Source: Flavobacterium sp. NG2
Lineage (GTDB): Bacteria; Bacteroidota; Bacteroidia; Flavobacteriales; Flavobacteriaceae
Direction: 5' to 3'
DNA length: 64,000 bases
NCBI RefSeq assembly: GCF_034119845.1
Contig: NZ_CP139420.1
Span: 3,536,001-3,600,000 of the forward strand
In this document: one piece after another, positions 1 to 64,000 of the stretch
How positions within the stretch are numbered: the stretch's first letter is position 1
How the letters are laid out: each line of letters opens with the position of its first letter
The notes under the pieces: model-generated
The model's database searches: none
Seen by the model: the letters and a program-made list of their open reading frames with translations, nothing else
What the model was told of the DNA's origin: nothing
Position numbers and translations under genes: made by a program

Positions 1-770
1 TCAATAGGTGTTGGGTCGTAAGGGTCTGGCAAATGGCTGGTTTGCGCTCTTTCAACTTCTTTTATATAGGAAACAGGCATATAATAACCGCCTTCGTCCC
101 CATCGCGAGTGGCAGATTTTCTTCCGCCATCACCCCAAATATTTCCTTGACCCACATCATGATCATCAACCATACAAATAGTTGGTGTATTGCGAATGAT
201 GTCTCCAAAAGATTCTCCAAACTTTAACCAATATTTATAATGTTCGCTATGGTCATACGCCTGATCTCCTGAGAAGAATAGTACATCTGGTTTTAATTTT
301 TTTAAATTATCTACAATATCAGTAGCAGGAATTTGCCCGCCATGTCTTTCATACAATGACCAACAGGAAAAAGCAGCCATTGTAATCTCCTTTTTATGGA
401 TTGGATTTTTTTGAATTGTTCCTTCATAAAAAGCTTTGTTATTGTGTACAACACGGTAAGTTGCCTCCTGAGAATCATCCCATTTTTCGATTCTGAAATG
501 AGCAGTATATCCAGGATATTCAATTTCTGATTCCTGAACGGTTTCCCAATCTGCTCCTTTTTTTATTTGGAGTACCGCTCTAAAAGGTTCGTAATCCTTG
601 ATAGGATAAAACTGAGCCGTCAACTTTACAATGTTGTTATGCACCGTATAAAGTGCAAAACAAATTCGGTCACTAGGTGTTTGATTTCTGGTAATTTCCA
701 GTACATTCTTTTTTTGTGCGAAAGAAAAATAGCTGAGAATAATAAAAACAAATACAATAATTTTTTTCAT
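1..770 (-). CDS. PhoD-like metallophosphoesterase, partial (3' end outside window)
   Basis: Reading the minus strand from an ATG at 770 gives about 256 uninterrupted residues that run off the left edge. The first ~18 residues are a signal peptide ending S-F-A-Q. After a beta-rich N-terminal domain (to about residue 130) comes a metallophosphoesterase core: the stretch D-V-L-F-F-S-G-D-Q-A-Y-D near 165 and M-V-D-D-H-D-V-G near 205 match the metal-binding GDQ and DDHD motifs of PhoD-type phosphatases. Known PhoD enzymes are exported phosphodiesterases or phosphatases. In this setting the substrate could be a phosphorylated or otherwise substituted glycan, but that is inference. It is separated from the GH2 gene on its 5' side by a terminator, so it probably has its own promoter. 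The end of the gene is not visible. Confidence 0.75.
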   Translation of the reverse strand, partial: MKKIIVFVFIILSYFSFAQKKNVLEITRNQTPSDRICFALYTVHNNIVKLTAQFYPIKDYEPFRAVLQIKKGADWETVQESEIEYPGYTAHFRIEKWDDSQEATYRVVHNNKAFYEGTIQKNPIHKKEITMAAFSCWSLYERHGGQIPATDIVDNLKKLKPDVLFFSGDQAYDHSEHYKYWLKFGESFGDIIRNTPTICMVDDHDVGQGNIWGDGGRKSATRDGDEGGYYMPVSYIKEVERAQTSHLPDPYDPTPI

Positions 771-811
771 AACTAAAATGATTTTATCAACTGATATTGA
801 AAACGAAAATA

Positions 812-846
812 AGTGTAACCAAAACCCATTGCGTTTTGGCTACACT
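812..846 (-). terminator. Intrinsic terminator after the GH2 gene
   Basis: An inverted repeat pairs AGTGTA and CCAAAAC (812-825) with GTTTTGG and TACACT (833-846), with one unpaired base per side and a 7-nt loop. On the minus strand it lies 48 nt past the GH2 stop and is followed by a T-rich tract (complement of gaaaacgaaaata). It would end the 7683-894 transcript before the phosphoesterase gene. Confidence 0.75.
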
Positions 847-893
847 AATATAATCATAAGAACATTTAGTTCCTTTTTCTAAATGGTTCTACC

Positions 894-3440
894 TTATTTT
901 ATTTCTATTGCAATTGCATTACTTTTTAAACCTTTGGCAGTAACATTTACGGAGACATTGCTACCTTTTCGTAGGGATTGAATTAAGAGTAAAGCATGAC
1001 CATTATGTGTCTCTACTGTATTCGTTTGATAATCCTGAATACTTTTATTCCAACCATTATCTACACCTAAAACTTTAACCTCTCCTTTTACATCAAAAGT
1101 CAGTTTTGCTTCAGAAGTAGTGACTTCATTTCCGTCCTTATCTACTAATTGCGCAATGACATGAGCCACATCATAACCATCGGCTTTTAACTGCGTTTGG
1201 TCAGTCGTCAAACGAATTTTAACAGGTTCCGAAGTCGTTTTTAATTCGGCTTTTACTTCAGCTCCATCAAATCCTGCTTTGGCTGTCAAGGTACCCGCTT
1301 GGTAAGGCACTGCCCAACGGAAAATACGATCCGGACATTCAGACATGCTTCTTACCCCTAACGAACGTCCGTTTAAGAACAATTCTACTTGTGCAAGATT
1401 AGAACTTACCTCTACAATTACCATTTCGCCTGGGGAATAATTCCAATGGAAATTGGCTCTGCTATTGTTCCATTTCAATTCTTTTTTTGAAGTCTGAATG
1501 AGTTTACCACTCAATTCATCCACTTTGAACTCCGAGTCTTTGACTAGTGTAGTTCCTATGGCGATATTAGGTGTGTTGACCCAAAGACTTTTAAAATAAT
1601 TCCATCCTTGTTTTTTGAAGCCTGCAAAATCCAGTAGATCACCATCCCATCCTTTTTGTGGCCAATCATTATGTGCTTCACCTAAATAATCAATTCCCGT
1701 CCACATAAACATACTAAAGACACCTTGATTTTCTAACACTTGCTTCCAATCGTCCCAAGTTCCTGGACACTCATTAATAGTTACTTGTTTGGTAGGAAAA
1801 TGTTTTTGTGCCCATGGAATGATGACATTTCTATAACTATAACCCGCAATATCCACCGCATCAGCATAGCCACTCACATGACTTACTTGTGGCAAAATCA
1901 AATTGGCCGTTGTAGGTCGGGTATCATCTAATTCTTTTACCCATTTGTTCAGTCTTTGCGCTGTTTCAGTCAAAATGTATTTGCCTTTGTCCCATCCGTC
2001 GTATCTTTTCTTCAACTCCTCTGGTGAATACATCGGCAAACTTCCCCAATAGTCTCCTGCATTTTGAGGGTTATTTTCATCTTTCCAAAAACCAGAAATA
2101 TAACGGTAATGCAAATACGTCCATTCAATTTCGTTACCAATACTCCATTGTACCACACTTGGATGATTGCGGTCACGCAACAGCGTACGAGTCAAATCGC
2201 TTTTTCCCCATTTTTGAAAATGTTCCGTATAGCCACGAGTGATATAATCATCGTGTCTGTCATGGTAATTTTGTCTTTTATCTTTAGGCAAATCAAATTC
2301 GTCAAACAATTCATTTTGAACCAAGAACCCCATTTCGTCACAAAGGTTCAAGAATTCCTCTGAAAAAGGATTGTGCGAAGTTCTAATGGCATTAACGCCA
2401 CATTCTTTTAACAAAGTCAATCGTCTGCGCCACACTCCTTCTGGCACTGCTGCTCCTACCAAACCTCCGTCATGATGAATACAAATTCCTTTCATATAGG
2501 TTGATTTTCCATTCAAAAAGAAACCTTCACCCGCCTTAAATTCAATTTTACGAATCCCGAATGGTGTTGTATATTGATCCACCACTTTTCCTTTTGAAGA
2601 AAGCGTTGTAATGGCTTTGTATCGAGTAGGCGTTTCTATATCCCAAAGCTTTGGATTTGCAACGGCAAAAAGTTGTGTAAACTCTGTGTTTGTATTTCCT
2701 TTTATTTTTAAAGAATTGTTTTGCTGTGCTACAACCGCTCCTTTTTCGTCGATGATTTTGGTAGCTAATTCAAAAGTATTCGAAGCCGAAAAGTCGTTTG
2801 CTACCTTTACTTTCAATTGTACTTTTGCTTTTTCTTTACTAACCTCTGGAGTGGTTACAAAAGTTCCCCAAACAGGAATGTGAAGTTTATTTGTCGTAAT
2901 CAATTTGACATTTCTATAAATTCCGCTACCTGAATACCAGCGGTTGTCCGCATAACGCGAGTGATCTACGTGTACTGAAATTACGTTAGGACTTCCATCT
3001 TTTGTCAAAAAAGGTGTTAAATCAAAATAGGTAGGCGAATAACCATAAGGGTTTTCACCCAATAGTTTTCCGTTTAACCAAAATTTGGCATTATTGTACA
3101 CCCCATCAAAAAGGATGTACACTTTTTTACCACTGTCGGATTTGGGAATCGAAAAATGTTTTTGGTACCAAGCTACTCCTCCATCTAAATAACCCGTTGC
3201 ACCTTCTTTGGTTTTATCAAAAGAGAATTCGACACTCCAATCGTGTGGCAAACGAACCTCACGCCAATCGGCGTCATTTAGCGGAAGCTTTGTTGCGATT
3301 TTAGTATCTTTTTGCAATTGAAACTTCCAATCGAAATTAAAGTCTTGTTCTCTTTGTTCTTGTGCTACCATTGTCACATTAGCAAACAAGGCTAATAATA
3401 GCAAAAAGGCAATTCGTTTTGTTTTAATATTTTGCATCAT
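894..3440 (-). CDS. GH2 beta-galactosidase-like exo-glycosidase (848 aa)
   Basis: A secreted glycoside hydrolase family 2 enzyme, expected to release a beta-linked sugar (probably D-galactose) from oligosaccharide non-reducing ends. A signal peptide covers residues 1-26. The sugar-binding jelly roll spans about 35-185, an Ig-like domain 185-300 and the TIM barrel 300-620. The acid/base is Glu437 in S-I-G-N-E and the nucleophile is Glu557 in T-I-N-E. After the barrel come further Ig-like domains to the end, the arrangement found in many Bacteroidetes GH2 enzymes of about 800-850 residues. It is the last gene of a three-gene minus-strand group with a sulfatase and a GH3, and a terminator follows. 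Family assignment is firm; the exact sugar is not readable from sequence. Confidence 0.92.
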   Translation of the reverse strand: MMQNIKTKRIAFLLLLALFANVTMVAQEQREQDFNFDWKFQLQKDTKIATKLPLNDADWREVRLPHDWSVEFSFDKTKEGATGYLDGGVAWYQKHFSIPKSDSGKKVYILFDGVYNNAKFWLNGKLLGENPYGYSPTYFDLTPFLTKDGSPNVISVHVDHSRYADNRWYSGSGIYRNVKLITTNKLHIPVWGTFVTTPEVSKEKAKVQLKVKVANDFSASNTFELATKIIDEKGAVVAQQNNSLKIKGNTNTEFTQLFAVANPKLWDIETPTRYKAITTLSSKGKVVDQYTTPFGIRKIEFKAGEGFFLNGKSTYMKGICIHHDGGLVGAAVPEGVWRRRLTLLKECGVNAIRTSHNPFSEEFLNLCDEMGFLVQNELFDEFDLPKDKRQNYHDRHDDYITRGYTEHFQKWGKSDLTRTLLRDRNHPSVVQWSIGNEIEWTYLHYRYISGFWKDENNPQNAGDYWGSLPMYSPEELKKRYDGWDKGKYILTETAQRLNKWVKELDDTRPTTANLILPQVSHVSGYADAVDIAGYSYRNVIIPWAQKHFPTKQVTINECPGTWDDWKQVLENQGVFSMFMWTGIDYLGEAHNDWPQKGWDGDLLDFAGFKKQGWNYFKSLWVNTPNIAIGTTLVKDSEFKVDELSGKLIQTSKKELKWNNSRANFHWNYSPGEMVIVEVSSNLAQVELFLNGRSLGVRSMSECPDRIFRWAVPYQAGTLTAKAGFDGAEVKAELKTTSEPVKIRLTTDQTQLKADGYDVAHVIAQLVDKDGNEVTTSEAKLTFDVKGEVKVLGVDNGWNKSIQDYQTNTVETHNGHALLLIQSLRKGSNVSVNVTAKGLKSNAIAIEIK

Positions 3441-3503
3441 TCTTAAATTACATTTTGAGGATTTCTTTTAATCCGAATTGAATATTACTGTTTTTATTTC
3501 ACT

Positions 3504-5708
3504 CTATTTTAATTGCAATATTGCCGTCTGTGGTGTTGCCGCTCCTAGCCTTGTACTTAATGCTCCTGGCGATGCATTCCCTACCACAAGCTGGTAGTTT
3601 CCATTTCTCCAAACACTTTGTCCTTGCTCGTTAACCACTTTTAAATTATTGGGAGTAAGCTTGAAGTTGATGCTTTTCTTTTCTCCTTTTTTCAAACTTA
3701 TACGTTCAAACGCTTTTAAACTCTTTAATGGTATTCCTCCACTCAGTTCCATTGGATTCACATATAATTGCACTACCTCATCGATATCGTAATTTCCTGT
3801 GTTAGCTACCTCAACCGTCACTGTCAAGGTTTGTTTTTCTTTTAAATTACTAGTACTCAACTTCAGATTCCTAAATTCGGTTTTAGAATAGGTTAACCCA
3901 AAACCAAAAGGATACATCGGCTCTTCAGTCATATATTTATATGTACGACCTTTCATAGAATAATCCTCATAAGCTGGTAATTGCGCCACATTCTTAGGAA
4001 AAGTAATAGGCAAATGTCCGCTAGGAGAGCTGTTTCCAAAAAGAATATCAGCTACGGCATTCCCGCCTTGTTCACCTGGGTACCAAATTTGAACAATCGC
4101 ATCACATAGCTCTTCAATTCCTTCTAGCGAAACAGGACTTCCACTCGCAATTACAAGAACTAAGGGTTTCCCTTTTATCTTGCTAGCAATTTCTTTGACA
4201 TAATCAATCTGGCTTTGAGGTAATTTCAAATCAACTTTATCGCCCACATTTTCAGCAGCAATAGCATCTACTTCTTCCCCTTCTCTATCGGCTGTTAATC
4301 CTACCACACAAATGGTTACATCTGATTCTCCTGCTTCAAAAGGTGCCCAATTTTTTGGATTGATATTTTTATGAAACGGCAAAACCCCACTTCGATAATT
4401 CAACGAAGCGCTAGGCGAAACCACATCGGCAACTCCTTCTAAAATAGTTACCATACCCGATGTTACGCCATAGTAACTTCCCATCAACATATCATTAGAA
4501 TTAGCAAAAGGGCCTGTTACATACGGTATTTTGATGTCCTTGGACAAGGGTAAAATATTATTTTTATTTTTTAAGAGTACGATTGATTTTAGAGCTACTT
4601 CTTTAGACAACGCAATATGTTCTGGACTATGAATTTTTTCAATCCCAAAATTCAAATACGGATTATCCGTACCCTTTTCGTCAAACATTCCTAGTCTAAA
4701 GCGTGTTTTAAACAGTTGAACCGTACGGTCGTGAATCATTTTTTCTGTAATCAAACCTTGGTCTATGGCTTTTTTCAATTGACTATAAGTAGTCCCACAT
4801 TCTAAATTTGTTCCGGAATTTAAAGCCACAGCAGCTGCCTCAACAGCAGTTTTCACATATTTTAGTTTGTTATAAACACCACTAACCGCTCCACAATCTG
4901 AAGTGACATAGCCATCAAATTTCCATTTATCTCTTAGGGTTTCTTTCAATAAAAAATCACTAGCACAAGCAGGTTTTCCATATACAGCATTGTAGGCTGC
5001 CATTACTCCTTCTACTTTTGCTTCTTTGACTAAGGCTTCAAAAGCAGGCAAATAGGTTTCGTACAAATCCTGTTTATTAGGCTCGGCATTAAACTCATGG
5101 CGAATATTTTCGGGTCCTGAATGTACCGCAAAATGTTTGGCACAGGCTGCCGATTTTAAGTATTTAGGATCATTTCCTTGCAGTCCTTTTACAAAAGCAA
5201 CTCCAATTCTGGATGTTAAAAGCGGATCTTCTCCATAGGTTTCTTGCCCTCTACCCCAACGTGGATCTCTAAAAATATTGATATTAGGTGTCCAAAATGT
5301 CAATCCCGCATATTTGCTATGGTTGCCATTTTTTTGCGAAATTGCATATTTTGCACGAGCCTCAGTCGATATGGCCGATGCTACTCTTTCGGCTAATTGA
5401 GGGTCGAAAGTAGCTCCTAATGCAATCGCTTGAGGAAAGATGGTAGCCTTACCGTTTCTACCAATTCCGTGCAGGGCTTCGTTCCACCAATCGTAATCAG
5501 GCACTTTCAACCTTGGAATAGCGGCAGCTCCATTTTTCAATTGGTTAATTTTTTCCTCAATGGTCATTTGTGAGACAAGAATTTCAGCTCTTTTGTCAAT
5601 CGGTAAATGATTGTTTTGAAAAGAAAAATCGACGTTTTGGGCAAAAGAGGCAGTCACTACCATAAAAGCAGTAAATCCTTTGTAAATAGATTGTCGGTTG
5701 ATGTACAT
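3504..5708 (-). CDS. GH3 beta-glycosidase (734 aa)
   Basis: A secreted family 3 exo-hydrolase of the beta-xylosidase/beta-glucosidase type. A signal peptide ends near residue 24 (A-S-F-A-Q). The N-terminal barrel carries D-P-R-W-G-R (148-153), K-H-F-A-V-H-S (191-197) and the nucleophile Asp271 in V-T-S-D-C-G-A. The second alpha/beta domain follows (about 370-600), with the D-R-E-G-E-E segment where this group usually has its acid/base Glu, and a fibronectin-III-like domain closes the protein. It is a close paralogue of the GH3 at 30591-32774: long stretches around the active site are nearly identical. It lies between a sulfatase and a GH2, suggesting stepwise exo-degradation. The natural substrate is not known from sequence. 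Confidence 0.92.
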   Translation of the reverse strand: MYINRQSIYKGFTAFMVVTASFAQNVDFSFQNNHLPIDKRAEILVSQMTIEEKINQLKNGAAAIPRLKVPDYDWWNEALHGIGRNGKATIFPQAIALGATFDPQLAERVASAISTEARAKYAISQKNGNHSKYAGLTFWTPNINIFRDPRWGRGQETYGEDPLLTSRIGVAFVKGLQGNDPKYLKSAACAKHFAVHSGPENIRHEFNAEPNKQDLYETYLPAFEALVKEAKVEGVMAAYNAVYGKPACASDFLLKETLRDKWKFDGYVTSDCGAVSGVYNKLKYVKTAVEAAAVALNSGTNLECGTTYSQLKKAIDQGLITEKMIHDRTVQLFKTRFRLGMFDEKGTDNPYLNFGIEKIHSPEHIALSKEVALKSIVLLKNKNNILPLSKDIKIPYVTGPFANSNDMLMGSYYGVTSGMVTILEGVADVVSPSASLNYRSGVLPFHKNINPKNWAPFEAGESDVTICVVGLTADREGEEVDAIAAENVGDKVDLKLPQSQIDYVKEIASKIKGKPLVLVIASGSPVSLEGIEELCDAIVQIWYPGEQGGNAVADILFGNSSPSGHLPITFPKNVAQLPAYEDYSMKGRTYKYMTEEPMYPFGFGLTYSKTEFRNLKLSTSNLKEKQTLTVTVEVANTGNYDIDEVVQLYVNPMELSGGIPLKSLKAFERISLKKGEKKSINFKLTPNNLKVVNEQGQSVWRNGNYQLVVGNASPGALSTRLGAATPQTAILQLK

Positions 5709-5925
5709 GGGTAATGGGTAAAATTTGTTTGTATAATTCTTAATTATCGTTTTATTGTTTCTGTTTCTTTATTCAAACGTTTTCTCAGCTTATCATTAAA
5801 CTTTTAACTTTGTTTCCTATTCATTGACTTGTTAGCATTGAACTTTTCCCGATTATTCAAAGCAAAATACATCCTAAAAAAGGAGCATAATAATAGCGGT
5901 GTTACTCATTGAGAGTTTCATCGTT

Positions 5926-7683
5926 TTAATTTATTTTTTGGATATAAGTGTAATATACTCCGTATGATTCTTTTCCCTCAACAAAATCATTGACCAAAAG
6001 AGTTTTTCCTTTGTCTAAATGAACTTTAAAATTCACCTCTTCATCTGTGGGTAAAATTTCTTTTTCCAACATTTGGTTTGCAATAGAAATCCTTACTTTG
6101 GTTGGTTTAATTGTTTTGTATTCAAATAAATTTTTAGGGTTCTCTTTTGGGATTCCTAAAATTGTTCCCGGACATTCTTTCGGCCATCTTCTACAGCTTA
6201 TTTGGTATTCCCCTGTTTTTGCAACTTCGAGAGCATGAGTATTGTTTCTGTTTTTGATTCCTTCCGCTACTTGCTCGCATTTCCAAATTCCAGCATCTTC
6301 ACCAATGGCATGTTGAATAGTTAATTTTATTTCGTCTTGTATTTTACTTCCTATGGTGCTCATAGGAAGTTCAATGTATTCCGATTTTCTTTTGGCATTA
6401 TCAACAAACTGTTTGTTCTCTCTTAATAGCAAAGCCACTATTTCAGGGTACTGACTGGCTAAGTTGTGCTGTTGCTTTGTGTCGTTATGAATATCATATA
6501 GCTCTTTTCCATTGATAAGACGCCACTGTTCTTTCATTACACAAGTTTCATCAATATCCATTGGTGGACGCCAATCTTGCCTATGATGCACGAAAACGGT
6601 ACGCTCTTGTACTTTATCTTTTTTTTGCGTTAAAAGTGCGGAAAAATCAATCCCGTCCCAGTCCGCTTGTTTGGGCAATTTTAATTGACATAAACTAGCC
6701 AAAGTAGGAATCAAGTCAACATGCGCTGTTAAGGCTTCTACATCTTTTCCTCCTTCAATTTTACCATTAGACCAACGAATAAAGAAAGGAACTCTATGTC
6801 CTCCTTCATTTTTATCTCCTTTTACACCGCTAAAATTTTTGTTATATCCTAATTTTCCATTGCGACTATATCCACCACTAGTACCATTATCAGTCATATA
6901 AATGACTATGGTATTTTCAAGTAAATTTTTGTCCTTTAAAAATTGATTGAGTCTGCCAAAATTTTCGTCTAAATTGGCAATCATTCCGTAAAAATTAGCA
7001 TTAACAATTGTATTTCCTTCCAAGTGTTTATACGGTGCGGCATACTTGGCTTCCACATTCCAAGGACTGTGCGGTGCATTAGTTGGCAAATAAATAAAGA
7101 AAGGTTTGTTTTTATTCGTATCGATAAATTTCATTGTTTCGTCAAACCAAACATCGGTGCAATAGCCTTTAAACTGTTTGGGTTCGTTGTTTACAAAATA
7201 AGTGTCATCAAAATAAGTATTTCCCCAATAATCGGATAGTTCACCTACTCCACCTGCTTTGTGTTGAATAGCTACGTCAAAACCGCTATCAGTAGGGCGA
7301 CTCGGATAATTATCACCTAAATGCCATTTTCCTATTAATGCTGTTTTATACCCATTTTGTTTGAAAACATCGGCCATAGTAGTTGGATTACCCGATAAGG
7401 CATCGCGTCCTTTGTAAGTGGCCCAAACGCCGTTATTAATGGGATATTTACCCGTCATAATAGCGCTACGTGTAGGGGCGCAATAAGGACTCACATGAAA
7501 ATCAGTCATTCGAACAGATTGCTTATAAAAGGCATCCAAATGGGGTGTTTTTAGCCATGGATTGCCCTGACATCCCAAATCTCCTATCCCTTGATCATCA
7601 GTCAAAATTAAGATTACATTGGGTTGCTTTTGAGCAAACATCACTGCTGAAATCAATACTAAAAAATGATATAAATATTTCAT
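5926..7683 (-). CDS. S1-family sulfatase, CAPTR type, with C-terminal extension (585 aa)
   Basis: An arylsulfatase-type (S1) carbohydrate sulfatase that should hydrolyse a sulfate ester on an algal glycan. The signal peptide ends near residue 18. The metal-binding T-D-D-Q lies at 28-31, and Cys68 in C-A-P-T-R is the residue converted to formylglycine. G-K-W-H-L-G follows near residue 120 and the second metal-ligand region M-T-D-N-G near 265. The catalytic and C-terminal sulfatase domains appear to end near residue 435. About 150 further residues form a beta-rich extension rare in the other sulfatases here and possibly glycan-binding (inference). It heads the sulfatase-GH3-GH2 group. Position specificity (2-, 4- or 6-O-sulfate) cannot be read directly. 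Confidence 0.92.
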   Translation of the reverse strand: MKYLYHFLVLISAVMFAQKQPNVILILTDDQGIGDLGCQGNPWLKTPHLDAFYKQSVRMTDFHVSPYCAPTRSAIMTGKYPINNGVWATYKGRDALSGNPTTMADVFKQNGYKTALIGKWHLGDNYPSRPTDSGFDVAIQHKAGGVGELSDYWGNTYFDDTYFVNNEPKQFKGYCTDVWFDETMKFIDTNKNKPFFIYLPTNAPHSPWNVEAKYAAPYKHLEGNTIVNANFYGMIANLDENFGRLNQFLKDKNLLENTIVIYMTDNGTSGGYSRNGKLGYNKNFSGVKGDKNEGGHRVPFFIRWSNGKIEGGKDVEALTAHVDLIPTLASLCQLKLPKQADWDGIDFSALLTQKKDKVQERTVFVHHRQDWRPPMDIDETCVMKEQWRLINGKELYDIHNDTKQQHNLASQYPEIVALLLRENKQFVDNAKRKSEYIELPMSTIGSKIQDEIKLTIQHAIGEDAGIWKCEQVAEGIKNRNNTHALEVAKTGEYQISCRRWPKECPGTILGIPKENPKNLFEYKTIKPTKVRISIANQMLEKEILPTDEEVNFKVHLDKGKTLLVNDFVEGKESYGVYYTYIQKIN

Positions 7684-8016
7684 TCAAATTAATTTATAGT
7701 TTTAAAATGAGTATTTAAGCATTAGAAAACTTTTGAAACACGGGTTAATTTGCTTCAATAAAAAGTCCTCATTTAAATTCTCTTTTAAAAAAAATAGTAA
7801 TAAGCAAAGACTTTATACACAACAGACCTATTTCAAATCTAATAGCATGTAAATTTCTTTGATTATTTTTTAATCTATTAGTAGCTTTGGTTAATAGAGT
7901 GCAAGATATGATTTTTTTTATTAGTTTTATATATGAAACAAGATTCATTATTGAATAATAATATTTTTTAACAAAATTCAAAAAACATTAAACCTTTAAA
8001 AAAGAAACAATAAAAA
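7684..8016. other. AT-rich intergenic stretch, probable promoter region of the 7683 sulfatase operon
   Basis: No credible gene is present; the one open frame here encodes lysine/isoleucine-rich sequence resembling nothing I know. The stretch sits between a terminator (8017-8045) and the sulfatase start at 7683, so a minus-strand promoter is expected. I could not identify a convincing TTTG / TAnnTTTG pair. Confidence 0.4.
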
Positions 8017-8045
8017 AACCATCATAAAATAACGTTATGATGGTT
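8017..8045 (-). terminator. Intrinsic terminator after the 8069-9907 sulfatase
   Basis: A perfect 11-bp stem pairs AACCATCATAA (8017-8027) with TTATGATGGTT (8035-8045) around a 7-nt loop. On the minus strand it is followed by a run of T (complement of taaaaaaa) and starts 23 nt after the stop codon. It would end the 21127-8069 transcript. Confidence 0.88.
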
Positions 8046-8068
8046 GATTGTGTTTAAAATAAATAGTA

Positions 8069-9907
8069 TTATTTTTTTAGCTGTAATTTATAATCATGCG
8101 AGCCAGGAGCAAAATTACTAGTATAAATTGTAGTTCCATCAGCTTTATTTCCCCATCCTACTTCCACTCTATTATCACCTAATACTATATTTATTAGCTT
8201 TTCTTTCATTTCATTAGCTATTTTTTGGTATTTTTTATCAAAAGCTAAATTATTCACCTCATGAGGATCCTTTTTCATATCGTATAAGGCAGGATCCAAC
8301 GCTTCATAACTGGCATTTAAAGCCCAGTCCATGTCTTTTCCTCGTTCTTTGGTTGGACGTGTTTGCATCGAAAAGACATAGTCTTTTGTTCTAATAAAAG
8401 CTCTAGGTCCAGTCACAGCATGACTTTCACCTACCACATAATCTCTTTTAGGAGCTTTATTGGCCACAACCGCAGCTAAATCCATACCGTCTAAGTACTT
8501 ATAAGGTTCTGATTTGATATCAGCACCAGCCGCTGCCAAAATAGTGGGCGCCACATCTACAAACTCAGCATAATCCATTACCACTTTTCCTGCTGGAAAT
8601 TTAGTTTTATCAGAAGAAACCACTACTATAGGGTTATGAGCATCTATGTCCCAAGGTGTAAATTTAGCAACCGCGCCATGGTCATTCAGTTTCCAACCGT
8701 GGTCACCGTTTATGTAAACAATCAACCAAGGTTTTTTTTGTTGTTCATTATAGGCGATAAACGCATCAACCGATTTTCCAATTAAATCGTCCCCATACGC
8801 ACAGAAGGCAAAATAATCTTGGATCATCTTATGTTTATCGGCTTCAGAAAAATGATCACTGTATCCCGCTTCCACTTGCTTTTTCATTTGTTTCGCCATC
8901 GTTTTTAGTTCGCTTTCATCAAATTGAGGTACCTTATAGGTATGCTTTTGGAAACGCGCTCTATAATCTGCCGGAGGTAAGACAGGAGTATGCGGAAAAT
9001 CAAATCCTATATAAAAAAACTGAGGTTTGGACGCATCTATTCCGTTAACCGTTTGAGAGCCCACAGTAAATTTTGGCTTTTGATTTTTAAGATAATCTTG
9101 AAAAATTGAAGCATAATAACCATCCTTTGTTTCACCTGCTTTGCGTGGACTTACCCCAGCCAAAATTTCCGATGCAAATGGGTCGTTAGTGGTTTCTTTT
9201 TTATTGTAATGTCTCAACAAATCATATTTTTTCATAGCCGCAGCAGCAGTTCCTTTATATTTTGGATCATAATTTTCTAAGTTTTTAGAAGCATACTCAA
9301 ACTTTCCCTCAGGGGTTACAAAAAACTGTACATCTTGTATGGGTTTATCTAGTTTTATCCCATCCATTTCATACATCCAATCTTTACCCCAATCGGTATA
9401 ACCGTCTTTATGTAAGGGTTTAAAATCAAAGTTGTTTTGGTATATTTCATGTGGTACTGCTCTACCATTTTTAAGTGTTTTGATACGCATACCCAATTTC
9501 CCAATACGAAACGTTTGATACCCTAAACTAGCTAATTGCTCTGGTAAGGTGGGTTTAAAATGTGCTGCTTTATTGTTGTAGTATTCAAATTCGTATACCC
9601 CTGAACGAAAAGGATACCTTCCTAGATGCAGAGACGCTCGCGAAGGAGCACAACCCTGAGCCTGACAATAGGTATTAACAAAAGTAGTTCCCATAGTTGT
9701 CAAACGATCAATATTAGGTGATTCAACATAACCCAGTTCACTCATTTCATTTCCGGTGAGCATTTTATTAAAAGAACGCACAGCATCATAACGATGATCG
9801 TCTGTCAATATCCATAATATATTAGGTTGCACTTTTTGAGCGAAACCCAAATTAGTAGTAGCATATAACGCTAACAAGCAACAATTTAAAATTCTTCTGA
9901 TTTTCAT
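8069..9907 (-). CDS. S1-family sulfatase, CAPSR type (612 aa)
   Basis: A secreted formylglycine sulfatase, larger than the ~500-residue norm. The signal peptide ends near residue 23 (G-F-A-Q). L-T-D-D-H lies at 34-38 and Cys86 in C-A-P-S-R is the formylglycine site. G-K-L-G follows near 158 in place of the common G-K-W-H, and a metal-ligand region Y-I-N-G-D-H-G-W lies near 400. The region between about 165 and 290 is an insertion relative to short sulfatases and probably shapes the substrate pocket. It is the last gene of the minus-strand group that includes two lacZ-type GH2 enzymes, which suggests desulfation before beta-galactosidase action. Substrate position is unknown. Confidence 0.9.
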   Translation of the reverse strand: MKIRRILNCCLLALYATTNLGFAQKVQPNILWILTDDHRYDAVRSFNKMLTGNEMSELGYVESPNIDRLTTMGTTFVNTYCQAQGCAPSRASLHLGRYPFRSGVYEFEYYNNKAAHFKPTLPEQLASLGYQTFRIGKLGMRIKTLKNGRAVPHEIYQNNFDFKPLHKDGYTDWGKDWMYEMDGIKLDKPIQDVQFFVTPEGKFEYASKNLENYDPKYKGTAAAAMKKYDLLRHYNKKETTNDPFASEILAGVSPRKAGETKDGYYASIFQDYLKNQKPKFTVGSQTVNGIDASKPQFFYIGFDFPHTPVLPPADYRARFQKHTYKVPQFDESELKTMAKQMKKQVEAGYSDHFSEADKHKMIQDYFAFCAYGDDLIGKSVDAFIAYNEQQKKPWLIVYINGDHGWKLNDHGAVAKFTPWDIDAHNPIVVVSSDKTKFPAGKVVMDYAEFVDVAPTILAAAGADIKSEPYKYLDGMDLAAVVANKAPKRDYVVGESHAVTGPRAFIRTKDYVFSMQTRPTKERGKDMDWALNASYEALDPALYDMKKDPHEVNNLAFDKKYQKIANEMKEKLINIVLGDNRVEVGWGNKADGTTIYTSNFAPGSHDYKLQLKK

Positions 9908-9954
9908 AAAAAATAGATTAAAGGAATGATATTAATAGTTTTTGATTTTTTTTA

Positions 9955-13134
<3,180 letters not shown>

Positions 13135-13241
13135 CTATTATTTTTTCGCACTATCAATCGTACGTAACTAGATTGCTTGTGCTTTTATTTTTTTTTAAAC
13201 TTTAAACTAAGTGGTTAAGAAAAATTTCTAAGATTTCCTTT

Positions 13242-14933
13242 TTATTTTGTTTTCAACAACTCCTCTAATTTTTCGATAGATTTTATAAAGGGGAGGTTTC
13301 CTTCACAATGAATCGATTCATAATCAACAGATAATGTTGGGCAATTGGCATTCTCCTTTTTTAATTTGGTCCACTCATCCCACTTTGCTTTGTAATTTTT
13401 CACAATTAGTTGGGCTTCATTACGATCTAAAACTTCACCTTTTACTTCCATTCTAGCAAACATAATTTGAGTACGATAAATTAACTCTATCAACTCATAT
13501 TTGATACGTCCGTAAGTAGTTGATACCTTTATAAAATCTTCATCCACTTTATTTGGAAGTTTGATGCTGCTAGCTATTTTTTCCATTGCATACCAGCTTT
13601 TAAGGTTTTCTTTTTTCTCCTCTAATACTTGTTTATCCACACCATTTTTCACAAAAACTGACATATTTTGAGCAGTAAAAAAATGATCTCGAATCCACCA
13701 TGGAGAGGTGTCCTGAATGCTTGTTGCTTGTCCTTTGAAAACAGCATCCACTGACAGCAGGCATAATTCTCTTAGTTTACGACTATTTTCTGGAGTCATT
13801 TTTAATACATTCTTAGTATAATCATTAAAAATTTGCTCTTCCGATTGCAAAGGTTTTTTGGCAAATTCTTTAATGATATAAGTGTTTAGATCCATCCAAA
13901 ATTCATTTCCAAAATAAGGGCCAAACCACCCATCGCCCCATGTCCAGGTATAGAATCCTTTTACCTGTTTGTTATTGTATAAGTCACGAATACCTTTTTT
14001 TTGTTCCATTTCTGGCCAACCTTCAATCACTCCTTTCCCAATGTAATAAGGGTACGCATTTTTGCCATACATTCCTGCCTGATTAATGGAAACTTCAACA
14101 ATTTGTTGGTGTTTACCAATTCCAATTGTTTTATTAAAAGGTAATCCCCGTAAAAAATCTCCATTAACATGTTTAATTGAAAAATACAGGTTAGCATCGG
14201 GCTCAACATTATTTGTAATATCTAGATAGACCTCGGGTACCAAATGGAATTTTCTCTTGATCTTCCCCCAATCCCAAGTTCTATAAATCAGTTTTTTATT
14301 TCGTTTTACACAGACTTCATCTCTTAAGATATTAATGATTTTAATATGATCTTCGGGAGAATACACAGGCCTATCTCCTTCGTGAAAAGGAGTGTCGTGC
14401 AAATAGGTTTCTCCAAAACGTATAGTAAGTCCCCCTAATTCGGGAAACTTTGAAAAAATTTCAGCTATTTGTGCTTTTAAAATTTCTTGGGTTCTTGTTT
14501 TTTGAATAGACAATTTTCCGTCTATTTTCATTTCCTCTCCAAACTTCTTCATTACTGATTGTGGTACTACCAATACATCCATAAAAGGATAAAAAGGCAT
14601 TCCCGCTTTAACAGCTTTATCTAATTGTATCCTGACATCTGCAGATTTACGTTCAATCCATAATTTTTCAGCGGTTCTATCAGGCACTAAGTTGTTTTCA
14701 TAATCATCATAAGTGACGGCACATTGGATTTCAAATTTAGGAACCTGTCCATTATACCCCAATTGTTTAATGCTTTCAGGAGCAGTATATTTTGTATTAA
14801 ATCTAGGTTCACCAGGATTGTGATGCACCATATTGTAAAGCACTGGGTATCTTTCAGAAACTTCATTTACTTGAGCAAATACTAGTTGTAACTGAAAAAC
14901 GAATGCGATACAAAAAAACAATGTCTTTTTCAT
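13242..14933 (-). CDS. Unrecognised secreted protein, possible TIM-barrel glycosidase (563 aa)
   Basis: I do not recognise a named family. A signal peptide ends near residue 20 (V-F-A-Q). The middle has alternating strand/helix segments like a TIM barrel. Clustered aromatic and acidic residues suggest a sugar-binding cleft: R-F-G-E-T-Y with Glu175, R-T-W-D-W-G at 218-223, V-E-V-S with Glu280, and Y-T-W-T-W-G-D-G-W at 328-336 followed by G-N-E near 344. The last ~200 residues look helical. Its overall feel is of alpha-glucuronidase-like or GH20-like barrels, but no diagnostic motif supports either. It is embedded between a sulfatase and a LacZ-type GH2 in a glycan operon, so an enzymatic role on the same substrate is likely (inference). 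Confidence 0.7.
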   Translation of the reverse strand: MKKTLFFCIAFVFQLQLVFAQVNEVSERYPVLYNMVHHNPGEPRFNTKYTAPESIKQLGYNGQVPKFEIQCAVTYDDYENNLVPDRTAEKLWIERKSADVRIQLDKAVKAGMPFYPFMDVLVVPQSVMKKFGEEMKIDGKLSIQKTRTQEILKAQIAEIFSKFPELGGLTIRFGETYLHDTPFHEGDRPVYSPEDHIKIINILRDEVCVKRNKKLIYRTWDWGKIKRKFHLVPEVYLDITNNVEPDANLYFSIKHVNGDFLRGLPFNKTIGIGKHQQIVEVSINQAGMYGKNAYPYYIGKGVIEGWPEMEQKKGIRDLYNNKQVKGFYTWTWGDGWFGPYFGNEFWMDLNTYIIKEFAKKPLQSEEQIFNDYTKNVLKMTPENSRKLRELCLLSVDAVFKGQATSIQDTSPWWIRDHFFTAQNMSVFVKNGVDKQVLEEKKENLKSWYAMEKIASSIKLPNKVDEDFIKVSTTYGRIKYELIELIYRTQIMFARMEVKGEVLDRNEAQLIVKNYKAKWDEWTKLKKENANCPTLSVDYESIHCEGNLPFIKSIEKLEELLKTK

Positions 14934-14958
14934 AAATATAACTACTCTTGTTTACTGA

Positions 14959-16359
14959 TTATAATTTACGGAGAGACTTTTTACGGGTATCTTGCAAAAC
15001 CTTCTCTTCTTTGATAACATTTTCTGGATGTGGGTCAAGCCATCCTGGCACAAGATTTTTGGCATCCCAAAGTTGATATTCTTTTTCTAATTGTTTAACG
15101 ATAGTAGGGTTAGCCGCAGCGATATCATAACGCTCTAAAGCATCAGTTTTGAGATTAAAAAGCATGGTTTTGTTCTTATACGCACTCTTATACAATTTAT
15201 AATCGCCTTTGCGAACTGCGTATTCAAAACCTCCTACGGAACGCCAAAACAATAAATCGTTTGGTTTCCCTTTATTTTCTCCTCTCACATAAGGCAACAA
15301 ACTGGTTCCATCCAATTGTTTTTCTTTACGAAAATCGGCACCAGCGGCGTCTAAGAAAGTGGGGAATAAATCCAAGGATGAAACCACATTTTGATATACT
15401 TGATTTCCTTTTAGTCCGTTTTTCCAAGTCATGAAAAAAGGTACTTTGATACCCCCTTCAAAAATCATCCCTTTGTGACCACGATTGGGACGGTTGTCTG
15501 CATGTTCAGCACGACCGCCATTATCACTCAAAAAAACAATAATGGTATTGTCTTTCATCCCATTTGCCACTAAGGTAGAATCGATTTTGCCCACCCCTGC
15601 ATCCACTCCATTGACCATCGCGGCATAGACGCTCCTGCCACCGTATTCAATGTGTTTGGTGTTTTCCAAATATTGTTTAGTCGCTTGATCTGGAGCATGC
15701 GGCGCATTGTAAGCTAGATAGATAAAGAATGGTTTTTTATCTTTTTGATTGATAAATTTAATAGTCTCCTCCGTAAAATTATCCGTTAAATAGCTGAGTT
15801 CTTTTTCTGGAACAGGAATACCGTTGCGATAAACCGTGTGAATCGCATCTGTTGGAGTTCCCCAATAATTCATTCCGCCACCAGGAAAACCAAACCAATG
15901 GTCAAAACCTTGATTATTGGGACGCAAATCAGGATGATCTCCTAAATGCCATTTCCCAATGGCACTGGTTCGATACCCTTGCTCTCTCAAAGCCTCTGGA
16001 ATCATTTTTTCTGAAAGTGGGGTTCCTACTGTTGGGTTGTTCAAACCATCATCGGCAATATTGCAATCGTGACCAAAACGCGCTTGGTAACGCCCCGTAA
16101 TTAATCCTGCTCTCGACGGACTGCAATAGGGATGCGAAACGTACCCATTAGAGAAAATCACCCCTTCTTTAGCTATTCGATCTAAATTGGGAGTGGGGAT
16201 GTCCGTAGCCCCATTAAAACCTACATCTCCCCAACCTTGGTCATCGGTAAGAATGACAATTATATTGGGTTTTTGTTGTTTATTTTGTGCTTGAATAACA
16301 GTGGATAAAAATATCCCTGAAACCAATATTGAAGCTACAGCAATTTTTGATTGAATCAT
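14959..16359 (-). CDS. S1-family sulfatase, CSPSR type (466 aa)
   Basis: A compact secreted sulfatase. The signal peptide ends near residue 24. The motif T-D-D-Q lies at 38-41, Cys79 in C-S-P-S-R is the formylglycine site, G-K-W-H-L-G lies near 136 and L-S-D-N-G-G near 278. Length and motif spacing are those of the common S1 carbohydrate sulfatases. Only 2 nt separate it from the GH2 upstream (16362), so the pair is very likely co-transcribed and acts together. A lysine/arginine-rich tail closes the protein. Regiospecificity is not readable from sequence. Confidence 0.93.
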   Translation of the reverse strand: MIQSKIAVASILVSGIFLSTVIQAQNKQQKPNIIVILTDDQGWGDVGFNGATDIPTPNLDRIAKEGVIFSNGYVSHPYCSPSRAGLITGRYQARFGHDCNIADDGLNNPTVGTPLSEKMIPEALREQGYRTSAIGKWHLGDHPDLRPNNQGFDHWFGFPGGGMNYWGTPTDAIHTVYRNGIPVPEKELSYLTDNFTEETIKFINQKDKKPFFIYLAYNAPHAPDQATKQYLENTKHIEYGGRSVYAAMVNGVDAGVGKIDSTLVANGMKDNTIIVFLSDNGGRAEHADNRPNRGHKGMIFEGGIKVPFFMTWKNGLKGNQVYQNVVSSLDLFPTFLDAAGADFRKEKQLDGTSLLPYVRGENKGKPNDLLFWRSVGGFEYAVRKGDYKLYKSAYKNKTMLFNLKTDALERYDIAAANPTIVKQLEKEYQLWDAKNLVPGWLDPHPENVIKEEKVLQDTRKKSLRKL

Positions 16360-16361
16360 TT

Positions 16362-19601
<3,240 letters not shown>

Positions 19602-19612
19602 TTAATTATGTT

Positions 19613-21127
19613 TTATAAGGTTTGAAATATATTGCTTATATCTAATGGATCACCCATTTCTTTTTGGAGTTGTTGTAGGTTTTGGAATAGGGCTTTTACT
19701 TTGATTTTATTAGCTGAAAGACCTGCTATATCCTGCATTTCTTCGGGGTCTTTGTTCAAATCAAACAACAATACTTTCTGGATTTTAGGATAAACAATTA
19801 ACTTATAACCGTCTTTGCGAATCATTCGTTGAAGATCCAAATAGGCTCCGTAAATCCCTTTGTAATTGCTCTTAGTGGTTTTGCCTTTGGCCAAATCCAT
19901 CAAGCTATGGAACTCTACATATTTTGGTTTGGGCGCACCTGCTAAATCTAAAGCCGTTGCCATGGCATCTTGCAAATAGATATCGGCATCAACTTTTTTG
20001 TTTTTAGGAATATCAGGACCTACTATGACAAAGGGAGCACGGATGCTATGATCAAACAAACTTTGTTTCCCCATTAAACCGTGACGCCCCATGGCTAAAC
20101 CATGGTCAGCGGTAAAAATGATATAAGTATTGTCCATTTTACCTGATTTTTTCAAAGCGTCTAGAATCAAACCTATTTGCTCATCGGCATAGGTAATACT
20201 GGCATAATATTCTTGGGTATGTACTTTTACAGCGTATTTTGTTCTTGGGAAGGGTGCCAACGCCTCATCTCTTAAATTATTATTGTTACCCATATCTCTT
20301 CTAAAAGGATATTCTGGTAAAAAACTTTGGGGAACCGAAATTTTACGCAATGGATATTTTTCTTGATATTCTTTAGGCGCCTGTCTAGGGTCATGCGGAG
20401 CATTGAAGGCGAGATACATGAAGAAAGGATTTTCTTTCGTTTTTGCTTCATTGATATACGCAATAGCATCATCTTTTAAAACTACACTCCAATGTTTTCC
20501 TCCTTGCCAGAAACCACCTTTTGAAGTATTATAAGGCAACCAAGATTTGTCATCTTCACTCAACGGACGGTTGTAGCCATTTGGCATTGGCACCTTATCA
20601 AAAGAACCATTATTTTTTTTAATAGCTTCAAAAGTGGCAACCATTTTGCCGTGGTTCCAAGCATCAGCTGCCATACCACCTCGAATATTCTTTGTATGTT
20701 GAAATACCTTGTCCACAGCGGCCTCCACATGCCATTTCCCCGTAATATAGGTATCATAGCCCTGCTGTTCCATTAATTTCCCCCAAGTGAGTGCTGTTTT
20801 TTCTTTTTGAGCCCATTCGTCTGAAATGGCATTTGCTCTCCATAAAAAACGGCCTGAAATCAACATTGCACGTGAAGCTACACATACAGCTCCATTCCAA
20901 GCGCCCATATTATACGCATGAGTAAAGGTGGTTCCGTTTTTGACCAAAGCATCCATATTGGGTGTTTGAATTTCTTTATTCCCTAAAGCATGAATGGAAG
21001 TATAGGTTTGATCATCTGTAAAAATAAAAACGATATTGGGTTTTCTATTTTCGGCTTTTTGAGAAAACAAATGAACATTGTAGTTTGTAATTAATAAGAC
21101 TAAAAATATAATAGATTTAATTTTCAT
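19613..21127 (-). CDS. S1-family sulfatase with CVASR variant motif (504 aa)
   Basis: A secreted sulfatase whose formylglycine motif is C-V-A-S-R at 82-86, with alanine in place of the usual proline. Bacterial maturation systems are known to accept C-x-A-x-R, so activity is still expected. The signal peptide ends near residue 22. T-D-D-Q lies at 37-40, G-K-W-H-V near 138, a metal-ligand segment T-A-D-H-G near 315 and M-G-K-Q-S near 325, typical of the longer iduronate- or glucosamine-sulfatase-like branch. It is the first gene of the group that ends at the 8017-8045 terminator. Its start codon lies 22 nt after a leader hairpin described separately. Confidence 0.9.
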   Translation of the reverse strand: MKIKSIIFLVLLITNYNVHLFSQKAENRKPNIVFIFTDDQTYTSIHALGNKEIQTPNMDALVKNGTTFTHAYNMGAWNGAVCVASRAMLISGRFLWRANAISDEWAQKEKTALTWGKLMEQQGYDTYITGKWHVEAAVDKVFQHTKNIRGGMAADAWNHGKMVATFEAIKKNNGSFDKVPMPNGYNRPLSEDDKSWLPYNTSKGGFWQGGKHWSVVLKDDAIAYINEAKTKENPFFMYLAFNAPHDPRQAPKEYQEKYPLRKISVPQSFLPEYPFRRDMGNNNNLRDEALAPFPRTKYAVKVHTQEYYASITYADEQIGLILDALKKSGKMDNTYIIFTADHGLAMGRHGLMGKQSLFDHSIRAPFVIVGPDIPKNKKVDADIYLQDAMATALDLAGAPKPKYVEFHSLMDLAKGKTTKSNYKGIYGAYLDLQRMIRKDGYKLIVYPKIQKVLLFDLNKDPEEMQDIAGLSANKIKVKALFQNLQQLQKEMGDPLDISNIFQTL

Positions 21128-21149
21128 TTTTGGGATAATAATAAAAAAG

Positions 21150-21187
21150 TAATACTCGCCCTCATAATTAAAGAGCAGCGAGTATTA
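21150..21187 (-). promoter_or_regulatory. Leader hairpin with U-tract just before the 21127 start codon
   Basis: A perfect 10-bp stem pairs TAATACTCGC (21150-21159) with GCGAGTATTA (21178-21187) across an 18-nt loop. On the minus strand it is followed directly by CTTTTTTATTATTAT and then, within 22 nt, the sulfatase ATG. It has the form of an intrinsic terminator, so it could end upstream transcripts or act as an attenuator in the operon leader. Which one applies is not decidable from sequence. Confidence 0.6.
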
Positions 21188-21434
21188 TAACTAAACAAAC
21201 TAACTAAAACTAACATGACAAAGATTCATTTTTAATCTTAAAATGGACGCTTCAAATGGTTTTATAACTGAAACAAATGGTTAAATCATTTAAAATACAG
21301 TGATTCAGCGTACCAAAATGCTAAATATTAGATAGTAATAAATTAAAATTGGCGTATTACAACAAACACCTTTTTACATTATATTTTAAACTACAATAGC
21401 TCGACAGTTATTTGTTTCTAATACAAACCATTCA
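21188..21434. promoter_or_regulatory. Upstream region of the 21127-8069 operon with a 9-bp direct repeat
   Basis: No gene is visible. CAAATGGTT occurs at 21253-21261 and again at 21274-21282, 21 bp apart, or two helical turns, which would suit an activator site. I did not find a convincing sigma-factor motif. The region is AT-rich and lies between the leader hairpin and the lacI-type relic. Confidence 0.4.
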
Positions 21435-21467
21435 TTGATACTTTGTGCTAGAAGAACAATTAAGCGA

Positions 21468-21665
21468 TTTTTTACAGAAAGTAAAATAGCTACTCTTATT
21501 GACCCGCCCTTAACTTCGGTTATGCAACCTGTAAATAATATTGGTGTTGAAGCTGCAAAAATGTTATTATCACAGATAGAAAATCCTGAAACATTTATAC
21601 CTCAAACTATTGTCCTAGATGGAATGTTAAATATTAGAGAGTCTTCGGTTAAAATTATTATTTGA
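21468..21665 (+). pseudogene. 3' relic of a LacI-family regulator gene
   Basis: From 21468 to a TGA at 21663-21665 the plus strand encodes only the last ~65 residues of a LacI-type effector domain. By eye about 38 of 61 positions match the C-terminus of the intact regulator at 45702-46715, including F-T-E-S, L-T-S-V and the end L-N-I-R. The DNA-binding domain and most of the sugar-binding domain are missing; upstream sequence has no homology I can see. The reading frame has stayed open, so the loss may be recent. It lies between two minus-strand operons, the position expected for a former divergent regulator. Confidence 0.8.
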
Positions 21666-21670
21666 CCAAA

Positions 21671-22729
21671 CTACTTCAAAGGAATCTGAACATTAAAAGA
21701 CTGTAAAACACCATTTTCATCAACAATATCCGAAGCACAAAGCAATACTTTTGGCACACCATTTTCAATATACAATTGCGGTCTTTCCAAATGTTCTACT
21801 TTTTGAAGATTCCCATTTTCCCAATTAATTTCTAATTTAGAAACCAATGCGTTTTTGGATAATTTCCAATCATAACCATCATTCGATTCAAATAAAACCA
21901 ATGCTTTCCCTTCTTTGGTAAAAGCACCATGCATATCTTTCAGAATAGCTCTGTATTTTCCTTTTTGGTACCAAATAAAAGGATCTTCTGCAGGAAAATC
22001 ATGGCCTTCTGCCAAGAAAACTGGTTTATCATACTTCTTGAATGGCCCTGATGGATTATCCGATGTGGCTACACAATGCACCACGGGACCACCCATAATA
22101 CCTGGCTTCTTTTTTCCAACAGCCTTATAAACCATCAAGTAAGTTCCGTCTGGTTTTTGAGTAATAGAAGGATTGCTAACCATCAATGCATCCATCGCTT
22201 GGGGATCTGGACTCACATCAATAATAGGGTTGTCTAATCGTTGCCAAGGCCCGTTTGGATTATCGGCAAAGGCTACACCAATGCGTTGGTTGTTTCGATG
22301 AATGGGGTTTAATTTATTCCCCATCGCTTTTCCATCCCCAGTATTTCCCATATAATACAAGTAGTATTTCCCATTGTATTTGTGAACTGTCGGATTGTGA
22401 GTACATAAGCCATCCCAATAGTTAGCCCCTCGAATGGGTAACGCTACATCTTTATGTTTCCACGGTCCCAACGGACTTTTGGAAACCGCATGGGCGATTT
22501 CAGAGTGCGTGACCCAAGCCCAACCTAACTCTTTATCCCATCTAGAATAATACATATGGTACAGTTTATCGTCACCTTTAACTATAGAAGCTCCCCAAAT
22601 GCTGATACTGTCATTCTCAAACTTAGCAGATAATGGTACTTTTTTGAATGTTATTTTAAAGTCATCGTCGACTTTAGCTGTTTTGCAACTTACAAATACT
22701 AATAGCAGTATTATTCCAATATATTTCAT
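21671..22729 (-). CDS. Five-bladed beta-propeller lipoprotein, GH43/GH117-like (352 aa), paralogue A
   Basis: A predicted lipoprotein (signal peptide, Cys15 in V-S-C) with the repeated strand pattern of five-bladed propeller glycosidases. Motifs shared with the proteins at 24188-25303 and 28213-29316 include W-G plus K-G-D-D near 45-55, Y-S-R-W, the block Y-W-D-G followed by T-H-N-P near 105-115, G-K-Y-Y-L-Y-Y-M, R-N-N-Q-R near 145, S-N-P-S and A-E-D-P. The acidic residues in these blocks could form the usual Asp/Asp/Glu site of the GH43/GH117 fold. I cannot place it in a named family. It is the last gene of the long minus-strand operon, 10 nt after a sulfatase. An exo-acting role on the same galactan is inference. 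Confidence 0.75.
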   Translation of the reverse strand: MKYIGIILLLVFVSCKTAKVDDDFKITFKKVPLSAKFENDSISIWGASIVKGDDKLYHMYYSRWDKELGWAWVTHSEIAHAVSKSPLGPWKHKDVALPIRGANYWDGLCTHNPTVHKYNGKYYLYYMGNTGDGKAMGNKLNPIHRNNQRIGVAFADNPNGPWQRLDNPIIDVSPDPQAMDALMVSNPSITQKPDGTYLMVYKAVGKKKPGIMGGPVVHCVATSDNPSGPFKKYDKPVFLAEGHDFPAEDPFIWYQKGKYRAILKDMHGAFTKEGKALVLFESNDGYDWKLSKNALVSKLEINWENGNLQKVEHLERPQLYIENGVPKVLLCASDIVDENGVLQSFNVQIPLK

Positions 22730-22739
22730 GTGAATTAAT

Positions 22740-24188
22740 TTATTTTTTCAACAATCGATTCTCCCAATCTTTCAGCAATTCTTCATCTGTAGTTTTGGCT
22801 GTAAAGGATTGATTATGTGTTTTTATTTGCTTTACATAATATTCTAAAGACTCTTTTTTTGCTTTTTTAATGGTCTTTTCATCCTCTGGAATCCTGTTTT
22901 TTTCAAAAGCCACCATTTGAGTCGAAATCTCTTGAAATAATTGCTTTTTTATTTTTTTATATTTTTTGGAATCGGCTAGGTTATTAAACTCCATTGGATC
23001 TTTTTTAAGATCAAACAATTCAATTACAGGTTTTGTTGCTGCCATAAACTGATTAAATGGTGCTGTCAATTCTCCTTTTTTATACAAAACATTATACAAA
23101 GAAAAGGCAGGATATTGGGCTTTTTTGTAACTACTCAATTGCATCCAAGGGCCGTCAGGAGTTCGATTCCAGATGAGTTTGTACCTGCCATTGCAAATAC
23201 TTCGCATATTTTCGACAGCATCACCAGCACGATCTCTAAAACCGTAAACGTATTTTATTTTCTGCGCTTTTTTGCCTAAAAAAATAGTTCCTTGCAAATT
23301 ACTTGGTGGTACAATTCCTGCTAATGCTAAAGAAGTTGCCGTTACATCAATCAAACTTACCAATTCTTCTTTCTCTATTTTTGGTTTAAAATGATTGGGG
23401 TAACGCACTATCAGAGGGACTCTCAAACCTCCTTCGTACAAAAACTGTTTATCGCGCAAATGCGGACGTCCATTGTCGCCAAAGAAAAATACAATCGTAT
23501 TATCGGCCAATCCTTCTTTTTCTAATCGGTCTAAAATAAGCCCTACTTGTTTGTCGCATTCTTGCACACTTTCTAAATATAAAGCCCAATCGGCTCGTAT
23601 AATGGGGTAATCAGGATAACATTCGGGTAAATGCACTTTATCAGCTGCCACTGGATTATCTTTGTCACGGACAAAATCGCGGTGGGGTTCATGAATTTGA
23701 ACTTGAGCAAAAAAGGGTTGGTCTTTGGTTCGTTGTTTCCAATCGGTTCCGTCAAAAAGGTTCTCTGCTAAAAAGTTAAAATCCTCTTTCCCACTCTTTG
23801 CCATATTATGTGAATTCCCATTCGTACAAAAATACCCTTGCGCTTTAAAATAAGTGGTTATGGGTGCAGTTCCTTGGGGTAACTGAGTCATATTTATGGT
23901 TCTATGGTCGTGACTGTTTACAGATGGCGGATACATACCTGTAATCATCGATGAGCGACTTGGGGAGCAAATGGGAGCATTGGCATAGGCTCTTTTATAC
24001 AAAATTCCTTGTTTGGCCAAGCGGTCAATATTAGGAGTTTTTACATCTGGATTGCCGTAGCAACCTAATTCTATCCCCAAATCATCCGCATTTATCCATA
24101 GAATATTGGGGCGGTTTTGTGCCAAACCATTGATTCCTAACATCAATAGCAATGCTTTTAAAAAAATGCTATTTATAAAATACTTCAT
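22740..24188 (-). CDS. S1-family sulfatase, CSPSR type (482 aa)
   Basis: A secreted sulfatase with a signal peptide to about residue 23. The usual D-D dipeptide sits in N-A-D-D-L (33-37), and Cys74 in C-S-P-S-R is the formylglycine site. The segment following the motif, and F-F-G-D-N-G-R near 240, resemble the heparan N-sulfatase-like branch of S1 rather than the arylsulfatase A-like branch. There is no G-K-W-H; the corresponding position reads G-N-S-H-N. Its start overlaps the stop of the upstream propeller gene by 1 nt (TAATG), implying translational coupling. It forms the second GH117-propeller-sulfatase unit of the operon. Substrate unknown. Confidence 0.9.
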   Translation of the reverse strand: MKYFINSIFLKALLLMLGINGLAQNRPNILWINADDLGIELGCYGNPDVKTPNIDRLAKQGILYKRAYANAPICSPSRSSMITGMYPPSVNSHDHRTINMTQLPQGTAPITTYFKAQGYFCTNGNSHNMAKSGKEDFNFLAENLFDGTDWKQRTKDQPFFAQVQIHEPHRDFVRDKDNPVAADKVHLPECYPDYPIIRADWALYLESVQECDKQVGLILDRLEKEGLADNTIVFFFGDNGRPHLRDKQFLYEGGLRVPLIVRYPNHFKPKIEKEELVSLIDVTATSLALAGIVPPSNLQGTIFLGKKAQKIKYVYGFRDRAGDAVENMRSICNGRYKLIWNRTPDGPWMQLSSYKKAQYPAFSLYNVLYKKGELTAPFNQFMAATKPVIELFDLKKDPMEFNNLADSKKYKKIKKQLFQEISTQMVAFEKNRIPEDEKTIKKAKKESLEYYVKQIKTHNQSFTAKTTDEELLKDWENRLLKK

Positions 24189-25303
24189 TATTTATCTTTT
24201 TTGATAATTAGGGGAATTTGGATATTAAATGAGTGTCTTACTTTATTCGCATCCAAAGTATCTGCAGCGCAAAGTAAGGCAATCGGTTTTCCGTTTTCGA
24301 TATATACTTGAGGACGTTCTAAATGAGTAAACTGCTGTACCCTTCCATTTTCCCATTGTACAATACGTTCCGAAATTTCGTGATGTTTAGCCGGTTGCCA
24401 GTCGATTCCGTTTTCAGAATCAAATTGCACCAGTGAGAATATCCGACTTTTTCCGGTATCTTTAATTCGTTTGACAATGGCTCTGTACCTACCGTCTTGA
24501 TACCAGATATAAGGATCCTCGGCTGGAAATCGTTCGCCTTCAAAATGAAAAACTAATTTTTCTGATTTAACAAAAGGGCCTGTTGGACTGTCGGATGTGG
24601 CAACAAGATGTACCACAGGGCCTCCACTGGGCAACGGAAATTTTTTACCCACTCCCTTGTAAATTAAAGTAAAACCGCCATCAGGTCGTTGACAAATAGA
24701 AGGATTAGAAGTCATCAAAGCATCTGGAGCATTATCATCACTGCTCACATCAATTAAGGGTTTGTCAAATCTTTTAAATGTGCCGTTTGGATCATTGGCA
24801 ACTGCTACACCAATCCGTTGGTTGTTACGATGTACCCAGTTCAATTCTTCTTTACCAGGAACTCCTAAAACTTTACCATCCCCTGTATTTCCCATATAAT
24901 ACAAATAATATTTGCCTTTGACTTTTATGATAGTGGGATTATGTGTCACTAAACCGTCCCAATAGTTTACTCCTCTTGCGGGAAGGGCTACATTTTTAAA
25001 TTTGAATGGTCCAAAAGGAGAAGTAGAAACCGCATGAGCAATCTCTGAATGTGAAACCCAAATCCAGCCTGGAGCTTCTGGCCATCGGGAATAAAACAAA
25101 TGATACAAATTATCATCTCCTTTGATTAATGAACCTCCCCAAACGCTCATTCCTTTTTCGCTAAAAACCGATTTTGAGGCTACTTTTCCAAATTCTATTT
25201 TGAAATCGGGACTGATAGTCGAACTGGTTTTGGTGTTTTTTTTACCACAAGAAATCAATACCATTGAAGTGATTACAAGTGACCATAAAGTTGATTTATT
25301 CAT
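24188..25303 (-). CDS. Five-bladed beta-propeller lipoprotein, GH43/GH117-like (371 aa), paralogue B
   Basis: Paralogue of the proteins at 21671-22729 and 28213-29316, with a lipoprotein signal (Cys19 in I-S-C-G). It shares the W-G/K-G-D-D opening, Y-S-R-W, Y-W-D-G/T-H-N-P, R-N-N-Q-R, T-S-N-P-S and A-E-D-P blocks in the same order, then L-E-R-P near the end. It appears closer to paralogue A than to the 28213 protein. Position in the operon: 58 nt after a GH117 gene, and overlapping a sulfatase start by 1 nt. A surface- or periplasm-anchored exo-glycosidase is the likeliest role; no enzymatic family can be named from sequence alone. Confidence 0.75.
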   Translation of the reverse strand: MNKSTLWSLVITSMVLISCGKKNTKTSSTISPDFKIEFGKVASKSVFSEKGMSVWGGSLIKGDDNLYHLFYSRWPEAPGWIWVSHSEIAHAVSTSPFGPFKFKNVALPARGVNYWDGLVTHNPTIIKVKGKYYLYYMGNTGDGKVLGVPGKEELNWVHRNNQRIGVAVANDPNGTFKRFDKPLIDVSSDDNAPDALMTSNPSICQRPDGGFTLIYKGVGKKFPLPSGGPVVHLVATSDSPTGPFVKSEKLVFHFEGERFPAEDPYIWYQDGRYRAIVKRIKDTGKSRIFSLVQFDSENGIDWQPAKHHEISERIVQWENGRVQQFTHLERPQVYIENGKPIALLCAADTLDANKVRHSFNIQIPLIIKKDK

Positions 25304-25361
25304 TCCTTTGTTTTATATTAATGATGGTATTTATTTCTTTAATAATCCAATATAAAAAAGA

Positions 25362-26639
25362 CTACTTTTTTTTCACGCCACGGCCTTCTGGATGCTCATA
25401 AATAGATTCTACACCTTGTGCAAAATAAACTTCGGGCCTATGCCAAACACCAGTGTCTTTGAAGGCGGGTTCATTATAGTCCAAACTTAAATCACAATCG
25501 AAACGAGCCATAATGGAATAACTTTTTTGAGGTGTTCCAGCATTAACAAAATGACACAATCCCCAAGTAAATCCTCTTCCATTACCTGAATTAGTAAAAG
25601 CGTCTGGACAAAAAGGAGCTGCCGCAGTAGGGGTTAATGACAATCCTGCTGCAATTTTGAAATTTACTCCATCCTCTGAATACTGCATCGTTTCACGTTC
25701 GTTACCATCTTTAATTGCCAAAGCAGCAACCCCTCCCTTAAATGGAAAATAGGTAGTTTCATGACCCGACTGCATAACAGGATTTAATGGATGTTTTTTG
25801 AAAGGACCTAAAGGATCTTCTCCAATTACTACTCCATGACCTACGGCATAATGTGACCTATCATTTGGCCATTTGTTATAAGCGGCTTTGTAATAAATAT
25901 AAATTTTACCCTTGTAAACTATAGGATGTGGATCATGTGTTGCGTTTTGATCCCACTCGCCTTCTTTTCCAAAAGGAATTACTTTATCACCTCCGTGTAT
26001 CCATGGTCCATCAGGCGAATCAGAGTAAGAAACGGAAACAGGACATAAATCACCTCTTAGTCCGCTAGGTTCATCAAAGGCTTGGTAGTATAAATAATAC
26101 TTCCCTTTCCAAACTAATATATCAGGAGTAGCTACAGAACGCCAGCCCGATTGTGGTTTCGCAGGTCTTGACACTGCAACTCCTTTTTCTTCCCAAGTAA
26201 TACCATCGGTACTTGTTGCATACCAAATATCACATAAGTCCCAGTCTGTTGATGGGATTACATCCGTAGCCTCAGCAGCACGATCCCAACCTATTGGAGG
26301 AACAGTTGTATGTCGTTTTGTGTACCAAATATAATACTTACCATTCACCAAGATAGGTCTTGAAGGGTCACGACGAGAAATGGTTCCGTCCCCGTTGTTG
26401 TAATCAAATCCTTTTAATCTGGTGTACTTAAATTGTGAAAACAATTCATTATCCTGAACCCTAGGGGTTGAATATTCAAACATACGCTCAGAGGATGTGC
26501 TTAACGAAATGTTAGGTTTCTCAGTAGGCATTTTGAATGGAAAAACACTAGTTGATTTCTTTTTGGAAGAAGTATCTAGTTTTGCAGAACATGACACTAA
26601 AACACTTCCTATTAATGCAATAATAATTTTACTTTTCAT
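25362..26639 (-). CDS. GH117 alpha-1,3-(3,6-anhydro)-L-galactosidase-like lipoprotein (425 aa)
   Basis: Family 117 enzymes release 3,6-anhydro-L-galactose from neoagaro-oligosaccharide ends. This copy has a lipoprotein signal (Cys17 in V-S-C-S) and a five-bladed propeller. The family signature R-R-D-P-S contains Asp91; H-D-P-H contains Asp236; S-G-H-E-T contains His293 and Glu294. The 58-residue spacing between the last two acids equals that reported for the characterised Zobellia AhgA (Asp252, Glu310), supporting the catalytic assignment. The helical N-terminal segment with R-V-Q-D-N-E-L, used for dimer domain swapping in the family, is present. It is one of three complete copies in this operon, and a fourth is cut by the right edge. 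Confidence 0.88.
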   Translation of the reverse strand: MKSKIIIALIGSVLVSCSAKLDTSSKKKSTSVFPFKMPTEKPNISLSTSSERMFEYSTPRVQDNELFSQFKYTRLKGFDYNNGDGTISRRDPSRPILVNGKYYIWYTKRHTTVPPIGWDRAAEATDVIPSTDWDLCDIWYATSTDGITWEEKGVAVSRPAKPQSGWRSVATPDILVWKGKYYLYYQAFDEPSGLRGDLCPVSVSYSDSPDGPWIHGGDKVIPFGKEGEWDQNATHDPHPIVYKGKIYIYYKAAYNKWPNDRSHYAVGHGVVIGEDPLGPFKKHPLNPVMQSGHETTYFPFKGGVAALAIKDGNERETMQYSEDGVNFKIAAGLSLTPTAAAPFCPDAFTNSGNGRGFTWGLCHFVNAGTPQKSYSIMARFDCDLSLDYNEPAFKDTGVWHRPEVYFAQGVESIYEHPEGRGVKKK

Positions 26640-26649
26640 TTCTTCATTT

Positions 26650-28209
26650 TTATTTTAATGATGGAACTTGATATTGTTTTCTCAGTTTAGCTAATTCTAT
26701 TTTCAGTAAAGCAATATCTTTAGCATACTCTGGACTGATGTATTGACTTTTCATTTCAGTAGGATCTTTTTTCAAATCATAAAATTCCCATTTATTCAAA
26801 TCATAGTAATGAATTAATTTATAACGATCTGTGCGCACTCCTTCGTGTTTAGCAATGTTGTGGCCGCCTGGAAAATCATAATATTGGTAATACAAACTCT
26901 TTCTCCAATTTTTAACTTTCTTTTGAGTCATCACGGGCAACAAACTTTTCCCTTGAATTTCTTTCGGAATTTGAACTCCTGCATAGTCTAAAATAGTGGG
27001 AGCATAATCGATGTTTTGAACCAAATCATTACTCACTTTTCCACCTTTTATTATTGATGGACAATAAGCAATCAATGGCGTTCTAAACGCTTCCTCATAC
27101 ATCAACCTTTTGTCATAAAATCCATGTTCGCCTAAAAACAATCCTTGGTCAGAAGTATAAATCACTAAGGTGTTTTCATCTAATTTATTTTCCTTCAAAT
27201 ACGCCATCAAACGTCCCACATTATCATCTACTGATTTTATGCAACCCAAATAATTTTGCATGATGCGTTGGTACTTCCATCGGATTAGGTCGTTTCCTTT
27301 TAAATTTGCTTTGGCGAAAGCCTCATTTTTATCTTTAAAAGCACTATCAAAAGTTTGTTTTTCTTCTTTTGAAAGTCTTCCATAAGCTCTTTGCCATAAT
27401 TTCCCGCCATAATCTTCGTAGATATTAGGAACATTTTTGGGTTCTGACCAAATTTCACAGTACCATCCCATAGGCATTTCGTCTAAAGTCATATCGATTT
27501 GCTTGGCTTCGCTAATGTGACCATCATGTGTATCAAATAAATTTTGAGGTTCTGGAATGGTAACATTATCAAAAGTGTTTAAATACTGTAAAGGCGGAAT
27601 CCAATTGGCATGAGGTGCTTTATTCCCAACAATCATCATAAAAGGTTGTTTTTTGTCCCTTCCTTTTTCAAGCCAATTGATTGCTTTATCAGTAATCACA
27701 TCAGTAACATAGCCTTTATGAATTTCAGTCCCTTTGGCTGTTCTAAAATCCGAATTATAATAATCTCCTTGATCTATCAATACATCCCAAAATGAAAAGC
27801 CAACTGGCTCACTTTTTAAATGCCATTTGCCAATAATTGCCGTTTGATAGCCAGCATTTTGCAAGATACTCGCTATCGTAGGTTGGCTGCCATCAAAGCT
27901 TTCTTTGAGTGTAAGTACTCCATTCTTATGACTGTGTTTACCTGTCAAAATTGTGGCTCGTGAGGGTGCACAAATAGAATTCCCAACATAACTACGGTCA
28001 AAACGAATCCCTTCATTGGCTAATTTGTCTATATTAGGGGTTGGCGCAATAGTGGCTAATCTATCATTATACGCACTAATAGCTTGATAGGCATGATCGT
28101 CTGAAAGTATTAGAATGATATTTTTGGGCGTTTTATTTTGTGCCAAACTCAAAAGGCTAAAAGCACAAAAAGCAACTAAAAAGGAATATTTATAAAGAAC
28201 TTTAATCAT
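26650..28209 (-). CDS. S1-family sulfatase, CAPSR type, possibly S1_11-like (519 aa)
   Basis: A secreted sulfatase with a signal peptide to about residue 23. L-S-D-D-H lies at 35-39, Cys80 in C-A-P-S-R is the formylglycine site, and G-K-W-H-L lies near 125. The later segments S-D-Q-G near 355, Y-D-K-R-L-M and the C-terminal Y-Y-D-L are in the style of GlcNAc-6-O-sulfatase/porphyran S1_11 enzymes. In that subfamily, porphyran sulfatases remove the 6-sulfate of L-galactose; this assignment is inference from overall pattern. It lies 3 nt after a propeller gene and 10 nt before a GH117 gene, within the first GH117-propeller-sulfatase unit. Confidence 0.9.
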   Translation of the reverse strand: MIKVLYKYSFLVAFCAFSLLSLAQNKTPKNIILILSDDHAYQAISAYNDRLATIAPTPNIDKLANEGIRFDRSYVGNSICAPSRATILTGKHSHKNGVLTLKESFDGSQPTIASILQNAGYQTAIIGKWHLKSEPVGFSFWDVLIDQGDYYNSDFRTAKGTEIHKGYVTDVITDKAINWLEKGRDKKQPFMMIVGNKAPHANWIPPLQYLNTFDNVTIPEPQNLFDTHDGHISEAKQIDMTLDEMPMGWYCEIWSEPKNVPNIYEDYGGKLWQRAYGRLSKEEKQTFDSAFKDKNEAFAKANLKGNDLIRWKYQRIMQNYLGCIKSVDDNVGRLMAYLKENKLDENTLVIYTSDQGLFLGEHGFYDKRLMYEEAFRTPLIAYCPSIIKGGKVSNDLVQNIDYAPTILDYAGVQIPKEIQGKSLLPVMTQKKVKNWRKSLYYQYYDFPGGHNIAKHEGVRTDRYKLIHYYDLNKWEFYDLKKDPTEMKSQYISPEYAKDIALLKIELAKLRKQYQVPSLK

Positions 28210-28212
28210 ATT

Positions 28213-29316
28213 TTATTTATCTAATAAAGGAATCACTAATGAATGTGAAATTTCACTGTCCTTTGGTAAAATGGCAATTATCAAGGCTTTTGGTTTGCCG
28301 TTTTCCATGTATAATTTGGGCATATCGGCTGTACGTTCTGTTTTGGTAATGGTGCCATCTGTCCATTTAATTTCGCCTGCTTTTAGTAATAAAAAGTTTT
28401 TAGAAAGCTTCCAATTAAACCCGAAAGAATCAGCCTCAAATAATAAAGTTGATCCACGAGGATTATCGCTCCACGAACCATCAGAATCCTTGGCTATACA
28501 ATAATATTTCCCATTTTGAGCCCATTCTACATGATCATCAATCGCAAAATTTGCCGTAGGATGGATTATAAAAGGTTTTCTTGTATCAACAAACGGACCT
28601 TCAGGAGCATCTGCTAATGCGGTCACATGTATCACTTTTCCGTTTTTGAATTTCTCATTCGGCTCTACATATTTGTATGCCAATAAAAGTTTACCATCAG
28701 GCCGAATTGATATCGTTGGTGTTGAAGTCATCATTTGATTGCCTTTAACATCGATTAAAGGCTTTTCAAAGCGTGTCCATTCTCCATTCAAGTCATTAGT
28801 AACAGCGAGGCCTACTCGCTGGTTATTACGATTTACCCACCATTCTGGGTCACTATATTTCGGCATTACTGTGTCTGCTGTTTTGTCCCAGTAACCACTA
28901 CCATGGTTGCCCATGTGGTACAAATAGTACTTACCCTTGTATTCTAACACATGAGGATTATGGGTACAATCACCATCCCAATATTTGTTTCCTCTTGGAG
29001 GAAGTACCAAGTTTTTAAATACATAAGGACCTGTGAGCTTATCCGAAACGGCATGTGCAATTTCAGAATGTGTCACCCATCCCAAATGTCCTCTCGATTT
29101 TAGCCAACGGGAATAAATAGCGTGGTATTTGCCATCTTTCCCTTTTAAAATATTGGTTCCCCAAACATTATAATCCTTTTCTTGAATAATATTGGCTTTA
29201 TCAAATTTTTCAGGAAGGGTGATAGGGCTATCATTTTGAACGGATTGAGCCGTACAAATTCCTAATAGGAAACTAGCAAAAACTACGAAATAAAACTTTA
29301 GATTACTTTTTTTCAT
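28213..29316 (-). CDS. Five-bladed beta-propeller protein, GH43/GH117-like (367 aa), paralogue C
   Basis: The third and most divergent member of the propeller trio. It has a signal peptide ending near residue 23 (C-T-A-Q) but no clear lipobox, unlike the other two. The shared blocks W-G plus K-G-K-D, Y-S-R-W, Y-W-D-G/T-H-N-P, R-N-N-Q-R and G-K-Y-Y-L-Y are intact, while S-N-P-S becomes S-T-P-T and A-E-D-P becomes I-D-D-H near 255. These changes fall where active-site or substrate-binding residues are expected, so its specificity probably differs. The start overlaps the end of the upstream GH117 gene by 14 nt, indicating tight coupling. Function is not assignable beyond a GH43/GH117-like fold. 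Confidence 0.72.
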   Translation of the reverse strand: MKKSNLKFYFVVFASFLLGICTAQSVQNDSPITLPEKFDKANIIQEKDYNVWGTNILKGKDGKYHAIYSRWLKSRGHLGWVTHSEIAHAVSDKLTGPYVFKNLVLPPRGNKYWDGDCTHNPHVLEYKGKYYLYHMGNHGSGYWDKTADTVMPKYSDPEWWVNRNNQRVGLAVTNDLNGEWTRFEKPLIDVKGNQMMTSTPTISIRPDGKLLLAYKYVEPNEKFKNGKVIHVTALADAPEGPFVDTRKPFIIHPTANFAIDDHVEWAQNGKYYCIAKDSDGSWSDNPRGSTLLFEADSFGFNWKLSKNFLLLKAGEIKWTDGTITKTERTADMPKLYMENGKPKALIIAILPKDSEISHSLVIPLLDK

Positions 29317-30583
29317 TTTTGATTCGTTCTAATTGTTTTTTTGAAAGTCCTTGTAAAAAATAAACATCAGGCTTTAAAAACATATGGGTATGTTTTAGTT
29401 CAGGATCGTTTAGATCCAAACTCAAATCACAGTCAAAGCGTGCCATAATCGAATAACTTTTAGGAGCTGTTCCTGCATTGGTAAAATGACACATGCCCCA
29501 AGTTACCCCTCTACCATATTTGGTATTGGTAAAAGCATCTGGTGTATAAGCGCCCGCAGCGGTAGGCGTCAGCGTAACATTGGCCGCCACCTTAAAATTC
29601 ACTCCATCAGCTGCATACTGCATGGATTCACGTTCGTTTCCATCTTTAATGGCCAAAGCTGCAATTCCTTCTTTAAAAGGAAAATAAGTCGTTTCATGTC
29701 CTGAATTTAATACTGGATTCAAAGGGTGTTTTACAAAAGGTCCTAAGGGATCTTCGGCTATAGCCAAACCATGTGCTACTGCATACTTTTCTCTGTTGTC
29801 TGGCCATTTATTAAAGGCGGCTTTATAGTATAAATAAATTTTCCCGTCTCTTACAATCAAATGAGGGTCTTGACTTTGATCTTGATCCCATTCGCCTTTT
29901 TTACCAAAAGGGAAAATTGGTTTTCCTAAATTAGTCCAAGGTCCATTAGGTGAATCAGCATAGGAAACCGAAATAGGACACCAATCTCCTTTTAACCCAC
30001 TAGGTTCATTAAAAGCTTGGTAGTACAAATAATATTTCCCTTTCCATACCAATATATCGGGTGTGGCTACAGAACGCCAACCCAATTGTCCTTTTTCGGG
30101 TCTTTTAACGGCTACCCCTTGTTCTTCCCAACTAAAACCGTCTTTACTTGTAGCGTACCAAAGGTCACATAAATCCCAATCGGTAGAAGGAATTTCATCA
30201 GTAGCTTCCATAGCGCGATGTGAACCAATGGGTGGTACTTTTGTATGTCTTTTGGTGTACCAAATATAATAAGTATCGTTAACCAAAATAGGTCTTGAAG
30301 GGTCTCTTCTGGAAATCGTTCCGTCTCCATTATTATAATCAAAACCTTTTAATTCTGTGTATTTAAACATCGAATACAATTCGTTATCCTGAACTCTTGG
30401 AGCAGGATAATCAAACATCCTATCAGTAGCCGCACTCATTGGGTACTTCGGTTTTTCGGTTGGCATTTTATGCGGGAAAACTTGAGCTGATTTTGTATTC
30501 TTTTTTGTTTGAGCTTCAACAAACAAAGACAAGCTTAGGGATAAACCTAATAAAGCAATTGTTGCAATTTTATTAGTATTCAT
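29303..30583 (-). CDS. GH117 alpha-1,3-(3,6-anhydro)-L-galactosidase-like protein (426 aa)
   Basis: A GH117 propeller enzyme with an ordinary signal peptide (ends near residue 24, V-E-A-Q) rather than a lipobox. Asp94 in R-R-D-P-S, Asp239 in Q-D-P-H and His296-Glu297 in G-H-E-T form the expected active site, with the same 58-residue spacing as the copy at 25362-26639. It is very similar to that copy along its whole length; differences concentrate in the N-terminus and in the loop before residue 239 (S-Q-D-P versus T-H-D-P). The C-terminal tail K-Q-L-E-R-I-K is shared with the copies at 32776 and 63867. It is 7 nt downstream of a GH3 gene. Confidence 0.88.
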   Translation of the reverse strand: MNTNKIATIALLGLSLSLSLFVEAQTKKNTKSAQVFPHKMPTEKPKYPMSAATDRMFDYPAPRVQDNELYSMFKYTELKGFDYNNGDGTISRRDPSRPILVNDTYYIWYTKRHTKVPPIGSHRAMEATDEIPSTDWDLCDLWYATSKDGFSWEEQGVAVKRPEKGQLGWRSVATPDILVWKGKYYLYYQAFNEPSGLKGDWCPISVSYADSPNGPWTNLGKPIFPFGKKGEWDQDQSQDPHLIVRDGKIYLYYKAAFNKWPDNREKYAVAHGLAIAEDPLGPFVKHPLNPVLNSGHETTYFPFKEGIAALAIKDGNERESMQYAADGVNFKVAANVTLTPTAAGAYTPDAFTNTKYGRGVTWGMCHFTNAGTAPKSYSIMARFDCDLSLDLNDPELKHTHMFLKPDVYFLQGLSKKQLERIKNEKK

Positions 30584-30590
30584 AAATAAT

Positions 30591-32774
30591 TTATTTTAAT
30601 TCAATTATTGTTTCTTGAGGCAAAGCAGCTCCTAGTTTAGTGCTTAATGCTCCTGGCGAAGCATTTCCCACCACGATTTTATAGTTTCCTTTTCGCCACA
30701 CTTTTTTGCCATTGGTATCAATAACTTTTAAATCATCGGCTGTAATTGAAAATGATACTGTTTTTTTATCTGATTTATTTAATGCTATTCTTTCAAATGC
30801 TTTTAAACTTTTTAACGGAATTCCACCAGAAGTATCTTCGGGACAAATGTATAATTGCACCACTTCGTCAATATCAAAATCTCCCACATTGGCAACGTCC
30901 ACCTTTACAGTAAGGCCTTCGTTTTTCCTTAGTTTAGTCGAATTCAATTTTAAATTACTAAGTTCCGTTTTAGAATAAGTAAGTCCAAAACCAAAAGGAT
31001 ACATCGGTTCTTCGGTCATGTATTTATAGGTTCTTCCTTTCATCGAATAATCCTCAAAAGGAGGTAATTGTTTCAGATTTTTAGGAAAAGTCAAAGGCAA
31101 ATGACCCGAAGGGGAAACGTTTCCAAACAACACATCAGCCACTGCATTCCCACCTTGCTCACCTGGATACCAAATTTGAACAATAGCATCACATTTATCT
31201 TCGATTCCTTCCAATGAAACAGGGCTTCCGCTAGCGATAACCAAAACTAAAGGTCCTTTTTTATTTTCGGCCAATTTTTTAACGTAATTCACTTGATTTT
31301 CTGGTAAACTCAAATCTTTACGATCTCCTTTGTGGTCAGAAGCGATAGCATCTACCCCTTCACCTTCTCTATCCGCAGTAATACCAACCACACAAATCGT
31401 AATGTCCGATTCTTTAGCTACATTGGGTGCCCAATTTTTTGGATTTAAATTATCATGAAAAGGCAAAGCACCACTGCGATAATTCAACGAAGTTCCTGGC
31501 GAAACCACATCAGCGATTCCTGCCAAAATTGTTACAATTCCTGGACTAATGCCATAATAACTTCCCATCAACATATCAGACGAATTGGCAAAAGGTCCTG
31601 TTACATACGGTATTTTGACATTCTTAGAAATGGGTAAAGTGTTGTTTGTATTCTTAAGCAATACAATTGATTTTTGCGCTGCTTCTTTGGCTAGTGCAAT
31701 AGTTTCTTGTGAATGAATTTCATTGATTCCAAGCTTAGCATAAGGATTGTTATCAGGTTTGTCAAACATTCCTAATCTAAAACGTGTTTTTAAGAGTTGT
31801 TTGGTTCTTTCTCTAATTGTTTCTTTTGAAACCAATCCTTGTTTCAAAGCAGCATTCATTTCTCCAAAATTACCACCACAAAAAAGATTAGTTCCTGCAT
31901 TAAAGGCTACAGCTGCTGCTTCGGCTTCTGTCTTAACAAATTTGTGTGTATCATAAATACATTTTACTGCACCACAATCGGTTACCACATAACCATCAAA
32001 TTTCCACTGAGTGCGTAAAATATCCGTCAAGAATTCTGGATTGGCAGCCATCGGTTTGCCATATACAGCATTGTGAGCTGGCATCACTCCTTCTACTTTG
32101 GCTTCTTTTACCAAGGCTTCAAAAGCAGGCATATAGGTTTCCCATAAATCTTGTTTGGTTGGAACGGCATTATACACCAATCGCAAACTTTCTGGACCTG
32201 AATGCACGGCAAAATGTTTGGCACAAGCAGCTGATTTTAAAAATTTAGGATCCTCACCTTGTAAACCTTTTACAAAAGCAACACCAATTTTAGACATTAA
32301 ATACGGATCTTCTCCATAAGTTTCTTGTCCGCGACCCCAGCGAGGATCTCTAAATATATTGACATTGGGTGTCCAAAAAGTTAATCCTGCAAATTTGCTA
32401 TGATTGCCCATTTGTTGCGAAATATTATACTTCGCTCTTGCTTCGGTTGAAATTGCCGAAGCTACTCTAAATGCTAAATCTGGATCAAAAGTGGCTCCGA
32501 TACCAATTCCTTGCGGAAAAATAGTCGCTTTTCCGTTTCTAGCAACACCATGTAAAGCTTCATTCCACCAATCATAATCGGGAATATTCAACCTTGGTAT
32601 GGCTGGTGCATTGTTACGCAATTGTCCCATTTGTTCCTCAACAGTCATTTGTGAAACCAAAATTTCGACCCTTTCATCAATTGACAATGAAGCATCTTGG
32701 AATTTAAAATTGACTTCTTGAGCCATCGAAACAAATGGCATTAAAAAAAGTATTATTTTAGAATTTATTTTCAT
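30591..32774 (-). CDS. GH3 beta-glycosidase (727 aa)
   Basis: A secreted GH3 enzyme closely related to the one at 3504-5708. A signal peptide covers residues 1-18. D-P-R-W-G-R lies near 143-148, K-H-F-A-V-H-S near 186-192, and the nucleophile is Asp266 in V-V-T-D-C-G-A. The second domain has the D-R-E-G-E-G segment, and a C-terminal fibronectin-III-like domain follows. Compared with its paralogue it differs near the nucleophile (K-C-I-Y versus S-G-V-Y) and in one substrate loop (P-A-H-N versus A-A-Y-N, near 232-235). The gene sits 1 nt after one GH117 and 7 nt before another, which suggests it removes the sugar exposed once the anhydro unit is gone. Confidence 0.92.
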   Translation of the reverse strand: MKINSKIILFLMPFVSMAQEVNFKFQDASLSIDERVEILVSQMTVEEQMGQLRNNAPAIPRLNIPDYDWWNEALHGVARNGKATIFPQGIGIGATFDPDLAFRVASAISTEARAKYNISQQMGNHSKFAGLTFWTPNVNIFRDPRWGRGQETYGEDPYLMSKIGVAFVKGLQGEDPKFLKSAACAKHFAVHSGPESLRLVYNAVPTKQDLWETYMPAFEALVKEAKVEGVMPAHNAVYGKPMAANPEFLTDILRTQWKFDGYVVTDCGAVKCIYDTHKFVKTEAEAAAVAFNAGTNLFCGGNFGEMNAALKQGLVSKETIRERTKQLLKTRFRLGMFDKPDNNPYAKLGINEIHSQETIALAKEAAQKSIVLLKNTNNTLPISKNVKIPYVTGPFANSSDMLMGSYYGISPGIVTILAGIADVVSPGTSLNYRSGALPFHDNLNPKNWAPNVAKESDITICVVGITADREGEGVDAIASDHKGDRKDLSLPENQVNYVKKLAENKKGPLVLVIASGSPVSLEGIEDKCDAIVQIWYPGEQGGNAVADVLFGNVSPSGHLPLTFPKNLKQLPPFEDYSMKGRTYKYMTEEPMYPFGFGLTYSKTELSNLKLNSTKLRKNEGLTVKVDVANVGDFDIDEVVQLYICPEDTSGGIPLKSLKAFERIALNKSDKKTVSFSITADDLKVIDTNGKKVWRKGNYKIVVGNASPGALSTKLGAALPQETIIELK

Positions 32775-32775
32775 C

Positions 32776-34089
32776 CTATTTTGCCTCTTTCTTGATTCTT
32801 TCCAACTGTTTTCCTGAAAGCCCTTGTGAAAAGTACACTTCTGGTTTTAAAAATAAATGCGTTTTTTTCAATTCAGGATCATTGACATCCAAACTCAAAT
32901 CACAATCAAAACGGGCTAGAATACTATACCCTTTATTTGGTGTTCCTGCATTTACAAAATGGCTCAATCCCCAACTAATCCCTCTTCCGTTACCGTTGCT
33001 GGTAAATGCATCTGGTACATAAGCACCTGCAGCAGCAGGAAAAAGTGACGAAACTGAAGCTATATTAAAGTTAATACCATCTTTAGCATATTGAATGGTG
33101 TTGTTTTCGTTTCCGTTGCTAGTAATTAAGGCAGCTATACCTTCTTTAAAAGGAAATAAAGCCGTTTCATGTCCCGAATTAAACAAAGGATTCAACGGAT
33201 GTTTAGTAAAAGGTCCCAACGGATTATCGGCCATTGCCAAGCCGTTGCCTACCAAATAATCTGGTCGGTCACCATAAGCCGCTTTGAAGTACAAATAGAT
33301 TTTACCTTTATAGACTAACGGATACGGGTCGTGAATCGAAAATTGATCCCAAGTTCCTGCTGGGCCATTTTCTACAATTACTTTATTGGCGGGTGTCCAT
33401 GGACCATCAGGTGAATCCGCATAAGAAGCGGCTACTGGACAATGATCTCCTTTTTTCCCACTAGCTTCCATAAAACCTTGGTAATACAAATAATATTTCC
33501 CTTTCCATTTTAAGATATCCGGAGTAGCCACAGACCGCCAACCCACTTCTGGCATCGGTGGTCTTTTGACCGCTACACCCTGCTCTTCCCAAGTCAATCC
33601 GTCTTTGCTTGTAGCGTACCATATTTCACATAAATCCCAATCGGTGGACGGAATAACATCTGTACTTTCACTGGCTCTATGCGCACCAATAGGGGGTACT
33701 TTAGTATCTCGTTTGGTGTACCAAACATAGTATTTCCCATTTTCGAAAATAATTTTCGAAGGGTCACGTCGGGAAACGGTTCCATCACCATTGCGGTAAT
33801 CAAACCCCTTTAATTGTGTATATTTAAAACTCGAAAAGAGTTCGTTATCCTCAGGTCTTGGGGTTAAATAATTGTCATACAAACGCTCCATAGCCGCGCT
33901 CAAAGGTCGGTTAGGTTTGGTTTGTGGGATATCCCATGGATAACCGCCAATTTCTTTTTGTTTCGAACTTCCACAAGAAGTGGCTAAAATTAAGGCCGCT
34001 AAACCGATAGAAAATGTGGTGGTAATTCGGTTTTTATTTAAAATATCTAATTTCATCGTTTCGTGTGTGTTTATTTTATGGTTGCTCAA
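32776..34089 (-). CDS. GH117 alpha-1,3-(3,6-anhydro)-L-galactosidase-like lipoprotein (437 aa)
   Basis: The most divergent of the three complete GH117 copies. Asp109 in R-R-D-P-S, Asp254 in H-D-P-Y and His307-Glu308 in G-H-E-T are present, but the last two acids are 54 rather than 58 apart because of a shortened blade loop (A-Y-G-D-R-P-D). The lipobox cysteine is Cys39 of the longest frame (T-S-C-G). A better start is probably the ATG at 34056, which gives a normal-length lipoprotein signal; the extra 11 N-terminal residues would be unusual. It follows a GH2 gene by 32 or 65 nt depending on the start and precedes a GH3 by 1 nt. Confidence 0.87.
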   Translation of the reverse strand: MSNHKINTHETMKLDILNKNRITTTFSIGLAALILATSCGSSKQKEIGGYPWDIPQTKPNRPLSAAMERLYDNYLTPRPEDNELFSSFKYTQLKGFDYRNGDGTVSRRDPSKIIFENGKYYVWYTKRDTKVPPIGAHRASESTDVIPSTDWDLCEIWYATSKDGLTWEEQGVAVKRPPMPEVGWRSVATPDILKWKGKYYLYYQGFMEASGKKGDHCPVAASYADSPDGPWTPANKVIVENGPAGTWDQFSIHDPYPLVYKGKIYLYFKAAYGDRPDYLVGNGLAMADNPLGPFTKHPLNPLFNSGHETALFPFKEGIAALITSNGNENNTIQYAKDGINFNIASVSSLFPAAAGAYVPDAFTSNGNGRGISWGLSHFVNAGTPNKGYSILARFDCDLSLDVNDPELKKTHLFLKPEVYFSQGLSGKQLERIKKEAK

Positions 34090-34121
34090 TTAGTGTATTA
34101 GGATGTGTTTTTTTGTAGAAA

Positions 34122-35816
34122 TTATTCTTCCCATTCTTTATAAAGCGTTTTCAATTGTTGGTAAGCTTTCTTTTTCTTTTTTCGAAAAGCATCTACAATT
34201 CCCCATTCTCTATAACCTGATTTGGGTGTGCCTTTGTAATTGCTTCTATAATCATTGTAACTCCAAAGAGATACACCCGAAATCCATGGAAATTTTTTCA
34301 ACTCTTTTATATATCCTACCAAATCTTTACTTAACTCTGCGTCTGACCCTGCTCCTATTTGGCTTAGCCCTATCTCAGAAACAAAAATGGGTTTGCCTGG
34401 GAATTTTTGATGTGTCTTTTGTGCCAATACTGGTGCATTTCCATAACTATTCATCGAAATAAAATCGACTTTTTCATAAGGTTCTGTGCCAATTTCGCCC
34501 TTGCGATAAGACGTAATGGTAACATAGGTTTTGAGGCGGGTGGCATCTAAACTACCCACATAATCTAACATTTCATTCACATAGCCGTATTGGTCTTTGG
34601 TCAACGCCTTGTTTTCCCAAGGTGCAACGGCATCACGCAATTCGTTCCCCACACTCCAAGCCACTACAGAAGGATGATTAAAATCTCTTTCAATCATATC
34701 GGCCATCCATTTTTTAGATACTGGATTATTTGGAAACGATTGAGGGTCATCATCACCCCAAACTGGAATTTCTTCGACTAATAAAAAACCGTTTTTATCA
34801 CAATAATCCAAAAGGTTTTTGGACAAAGGCGCATGCATCAATCTGGAGAACGTACAGCCTAAAGACTGAATGTCTTTCATGTCTTTTTTAATTAAGCAAT
34901 CAGGTTCAGTATTCCCGTATTTAGGATGATCATGTACGCGATTGACTCCATTCATACGTACGGCTTGATTGTTTAAAAAGAACTGCTCACCACGAACTTC
35001 AAATTTTCGAATACCAAAATTATCTTTGGCACCATCTACTTTTTTTCCGTCAAGTTGTAGTTCGCTAGTCAGTTGGTATAAATTAGGACTATCAAAATCC
35101 CAAAGTTTGAAATCAGCCAGCTTACGTTTAAATTTAATTTCAGAAATAGTCGTTGTATTTCCGTTTATTTTCACCGAAACAGGAGCTAAATCCATCCCCT
35201 TAATTTTCGGTAGAATTTGTGCCGTAGCAGCATTGGAACCATTATTTTCTACTTTATATTTAATAGAAAAATTAATTTCTCCTTTTTCAAAATCAGGTAT
35301 GGATGCAATATGTTGGTAAACCAAACGCAAATCATTATTAGCGACTAATCGAACGTCTCGGCTAATACCGCCCCAAGCCCACCAAGCGCCACGTTTATAA
35401 GAGTTATCAGCCATTACGACAATCGAATTGGTTTCTCCTAATTTTACCTCTTGGGTAATGTTAAATTCAAAAGGCAAATAACCTCCAACATGTTCTCCCA
35501 TCAATTTTCCGTTCACCCAAACTTTGGCGGTTTCATAAACGGCTTCAAACTGAACTCTGATTTGTTTTCCTTGCCATTTTTGAGGAACAGTAACGTTTTT
35601 TTGATAATAGCCTTTGCCTACATAAGTCGAATATTTTTCGTGGGTATCCCAATTCCCAGGTACTTGCATAGTATCCCAATTAGAAAAATCAGGACGTAAA
35701 TAGGTTTCTACACCATCTGAATCCACTCTAAAATTCCATTTTCCATTTAATGAAATCGTTTGGGCTTCCATCGTCCATATTGCTAGGAATAGCAATAAAA
35801 TTAAATATCTCTTCAT
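34122..35816 (-). CDS. GH2 beta-glycosidase, short three-domain form (564 aa)
   Basis: A minimal GH2 enzyme: signal peptide (1-19), jelly roll (about 20-160), Ig-like domain (160-275) and barrel (275-560), with nothing after the barrel. This is the beta-glucuronidase-like length. The acid/base is Glu392 in S-V-G-N-E and the nucleophile Glu481 in V-S-E-I-G. The barrel strands carry R-L-M-H-A near 325 and W-S-Y-N-D-Y near 523. Its closest relative here is the barrel of the GH2 at 38434-41454. It lies 3 nt after a GH16 gene. Beta-galactosidase activity on agar-type oligosaccharides is the natural guess but not proven by sequence. Confidence 0.92.
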   Translation of the reverse strand: MKRYLILLLFLAIWTMEAQTISLNGKWNFRVDSDGVETYLRPDFSNWDTMQVPGNWDTHEKYSTYVGKGYYQKNVTVPQKWQGKQIRVQFEAVYETAKVWVNGKLMGEHVGGYLPFEFNITQEVKLGETNSIVVMADNSYKRGAWWAWGGISRDVRLVANNDLRLVYQHIASIPDFEKGEINFSIKYKVENNGSNAATAQILPKIKGMDLAPVSVKINGNTTTISEIKFKRKLADFKLWDFDSPNLYQLTSELQLDGKKVDGAKDNFGIRKFEVRGEQFFLNNQAVRMNGVNRVHDHPKYGNTEPDCLIKKDMKDIQSLGCTFSRLMHAPLSKNLLDYCDKNGFLLVEEIPVWGDDDPQSFPNNPVSKKWMADMIERDFNHPSVVAWSVGNELRDAVAPWENKALTKDQYGYVNEMLDYVGSLDATRLKTYVTITSYRKGEIGTEPYEKVDFISMNSYGNAPVLAQKTHQKFPGKPIFVSEIGLSQIGAGSDAELSKDLVGYIKELKKFPWISGVSLWSYNDYRSNYKGTPKSGYREWGIVDAFRKKKKKAYQQLKTLYKEWEE

Positions 35817-35819
35817 TGT

Positions 35820-37073
35820 TTATTTTTTAGCTTGGTAATAACGTACATAATCCACCTTCATCGACGTTTTGTCTATCGCATCGGTTACTGTACCATGCCA
35901 TTTTATGATGGCTAGACTCAACCAAATAGGGGTTTCGCTATGGCAAAAAGTATTTTCTTCTCTTCTAATTTCTTTTCCGTCAAAATAGAAAATTAACTCT
36001 TTTTCATTCCATTCTAAACCGTAAGTGTGAAATTCTTCTGCAAAATTGTAATTTTTAGTTATATCTAACACCGAAATAACCTTCCACTCACCTTTATGTA
36101 AATACTGAACTTTGTAATCAGAAATTAAACCAAACCAATTCCCTTTACTGTCTTTCCATCCATTTACAAACTGAATAGCTCCCACGGTAATTTTGTCCTT
36201 CCACTCAAATTCTACCCATTTTTGCCCTTCATTTTGAGTCGTCCAAGAGGTGAATGGGTTAGCATCTGTTAAGAAATGAGAAGTATCCTTTCCGTTAAAA
36301 GAACCACTAGTAGTAATGGTAACCTCTTTGCTTCGGGCATAATTTACTAAATTTGGAACATCCGTATCAGCCGATTGGGATAGAACTGTTGGATATTTTC
36401 CCTCTTTGTTCACGCCATAAATTCTAAATTCACCTAAATTGAACTTTGCTTTATTGTTAGAAACAAATCGAATTTTAGTCGTTTCAATAGGTGTTTCTAA
36501 TTGAATCATATAATCTGGTTTTGCACCAAAAGCAAATCCTTTGTGGCTGGTAGCATGCTTTTTATTTCCTTTTTCATCAATGGTAAAATCCGACCATTGG
36601 TGAATATTGGTGTTCACTTCGTTAGGAAAATGTCCTTCATTGATATCAATTTCAAATCTTTTTCCTTCAGTAGGCTCAGGACCTTGAGTCATCAACCAAA
36701 ATGAATTGTTAGTAGCCTCGGCAGCTGCATATTTATATCTGCATTCAAAATAGCCGTATTTAAATTTCTTTTTGGTCCAAATACTCCCCGATGTCCATTC
36801 TTGACCGCCACGATTTTCTTTTCTGTTTTCCAAATATAAAAGACCGTTTTTCACATCGGCATTTTCACGCCAACGACTACAGTACAGGTTTTTACTTGGA
36901 TGATTCGCAGAAATCCATTCGGTATCGAGGTCTTTGTTTTCATATTCAAATTCATCATGCCAAACTAACTTCCAATTGGAATAATCGAATTGTTTTATTT
37001 CTTGTGCCTGTCCCTTGGACATTACCAATAAACTAAACAAACAAAAAAAAGTGAGCTTCATTTTAAACTTCAT
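35820..37073 (-). CDS. GH16 endo-hydrolase with inserted discoidin-like domain (417 aa)
   Basis: A secreted endo-acting GH16 enzyme (signal peptide to about residue 24). The catalytic strand reads E-I-D-I-N-E, giving nucleophile Glu141, Asp143 and acid/base Glu146 in the E-x-D-x-x-E form used by agarases, porphyranases and carrageenases. The jelly roll appears split: the first part runs to about 183 and the last part resumes near 341 (F-H-T-Y-G-L-E-W). Between them is a ~150-residue block with T-S-W near 276 and G-A-I-Q-F-V-N-G-W near 298-306, like F5/8 type C/CBM32 domains. The neighbouring GH16 has the same layout. Target polymer (agarose, porphyran or a related galactan) cannot be fixed from sequence. 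Confidence 0.88.
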   Translation of the reverse strand: MKFKMKLTFFCLFSLLVMSKGQAQEIKQFDYSNWKLVWHDEFEYENKDLDTEWISANHPSKNLYCSRWRENADVKNGLLYLENRKENRGGQEWTSGSIWTKKKFKYGYFECRYKYAAAEATNNSFWLMTQGPEPTEGKRFEIDINEGHFPNEVNTNIHQWSDFTIDEKGNKKHATSHKGFAFGAKPDYMIQLETPIETTKIRFVSNNKAKFNLGEFRIYGVNKEGKYPTVLSQSADTDVPNLVNYARSKEVTITTSGSFNGKDTSHFLTDANPFTSWTTQNEGQKWVEFEWKDKITVGAIQFVNGWKDSKGNWFGLISDYKVQYLHKGEWKVISVLDITKNYNFAEEFHTYGLEWNEKELIFYFDGKEIRREENTFCHSETPIWLSLAIIKWHGTVTDAIDKTSMKVDYVRYYQAKK

Positions 37074-37079
37074 CTGAAA

Positions 37080-38408
37080 TTATTTTTTTTGATAATACCT
37101 CACCCAATCAATCTTCATACTGGTTCCATTAATAGCATCGGTTACCTCCCCAGCATGTTCTAAAATAGCCAAACTCAAATAAATATTTAAATCTTCATTA
37201 CAAAGCGTGTTTGGAATGGTTCGGATGAGCTTGTTATCGTAGTAAAATTTAATAGCAGTTGCAGACCAATCCATACCATATACATGATAGTCTTGTGAAT
37301 GGTTATAATTTGTTTTCACATCATAACTTGCAATTTCAACCCATTTTCCATTAACATAAGCTTCTATTTTATAATCTGAAATTAAGGCATTCCAAGTTGT
37401 TCCACTTTGCCATCCATTTATAAATTGAATATGTCCAATGCTTTTTTCGGTAGGCCAATTAAATTCTAACCATTTTTCGCCACTCTTTTGTGATACCCAA
37501 CTCGTAGTTGTTGTTCCATCTGCAACAGCAGCAGCTTTTGAGTCGCTATTATAAACTCCACTTGCTGTTATTGAAGTATCACTCCCTTTAGCGATATTAA
37601 CCAAACCTGAAACACTTGCATCTGCTGAAGTAGAAAGGATATTCATAGGATAACATTTTAAATTGGGTTCATAAATACGAAATTCTCTGATATGAAAATG
37701 GGAAGCATTTTTTGAAGAAAACCGAATCCTTTTAGTTTTTACAGCTGTTTTAAAAGAATGCGCATAAGCAGGAGATAATCCCTCAGCATAGGGTTGTTGG
37801 TTATTCTCAATACTTTTTCCTCCTTCCCAGTGGTGTCTATTAGTATTCACCTCGTTTGGAAAATGGCCTTCATTAACATCTAACTCACAGGTAACACCAC
37901 TACTATTATTTCCTGTACCTTTGATGCTATTAAATAACCAAAACGAATTATTGGTACCACTAGCACCAGCATATTTATATCTAGCTTCGTAATAACCGTA
38001 TCCAAAAGTTTTTTTGGTCCAAATATTACCACAAGTCCAATCTAGATTTCCACGTTGTTCTTTACGAGCTTGTAATTCTAAAACCCCGTCTTTGACCACT
38101 GCATTTTCTCTCCAACGGCTACAAAGTATATGACTACTTGAACTATTTTGAGAAGTCCAATTGGTTTCTAACTGAGAATCTGGATAATTAAAATCGTCCT
38201 CCCAAATTAATTTCCATTTGGAACTATCGTGTAATTCCGTTGGTTTTTCAAATTCGTATTGATAGGCTGCAAGGCAGTCAGCTACTATTTTTTCTTCAGC
38301 TTTAGGCTGTGCAACAACTGCTTGATCCCCAGTACTACAACTACTTATCAGAACAACTCCCAGTAAGGTAGCAAATCTGTTTTTTGAATATGTTACAATC
38401 TTTTTCAT
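37080..38408 (-). CDS. GH16 endo-hydrolase lipoprotein with inserted discoidin-like domain (442 aa)
   Basis: Paralogue of the preceding GH16 enzyme (35820-37073), 6 nt upstream. It carries a lipoprotein signal (Cys24 in I-S-S-C-S), so it is probably surface- or periplasm-anchored while its partner is released. The catalytic strand E-L-D-V-N-E contains Glu175, Asp177 and Glu180. C-S-R-W-R-E near 96-101, F-W-L near 156 and G-H-F-P-N-E-V-N-T-N after the active site are shared with the partner. The inserted discoidin-like block lies at about 215-365 and the jelly roll resumes at Y-H-V-Y-G-M-D-W. The pair could divide labour between cell-bound and free endo-attack (inference). Confidence 0.88.
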   Translation of the reverse strand: MKKIVTYSKNRFATLLGVVLISSCSTGDQAVVAQPKAEEKIVADCLAAYQYEFEKPTELHDSSKWKLIWEDDFNYPDSQLETNWTSQNSSSSHILCSRWRENAVVKDGVLELQARKEQRGNLDWTCGNIWTKKTFGYGYYEARYKYAGASGTNNSFWLFNSIKGTGNNSSGVTCELDVNEGHFPNEVNTNRHHWEGGKSIENNQQPYAEGLSPAYAHSFKTAVKTKRIRFSSKNASHFHIREFRIYEPNLKCYPMNILSTSADASVSGLVNIAKGSDTSITASGVYNSDSKAAAVADGTTTTSWVSQKSGEKWLEFNWPTEKSIGHIQFINGWQSGTTWNALISDYKIEAYVNGKWVEIASYDVKTNYNHSQDYHVYGMDWSATAIKFYYDNKLIRTIPNTLCNEDLNIYLSLAILEHAGEVTDAINGTSMKIDWVRYYQKK

Positions 38409-38433
38409 AATTTTTTTGGTTTTTTGACTAGTT

Positions 38434-41400
38434 TTAATTGGTTTTAGAATTTACAAGTTTCAGTTCTGACCAATTGCTTTCTCTATCCTTTGTTTTTCTT
38501 CTTATTTTAAAATACATAACTGAGCTATCATCAATTTCAATTGACAACATGCCTCTTACATTAGTGGTGAAATTTTGATCCAATTTCGTGGCCGCTTTTC
38601 CATAGTGTACTTCATATAAACTATCCTCGTTTTCTGAGGAATAACCTATGACTATTTTTTTATCTCTAATAAAAGTATCCCAAATTACAGGCGGCAATAA
38701 CTTGCCATTGGGTGTTATTCTTTCTTTTTTAGCATCGAAACTTTTTCCTTTTTCATTGAAAGCAAAAACACTAACCAAATACAATTTGTTGTTTTCCAAA
38801 CCTTCCAAATCAATATAATTGGCGATGGTTTTGGTAGGAAGCACCACTACTTCACCTTTATCATTTTCATAGCTAGCTCCATATTCTGTAGCTCCAGAAA
38901 CACTATCAAAAAGGATTCTAGCCTTTCCGTCACCTGAAATGATTTGTTTTATTACTGGACTATTTGGAACAGTAAAATCAACCACTTTTTCGGCACGAGA
39001 ATAGCCTAGTGAATTGACCACTTCTATCGTTACATTTTGTGCGTTAGTCAGATTTCCTTTCCATTCAATTGTTCCTTTCCATTCCCCTTGACTAGGTGTA
39101 ATTAATGGCAATGATTTTCTATTTTCGAAAATTATTCGCCCTTGATTGTCTTTAAAACGCCATACTAATTGATAGTTTCTTAAACTAAAACTTGGGTAAT
39201 CTTTAGGACCTTTAACCACCAATTTAACTTGGGCTGATTTTTTATCAAAATCAATATCGGTGACTTCTATATTTTTTAAAGGACTATTTTCGTGTTTTAA
39301 TCGGTCAAAAAGTCGGCGTTTTTGTCGCCACACATTAACAACACCCCAAACCCTATTTTCTTCAGCCGATGTAGCGGCATACCCACTGCGATAATCGTTA
39401 AATGTCCATAACGAAGCACCAATTACAAAGTCATTTTTTCCTCTAAAATTGTTGTGCCAGTCGGTAACTTCAGCTCTGTCGTTATCTAAGGAAGCCGTTG
39501 GGAAAGGATCAAAACCATATTCGGATATAAAAATAGGTTTGTTGGGCCATTTTTTTCTTAAAGTAGCCAATATTTCCAAGGGCTTGCCTTGCCAAGCATA
39601 CATATTATGCATAATCATGTCCACGTCTGAATTCGGATCAGTTTCTGGTGTATAACTTGCTTTTTGTCCCGTATTACTCACGCAAGTAACCAATCTGTTA
39701 GGGTCTAATTCTCTTACCATTTTCATCATATCACGTGCGTATTGATTGTGGTCTGAGAGTTCGTTCCCCACACTCCAACCAATAATCGATGGATGATTCC
39801 AGTCTCGTTCAATCATGCCTTTTATCCATTGTCTGGGTAAGGTATATTTTGGAACATCAAATTCTGGATTGGTCAGGTCACGCACATTTACTTCTTCAAA
39901 AATTAAAATCCCTTTTTCATCACACAGTTGAATTAACTTTTCGTTTTGTGTGCCGTGCATGATGCGCATGAAATTGGCTCCCGCTTCTTTCATCAAATGA
40001 ATGTCTTTTTCTAATAATTCTAAAGGTTCAGAACTTCCCCAATAGCGGTGTTCACTGACACGGTTAAAGCCACCTAAACGTACTGGCTCGCCATTCAACA
40101 GCATTTGTGAGGCGTTTATTTCTATTTTTCGGATTCCAAATGGATTACTTTTTGTATCAACAACCTTTTTTTCTTCAACTAAATTTGTTTTTAATTGATA
40201 CAAAACAGGATTATCAAAATGCCATAGTTGAACTTGTTTTGCATTTAGTTTCCCGTTTAAGACAACTTCTTGGGTTACATTTGGAGCAATAGTTGCTTTT
40301 GCAGTTAGGGTAATCAATTGTTTTTTATAACTAATAACAGACTGAATAGCAACCGATTTTGATATGGAACTATTGTTTTCTACAAAAACTTTCAAATTCA
40401 AATCGGCTGTGCCTGTTTTTAAATTTGGAGTAGCGTTTATGTATTGATTTTGAATGCGAACCGATTGATTTTTGACCAATTGTACCTCTCGAATAATACC
40501 ACCCCAATTCCAAGTTGCACCTACCAAAAAGTTGTTATCTACCTCAACCGCAATGAGATTGGGTTTATCAAAATACAATTTATCGGTAATATCAAATTCA
40601 AAAGGAGTAAATCCTCCTTGATTCTTGCCTACAAATTGCCCGTTGACATATACATTTGAAAGATGATACACAGCTGCAAACTGTAGTCGGATTTTGTCGT
40701 TTGGATTCTTTTTCCAGTTTTTGGGTAAATCGAATGTTTTGCGGTACCATGCTTTGCCTACATAATTAGAGTAAGAATTAATCATTCCCCAATGCCCAGG
40801 CACTTTCAAGTTTAACCAATTGGAATCATTATAATTCGTTAAAAAAACTTGTTTGGGTTCATTTTTGGCTTTCAAATAAGCTGCTTGCGATATAGGTTTA
40901 AAAAGCACTGCGTCAGCTGTTACAGAGCCTTCGGTAATAGCGGTCAATTCTACATAATTTTCTTCTGCGCTATCAAAATTAAAAATCCCTAAACTAATCC
41001 ATTGCCCACAACGCACACGTTGGTTTAAGTAAGCTGTTTCTTTTAGACTTCCTTGTTTTACGTTAACTTGAGCGGTTAAATGAGTCCCAAAAGGCATCAT
41101 TACAAAAGCTTCGTAATAACCTGATTTTTTAAATTTTGGAAAAAACCGAACATAATTAGCTTCTGTTTCCTTACCTGTAAAATTACGTTCTATAAAATCC
41201 TTTTGATATACTGTGGAACCTCTTGCCCCCTCGGTTTTCAGTTTCCAATTTCCTTTTATTTCAACTTGATTGGTATTCCTATTATCGATGATAATATCTG
41301 AACTTTCCTCAACTACATTCAAAGGATTAGAGCCTTGACCATCAATTACATGAAATTTCCAATCACCGTTTAAAGAAATAGCATAATCCGTTTGCTTTTG

Positions 41401-41454
41401 AGCATAACAAAAGTAACTGGAGAGACAAAAAATCAAGAGGGCTATATATTTCAT
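38434..41454 (-). CDS. GH2 beta-glycosidase with inserted golvesin-like domain and FnIII domains (1006 aa)
   Basis: A secreted multidomain GH2 enzyme. I chose the ATG at 41454 because it gives a clean signal peptide (M-K-Y-I-A-L-L to Y-A-Q) 10 nt after the upstream stop; a frame 10 residues longer would overlap that gene. Residues ~20-40 start the jelly roll (L-N-G-D-W-K-F), then about 52-188 form an extra domain with R-F-F-P, N-Q-R-V-R-C-G-Q-W and A-D-A-V-L-F, like golvesin C-terminal/CBM-type modules. The jelly roll resumes near 205. Acid/base Glu565 (S-V-G-N-E) and nucleophile Glu645 (I-S-E-Y-G) lie in the barrel. Ig- and FnIII-like domains fill 740-1006. Confidence 0.9.
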   Translation of the reverse strand: MKYIALLIFCLSSYFCYAQKQTDYAISLNGDWKFHVIDGQGSNPLNVVEESSDIIIDNRNTNQVEIKGNWKLKTEGARGSTVYQKDFIERNFTGKETEANYVRFFPKFKKSGYYEAFVMMPFGTHLTAQVNVKQGSLKETAYLNQRVRCGQWISLGIFNFDSAEENYVELTAITEGSVTADAVLFKPISQAAYLKAKNEPKQVFLTNYNDSNWLNLKVPGHWGMINSYSNYVGKAWYRKTFDLPKNWKKNPNDKIRLQFAAVYHLSNVYVNGQFVGKNQGGFTPFEFDITDKLYFDKPNLIAVEVDNNFLVGATWNWGGIIREVQLVKNQSVRIQNQYINATPNLKTGTADLNLKVFVENNSSISKSVAIQSVISYKKQLITLTAKATIAPNVTQEVVLNGKLNAKQVQLWHFDNPVLYQLKTNLVEEKKVVDTKSNPFGIRKIEINASQMLLNGEPVRLGGFNRVSEHRYWGSSEPLELLEKDIHLMKEAGANFMRIMHGTQNEKLIQLCDEKGILIFEEVNVRDLTNPEFDVPKYTLPRQWIKGMIERDWNHPSIIGWSVGNELSDHNQYARDMMKMVRELDPNRLVTCVSNTGQKASYTPETDPNSDVDMIMHNMYAWQGKPLEILATLRKKWPNKPIFISEYGFDPFPTASLDNDRAEVTDWHNNFRGKNDFVIGASLWTFNDYRSGYAATSAEENRVWGVVNVWRQKRRLFDRLKHENSPLKNIEVTDIDFDKKSAQVKLVVKGPKDYPSFSLRNYQLVWRFKDNQGRIIFENRKSLPLITPSQGEWKGTIEWKGNLTNAQNVTIEVVNSLGYSRAEKVVDFTVPNSPVIKQIISGDGKARILFDSVSGATEYGASYENDKGEVVVLPTKTIANYIDLEGLENNKLYLVSVFAFNEKGKSFDAKKERITPNGKLLPPVIWDTFIRDKKIVIGYSSENEDSLYEVHYGKAATKLDQNFTTNVRGMLSIEIDDSSVMYFKIRRKTKDRESNWSELKLVNSKTN

Positions 41455-41464
41455 TTTAACAATT

Positions 41465-43744
41465 TTATTGGCAAAAAATTTCAAAAACAGCTACAGGCAC
41501 ATGTGGATTACTTTGCTCCAATTCGATGGTAAATCCTTTAGTTTTTATTTTTGAATTGAAAGTCCAAGTATTAATTGCTTGACAATTATTCTTTTTTTCG
41601 AATAAAACAGTTCCACTCCTGTCTTTGATGGTGTAATTCTGTACACAAAACGGAACTACTTCTTCGGGATGTCCCATTAAGGTCGATTCCATGGGGTGAT
41701 CATAATCAGGGTCTAAGAATAGTTTTATTTCAGAAAGTGCCACTTCGGTTTCCCATTCCACTTTTAGCGTTGGTTTGGTATCAGTAAGGTCGGCCAACCA
41801 AGCATTGGCACTGCCATAAGGACGTACAAAACCATTAGTTAGATTTTCTGTTCCAAAACACGCAATGGCTGGTTCGATTTGCATGGCAATATTTTGTCCT
41901 TTAGGTCTTCTAAACGGAATCCAAAATTCAAAAGCATCAATACCGATGTTGTCAGGAGGTGTTTGTTTTCCGTTGTTGTTTACCGCTTTATTTTGTCCGT
42001 TAAAGACCGATAGAACACCTGTATATCGTTTTGTACTGCTTTGAATACTCAGTTTGTCATTTGCCAAAAAAGTAACAAAAGCATACTGATTTTCAGTCGT
42101 GGCTGTTTTAAATTCAAAAGCTACTTCTTGTTCGCCTGGACTTATTTTTATTTCTATCGTTTCTAAAATAATGTCGGGCGTGTAATTTTTGGCTTTGGCC
42201 GAAGTACGCAATTGTACTGTTAGTGACGTAGCTTCTTGGGCTTTTACTTTTACTTTAAAACCATAGTTTTGATGGGCTTTGAAAGGCAATAATTGGGCAA
42301 CTGCCACTTCTAGTGAGGTATATTCACCATCAAAATCTATTTGGCTTAATTTTAAAGTAGAGGAAGCTTGGATGGTTGCTTGGTTCAATAAATTTTGAGT
42401 TTTATCAATGGCTATCCCTGGAATGCTTTGCCCATTGATACTCAGAGTTTGTTGCAATTCTTTTAGATTATTGGATTTCAATAATTCGGCTGGTTTCAAA
42501 TTGTTTGTCACACATTGTGCCGCTCCGTATCCAACAGCCTGTGCGGCATGAGCACAAGTTGCCATCACACGGGTCGAACCAAAAGCAACGTGAGTAGCGC
42601 TGATGATACGTCCGGCAAGAAATAAATTCTCTATATTTTGACTTATCATGGTACTTAACGGAATCTGATATACTCCTTTGGAATGGTATTGGGTACAACC
42701 CGGACGACTGTCATAAACCCCATCCGATGGATGTAAATCGACTGCCCAGCCTCCAAAAGACACCGCATCCTCAAACGTATTTTGTTCGATTAGATCTTGT
42801 TGTTTAATCATATAATGCCCTTCAAAACGGCGGCTTTCACGCTTACCAGGAATTGTTCCTACCCATTCCAAGGTTAAATTGGCAGCATCTGGAAATTCGC
42901 CCGAGTTTTTGATGTAATCCCAAACCCCATAAACTACTTTCCATAGTTCCCATTTGATGTCTTCGGATTCGTGAATGGTATCTTTTCGCCCGCCATATTC
43001 CAACCACCACAAACGACAACCCGAATCTTTATCACTCAAGCTTTTATATCGTGGTATTTCGGTAATGTCTTTTAAGGCAAATTCAGGAGCGACATATTTT
43101 ACTGGTGCTCCCGTATCTTTACTGTAAAAATAAATGGTATGCCCTAGTAATTCTCCGTATGATAGGTCTGGAGCAAATTTCTCTCCAAATTCTTCCACCG
43201 TTTCAGCACCCATTCTAAACGCAGCTCCTGCTTGAAAACCTACGATTCCATCTCCCGAAGCATCACAAAACAAGTTCGATTTGAGAATATAGGTCGTTGA
43301 GTTTTGGCTACAAAAGGCAGTAACTTGACTTATATTTTTGGTATCCGCTTTCTCTACCTCATAAACTGCGGTGTTTAATAACAGCGTTATATTTTTCTCA
43401 TTCGAAACTTTTTCTAACAAAACCGTATCAAAAATAAGCGCATTTCCTTCTTTATTTCGATACAAATTTTCGACTAAAATCTCATCGATGATTCCGCCTT
43501 CACGAGCCCAACGGTTGTTGTTCCCCATATGTGAGGTTGCGCCCAAAGTCCACAAACGAACTTCACTCGAAGCGTTACCACCTAAAACAGGTCTATCCTG
43601 AACTAGGGTTACAGTTACCCCTTCGCGAGCCGCAGCAATGGCCGCACAAACTCCCGCTAATCCTCCGCCAACAACGACTAAATCAGATTGAATTGTAGTA
43701 ATTTTATTGGATCTTACTTTTGAACTAAAGCTTTCTACTTGCAT
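41465..43744 (-). CDS. FAD-dependent oxidoreductase, cytoplasmic (759 aa)
   Basis: The N-terminus has no signal peptide and begins a Rossmann fold with V-V-V-G-G-G-L-A-G at 23-31, followed by G-G-N-A-S-S near 55-60, matching the FAD_oxidored (PF12831) group. D-A-S-G-D-G near 163 and the C-A-H-A-A-Q-A-V-G-Y-G block near 402-412 are further FAD-contact regions. After about residue 430 comes a ~330-residue beta-rich C-terminal part ending in a possible jelly roll. It lies between the sugar symporter (26 nt) and a GH2 (10 nt). As the only clearly cytoplasmic enzyme in this operon, it may oxidise the imported monosaccharide or open a glycosidic bond by an oxidative route. Both roles are inference. 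Confidence 0.85.
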   Translation of the reverse strand: MQVESFSSKVRSNKITTIQSDLVVVGGGLAGVCAAIAAAREGVTVTLVQDRPVLGGNASSEVRLWTLGATSHMGNNNRWAREGGIIDEILVENLYRNKEGNALIFDTVLLEKVSNEKNITLLLNTAVYEVEKADTKNISQVTAFCSQNSTTYILKSNLFCDASGDGIVGFQAGAAFRMGAETVEEFGEKFAPDLSYGELLGHTIYFYSKDTGAPVKYVAPEFALKDITEIPRYKSLSDKDSGCRLWWLEYGGRKDTIHESEDIKWELWKVVYGVWDYIKNSGEFPDAANLTLEWVGTIPGKRESRRFEGHYMIKQQDLIEQNTFEDAVSFGGWAVDLHPSDGVYDSRPGCTQYHSKGVYQIPLSTMISQNIENLFLAGRIISATHVAFGSTRVMATCAHAAQAVGYGAAQCVTNNLKPAELLKSNNLKELQQTLSINGQSIPGIAIDKTQNLLNQATIQASSTLKLSQIDFDGEYTSLEVAVAQLLPFKAHQNYGFKVKVKAQEATSLTVQLRTSAKAKNYTPDIILETIEIKISPGEQEVAFEFKTATTENQYAFVTFLANDKLSIQSSTKRYTGVLSVFNGQNKAVNNNGKQTPPDNIGIDAFEFWIPFRRPKGQNIAMQIEPAIACFGTENLTNGFVRPYGSANAWLADLTDTKPTLKVEWETEVALSEIKLFLDPDYDHPMESTLMGHPEEVVPFCVQNYTIKDRSGTVLFEKKNNCQAINTWTFNSKIKTKGFTIELEQSNPHVPVAVFEIFCQ

Positions 43745-43770
43745 TTTTTTCTTAATTAAATCGTATGTAT

Positions 43771-45417
43771 TTATTCTTTATTTTTATAAACTATGAAGAT
43801 GCCTAATAAGCAAACGGCTGCGCCCACTCCTACCACGATAGGAATTAAACTAGTAGAAATAAATTCTAATGAAAGTATTAAAGCTCCTGTTAAGGCAACT
43901 CCAATTCCAATGACTCTTCCCCCTTTTTTATTACTTCCGTCCGAATCGTCTTCATATACATTTTCACCAATAGCTGTTTTTTGTGCATAAGCTTCATAAG
44001 TATCTTGGGATGTATTGGTTTGGATTAAATACAATTCTGATACTAACATTAAAACCATCGGAACAGCAACACCTAGAATCATTTCGGCACTACGACTTAG
44101 GGTTATATCTAGTAATTGTGGGGCTAAAAATTTGAAAAAACCCGTAATTAATAAGGTGATTAAGGTAACCGATAACATACTAGTCCCTGTTTGTTTTTTA
44201 GAGAAAATAGTCCACAACGGAGGCAAAAACATGGCTCCTCCTGTTACCGCTGCTAAACTCAAAACAAAATTGACAACACCTCCTAAAAGTGGTACAACCA
44301 AAGCTACCCCAATGGTAATCAAGCCTAAAACAACGGTAGCCGTTTTCCCCACACGCATCAATTGAGCGTCACTTGCCTGAGGTTTGAAATGTTTAAAAAG
44401 GTCATTCGTAAATACTCCTGCGGCGATATTTAAAGTGGTATTTACCGAACTAGAAGTGGCAAATATCATCCCAACAAGCATTAAACCAAGCATTCCTGCT
44501 GGTAAAACTTCTTTACACATTAATAAATAAGCACCTTCTGACTCTACTCCAACAAGATTTGGGTTTAGAATGCGGTAAATCATAGGAGGTAACATCCAAA
44601 ACAACGGACTTATCACATACAAAGCTCCAAACAACCAGCCCACTTTTTGAGCATCTTTTGGGGTCGCAACAGAGGTATAACGTTGCACATAAGCCCAGTT
44701 ACCCGCCAAAAAGAATAAATTATAAAGTCCAAAAGCAATTATAAAAGCAATGGAATATTCTTCGTTTACCAAATTGAAAAAAGTCTCAGGTGAAAGTTTT
44801 ATAAATTGGTCAACACCTCCAATTTTATCAAAAGCTAATGGAACTATGATTATGACAACGGCTGTTAAAACCACAAACTGCAACACATCGGTAACGATAA
44901 CTGCCCAAAGTCCTCCCACGGCGGTGTAGATTAAAATTAAAATCCCTAAACTGATGATGCTGGTGTAAATAGGAATCCCTGTAGAAACCTCTACAATCTT
45001 GGCCACAGGATATAAAAACGCTCCTGTGGTAAATAAAGAAATCAGTAGAAATAAATAGGTATATGTTTTTTGAATTTTAAAACCATAACGATTGGTTATG
45101 TATTCGGCTACGGTTAGCGAATTTGTCTTGCGCCATTTGGGAGCAATAAAAAAACCAATTAGGATACCTGCAATAGCCATAGTCCATTGAATACTCACTG
45201 CAACCCAACCACTTTTATAAGCTATAGAACCCCAGACCACAAAGGTTCCTGCCGAGAAAAAACTCATGAATAAGGATAAACCACTCATCCACCAAGGCAA
45301 GGCGCCTCCAGCAGCAAAATAAGACTTCATGTTTTTTCCTGTTTTGGAAAAAGCCAAACCGCAAACAAAAATGAGTGCAGAAAAAATCAGAATCACCCAA
45401 ATATCAATGTTTTTCAT
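43771..45417 (-). CDS. SSS-family Na+/solute symporter (548 aa)
   Basis: A polytopic inner-membrane protein with about 13-14 hydrophobic segments and the sodium:solute symporter signature regions: G-G-A-L-P-W-W-M-S-G-L-S-L near 37-49, F-F-S-A-G-T near 53-58, and A-T-S-S-S-V-N-T-T-L-N near 316-326. A charged loop (about 465-500) precedes the last segments, which are two hydrophobic helices at the C-terminus. SSS proteins in such loci import monosaccharides with Na+. As first gene of the 15-gene operon, downstream of the two lacI-type operators, it is likely to import galactose, anhydrogalactose or a similar product. The particular sugar is inference. Confidence 0.9.
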   Translation of the reverse strand: MKNIDIWVILIFSALIFVCGLAFSKTGKNMKSYFAAGGALPWWMSGLSLFMSFFSAGTFVVWGSIAYKSGWVAVSIQWTMAIAGILIGFFIAPKWRKTNSLTVAEYITNRYGFKIQKTYTYLFLLISLFTTGAFLYPVAKIVEVSTGIPIYTSIISLGILILIYTAVGGLWAVIVTDVLQFVVLTAVVIIIVPLAFDKIGGVDQFIKLSPETFFNLVNEEYSIAFIIAFGLYNLFFLAGNWAYVQRYTSVATPKDAQKVGWLFGALYVISPLFWMLPPMIYRILNPNLVGVESEGAYLLMCKEVLPAGMLGLMLVGMIFATSSSVNTTLNIAAGVFTNDLFKHFKPQASDAQLMRVGKTATVVLGLITIGVALVVPLLGGVVNFVLSLAAVTGGAMFLPPLWTIFSKKQTGTSMLSVTLITLLITGFFKFLAPQLLDITLSRSAEMILGVAVPMVLMLVSELYLIQTNTSQDTYEAYAQKTAIGENVYEDDSDGSNKKGGRVIGIGVALTGALILSLEFISTSLIPIVVGVGAAVCLLGIFIVYKNKE

Positions 45418-45473
45418 ATAAGTAAATTTGTTTTTTAGTGGTCATAGATAGAATCGCTTTTTAACCAATTTTA

Positions 45474-45487
45474 TTTGCATACGCAAA
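45474..45487. promoter_or_regulatory. Short palindrome in the divergent regulatory region
   Basis: TTTGCATACGCAAA has perfect 5-bp arms (TTTGC/GCAAA) around a 4-bp centre. It lies 57 bp upstream of the SSS gene start, between that gene and the two lacI-type operators. It may be a second regulator site (for example a global regulator) or part of the promoter. No function is proven. Confidence 0.35.
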
Positions 45488-45583
45488 GCTTTCTTTAAAG
45501 GCGATTTCATAACCTTTTTTTAATTTTTATTAAAAGTAAGAATAGAATAAATGGGATTAAATTATATTTTTTAAAAGCTCTAC

Positions 45584-45599
45584 CGAGAACGTTACCGAA
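45584..45599 (+). promoter_or_regulatory. Operator-like site 1 for the LacI-type regulator
   Basis: CGAGAACGTTACCGAA, with a central palindromic AACGTT and near-symmetric flanks (CG-AG / AC-CG), as in LacI-family operators. An identical 16-mer lies 31 bp downstream. Location between divergent lacI-type and SSS genes supports regulator binding. Confidence 0.78.
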
Positions 45600-45614
45600 G
45601 CTTATTAAATCTTT

Positions 45615-45630
45615 CGAGAACGTTACCGAA
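45615..45630 (+). promoter_or_regulatory. Operator-like site 2 for the LacI-type regulator
   Basis: Exact second copy of CGAGAACGTTACCGAA. The centre-to-centre distance of 31 bp is about three helical turns, placing two dimers on the same DNA face. It ends 71 bp before the regulator start codon, so autoregulation is possible. Confidence 0.78.
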
Positions 45631-45701
45631 AATTATTGTATTTTTATAACCTATTAATCATTTTCATTTGTAAAATAATCTTTTCAACTAGTTTAATTCG
45701 C

Positions 45702-46715
45702 ATGAAATACATTACCATCAAAGACATTGCTAAACAATTGAACACTTCAGTTTCTACGGTTTCGAGAGCCTTTAACGATAAAGCCGATATCAATCCTGAA
45801 ACCAAAGCATTAGTATTAAAAACGGCCAAAGCATTAGGATATCGTCCCAATCCTATCGCTAAAAAATTAATGCAACAACGTTCTTTTACTATCGGTATCA
45901 TTGTTCCTGAGTTTATCAATGCTTTTTTCCCAGAAGTAATTATAGGTGTGCAAGAAATTTTATTTGAAAAAGGCTATCAGTTGCTCATTACACAATCTAG
46001 TGAATGCTATGAAACCGAATTAAAAAATTGTAAAACACTTGAAGACAGCATGGTCGATGGTTTAATTGTATCCATTTCTAGTGAGACCAAAAACATGGAG
46101 TATTATCAAAATTTAATCGATTCCGGTTTTCCAATCGTGTTATTTAACCGAGTGAACAACCAACTTCCTTGTTCTAAAATTGTATTCAATGACTATAAAT
46201 GGGCCCTATTTGCAACTGAACATTTAATCCAACAAGGTTATACCCGAATTGTACATTTAAAAGGTAACGAAGGTATTTCATTAACCAACGAACGCATGAG
46301 AGGTTTTATCGATGCGCATCAAAAGCACAAACTACCTTTTGATAAAAATCAAATTATTCCAACAGGATTTACACTAGCAGATGGCCAACAAGCCGCACAA
46401 AAAATCATTGACTCTGGAAACATTCCTGATGCTATTTTTGCTGCTAACGACCCAGTGGCTATAGGTGCGATGCAAGTATTCAAAAAAAATGGTTATGCTA
46501 TTCCAAAGGATATTGCCTTTGTAGGTTTTACAGAATCCCAAATGGCTACGATTATCGAACCACAATTAACATCGGTAGCACAACCTGCTAAACAAATTGG
46601 GATTGAAGCCGCTAAAATTCTTTTGGAACAAATTGAAAACGCCAAAGAATTTAAACCTAAAACCATCACCTTAAATGGGGAATTAAATATTAGAACCTCA
46701 TCTATTAGAAACTAA
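45702..46715 (+). CDS. LacI-family transcriptional regulator (337 aa)
   Basis: The start at 45702 (M-K-Y-I-T-I-K-D-I-A) is preferred over a longer frame because LacI proteins begin directly with the HTH. The helix-turn-helix covers residues 4-24 (I-A-K-Q-L-N-T-S-V-S-T-V-S-R-A), the hinge is near 45-60 with R-P-N-P-I-A, and a periplasmic-binding-protein-like effector domain covers about 62-330. It is divergent from the long operon headed by the SSS symporter, with two identical operator-like sites between. It probably represses that operon until a galactan-derived sugar binds. A C-terminal relic of a closely related regulator lies at 21468-21665. Known family, inferred ligand. Confidence 0.95.
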   Translation: MKYITIKDIAKQLNTSVSTVSRAFNDKADINPETKALVLKTAKALGYRPNPIAKKLMQQRSFTIGIIVPEFINAFFPEVIIGVQEILFEKGYQLLITQSSECYETELKNCKTLEDSMVDGLIVSISSETKNMEYYQNLIDSGFPIVLFNRVNNQLPCSKIVFNDYKWALFATEHLIQQGYTRIVHLKGNEGISLTNERMRGFIDAHQKHKLPFDKNQIIPTGFTLADGQQAAQKIIDSGNIPDAIFAANDPVAIGAMQVFKKNGYAIPKDIAFVGFTESQMATIIEPQLTSVAQPAKQIGIEAAKILLEQIENAKEFKPKTITLNGELNIRTSSIRN

Positions 46716-47025
46716 ACCACTAAGGACTGAAAGTCCATAGATTTGGTTGTCAGACTAAAGGTCTGCATTTGAAAACGCTATAATTAGCCACAGATTAAAA
46801 AGATTAGCACAGATTAATCCTTTGAATCTTTATAATCTGTGGCAAAAATTTTTTAGGAGCTAAAGCGAAATGCACTAAAGTGCATAGTTTTAACTATTTT
46901 TGGGACCAATAAAAGCAGATATTTCTTTTAGAAAACAACTGCTTTTCAATTGGACACAATAAATATAGTGAGTCTCTTCTTTCAACAGCTTATTGATTGT
47001 CGAAAAGCAATAAAAGCTTTACAAT
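46716..47025. repeat. Convergent intergenic region packed with short hairpins (REP-like)
   Basis: No gene. Four hairpins lie in a row: GGACT/AGTCC at 46724-46736, CAGAC/GTCTG at 46751-46765, an 11-bp perfect stem GCCACAGATTA/TAATCTGTGGC at 46787-46843, and TGCACT/AGTGCA at 46871-46884. The long one contains internal CACAGATTA copies and is followed by a T run, so it can also stop the lacI-type transcript. Elements built around ACAGATTA are familiar from Flavobacterium intergenic regions. The region separates the plus-strand regulator from the minus-strand beta-helix gene. Confidence 0.65.
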
Positions 47026-49458
47026 TTATTTTACTATTTTTTTAAAGATTCTACCTCCATTATAACTAATCTCTACAATATAAACACCTGTATTCAAATG
47101 TTCTGTATTCAATACTAGTTCATTACTTTTTAACAAGGTTCTAGTTTCTGGCACTACCATTCTACCCAAACTATCCATTATTTTCACAGAAATGTTTTGA
47201 CTTAACACTATCTCAGGTTCTATAATAACTTTTATGTAATTTGTAAATGGATTGGGATAGATTATTACTTCCGTATCATTTTGAGTAGTGAACTTGAAAG
47301 ACGATTTTGAAAGCACACTTGTACCCAAAAATGAGGCAGTCGTTAGATTAGAGCCCGCATTAAAAACCCTATCTTTTAATGCCGTTGTCGACCCTTCCCA
47401 TGCTCCAATAGCAGGGCTAGTTTGTGTTGTAATGCCCGGAATAACAGTTCCTCCTGAATTAAAGACAGAAGCAGGTTTTAATCGTAAATTCCAGTTGGCA
47501 GCATCTACATAATGATCCGCAGCATTCGTAACAAATCCATTCGTTTCAAGAGAGATATCATAGCCATAGGTAGCTGCAGCTTTAACAGTAAAATTATAAA
47601 GATCAGTATCTTTAACAGTGCCTACCGAGCTTTCTTTACCCGTCATAAAAAGATTATTTTTAAGATTCATATCGTTAATATCGGCCGTGGAAGTTCGGTG
47701 CCAAAAACTTATGAGTTTATTATATCCCCAACAGGTATTATTAAAAAGATCCATTTTCTTAGTTATATTTCGATCTCTTGGCCCAAAATACCCAACCAAA
47801 TTAATGTTTTGCAAGGTTTCAGGTGTACCATCACTTTTTAATCTTACACTGGTATATTCATCATCAATATTATAAATTAGATTATGATGTACGGTGTAAT
47901 TTTCAACATCTTCTAAATATAGTGCTACCATATACTTTCGGCTGCTTTCTATAGGTTCAAAAGCAGGTATTCCCTTCTGATCGCGAATTTTATTCCACGC
48001 AATCACTGTTTCATTCATATCCAAGGCAGCTGTTTTACCCGTACTAGTAAACATGATAGAACCAGCATCTTCTCCCATTGCCATAGCCCCAAAAAAATCA
48101 TTATCGGTAACATTCATAAATACCGACTCTGTCGTTCTAATATGAAAACGAGAGGCTTTACCAAAGGTGTTTTTAGTAATTTGTGTATTGTTACCATTGT
48201 TTAAAACGGCTACTGTAAACTGACCCATCCAACCGATATCTTCAATATAGCTGTTGTTTATAATAGTGTTATCTGATCCTGGTGTGATGATAATTCCGCT
48301 CCCCCAAGTATGACCTATGTAGCAACTTTCAAAAGTTGTATTATCAGCATTCGTTAATTTAATTCCTTGTTCAAAAACACCATACTCTCTTCGATATTGA
48401 TAAGGAGATAAATACGTAAATGTACAATAGGTAAACATCGTTGCATTGGCATTGGTCAACTCCACTTCACCAACTTTAAAATCAATGTTTTCTATCTTTA
48501 CATTATTCGCTTGAACTTTGAGCGTGAATTTTCTTCGTTGAATTTCAAAATTTTTCCCCGTAACTGTACCCCCTTCAGGCTTATAATATATTTTATTTAG
48601 ATTTTTACGCCAAAACCATTCGCCTTCGTAGTCTAAAACCGAAAAGTCCATAATATAACCAAAACCTTCTGGCTGACTTACCGCATCGGTATCTCCCCAA
48701 ATATTTCCTTGAGTATTGACTGACTTAAAGGTTACGAGTCTATCGCCAGCTCGAGTTACCTCTCCTAAATCTCCAGAATAAGAGAAAATATTATTTCGTA
48801 ATTTCCCAATAAATCCACGTACAATTGCTTCGTTTGTAAAAGTGACATTGGGAATCATAGGTGTTCCGCCATGCCATGAAAAAGTTACATTCCCCGTTTG
48901 ATTGGCACCAGCTGGTTTACTAGCGTTTAATAATACTGCAAATCCTGTTTGTTGGTCTCTTGGCTCCATCATTTCACGATTGGAACCTGAGATGTAGTTT
49001 TTATAAGGAGACGTATTGTTTGGAAAACGAGCAATTTGCTTGTCTTGACCATTTACAAATAGTTGCGTAAAAGGGGTTTCTACCTGACTCGTACTCAAAG
49101 CCAATTCAAAAATCCCATCACCATCAGGATCCGACCAACTCGAATCGCCATACCAATTGGCCCCCGAAATGGTAACATCCTCTCCTGTATTAGCTCTAAG
49201 GGTAACACCACTAACATTTACAATAACTGTTTCTCTATACACTCCTTCATGTATAATAATAACATCGTTAGGACTAACCAAATTGTTTGTAAATAAATAA
49301 CTGATGGTTAAATAAGGTGCTGATGAAGAACCTCTGCCCGTTAAAGCATTTGCACCATTTTTCGCCACATGAATGTCTTTTGCAAAACCAAATAGGGACA
49401 GTAAGGATAATGCTAAACAACATAAGTAGTGTTTTTTTTGTGTACTTTTTTTACTCAT
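47026..49458 (-). CDS. Secreted right-handed beta-helix protein with T9SS sorting domain (810 aa)
   Basis: The signal peptide ends near residue 26 (F-G-F-A). The first part (I-H-V-A-K-N-G near 29, then a strand-turn pattern with H-E-G-V-Y-R-E-T-V near 65-73) is the DUF1565-like start of a right-handed parallel beta-helix. Many N-rich turns from about 330 to 620 form the main helix. After ~735, I-Y-P-N-P-F and the end I-V-E-I-S-Y-N-G-G plus K-K-I-V-K form a type A T9SS C-terminal domain, so the protein is exported to the surface or medium. This fold includes lyases and hydrolases of algal glycans, but no catalytic signature lets me choose. It is probably an endo-acting or debranching enzyme (inference). 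Confidence 0.85.
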   Translation of the reverse strand: MSKKSTQKKHYLCCLALSLLSLFGFAKDIHVAKNGANALTGRGSSSAPYLTISYLFTNNLVSPNDVIIIHEGVYRETVIVNVSGVTLRANTGEDVTISGANWYGDSSWSDPDGDGIFELALSTSQVETPFTQLFVNGQDKQIARFPNNTSPYKNYISGSNREMMEPRDQQTGFAVLLNASKPAGANQTGNVTFSWHGGTPMIPNVTFTNEAIVRGFIGKLRNNIFSYSGDLGEVTRAGDRLVTFKSVNTQGNIWGDTDAVSQPEGFGYIMDFSVLDYEGEWFWRKNLNKIYYKPEGGTVTGKNFEIQRRKFTLKVQANNVKIENIDFKVGEVELTNANATMFTYCTFTYLSPYQYRREYGVFEQGIKLTNADNTTFESCYIGHTWGSGIIITPGSDNTIINNSYIEDIGWMGQFTVAVLNNGNNTQITKNTFGKASRFHIRTTESVFMNVTDNDFFGAMAMGEDAGSIMFTSTGKTAALDMNETVIAWNKIRDQKGIPAFEPIESSRKYMVALYLEDVENYTVHHNLIYNIDDEYTSVRLKSDGTPETLQNINLVGYFGPRDRNITKKMDLFNNTCWGYNKLISFWHRTSTADINDMNLKNNLFMTGKESSVGTVKDTDLYNFTVKAAATYGYDISLETNGFVTNAADHYVDAANWNLRLKPASVFNSGGTVIPGITTQTSPAIGAWEGSTTALKDRVFNAGSNLTTASFLGTSVLSKSSFKFTTQNDTEVIIYPNPFTNYIKVIIEPEIVLSQNISVKIMDSLGRMVVPETRTLLKSNELVLNTEHLNTGVYIVEISYNGGRIFKKIVK

Positions 49459-49608
49459 AATTGGTTTGGTTTTTTGATTTTAGAAATAAAATATCTCAGT
49501 TTTTAATTTATTTGGGTTGTTTATCATTTGAATTTTGCTACAAAACAATTCCTTAATCTTCTTAAGAAATTTTGACGTACTGTTCTCAGTATTCAGTAAA
49601 TAAATGAT

Positions 49609-50310
49609 TTATTCACATTTAATGGCTTCGGTGCGTTCTTTCGAATTTGTTTGTGCATCCGTATCTGAAATGCCTGATGATAAAACAAATTTATCAAGTT
49701 GAAATAAAGAAGACCTTCCTGATATTTTAAGAGTATATTCACCAGCTGCAGGAAACTTAACTCTCATCCATGAACTTGTTGTAGGGTTATGAAGATCTAA
49801 AGCTCCACCATATGTAAAATCAACTTTTCCTCTACTTACAAATTTTTCAAATTTGGTTAGTGTCACATCAATTCCATCTCTTTTGGCTAAACCAATATCT
49901 CCTGGAAAATAAATCCAAACATCATTTGATAAATCCCCTGCCGCTTCATCGGGTTGTCTCATATACCAACGAACCAAATAGGTAGCCGCTTTATCCACAT
50001 AAAATTTCACTGAAATTTCACTAGCTGAATTAGGTGCATTATAACTGTTGCTTCCGTAATACTCAATATATTTTCCAGCAGAAGCTTTTGCATCTTCTTT
50101 TATTCTCCACTGCCCTTTTAAAGCAAAACTCTCTCCTTCAATAATCAAAAGACCATCCTTGTTCACTATTTGACATTTTTTTTCAGGAACAACAACTACT
50201 TCGCCTTCCTTTACAACTTCTTTTACTTCTGGTAAATCATCATTTGATGAATCGCTACACGACAACATCAATACTGAAAATGCGGCCATTAAATAAAAAT
50301 TGATTTTCAT
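49609..50310 (-). CDS. Lipoprotein with a CBM6/35-like carbohydrate-binding domain (233 aa)
   Basis: A lipoprotein signal with Cys18 (M-L-S-C-S-D) is followed by a short acidic/valine-rich linker to about residue 48. The remaining ~165 residues look like one beta-sandwich: E-G-E-S-F near 55, Y-L-V-R-W-Y near 111-116, D-V-W-I-Y near 128, and the end L-D-K-F-V-L-S. This strand order resembles CBM6/CBM35-type modules or the C-terminal module of GH115. No catalytic motif is visible. It lies 150 bp upstream of the beta-helix gene on the same strand and could present substrate to that enzyme (inference). Specificity is unknown. Confidence 0.7.
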   Translation of the reverse strand: MKINFYLMAAFSVLMLSCSDSSNDDLPEVKEVVKEGEVVVVPEKKCQIVNKDGLLIIEGESFALKGQWRIKEDAKASAGKYIEYYGSNSYNAPNSASEISVKFYVDKAATYLVRWYMRQPDEAAGDLSNDVWIYFPGDIGLAKRDGIDVTLTKFEKFVSRGKVDFTYGGALDLHNPTTSSWMRVKFPAAGEYTLKISGRSSLFQLDKFVLSSGISDTDAQTNSKERTEAIKCE

Positions 50311-50841
50311 AATTTTAAAAATTTGGTTGGTTATTTTTTGGTTGATTAACTTGCATCTTAGGATGCATTTTAACTTTTGTAAATTTAATCCGTAAATCTA
50401 ATCCTGCCATTTTTATTAGTAAAGCATATGTTTAAAAAGAAGCACCATATGATTTTTTTGATTTTTCCTCTACTTTATAAAGAAAACAACTTCCTATTCT
50501 TATTAAGTTTTATTCCTTTAGGTCTCCCCAATAAAACATACTACATTGATTATTAAAAAGTTACAAATACTAAAACTTATTATTTTGAATAGTATCAAAT
50601 ATAAAGACTGTTTGAAGTAAAAAAAGAAACCGCATTTTTTGGTTTTACTTAAAAAAGCAACAACCTCATCTTCGCTAGCTATAAATCAAAAAAGGCTTCG
50701 GTTATACAACCAAAGCCTTGACTTTTCCTTTTATCTATTGTAGCGATTATAAAAACAATAAGTACGATGCTGTCAATTACTATTATCAAAACTCATCACC
50801 TATTTCTGGCTATATTTTTGTTTTGAGTACAAGTGCTCTCA
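50311..50841. other. Intergenic region: upstream of the lipoprotein gene and terminator of the regulator gene
   Basis: No gene is supported. Near 50352-50367 there is a small TGCATC/GATGCA palindrome in the expected leader of the lipoprotein gene. The distal part holds the terminator at 50692-50719. The rest is AT-rich without structure I can interpret. Confidence 0.45.
50692..50719 (-). terminator. Intrinsic terminator after the membrane-bound regulator gene
   Basis: A 12-bp stem with one mismatch pairs AAGGCTTCGGTT (50692-50703) with AACCAAAGCCTT (50708-50719) around loop ATAC. On the minus strand it is followed by TTTTTTGATTT. The plus-strand side is also T-rich, so it could work in both directions. 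Confidence 0.72.
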
Positions 50842-52014
50842 CTACTTAACCTCTTCTAAAGCAACTAACTTACAACTGACTTCCGTACGCTGTAAACCAC
50901 TCACTTCAAACAATGCGTTAAAATGCCCATCTTGGTTATTTAATTGTTTTTGAAAGTTTTTCAACCATTCCTTATCGGTGAATTTGCTCAAGGTAGCCAT
51001 CACACCAATATCATTGTTAGACACAAAATAAAAAGCAGATTTTCCGGGACTCAATGAGGTATAAGAAACCATTGCATATTCTATTCTGTTACTCTGATTG
51101 TATTGGGTATCATATATTTTTTGAATTCCATTTTTGGTGTATTGAAATCCATCTTGGTACAGTCTAAAATCACGGCTATCCTTTAAAAAAAAGTTTTTTG
51201 ATATATTCATTGTTTTAAATTGTCCAATAAATATAAGATTGACATCACGAATATCTTCGTAATTAAGATTGCTCTCTAATTTTAAATCAAATGTTTGTTG
51301 ATGTTCTAAAAACCATTCGGATATGTTTTTAACACAATAAGGCGCCATTTTGGACATTAACGTATAATCCGTAATCTTTAGGTCTCGAGCCGTTTTAGTA
51401 GTATAATCAATCAAATCTTCATTATTGTTGATGTCGCCATAAAGAACCGTATGCCAGTTACCATCGGCAAGTTTTTCGTGAACTACATATTGATCTGAAA
51501 TTACTACTAAATTCTTCTGATTTGGTTTAAAAAAAGCTTCCCAAAAAGGTGGTGGTTGATTCCAATATTGCTTTACGCCCCAAAATACTACCAAAAGAAT
51601 TATTGTCACCAACACTCCCCAACGGATATATGAAATGGGAACACGAATCACCCGCTCCCGAGACAACTGCTGTTTGGTAACTGTTTCTCTCCAAATAAAG
51701 TCTAGATTATACTGTCCTTTACTAATCGTAAATATAAGAAGTTCAGAGGCTCCTTCTTTTTGATAGTACTCGGCTAATTTTTTCCGCAAGTTGTACATAT
51801 GAGAGCGTACAGTACCATCATTTTTATCGTAGTTGTAGTTTTTTTGAAAAAGGTCGGCACCAATAGTAAACTCCTTAACTTCTTCGTTTTTTAATGCCTT
51901 TTCAACCAAGTAGGCCAACAATCTACTATACACAGACGAATTAATAAACAATGGATGTTTACTCATTCGCTGAAGGGCTTCTTGTACTACAATTGGATCT
52001 ATACCTTTACTCAT
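50842..52014 (-). CDS. Membrane-anchored winged-helix regulator with extracytoplasmic domain (390 aa)
   Basis: Residues ~10-108 match a DNA-binding region seen in many one-component regulators of Acidobacteria and Bacteroidetes: L-L-A-Y-L-V-E near 32-38, F-T-I-G near 49-52, V-R-S-H-M-Y-N-L-R-K-K-L near 69-80, and S-K-G-Q-Y near 98-102. One transmembrane helix follows at 132-148 (G-V-L-V-T-I-I-L-L-V-V-F-W), and the last ~240 residues would lie outside the inner membrane. This is a ToxR/CadC-like layout, but the sensor part is unfamiliar to me. It is divergent from the GH3-GH30 operon, with 388 bp between, and is a good candidate for controlling it. What it senses is unknown. Confidence 0.78.
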   Translation of the reverse strand: MSKGIDPIVVQEALQRMSKHPLFINSSVYSRLLAYLVEKALKNEEVKEFTIGADLFQKNYNYDKNDGTVRSHMYNLRKKLAEYYQKEGASELLIFTISKGQYNLDFIWRETVTKQQLSRERVIRVPISYIRWGVLVTIILLVVFWGVKQYWNQPPPFWEAFFKPNQKNLVVISDQYVVHEKLADGNWHTVLYGDINNNEDLIDYTTKTARDLKITDYTLMSKMAPYCVKNISEWFLEHQQTFDLKLESNLNYEDIRDVNLIFIGQFKTMNISKNFFLKDSRDFRLYQDGFQYTKNGIQKIYDTQYNQSNRIEYAMVSYTSLSPGKSAFYFVSNNDIGVMATLSKFTDKEWLKNFQKQLNNQDGHFNALFEVSGLQRTEVSCKLVALEEVK

Positions 52015-52402
52015 GAAACCAAAATTAAAGCTTTTTTACAGAAAACAAAGAAAAGCAAAATAACAAATACAAATGATTAAATAACAACAACTTAATACCT
52101 ATTTTAACCGTTAAAACTACAGTGATAGCAACCGTTTTTAGACTAATTTGACGCTTAATGGCGACTAAATACACTAAACTTGTTCTATTAAAATAAAACC
52201 AACCAAATAAACCAAAAAAACATATGCCTAACTTCTCTCTGTTTGAGATACATCACAATTCGTGTATATCAACCCGCTTCCTTTTTAGTATCAAAAAATA
52301 AATGGACTGCATCGCTTTTCTTTTGAAATAGATTAAAATCGAAAAGTCCCTTAACCTAACAGCTTAAAATTTCAACAACTTAAATAATTTTTATAAAGCA
52401 AT
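52015..52402. promoter_or_regulatory. Divergent promoter region between regulator and GH3 operon
   Basis: No gene is visible. A weak plus-strand promoter candidate is TTTG at 52147-52150, then 19 nt, then TACACTAA at 52170; TAAACTTG at 52175-52182 differs by one base from the Bacteroidetes -7 consensus but is 24 nt from TTTG. The start site would leave a leader of over 200 nt. Confidence 0.35.
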
Positions 52403-54961
52403 ATGAAACAATTAAATAAAATTGCCCTTACAGCCTTCCTGTTCGTTCATTGTTTGAATGCGCAAACTTGGAAAAATCCCAATGCGCCAGTAAATGATCG
52501 TGTAAAAGACTTATTGTCAAAAATGACTCTAGAAGAAAAAATTAGTCAATGTAGCTCAGATATTCCGGCCATAGAACGTTTAGGAATCCCTTCTTATATG
52601 TGGTACGCCGAAGCCTTACACGGTGTTATTGCCTGGAAATGCACCTCGTTTCCACAAAATATTGCCATGGGAGCTACTTGGAATCCTAACTTAATGTTTG
52701 ATGTAGCAACAGCCATTTCAAATGAGGCACGTGCTTTAAAAAATAGTGGTCAAAAGGAAGTGATGATGTTCTCCCCTACGATTAATATGGCTCGTGATCC
52801 GCGCTGGGGACGTAACGAAGAGTGCTATAGTGAGGACCCTTTTATGATGTCTGAAATGGCACGAATGTATGTACGTGGCATGCAAGGAAATGATAAAAAA
52901 TACCTTAAAACTGTTTGTACTGTAAAGCATTATATTGCAAATAATGTCGAAAATCGTAGAGAATCCATCCAATCGAATATAAACGAAAAAGATTTACGCG
53001 AATACTATATGCCAGCGTATCGCACCTGTGTGGCTGATGAAGAAGCAGGTGGTATCATGTCGGCACTCAATGGATTAAACGGGATTCCTAGTTCAGGGCA
53101 TAACTGGCTACTCAATGACGTTTTGCGAAAAGAATGGGGCTTTGAAGGTTATGTAGTAGCCGATTGGAATGCGGCCTCAGGTATGTTTAAAAATCAAAAA
53201 TATGCCAAATCGTATCCTGAAGCGGCAGCACTGGCCATCAAAGCGACCTGTGACCAAGAATGTTTCCGTCCTAAAGCTTCGCCAATGGTCAAAAATCTTA
53301 AACCAGCCATTGAACAAGGTTTGCTTACGGAAGCCGAATTAGATCAGTCTGTGGCGCGATTGTTACGTTTGCGTTTCTTGACAGGCGATTTTGATAAACC
53401 CGAAGCCAATCCATGGCATAAAATACCACAAACCGTTCTTGAAAGTGATGCCCATAAAAAATTAGCATTGAAAGCAGCTGAACAATCCATTGTATTATTA
53501 AAAAATGAGGGGATCCTGCCGCTAAAAAAAGATATAAAATCAATCGCAGTTCTAGGACCATTTGCTAATCGTTGCTGGATGGGAATTTACTCAGGCTTCC
53601 CTCAAAGTAAAGTAAGTCCGTTACAGGGAATCAAGAAATACACACAGGCAACTGTGAATTATGCTGAAGGTTGTGATGTAATTGCGCCTTTGGATGAACA
53701 AAAAATCAAAGAAGCTGTAGAAGCGGCCAAAAAATCAGAAGTAGCCTTACTTTTTGTTGGAAACGATGAAAAAACAGCTACTGAAAATAAAGACCGTCAA
53801 TCGTTAAGTTTACCTGGAGCACAACAAAAATTGATTGAAGAGGTTTTAAAAGTTAACAAAAACACAGTAGTAATTATGATTCCGAGCGGTGCAACTACCC
53901 TTGGAAATGCACAAAAAGAACTACCTGGAATTATTTGTGCTTGGCCTAACGGACAAGAACAAGGAAATGCTATTGCTCACGTACTTTGGGGAGAATATAA
54001 CCCAGGTGGGAAACTAAATTCTACTTGGTATGCCTCAGACAATGACTTACCTGATATGCATGATTACAATATCAAAAATGGTCGAACGTATATGTATTTT
54101 AAAGGCAAACCATTGTATCCTTTTGGCTATGGTTTGAGCTATACTAGCTTCCAATTCAAAAATTTAAAACTAGATAAAAAAGCCTTAAAAAGTACCGAAA
54201 ATCTATCTGTTTCCGTACAAGTGACTAATACCGGAAAAGTAGATGGCGACGAAGTAGTGCAATTGTACATACGAGATTTAAACTCAGCTAATGAGGCTCC
54301 TGCAAAAGCGTTAAAAGGATTTGAGCGTATTCATTTAAAAAAAGGAGAAACAAAAACAGTCCAACTTAGCGTTCCTTATCAAGCCTTTAGCTATTATAAT
54401 GTAGCACGTCAGCGTTTTGAAGTCAAAAATGGTAGCTTTGAAATCTTGGTGGGTAATTCTTCAGACAACCTATTGGTAAAAGAAACAATCCAGCTCAAAT
54501 CAGGAACAATTCCTGTTATTAATGTCAAAAACAAATCGGCTTATTTTAATCCAAACGACCCGAATCGCTCTAAAAATTGGGATGCAATTTATGAAGACAA
54601 ATCATTTTTAGAAAACAGCGAAGCGACAACCAAAGAAGAAAAAGGAATCGAGTTCAAAACCACTTTTACTGACCCTGGTTTTTATGTAAATACTTGGGAT
54701 GCTGTAGTTAATTTAAAACTCAAAACTGACGAAGCTATTTTTAAACTGTCCATGCTTGACAATGAAATTGATACTTATAAAGTCAGTAAAGGAAATGATG
54801 AAGTACAAACTTTATCAGTAAAAATTCCTATTCCACCTGAATATGGTAAAGAGGTGATTCTAAAAGCGATTCCGTTAAAAGGAAAAATAGCTATTGAGTC
54901 TATCAAAATTATACCTCCAGGGAATGTAAAACCTTATCTTATATACCCAAAAAACCAATAA
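52403..54961 (+). CDS. GH3 beta-glycosidase with C-terminal extension (852 aa)
   Basis: A secreted GH3 enzyme (signal peptide ends near residue 20, L-N-A-Q) distinct from the two near-identical GH3s on the left. D-P-R-W-G-R is at 132-137 and K-H-Y at 175-177; the nucleophile is Asp254 in V-V-A-D-W-N. The segment after it (W-N-A-A-S-G) differs from the C-G-A type of the paralogues. The second domain and FnIII-like domain end near residue 700. The last ~150 residues form an extra beta-rich module (E-F-K-T-T-F, F-Y-V-N-T-W-D-A near 760) that may bind glycan. It is the first gene of a three-gene operon with a GH30 6 nt downstream. Confidence 0.9.
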   Translation: MKQLNKIALTAFLFVHCLNAQTWKNPNAPVNDRVKDLLSKMTLEEKISQCSSDIPAIERLGIPSYMWYAEALHGVIAWKCTSFPQNIAMGATWNPNLMFDVATAISNEARALKNSGQKEVMMFSPTINMARDPRWGRNEECYSEDPFMMSEMARMYVRGMQGNDKKYLKTVCTVKHYIANNVENRRESIQSNINEKDLREYYMPAYRTCVADEEAGGIMSALNGLNGIPSSGHNWLLNDVLRKEWGFEGYVVADWNAASGMFKNQKYAKSYPEAAALAIKATCDQECFRPKASPMVKNLKPAIEQGLLTEAELDQSVARLLRLRFLTGDFDKPEANPWHKIPQTVLESDAHKKLALKAAEQSIVLLKNEGILPLKKDIKSIAVLGPFANRCWMGIYSGFPQSKVSPLQGIKKYTQATVNYAEGCDVIAPLDEQKIKEAVEAAKKSEVALLFVGNDEKTATENKDRQSLSLPGAQQKLIEEVLKVNKNTVVIMIPSGATTLGNAQKELPGIICAWPNGQEQGNAIAHVLWGEYNPGGKLNSTWYASDNDLPDMHDYNIKNGRTYMYFKGKPLYPFGYGLSYTSFQFKNLKLDKKALKSTENLSVSVQVTNTGKVDGDEVVQLYIRDLNSANEAPAKALKGFERIHLKKGETKTVQLSVPYQAFSYYNVARQRFEVKNGSFEILVGNSSDNLLVKETIQLKSGTIPVINVKNKSAYFNPNDPNRSKNWDAIYEDKSFLENSEATTKEEKGIEFKTTFTDPGFYVNTWDAVVNLKLKTDEAIFKLSMLDNEIDTYKVSKGNDEVQTLSVKIPIPPEYGKEVILKAIPLKGKIAIESIKIIPPGNVKPYLIYPKNQ

Positions 54962-54966
54962 GAATC

Positions 54967-56382
54967 ATGACAAAGAAAACGATGATTAGCTCATCCAACA
55001 AAAAAATCATAGCCTCGCTCTTGTTTACGGCCTCCCTTTTTGCGCAACAAACTAGCTCTGTAAAACTGTGGGAAGTTCCCATTACACAAGGGCAAGCAAT
55101 GCCTCTTAAGGAAATTAAAACCCAATACAGTGAGGAAAAAGTGGAATGGAAAAATCAAATTTTTATTCAGCCAGAAATCACTTTTCAAAAAATGGAAGGT
55201 ATTGGAGGTGCTTTTAACGAAATAGGTGGAGAAGCGTTGTTGAGTTTAAAAAAAGAACAACAACAGGAACTCATGCGAAATTTATTTGCAGCTGACCGAG
55301 CGGGCTTTAGTTTTTGTCGAACCGCCATTGGAGCTAGTGATTTTGGTATTGATGCTTATAGTTATGCCATGGTTCCTAATGATTTTAAAATGGAGCATTT
55401 TTCTATCGAAAGAGACCAAAAATACGTTTTACCCTACCTCAAAAGTGCTTTACAAGAAAATCCAGCCCTAACTTTATTCGCCTCTCCTTGGAGTCCTCCG
55501 GGGTGGATGAAACTAAGCGGCGAAATGGAAGGTTTGAAACAAAAGCCTAATCAACTGATAGATGACTCCAAAATATATAAAGCTTATGCCTTGTATTTTG
55601 TCAAATATTTAGAAGAATATGAAAAAAACGGGGTGAAAATTGACCGCATTTGTATTCAGAACGAAAACGATGCCAATACAAAATATCCTAGTTGTGTATT
55701 CCCCGCCAAAGAGATGGTGGCATTTGCCAATGATTATTTAATTCCCGCTTTTAAAAAAAACAGGGTAAAAACAGCCATTTATGCGGGTACTTTTAGAGCC
55801 GCTCTCGGAATGGATGTATTGGATTTTACACAATGCAAAAACACCAAAAAACTGGCAGGTGTAGGGATTCAATACACCGATTCCCGCTTATTGACAGACG
55901 CTAAAACCTTTATGCCTAATCTTAAACTATTTCATACCGAAGGCAATTGCTACAACGGAGAAAATTCGATAGAACAAGCTAAAAATCGTTTGGAAGAAGT
56001 GGCTAGTTATATTAATAGCGGTAGTACGACTTTTACTTACTGGAATATGATTTTGAACGAAACCACCAAAAGCGGTTGGGACTGGACTCAAAATTCGCTT
56101 ATCAATATTAACAGGAAAACAGCAGAAATACAATACAATCCTGATTACAATGCCATGTATATCATTAGTAAATTTATTCAACCAGGAGATATTAGAATTG
56201 CTTCTATGAATAAAGGAAAATATCCTATGATTACCGTAAAATCTCCTGAGGGGACCATCAAGGTATTGTTTCAAAATACGAATCCACAAGACAAAACTTT
56301 TGAAGTTACTGTCAACAAAAAGCCGTTCAAATTGAAATTAGCTGCCAATGCCATTACAGCACTTGAAATCACTAACTATTAA
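54967..56382 (+). CDS. GH30 glycosidase (471 aa)
   Basis: A secreted clan-A barrel enzyme of the GH30 glucosylceramidase-like type. The signal peptide ends near residue 27. F-Q-K-M-E-G-I-G-G-A-F at 73-83 is the classic GH30 opening, and S-P-W-S-P-P-G-W-M-K lies at 173-182. The acid/base is Glu233 in Q-N-E-N (usual form Q-N-E-P) and the nucleophile Glu325 in H-T-E-G. A W-N-M-I-L-N-E segment near 359 and a C-terminal beta-sandwich complete the fold. Known GH30 activities include beta-glucosidase, beta-xylosidase, beta-fucosidase and endo-beta-1,6-hydrolases; sequence alone does not choose. Co-transcription with GH3 suggests processing of a beta-linked oligosaccharide different from the main galactan. 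Confidence 0.9.
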   Translation: MTKKTMISSSNKKIIASLLFTASLFAQQTSSVKLWEVPITQGQAMPLKEIKTQYSEEKVEWKNQIFIQPEITFQKMEGIGGAFNEIGGEALLSLKKEQQQELMRNLFAADRAGFSFCRTAIGASDFGIDAYSYAMVPNDFKMEHFSIERDQKYVLPYLKSALQENPALTLFASPWSPPGWMKLSGEMEGLKQKPNQLIDDSKIYKAYALYFVKYLEEYEKNGVKIDRICIQNENDANTKYPSCVFPAKEMVAFANDYLIPAFKKNRVKTAIYAGTFRAALGMDVLDFTQCKNTKKLAGVGIQYTDSRLLTDAKTFMPNLKLFHTEGNCYNGENSIEQAKNRLEEVASYINSGSTTFTYWNMILNETTKSGWDWTQNSLININRKTAEIQYNPDYNAMYIISKFIQPGDIRIASMNKGKYPMITVKSPEGTIKVLFQNTNPQDKTFEVTVNKKPFKLKLAANAITALEITNY

Positions 56383-56392
56383 GTCTATTTTT

Positions 56393-57271
56393 ATGATGAA
56401 ACCCACTCCTACTCTAGTAATATTGTTACTCATTTCCTTTTGTGGATTTGCTCAAAATTGGCAGTACAATAACAATCGTATTGCCATTAGTTTCGATGGC
56501 AATAGTGCGGCAGACAATCAGTATAAATGGCCTATTGGCGACCCCGATGATTGGGGTGCTTCGGCGGCAAGTCTTGCCATTTTAGCCAAATTAAACCTTC
56601 AAAAACAACTGGTTCATTGTTCGTATAATAATTTCATTGATGCACCCGCAGGTCCAGATAGTGAAAACCAACTCAAAATCAGCCTAGAAGGAGGAGCCGA
56701 GCGTTGGAATTTTAATAAATCCGTTCTCTTTGATGTCACTACGCAATTAGAAAAAGCCAAAAAACATTTGGCCGCTGAAATGGCTAAATCAACCGCTAAA
56801 GATCCGTTGTATTTCATGCACGCTGGGCTATCTGAATTTGTGTACCAAGCAGTTGAGCTGGTGGCGAAATCAAAGGATTCAACGGCTTTAAAGCATGTCT
56901 ATGTACTGTCTCATAGTGGTTTTAATGAAAACGAAAAAAGACGTCCCTACCACCACACTTGGAGTGATATTCAAAAACTATCCGGGAATAAATTGCAATA
57001 CAAAAAAATCATAGATCAAAACAACAAAAACAATCCCAATGACTTATGGAATTCAGATAAAGATTTTTCGGTTTGGTACTGGATGCGCGATCATGCTGAC
57101 CCAAACATTCAGTGGTTGTATACCCGCATGCAAGCGCATAGTCATGGTGTAGCTGATATTTCTGATTGTGGTTTGTTGTATTACCTTCTTATAGGAGATG
57201 AAAAAGGAAATCCTGAAAAGTTTAAAGCTTTTATTGGGGAAGGTATTCCAACAAAAAGAAATAAAAAGTAG
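56393..57271 (+). CDS. Unrecognised secreted protein, nucleoside-hydrolase-like N-terminus (292 aa)
   Basis: The start at 56393 (M-M-K-P-T-P-T) is chosen because it gives a signal peptide ending F-A-Q and lies 10 nt after the GH30 stop; a longer frame would overlap GH30 and mask the signal. Just after the signal, R-I-A-I-S-F-D-G-N-S and D-P-D-D-W-G-A-S-A recall the Asp cluster and first helix of nucleoside-hydrolase-like folds (DUF1593 type). Other conserved-looking blocks are H-A-G near 138, H-S-G-F near 169 and H-S-H-G-V-A-D-I-S-D-C-G near 250-261. I do not recognise a named family. Its position at the end of a GH3-GH30 operon suggests a glycan-related hydrolase (inference). Confidence 0.7.
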   Translation: MMKPTPTLVILLLISFCGFAQNWQYNNNRIAISFDGNSAADNQYKWPIGDPDDWGASAASLAILAKLNLQKQLVHCSYNNFIDAPAGPDSENQLKISLEGGAERWNFNKSVLFDVTTQLEKAKKHLAAEMAKSTAKDPLYFMHAGLSEFVYQAVELVAKSKDSTALKHVYVLSHSGFNENEKRRPYHHTWSDIQKLSGNKLQYKKIIDQNNKNNPNDLWNSDKDFSVWYWMRDHADPNIQWLYTRMQAHSHGVADISDCGLLYYLLIGDEKGNPEKFKAFIGEGIPTKRNKK

Positions 57272-57298
57272 CCCAAAAAAAACTTAGTTTATAAATAA

Positions 57299-57361
57299 AT
57301 GAAACTGCAGTGGATTTTTAGATCATTTATCTAACTCCCTGCAGTTTCATTGTTTTTTTTT
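57299..57361 (+). terminator. Strong intrinsic terminator of the GH3-GH30 operon
   Basis: A perfect 12-bp stem pairs ATGAAACTGCAG (57299-57310) with CTGCAGTTTCAT (57339-57350), followed by a near-continuous T run to 57362. It lies 27 nt past the last stop codon of the plus-strand operon. Confidence 0.9.
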
Positions 57362-57389
57362 TGTATTCTTTACCGAAAAATGCATTGGA

Positions 57390-57495
57390 ACACTGATAAC
57401 ACAGATAAAACGGATTTACGCAGATTTTTTATATATTTTACATCATCAAATATGCAGAAATCTGTCTAGGCTGGTGTTTTCAGTCAGATCAGTGT
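57390..57495. repeat. Palindromic REP-like intergenic element
   Basis: Outer arms ACACTGAT (57390-57397) and ATCAGTGT (57488-57495) enclose a second pair ACAGAT (57401-57406) and ATCTGT (57460-57465), with CAGATTTTTT and CAGAAATCTG inside. The layout matches palindromic repeats common between genes in Flavobacterium. It lies between convergent genes; the rest of 57496-57605 shows nothing else. Confidence 0.6.
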
Positions 57496-57605
57496 AAAAA
57501 AACCAATAAAATCCTAATGTTGTTTTTGGGTTCAATACTTCACGAATACAGTTCGCCAAAATTTTAAACTATTTGGAAAACCTTTCTTAAAAAACACTTA
57601 GCCGT

Positions 57606-59126
57606 TTATTCCAATTCAAATTTAAAAACGTTGGCTAAATCATCCAACCGAACATCAGGAATAGTCAAGAAAAAACTTTCGGTGGTATGTTCCCATTTAA
57701 CCTTCGCCGATGAACCTAACAGTGTCACATTCTTGATGGGACTAGGCGGTATGTTGCGGTGATAACCACCTATAGCACGCATTTCTATTCGTTTTCCCAC
57801 TTTGGGTTTCCCCAAGAAAAAGACATACATTGCTTTTTTATTTTTAGAGACTGTAAAACGAACATCATCAGCGGTGTACTGAATTTTGGAAGATTGACCA
57901 CCATGAGATCCATCTTCTGATTGGGCTGGTCCATAACCAAAAATAGTATGAGGACGACTGCCATACACCGCCTCGCCATTTATTTGTAACCAATTCCCAA
58001 TTTGTTTTAAAACATCGCGCTGTTCTTGATTGATAACCCCATCAGCGCGAGGAGATACATTTAACAACACCACCCCATTCTTACTCCATACATCAATCAT
58101 GTTTCGAATGACTAAATCGGCGCTTTTGTATTTATGTCCTTCCACATACATCCATCTACTTTCCCCTAGAGTAATATCAGTCATCCAAGTAGTGGGGTAA
58201 ATATCTTTGCGTCCGCCTTGTTCAATATCCTCAATACTATAATCTAATGGTAAATCATCTTGTTTGCGGCAAATAACCACTTGCTGACCGTTTTTAACTC
58301 CATTATTAAAATAAGTCGAAACCATTTCCAATCTGGTTTTCTCTGGAATAAGATTCAACCACGAGTCATACCAAATTAAATCTGGATGGTACTTTTTGAC
58401 TACTTCATTGACTTGGTCTAACCAGTACGTATTGAATTCATCAATCGTTTCAAAGTTTCCAAATAATTTACGCAACATAGGGTCTTTGGTCGCAGTAGGC
58501 AAATCCGGATGATAGGGATAATGACTGTTGTACCCATTTTTACCCCAATGTTCGGGTGTATTGGCATTACGCTGTCCGTTTCGGGCATGGTGAAAAGTTG
58601 CCAATGTTTTTATATTTCTTTTTTCTAAAGATTGAAACAATTCGCCTAAAATATCACGTTTAGGTCCCATACTAGCGGCATTCCAAGGGTTGATTTTACT
58701 ATCCCACATAGCAAAACCATCGTGATGCTCTGCAACAGGTCCCGCAAACTTGGCTCCTGTTTTTTGAAATAAATCGGCCCATTCTTCAGGATCAAAATGA
58801 GTTGCGGTAAACATCGGAATGAACTTTTCATATCCAAATTCTTCTATAGGGCCAAAATGTTCCTCATGCCATTTATTTATTGGACCACCTTTCATATACA
58901 TATGACTAGGATACCAAGCGCTTCCATAAGCGGGCACACTATAAGGTCCCCAATGAAAATACATTCCCAATTTTGCATCGGCTAGCCATTCGGGAGCTGC
59001 TTTATGTTTGGCTAGTGATTCATGATTAGGTTCGTAATGATGTACTTGAGTTGATTGTGATTGTTGTAACTGTTTACAGCCCGTACAAACCAATGCAACC
59101 ACTATTATTAATTGGGTAAACCTCAT
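57606..59126 (-). CDS. GH29 alpha-L-fucosidase/alpha-L-galactosidase lipoprotein (506 aa)
   Basis: The ATG at 59126 is preferred because it starts a lipoprotein signal (M-R-F-T-Q, Cys17 in C-T-G-C); a frame 15 residues longer lacks that logic. W-L-A-D-A-K-L-G-M-Y-F-H-W-G near 46-59 and A-E-H-H-D-G-F-A near 132-139 are GH29 signatures. The catalytic nucleophile should be Asp254 in W-Y-D-S-W. V-L-L-N-V-S-P-R-A-D-G near 353-363 closes the barrel and a beta-sandwich follows. In porphyran loci GH29 enzymes remove alpha-L-galactose after sulfatase action, a good fit with the adjacent GH86. It ends the right-hand minus-strand group. Confidence 0.9.
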   Translation of the reverse strand: MRFTQLIIVVALVCTGCKQLQQSQSTQVHHYEPNHESLAKHKAAPEWLADAKLGMYFHWGPYSVPAYGSAWYPSHMYMKGGPINKWHEEHFGPIEEFGYEKFIPMFTATHFDPEEWADLFQKTGAKFAGPVAEHHDGFAMWDSKINPWNAASMGPKRDILGELFQSLEKRNIKTLATFHHARNGQRNANTPEHWGKNGYNSHYPYHPDLPTATKDPMLRKLFGNFETIDEFNTYWLDQVNEVVKKYHPDLIWYDSWLNLIPEKTRLEMVSTYFNNGVKNGQQVVICRKQDDLPLDYSIEDIEQGGRKDIYPTTWMTDITLGESRWMYVEGHKYKSADLVIRNMIDVWSKNGVVLLNVSPRADGVINQEQRDVLKQIGNWLQINGEAVYGSRPHTIFGYGPAQSEDGSHGGQSSKIQYTADDVRFTVSKNKKAMYVFFLGKPKVGKRIEMRAIGGYHRNIPPSPIKNVTLLGSSAKVKWEHTTESFFLTIPDVRLDDLANVFKFELE

Positions 59127-59277
59127 CTTGTTTTTGTTTAAAAATTTTAATTTTGTGTTTTTGTTTTCCATTAAAAAACCATTAAAATCGGTAAAAAGTT
59201 AGCTGGAAAATATTCCCAAGCCTGTCCTATTTTATCAAACACTTCCCTTGTACCTTCGTAATAGAGCTGGTTTTAAA

Positions 59278-61302
59278 TTAATTGGGAACAAAGGTTCGTT
59301 TTATTGCTTTACTAAAATTAAAAACTCTCAAAGTAGCCGAAGCGACATGTCCGCCTGAATCAGGGAAACTTACTTTAACTGTATTTTTTTCGGATAGTAA
59401 TTTATAGTCCAAAGGAATTTCGATGACACCATAAAAACGGTCACGCATGGTTTGTGGGTCGCCAGCATAATTTTCAGGGACTTCAATCTGAACATCATTG
59501 ATAAAAACGGTGGGTTTTAAAACACTGCCGTGGTCACGTCCTAGTCCTAATCGTAAAACTACTTCACCATTTTGTGCTTTTTGAATCTTTTCAAAAACAA
59601 ACTCCATCGGTTTGTTAGCCTCAATTGGCTTGTAGTTTTCGGTAGCATAATACTTTTTTTCTTCAGCGGTTTCGGCAATTACAACAGGACGTTTGAAATG
59701 GTATTCTAAAACCATTGTTCCCTCACTCTCTAGCAGTACTTCTTTGGTCGTTGCAGCTAGTTTTTTCTCTTCAATTATCCCTTCTCTTTTGGCTTCTTCA
59801 GGCTTATAAGGTGAATAATAGTGTTTCATTTTTATATTCTCTAGTGTATTGTTTTTTTGACCCAAAACATTCAGTTGAATTGCCTGTTTTGTTTCAGTCA
59901 AATTATTTACAATCAGATAAACCTTTTTTCCGTCAACATAGGCATCTGTTTGAATATCCACCAGATTAGATTTGGTATCTATTCGTTTCCCTTTTACATC
60001 AGACCAAAGTTGGTAAAACTTTACCAAATCAGTAAAAACCCATTTATCGCCAGTTTCTCCTTCTTTTTCAAATTGTTGTCTAAATAATCGGCTACGGTAA
60101 GGATACCCTTCTTTGGTTCGCCCCCATTCGCTTTTGAGCATAAAAAAAGGAATCGCCACGGCTATAGATTGCGGATGATCCATAAAAGACATCATCAAGG
60201 CATTGGCACTTTTAACATACAAATAATCACGCCAAGGAGTCCATGGCAAATCACGGTATTGATGTGCTTGCACACTATATTCTGAAATAATCATAGGTTT
60301 TAATTTTCCAAAACGCATCATACTATACTGTTCTAACATATCGAGTGAGGCCTCAATATTGCTTCCTTTACGGTACTTTTTTACATATTCTAATTTACCT
60401 GTGCGGTAATCTTGTTTACAAGGAAAATCATAAAAATGCAAAGACCAAAAATCCATATCATTACCCGTTAAATCAATAAACTGTTTCCATCGGTACGTCC
60501 ATCTTTTAAAATCATATAATTCAAAATCAGGAAACGCACAGGTGTAACCACCCACGAGCACATAAGGGTTCAATTTTTTAATTTCACGAGCAACTGTGGA
60601 ATGAAATTTGGCCAATTGCTGTACTGCTCTATTTTCTTTTTCAGGATTTCCCTCTTCTTTTTTGGGAATCAATTCCCAGAGTGGTTCGTTAATCACCTCT
60701 ATGAATCGGGGTCTTGGCTCGCCATTTCCACCATAATATTCTTTAACAAAATGAGCCATAAATTCTCCTGTAGCAGTCCCAAAGGGTTCCTCTGCAGTAT
60801 CTTTTTGGGATAGCGCCCATCCTTGCTTTGTTTTAGTGCCATGTGGCCAAAAAGGCTCAAACTGCGCCCCAATAATCATATTTTTCAGTCGGTCTTCATA
60901 CGGATGCAAATGCGATTTTTTACTGTAACTATTGCGGTTATTTTCTCCCATTTTTTTAAGTTGAGAAACATCAGCATAACCTGCACGAGCGGGATCTTGT
61001 CTTACCGCATTTAGTGCTCCTTTCAGTCCGCCCGTTTCTCTCCCTAAATACACATCGTATTTATCCAAAAAATCTTTTCGTATATCAGGACTTACATGAT
61101 CGCCTTCCCAGTCATTCGTAATACTTGCATGTATGGTGATATACTTTTGCCTGTCAAAACTATCGATACCCTCTACCACTCTTCGTGTGTCTATATTAAT
61201 ATCAACCATTGTTTTTTGTGCGACACAAATACTGGTAGTAAGTATTAAAAACAACCATTGGATTTGGGTTATTTGCTTTAAAAGGAACTTGTTTTTTTTC
61301 AT
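59278..61302 (-). CDS. GH86 beta-agarase/beta-porphyranase (674 aa)
   Basis: A secreted endo-hydrolase (signal peptide to about residue 29) of the agarase/porphyranase family. The barrel begins with S-F-D-R-Q-K-Y near 48-54. E-V-I-N-E-P at 202-207 holds the acid/base Glu206 and I-I-S-E-Y-S holds the nucleophile Glu341. F-W-S-L-H-F-Y-D near 285-292 is another family block. Two beta-sandwich domains fill 440-674, as in characterised GH86 enzymes. GH86 enzymes cut beta-1,4 bonds in agarose or porphyran, so this gene is the main pointer to the substrate. Agarose versus porphyran preference depends on subsite residues I cannot judge. Confidence 0.92.
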   Translation of the reverse strand: MKKNKFLLKQITQIQWLFLILTTSICVAQKTMVDINIDTRRVVEGIDSFDRQKYITIHASITNDWEGDHVSPDIRKDFLDKYDVYLGRETGGLKGALNAVRQDPARAGYADVSQLKKMGENNRNSYSKKSHLHPYEDRLKNMIIGAQFEPFWPHGTKTKQGWALSQKDTAEEPFGTATGEFMAHFVKEYYGGNGEPRPRFIEVINEPLWELIPKKEEGNPEKENRAVQQLAKFHSTVAREIKKLNPYVLVGGYTCAFPDFELYDFKRWTYRWKQFIDLTGNDMDFWSLHFYDFPCKQDYRTGKLEYVKKYRKGSNIEASLDMLEQYSMMRFGKLKPMIISEYSVQAHQYRDLPWTPWRDYLYVKSANALMMSFMDHPQSIAVAIPFFMLKSEWGRTKEGYPYRSRLFRQQFEKEGETGDKWVFTDLVKFYQLWSDVKGKRIDTKSNLVDIQTDAYVDGKKVYLIVNNLTETKQAIQLNVLGQKNNTLENIKMKHYYSPYKPEEAKREGIIEEKKLAATTKEVLLESEGTMVLEYHFKRPVVIAETAEEKKYYATENYKPIEANKPMEFVFEKIQKAQNGEVVLRLGLGRDHGSVLKPTVFINDVQIEVPENYAGDPQTMRDRFYGVIEIPLDYKLLSEKNTVKVSFPDSGGHVASATLRVFNFSKAIKRTFVPN

Positions 61303-61332
61303 CAGAACTAATTTTTAGACGTTTCCAGTCCG

Positions 61333-63837
61333 TTATTTATTATCAAATTCTTTCACAAATGGCTGTTTCTCATCGGCTTGTTTGACACCTGCTGCCCCAT
61401 TTAAGCTTTCGAAATAACGTAAATAATTATGAGAACCATATTTTTCTTTTTTAGAAATAGCTTCTTGTCCTATTGCTCTTAACTTAGGCAAATCAACTTT
61501 TTCGTCTCCCACTAATAGAAGGTATTTATTTTCTGAAATAGCTTTACCTGTGACGTCTTTTAAACTCAAATTAACATAAAATTTATCACCCAATTTCCCG
61601 GGAACTTTACAATTTACAGTAACAAATTTAGTTGCGCTATCCCCTTTAATGTCACCAAAACTGAATGTTTCTCGCTTCACTTCTTTATGATTATTATCCA
61701 TAAAAAAGATTTCGGCTTTACAGTTTTTAAAATCTTGGTACAAATCATTAACCACCCATATTTTCCCTTCAAACTGCTCCGCTGGCAACCATCTTCTACG
61801 TTCGTGTTCTAAACTAACTAAGACTGGCTGATAAGCTCTTTTTACATAATCATAGGATAATTTAGGTTGCTGGTAATAATCAACAATTCCCCATTTCATA
61901 TCAGGCGCAAAAGTGATAAAATGACAGATACTGATGGCACTAGACTTTGGTTTTCTTCGTCTATAATATTCTAATCCATACTGAAAAATAACCCCTTGGG
62001 CAATTTGAGTTGCATCTACAAATTCTTGCATACTTCCTGTAGCTTCAGTGTTTAAAGCATCAAAATTAAGCGTTCTAAACACATCAAAATCTGTCCAATG
62101 ATGCCCCCAACTCGGTCCAGGAGGCCACAATTCATTTTCTGGAATAAATTTTTTAATACTCGCTACATTTGGGCACGAAGAAATAGCTAATTCTGGTACC
62201 ACAGCAAAATTTTGTTTGTTAAAAAACTTCTCTGTATTAATCCTACCTTCGCTGTAAAACAAGCCATTAGCATGTACACTTTCGTTTGGTTTAAAACCTA
62301 ATTTGATTCCTACATGGTCACTCAAAGGAGAAACGGGCACATAATGAAGATTCGAATACGGTTTGACAACCTCTCCTAATTCTTTCATAAAATTAAGATT
62401 ATAAACAGGGTCAGAGGCGGTCATTAGGATTTCCTCTCCTCCCTCAATAATCACCATACAAGGATGGTTACGCAATTGTTTTACTACTGAAATAGCATCA
62501 GCGAATAGCGATTTTTTATAGGCTTCTCCCTTGGGTAACGACAAACTTGCAATGGGCAAAATATCTTGCCAAACAGTGATTCCTTCGCGGTTACATAATT
62601 CATAGAAATATTCAATTTCTGTAGGATGCCATCCAAATATTCTGAGATTATTAAAATTAGCCGATTTGGCCAAGCGAATAAATTCTTGGTATTTTTCCTT
62701 AGTAGCACGACCGAAGAAAATATCTGGTGGTCCGCCCCAAGTACCCGAACGAATAAAATGACGTTTCCCATTAATCATTACAGTCCAAGGATTTTCAACT
62801 TCTTGTTTGGTAAATCCTGGATTCATCTCCATTTTTAGTTCTCTAATTCCAAAGAGTTTATCATTCGCATCAAGTACTTTGTTGTCATTTTTGACCGTGA
62901 TTTTTGCGATATATAGGTTTTGATCTCCTAAATCCCATGGATACCAAAGTTTTGCATCAGCAATGGTAAGGGGAATTTTAAGTTCATTTTTACCAGGTTT
63001 TAAACTAGTGGTTTTTGTCGTTTTGTACACTTTGGATTTGAAATTCTCTCCCTGTACTTCAATCTCAAGCTCCACATTGGAGGCCACAGTCCCGGAATGT
63101 TCAATTTCTAGATGAATATCCAAATCAGCCGATTGCTTTTTTAGATTTACCTTAGTTTCTACATAAACCTGATCAATTTTTGCTTTATCATAAGCCATTA
63201 ACTTTACGGGTTTCCATATTCCTGTAGGTACTAAGTCCACCCAGTAATCTCCATGCCATGCAGGTTTTTTACCTGCTACTTGACTGTATCTTCGGGGTGC
63301 TGGATGTAAACGAACCGCCAAAACATTACGACCTCTTTTGTATTGCTCTAGGCTTATGAGTTTTGTAATATCAAACGAAAAGGGCGTAAACATTCCTTCA
63401 TGAGAGCCTAGTAAAGTACCGTTTAAATACACATCACAAGCATAATCAACTCCCTCGAAATTTAGTTCAATATTTTTGCCTTCCATTTCTTTGGGTACAT
63501 TGAAAATGCGCAAATACCACCATTCGTATTCATTGACCCATTTAGCCTTGACACTATTGCGTCCAAAATGTGGATCTTCAATACGACCAATTCGCCATAA
63601 ATCAGTAAAAACATCACCAGGAACCTGAGCAGGTGCCCAGTTTAAAGCATCTCCCATATGATCGTAGCTTATCTCTGGAAACTTTTCTTCCATACCACGT
63701 CCTGGCAAGGTTCCTTGTAGTTTCCATAAATGACCACTCAAATCATGAATCAATCGTTGAGCATTTTGCTGTTGTGCTATAGAAACACTAGTAAACAGCA
63801 ACAATACTATTATGGTTAGGGTACGTAAAAAATTCAT
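61333..63837 (-). CDS. GH2 beta-mannosidase/glucosaminidase-like enzyme with unusual acid/base motif (834 aa)
   Basis: A secreted GH2 enzyme (signal peptide ends near residue 22) of the mannosidase-like branch: Q-V-P-G-D-V near 71-76 and W-W-Y near 106-108 open the jelly roll, and barrel blocks include N-L-R-I-F-G-W near 397-403. At the acid/base site, where this branch normally reads G-N-N-E, it reads I-E-G-G-E-E, making Glu469 the probable catalyst. The nucleophile should be Glu549 in V-P-E-L. Three C-terminal segments complete the usual length. It lies between a GH117 (29 nt) and GH86 (30 nt), so a role on agar-type oligosaccharides is more likely than mannan. Substrate is inference. Confidence 0.87.
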   Translation of the reverse strand: MNFLRTLTIIVLLLFTSVSIAQQQNAQRLIHDLSGHLWKLQGTLPGRGMEEKFPEISYDHMGDALNWAPAQVPGDVFTDLWRIGRIEDPHFGRNSVKAKWVNEYEWWYLRIFNVPKEMEGKNIELNFEGVDYACDVYLNGTLLGSHEGMFTPFSFDITKLISLEQYKRGRNVLAVRLHPAPRRYSQVAGKKPAWHGDYWVDLVPTGIWKPVKLMAYDKAKIDQVYVETKVNLKKQSADLDIHLEIEHSGTVASNVELEIEVQGENFKSKVYKTTKTTSLKPGKNELKIPLTIADAKLWYPWDLGDQNLYIAKITVKNDNKVLDANDKLFGIRELKMEMNPGFTKQEVENPWTVMINGKRHFIRSGTWGGPPDIFFGRATKEKYQEFIRLAKSANFNNLRIFGWHPTEIEYFYELCNREGITVWQDILPIASLSLPKGEAYKKSLFADAISVVKQLRNHPCMVIIEGGEEILMTASDPVYNLNFMKELGEVVKPYSNLHYVPVSPLSDHVGIKLGFKPNESVHANGLFYSEGRINTEKFFNKQNFAVVPELAISSCPNVASIKKFIPENELWPPGPSWGHHWTDFDVFRTLNFDALNTEATGSMQEFVDATQIAQGVIFQYGLEYYRRRKPKSSAISICHFITFAPDMKWGIVDYYQQPKLSYDYVKRAYQPVLVSLEHERRRWLPAEQFEGKIWVVNDLYQDFKNCKAEIFFMDNNHKEVKRETFSFGDIKGDSATKFVTVNCKVPGKLGDKFYVNLSLKDVTGKAISENKYLLLVGDEKVDLPKLRAIGQEAISKKEKYGSHNYLRYFESLNGAAGVKQADEKQPFVKEFDNK

Positions 63838-63866
63838 TTTGGTTGTTTGGTTAGTTAAGTGAATAA

Positions 63867-64000
63867 TTATTTTTTTAATTTTTCAGTTTGTTGTTTGATG
63901 CGTTCCAATTGTTTAGCACTCAATTTGTGCGTGTAGTGAAACTCAGGACTGTATTGGTAATAATGGTCTTTCATTCCTTGGTCATCCACTTCAAGACTTA
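63867..64000 (-). CDS. GH117-like protein, C-terminal fragment (5' part outside window)
   Basis: The minus strand from the right edge to a TAA at 63867-63869 encodes 43 residues that match the C-terminus of the GH117 copies in this window: S-L-E-V-D-D aligns with S-L-D-V-N-D, a Y-S-P-E-F-H segment with the K-P-E-V-Y-F region, and K-Q-L-E-R-I-K is identical. It is therefore very likely a fourth GH117 gene. It ends 29 nt before the GH2 start and probably leads the GH2-GH86-GH29 operon or belongs to a longer one. Only the tail is visible, so active-site residues cannot be checked. Confidence 0.75.
   Translation of the reverse strand, partial: SLEVDDQGMKDHYYQYSPEFHYTHKLSAKQLERIKQQTEKLKK

Follow-up and report, generated by a model that had tools for sequence, protein, structure and literature searches.

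In the window (the whole 64,000-nucleotide stretch of DNA analysed), the open reading frames lie where the sequence-only reading had placed them: the order GH117, propeller, sulfatase occurs at 30583-26650 and again at 26639-22740, followed by a lone propeller, with every one of these genes on the minus strand. The first unit comprises GH117A (29303-30583), the propeller PR3 (28213-29316), which here has a single domain, and the sulfatase S_A (26650-28209; formylglycine motif CAPSR); the second comprises GH117B (25362-26639), the propeller PR2 (24188-25303; model mean pLDDT 95.1) and the sulfatase S_B (22740-24188; formylglycine motif CSPSR). The third propeller, PR1 (21671-22729), is within the window nearest to PR2 (57% protein identity), and 543 bases beyond it lies an S1-type sulfatase missing from the earlier list, S_C (19613-21127, minus strand; motif CVASR). 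A GH3 gene (30591-32774, minus strand), which shares 70% identity with another at 3504-5708, stands between GH117A and the third GH117, GH117C (32776-34089, minus strand); a fourth GH117 runs past the window end, with its 3' end at ~63888-64000, and the whole genome holds eight GH117 genes. Also present in the window are GH29, GH2, a GH86 with porphyranase domains and two GH16s, both with weak best matches to solved enzymes (43 and 51 bits).

The solved structures closest to the GH117s are, by their titles, those of the Zobellia enzymes Zg3597 (4u6b) and Zg3615 (4u6d): GH117A and GH117B match 4u6b better than 4u6d (693 vs 543 bits and 746 vs 518 bits, respectively), and GH117C matches 4u6d better (637 vs 584 bits). 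All three keep the equivalents, set by motif rather than by direct alignment to BpGH117, of Asp90 (base), His302 (acid) and Glu303, the roles of which are described in the available text of PMC11574756; the same Asp/His/Glu set occurs in the known enzymes Zg3597, Zg3615, BpGH117 and Ahg943 (available portions of PMC11574756, PMC9728383 and PMC6950322). At the Asp320 position, part of the His/Asp dyad, GH117A and GH117B have Asp, whereas GH117C differs from BpGH117 in having Asn, as do two other loci (L010 and L016; 3/27 rows in all). The substrates of GH117A and GH117B are not certain, because the paralogue BuGH117A is inactive on agarose (PMC5849685, in the part available). A statement of the activity of Zg3597 was not found in the accessible text of the open-access literature searched.

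The two sulfatases belong, as had been proposed, to different branches, and S_A and S_B are 30% identical over 147-148 aa only. The best matches of S_A are 9s03, 5g2v and 7p24 (491-466 bits); 5g2v, which we take to be BT4656, is named a GlcNAc-6-sulfatase, and 7p24 is described as mucin-desulfating. The nearest solved relatives of S_A are S1_11 enzymes and its CxPxR motif is present, which makes it S1_11-like, with no subfamily known to us for the top match, 9s03; BT4656 and BpS1_11 are placed in S1_11 in the available parts of PMC10154612 and PMC12316285. The exo-L-galactose-6-sulfatases 7lha and 7snj fall below these top matches (329 and 322 bits), and S_A is a candidate 6-O-sulfatase. With 324 bits against S1_8A, 215 against S1_8B and 177 against S1_8C, together with its CSPSR motif, S_B is S1_8-like and a candidate 2-O-sulfatase, its S1_8 relatives acting mostly on galactose 2-O-sulfate, with the proviso that S1_8 includes an N-sulfoglucosamine sulfatase too (PMC10154612, available text). 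The functions of the nearest solved sulfatase relatives are those given in the accessible portions of PMC12549532, PMC12316285 and PMC10154612.

The propellers form a GH117-like family that is broadly distributed. Compared by structure and profile with the five-bladed propeller glycosidases GH117, BT_0996 and GH43, they are 18-21% identical to GH117 structures and, unlike GH117, show a gap opposite the catalytic Asp in the profile alignment, the His/Glu part lying beyond the aligned region. In a tree of 100 rows built by a quick method, the 97 propellers separate from the three GH117s with a support of 100 and thus do not fall inside GH117 by sequence. Pfam GH43 gives 54.1 bits for PR1 and 35.7 bits for PR2 (curated cut-off 32.2), over short stretches; no Pfam model matched PR3, and no NCBIfam model matched PR2 or PR3 at E 0.001. 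No characterised member of the family was found in the accessible text of the open-access literature searched, which does not prove that there is none, and the term "propeller" is absent from PMC5943477 and PMC12549532. When the propeller rows are aligned, a dozen conserved positions distinguish PR2 from PR3; Asp116, His121 and Asp263 of PR2 are identical in all rows, Glu262 and Glu329 of PR2 are replaced by Asp in PR3, and these five PR2 residues are candidate catalytic residues. Judging by record titles, the 317 relatives of the propellers that were listed include some from groundwater and rumen bacteria, habitats in which a red-algal galactan is unlikely, and this counts against an agaran role.

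The sequence-only reading had interpreted the two triplets as a cassette that was duplicated and had its sulfatase exchanged. Its premise that the GH117s are paralogous to each other, and likewise the propellers, is borne out by sequence comparison; moreover, the gene order repeats exactly, GH117A and GH117B are mutual closest relatives within the window (74.7% DNA identity over 1017 columns), and their clades are nested in one larger clade. Divergence is nevertheless dissimilar across the positions of the unit, with 71-73% protein identity for GH117A and GH117B, only 38% for PR3 and PR2, and 30% for the sulfatases. In the trees, each window propeller and GH117 groups with its own relatives from other genera and phyla: PR2 and PR3 lie across the deepest split of the window propellers, PR3 in a clade with an SH-aLRT of 100 and PR2 in one of 24 rows (SH-aLRT 99) from Bacteroidota, Verrucomicrobiota, Lentisphaerota and Pseudomonadota, PR1 falls outside both, and Lutibacter L002 and L005 each carry A-type together with B-type GH117 genes. 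AU tests, each setting just two trees against each other, reject local duplication both for the propellers (PR2 and PR3 grouped, p 0.0002) and for the GH117s (A and B grouped with their counterparts from Flavobacterium sp. UMI-01, p 0.0017), and PR2-S_B occurs without a preceding GH117 in another Flavobacterium genome (G388) and in other phyla. Tandem copying of one GH117-propeller-sulfatase unit, followed by replacement of one sulfatase, is thus contradicted by the trees, the AU tests and the uneven identities, and we regard it as highly improbable. The repeated order is by itself weak evidence for it, because among the 210 class orders possible for two GH117s, three propellers and two sulfatases in a row, two contiguous GH117-propeller-sulfatase units arise in two (three if the spare propeller is allowed between them), and any contiguous repeated triplet order in 10 (16 with the spare propeller between). 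The nested A and B clades are compatible with an earlier duplication confined to the GH117 gene. The original proposal is supported in part, in that the neighbouring sulfatase does vary: the sulfatase that follows GH117A-PR3 is S_A-type in the window and in UMI-01 and S_B-type in a Seonamhaeicola MAG (L009), and PR3 adjoins an S_B-type sulfatase in L018 as well. We do not favour counting PR1-S_C as an incomplete third unit of the repeat, since S_C shows just a loose relationship to S_A (26% identity) and S_B (31% over 175 aa) and in G388 lies ~7.5 kb from PR1, adjoining GH2 and S_D.

UMI-01 is a close relative, yet the triplet symmetry of the window is not present there. Its unit-1 propeller is joined to an additional GH117 domain (1183 extra bases at the PR3 end), an additional sulfatase lies ahead of the third propeller, and the GH3 between GH117C and GH117A is absent at the corresponding site. 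DNA identity between the two genomes is 94-100% in GH117B and in S_A beyond its opening bases; PR2 and S_B stand at 80-99%, and most of GH117A together with the beginning of PR3 at 87-97%. Over ~28990-28240 in PR3 the identity drops to 73-83%, a profile that clearly marks PR3 as a mosaic gene. The PR3-GH117 fusion was found in five loci, with the GH117 catalytic motifs intact in all five, and PR3 is unfused in the window; no conclusions were drawn from the modelled fusion protein (mean pLDDT 76.7, pTM 0.55). Unequal crossing-over between tandem PR3 copies was considered to explain how the GH117 domain was lost, but no donor is prominent.

Outside the window, PR2-type genes directly adjoin an S_B-type sulfatase (≥40% identity) in 9/25 cases and lack such a neighbour in 16/25, so that the pairing is loose, and PR3-type genes stand immediately ahead of an S_A-type sulfatase in 4/12; these counts, like those that follow, are not independent, because the genomes and loci are kin, and the cut-offs were picked after the lists had been seen. 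In one set of 397 genomes from the same family as the host, a GH117 match is present in 16/16 genomes with strong propeller matches vs 39/397 overall, and in just 9 of the 34 genomes with weaker propeller matches. That PR2/S_B and PR3/S_A are scavenging modules without relation to each other, each for its own polymer, lying together by chance and sharing no pathway with GH117, would accord with the PR2-S_B pairs that have no GH117 in the sequence stretch examined (L006, L012 and L020), but is improbable given the five fusion loci and the GH117 match in every strong-propeller genome. Nor is it likely that the units perform similar chemistry in different places, GH117B and PR2 as lipoproteins and GH117A and PR3 as soluble periplasmic enzymes. 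GH117B, GH117C, PR2 and PR1 do carry a lipobox, which the scan did not detect in GH117A and PR3, and a lipobox is found in 2/12 PR3 rows vs 19/26 PR2 rows; however, 3/6 GH117A-type rows have one (Lutibacter L002 and L005, Draconibacterium L018), the simple scan is crude and hinges on automatic start codons, and the differences between PR2 and PR3 at conserved residues are left unexplained.

Taken together, the locus probably belongs to a large degradation cluster of red-algal (agaran/porphyran-type) character and encodes a modular set of exo-enzymes directed at mixed sulfated agaran, in which separate old paralogues, having diverged or arrived separately, were set side by side by gene-scale recombination, the two tidy triplets being a momentary arrangement rather than paired copies of one cassette. 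Agaran is preferred as the polymer over carrageenan, which is still a candidate, because of the GH117s and the porphyranase domains of GH86. The products would trim oligosaccharides at the non-reducing end, with the GH117s taking off 3,6-anhydro-L-galactose, S_A a 6-O-sulfate, perhaps that of L-galactose-6-sulfate, and S_B a 2-O-sulfate, probably galactose-borne; S_A and S_B would unblock different chain ends for the glycosidases. As a guess from the gene neighbours, the propellers may cleave off a further residue, one found in alternation with anhydro-L-galactose or in its place, PR2 and PR3 perhaps reading different versions of it. The functional half of the original proposal thus stays plausible: with two sulfatase types, and with propellers that diverge at conserved sites, the units may serve differently sulfated motifs. 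More tentatively, the propellers could be an undescribed family of exo-glycosidases, a sister of GH117 without its base, and the PR3-GH117 fusions two-headed enzymes that strip either terminal L-sugar (3,6-anhydro-L-galactose, or L-galactose once it has been desulfated by S1_11) from a hybrid porphyran/agarose chain.

A sulfated-galactan cluster thus gains and loses its enzymes one gene at a time, as is seen even when two closely related Flavobacterium genomes are compared, and tidy repeated modules can therefore arise without duplication. Given the co-occurrence with GH117 and the fusions, the propeller family is a likely missing step in mixed agaran breakdown, for which the PR3-GH117 fusion protein offers a compact object for a direct test. 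The porphyran exo-pathway of Bacteroides plebeius (BpS1_11, the alpha-L-galactosidase BpGH29 and BpGH2C; PMC12316285, available text) resembles the window in its S1_11-type sulfatase, GH29 and GH2, and the GH86 with porphyranase domains adds to the likeness; it differs in that the word GH117 is absent from that paper, in that such propellers are not named in the available part of it, and in that no TonB plug domain was found in the 64,000-nt window. The lambda-carrageenan cascade of Pseudoalteromonas acts on another polymer and has GH110 where the window has GH117 and a propeller, but its S1_8A-C enzymes are the nearest solved relatives of S_B, and in pairing GH110A with S1_8B and GH110B with S1_8B and S1_15B (PMC12549532, in the text available) it offers an earlier example of exo-glycosidase paralogues that are each matched with a different choice of sulfatases.

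Within the window (G000:C1:3536001-3600000), a minus-strand run reads GH117C (32776-34089), GH3 (30591-32774), GH117A (29303-30583), PR3 (28213-29316), S_A (26650-28209), GH117B (25362-26639), PR2 (24188-25303), S_B (22740-24188), PR1 (21671-22729) and, after a 543-base gap, S_C (19613-21127), GH2 and S_D, where PR denotes propellers and S sulfatases. The tandem GH117-propeller-sulfatase order and coordinates of the sequence-only reading match the ORFs exactly, confirming the observation. Among the window's 34 ORFs of at least 150 aa are a GH86 bearing porphyranase domains, two distant GH16s, one GH29, several GH2s and GH3s, six sulfatases of the S1 type, an FAD oxidoreductase, an SSF transporter and a LacI regulator. 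The genome (a single contig of 4.15 Mb) has 48 TonB plug matches, none of them inside the window; the nearest are at contig positions 3507271 and 3632619. Two GH3 genes (3504-5708 and 30591-32774) are 70% identical to each other, and four more GH117 genes lie within ∼51 kb of the same genome (G000:C1:1965526-2016955), some 1.5 Mb off.

The proposal that the two units arose by cassette duplication is rejected by the phylogenies, which place unit members apart. In a propeller tree built by a quick method from 100 rows (97 propellers from relatives' loci and the window, plus three GH117s), PR3 falls in one clade (SH-aLRT 100) and PR2 in another (24 rows, SH-aLRT 99) that includes Verrucomicrobiota, Lentisphaerota and a Gayadomonas plasmid; PR1 lies in a separate set of rows. 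Constraining PR2 and PR3 of the window to group together lowers the log-likelihood by 372 units (p 0.0002), and PR1 with PR2 by 125 (p 3e-11). GH117A belongs with Lutibacter, Draconibacterium and Seonamhaeicola sequences (support 92/95) and GH117B with sequences from Lutibacter, Tamlana and Rhodopirellula (100/97), two relatives' loci (L002 and L005) carry both types, and uniting the Flavobacterium GH117A and GH117B costs 74 units (p 0.0017). By these trees and likelihood losses, the members predate the lineage. Because the A and B clades are nested within one larger clade, an older duplication of the GH117 gene alone is compatible with the data. Judged by sequence, divergence between the units is far greater for the propellers (PR3/PR2 38%, PR3/PR1 40%, PR2/PR1 57% identity) than for the GH117s (GH117A/GH117B 71-73%, GH117C 62% to each), and in DNA the units align at 74.7% over 1017 columns of the GH117 gene, with short pieces only beyond it.

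Flavobacterium sp. UMI-01 (L001) has the order GH117C, GH117A, PR3-GH117 fusion, S_A, GH117B, PR2, S_B, extra sulfatase (43% identical to the window sulfatase at 8069-9907), PR1, and lacks the GH3 gene 30591-32774 at the corresponding place. Its PR2 is 97% identical to that of the window, and DNA identity is 94-100% across S_A (past its first bases) and GH117B, 80-99% across PR2 and S_B, and 87-97% across the greater part of GH117A and into the beginning of PR3, falling abruptly inside PR3 to 73-83% at ∼28990-28240; this stretch, flanked by the GH117A side and S_A, is likely a recombination tract.

Elsewhere the order is PR1, PR3-GH117, S_A, (GH117A in L005), PR2, GH2, GH117C-like, GH117B, S_B in Lutibacter (L004, L005); GH117C-like, PR2, S_B, PR1 in Labilibacter (L008); and GH2, PR2, S_B, GH117C-like, with PR1 farther along, in the congeneric genome G388, where neither PR3 nor S_A occurs within the 40 kb fetched. 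An S_B-type sulfatase directly adjoins 9 of 25 PR2-type genes (L001, L006, L008, L012, L013, L018, L020, L022, L095), a scripted count that may miss pairs separated by a spurious ORF. An S_A-type sulfatase directly follows 4 of 12 PR3-type genes (L001, L002, L004, L005); in L009 and L018 an S_B-type sulfatase stands beside PR3. GH117, propeller and sulfatase follow one another in L001 (twice), L008 and L009 among the fetched stretches. Across 398 genomes of the genus, propeller matches at 1e-60 occur in 8, three of them (G000, the window's own, G025 and G388) at 1e-180 or better, and this sparse trait was probably acquired.

Interest centres on the propellers as a family and on the fusions with GH117. 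PR3, unfused in the window, runs on into a C-terminal GH117 domain in five loci (L001:4805-7099, L004:6111-8408, L005:4818-7115, L009:17046-19421, L018:12580-14901; 765-792 aa for the whole protein), the domain accounting for 1183 more bases at the PR3 end in UMI-01. The fused domains form a single clade (100/100) and keep the catalytic motifs RRDPS, SGHE and an Asp 18 residues further on. Separately, Asn occupies the Asp320 position of the catalytic His/Asp dyad in GH117C, L010:3373-4659 and L016:17634-18845. A domain scan of 10 proteins of the wider family found propellers fused to GH16 (L038, L056), rhamnosidase (L044), FAD oxidoreductase PF12831 (L051, 3751-7062; L069, 3514-6642) and 3-keto-disaccharide hydrolase PF06439 (L012, 1926-4001; L054, 9353-11026) domains. 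A PF12831 gene also lies in the window's cluster (41465-43744), and the FAD oxidoreductase and 3-keto-disaccharide hydrolase fusions may connect the propellers with oxidative breakdown of glycans.

Functional specialisation of the two units is plausible. In the exo-pathway we propose, sulfatases would clear the terminal residue, GH117s and propellers would remove alternative L-type residues, and the intervening galactose would fall to GH2 enzymes; the propellers' putative role is the least secure step. Anhydro-L-galactose is described as the product released by GH117s (PMC11574756, PMC9728383), and one account gives BuGH117A as inactive on agarose (PMC5849685). Three genomic matches to the FGE-sulfatase family make sulfatase maturation possible; S_C has CVASR where S_A and S_B carry CxPxR. 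Solved relatives of S_A include S1_11 enzymes, a group described as holding exo-L-galactose-6-sulfatases of porphyran pathways (PMC12316285, PMC10154612), with GlcNAc-6-sulfatase-type entries scoring higher. Those of S_B are S1_8A-C; S1_8 is also reported to include an N-sulfoglucosamine sulfatase (PMC10154612). S1_8A-C are described as galactose 2-O-sulfohydrolases of a lambda-carrageenan cascade, in which, by the same account, different sulfatases are matched to GH110 paralogues (PMC12549532).
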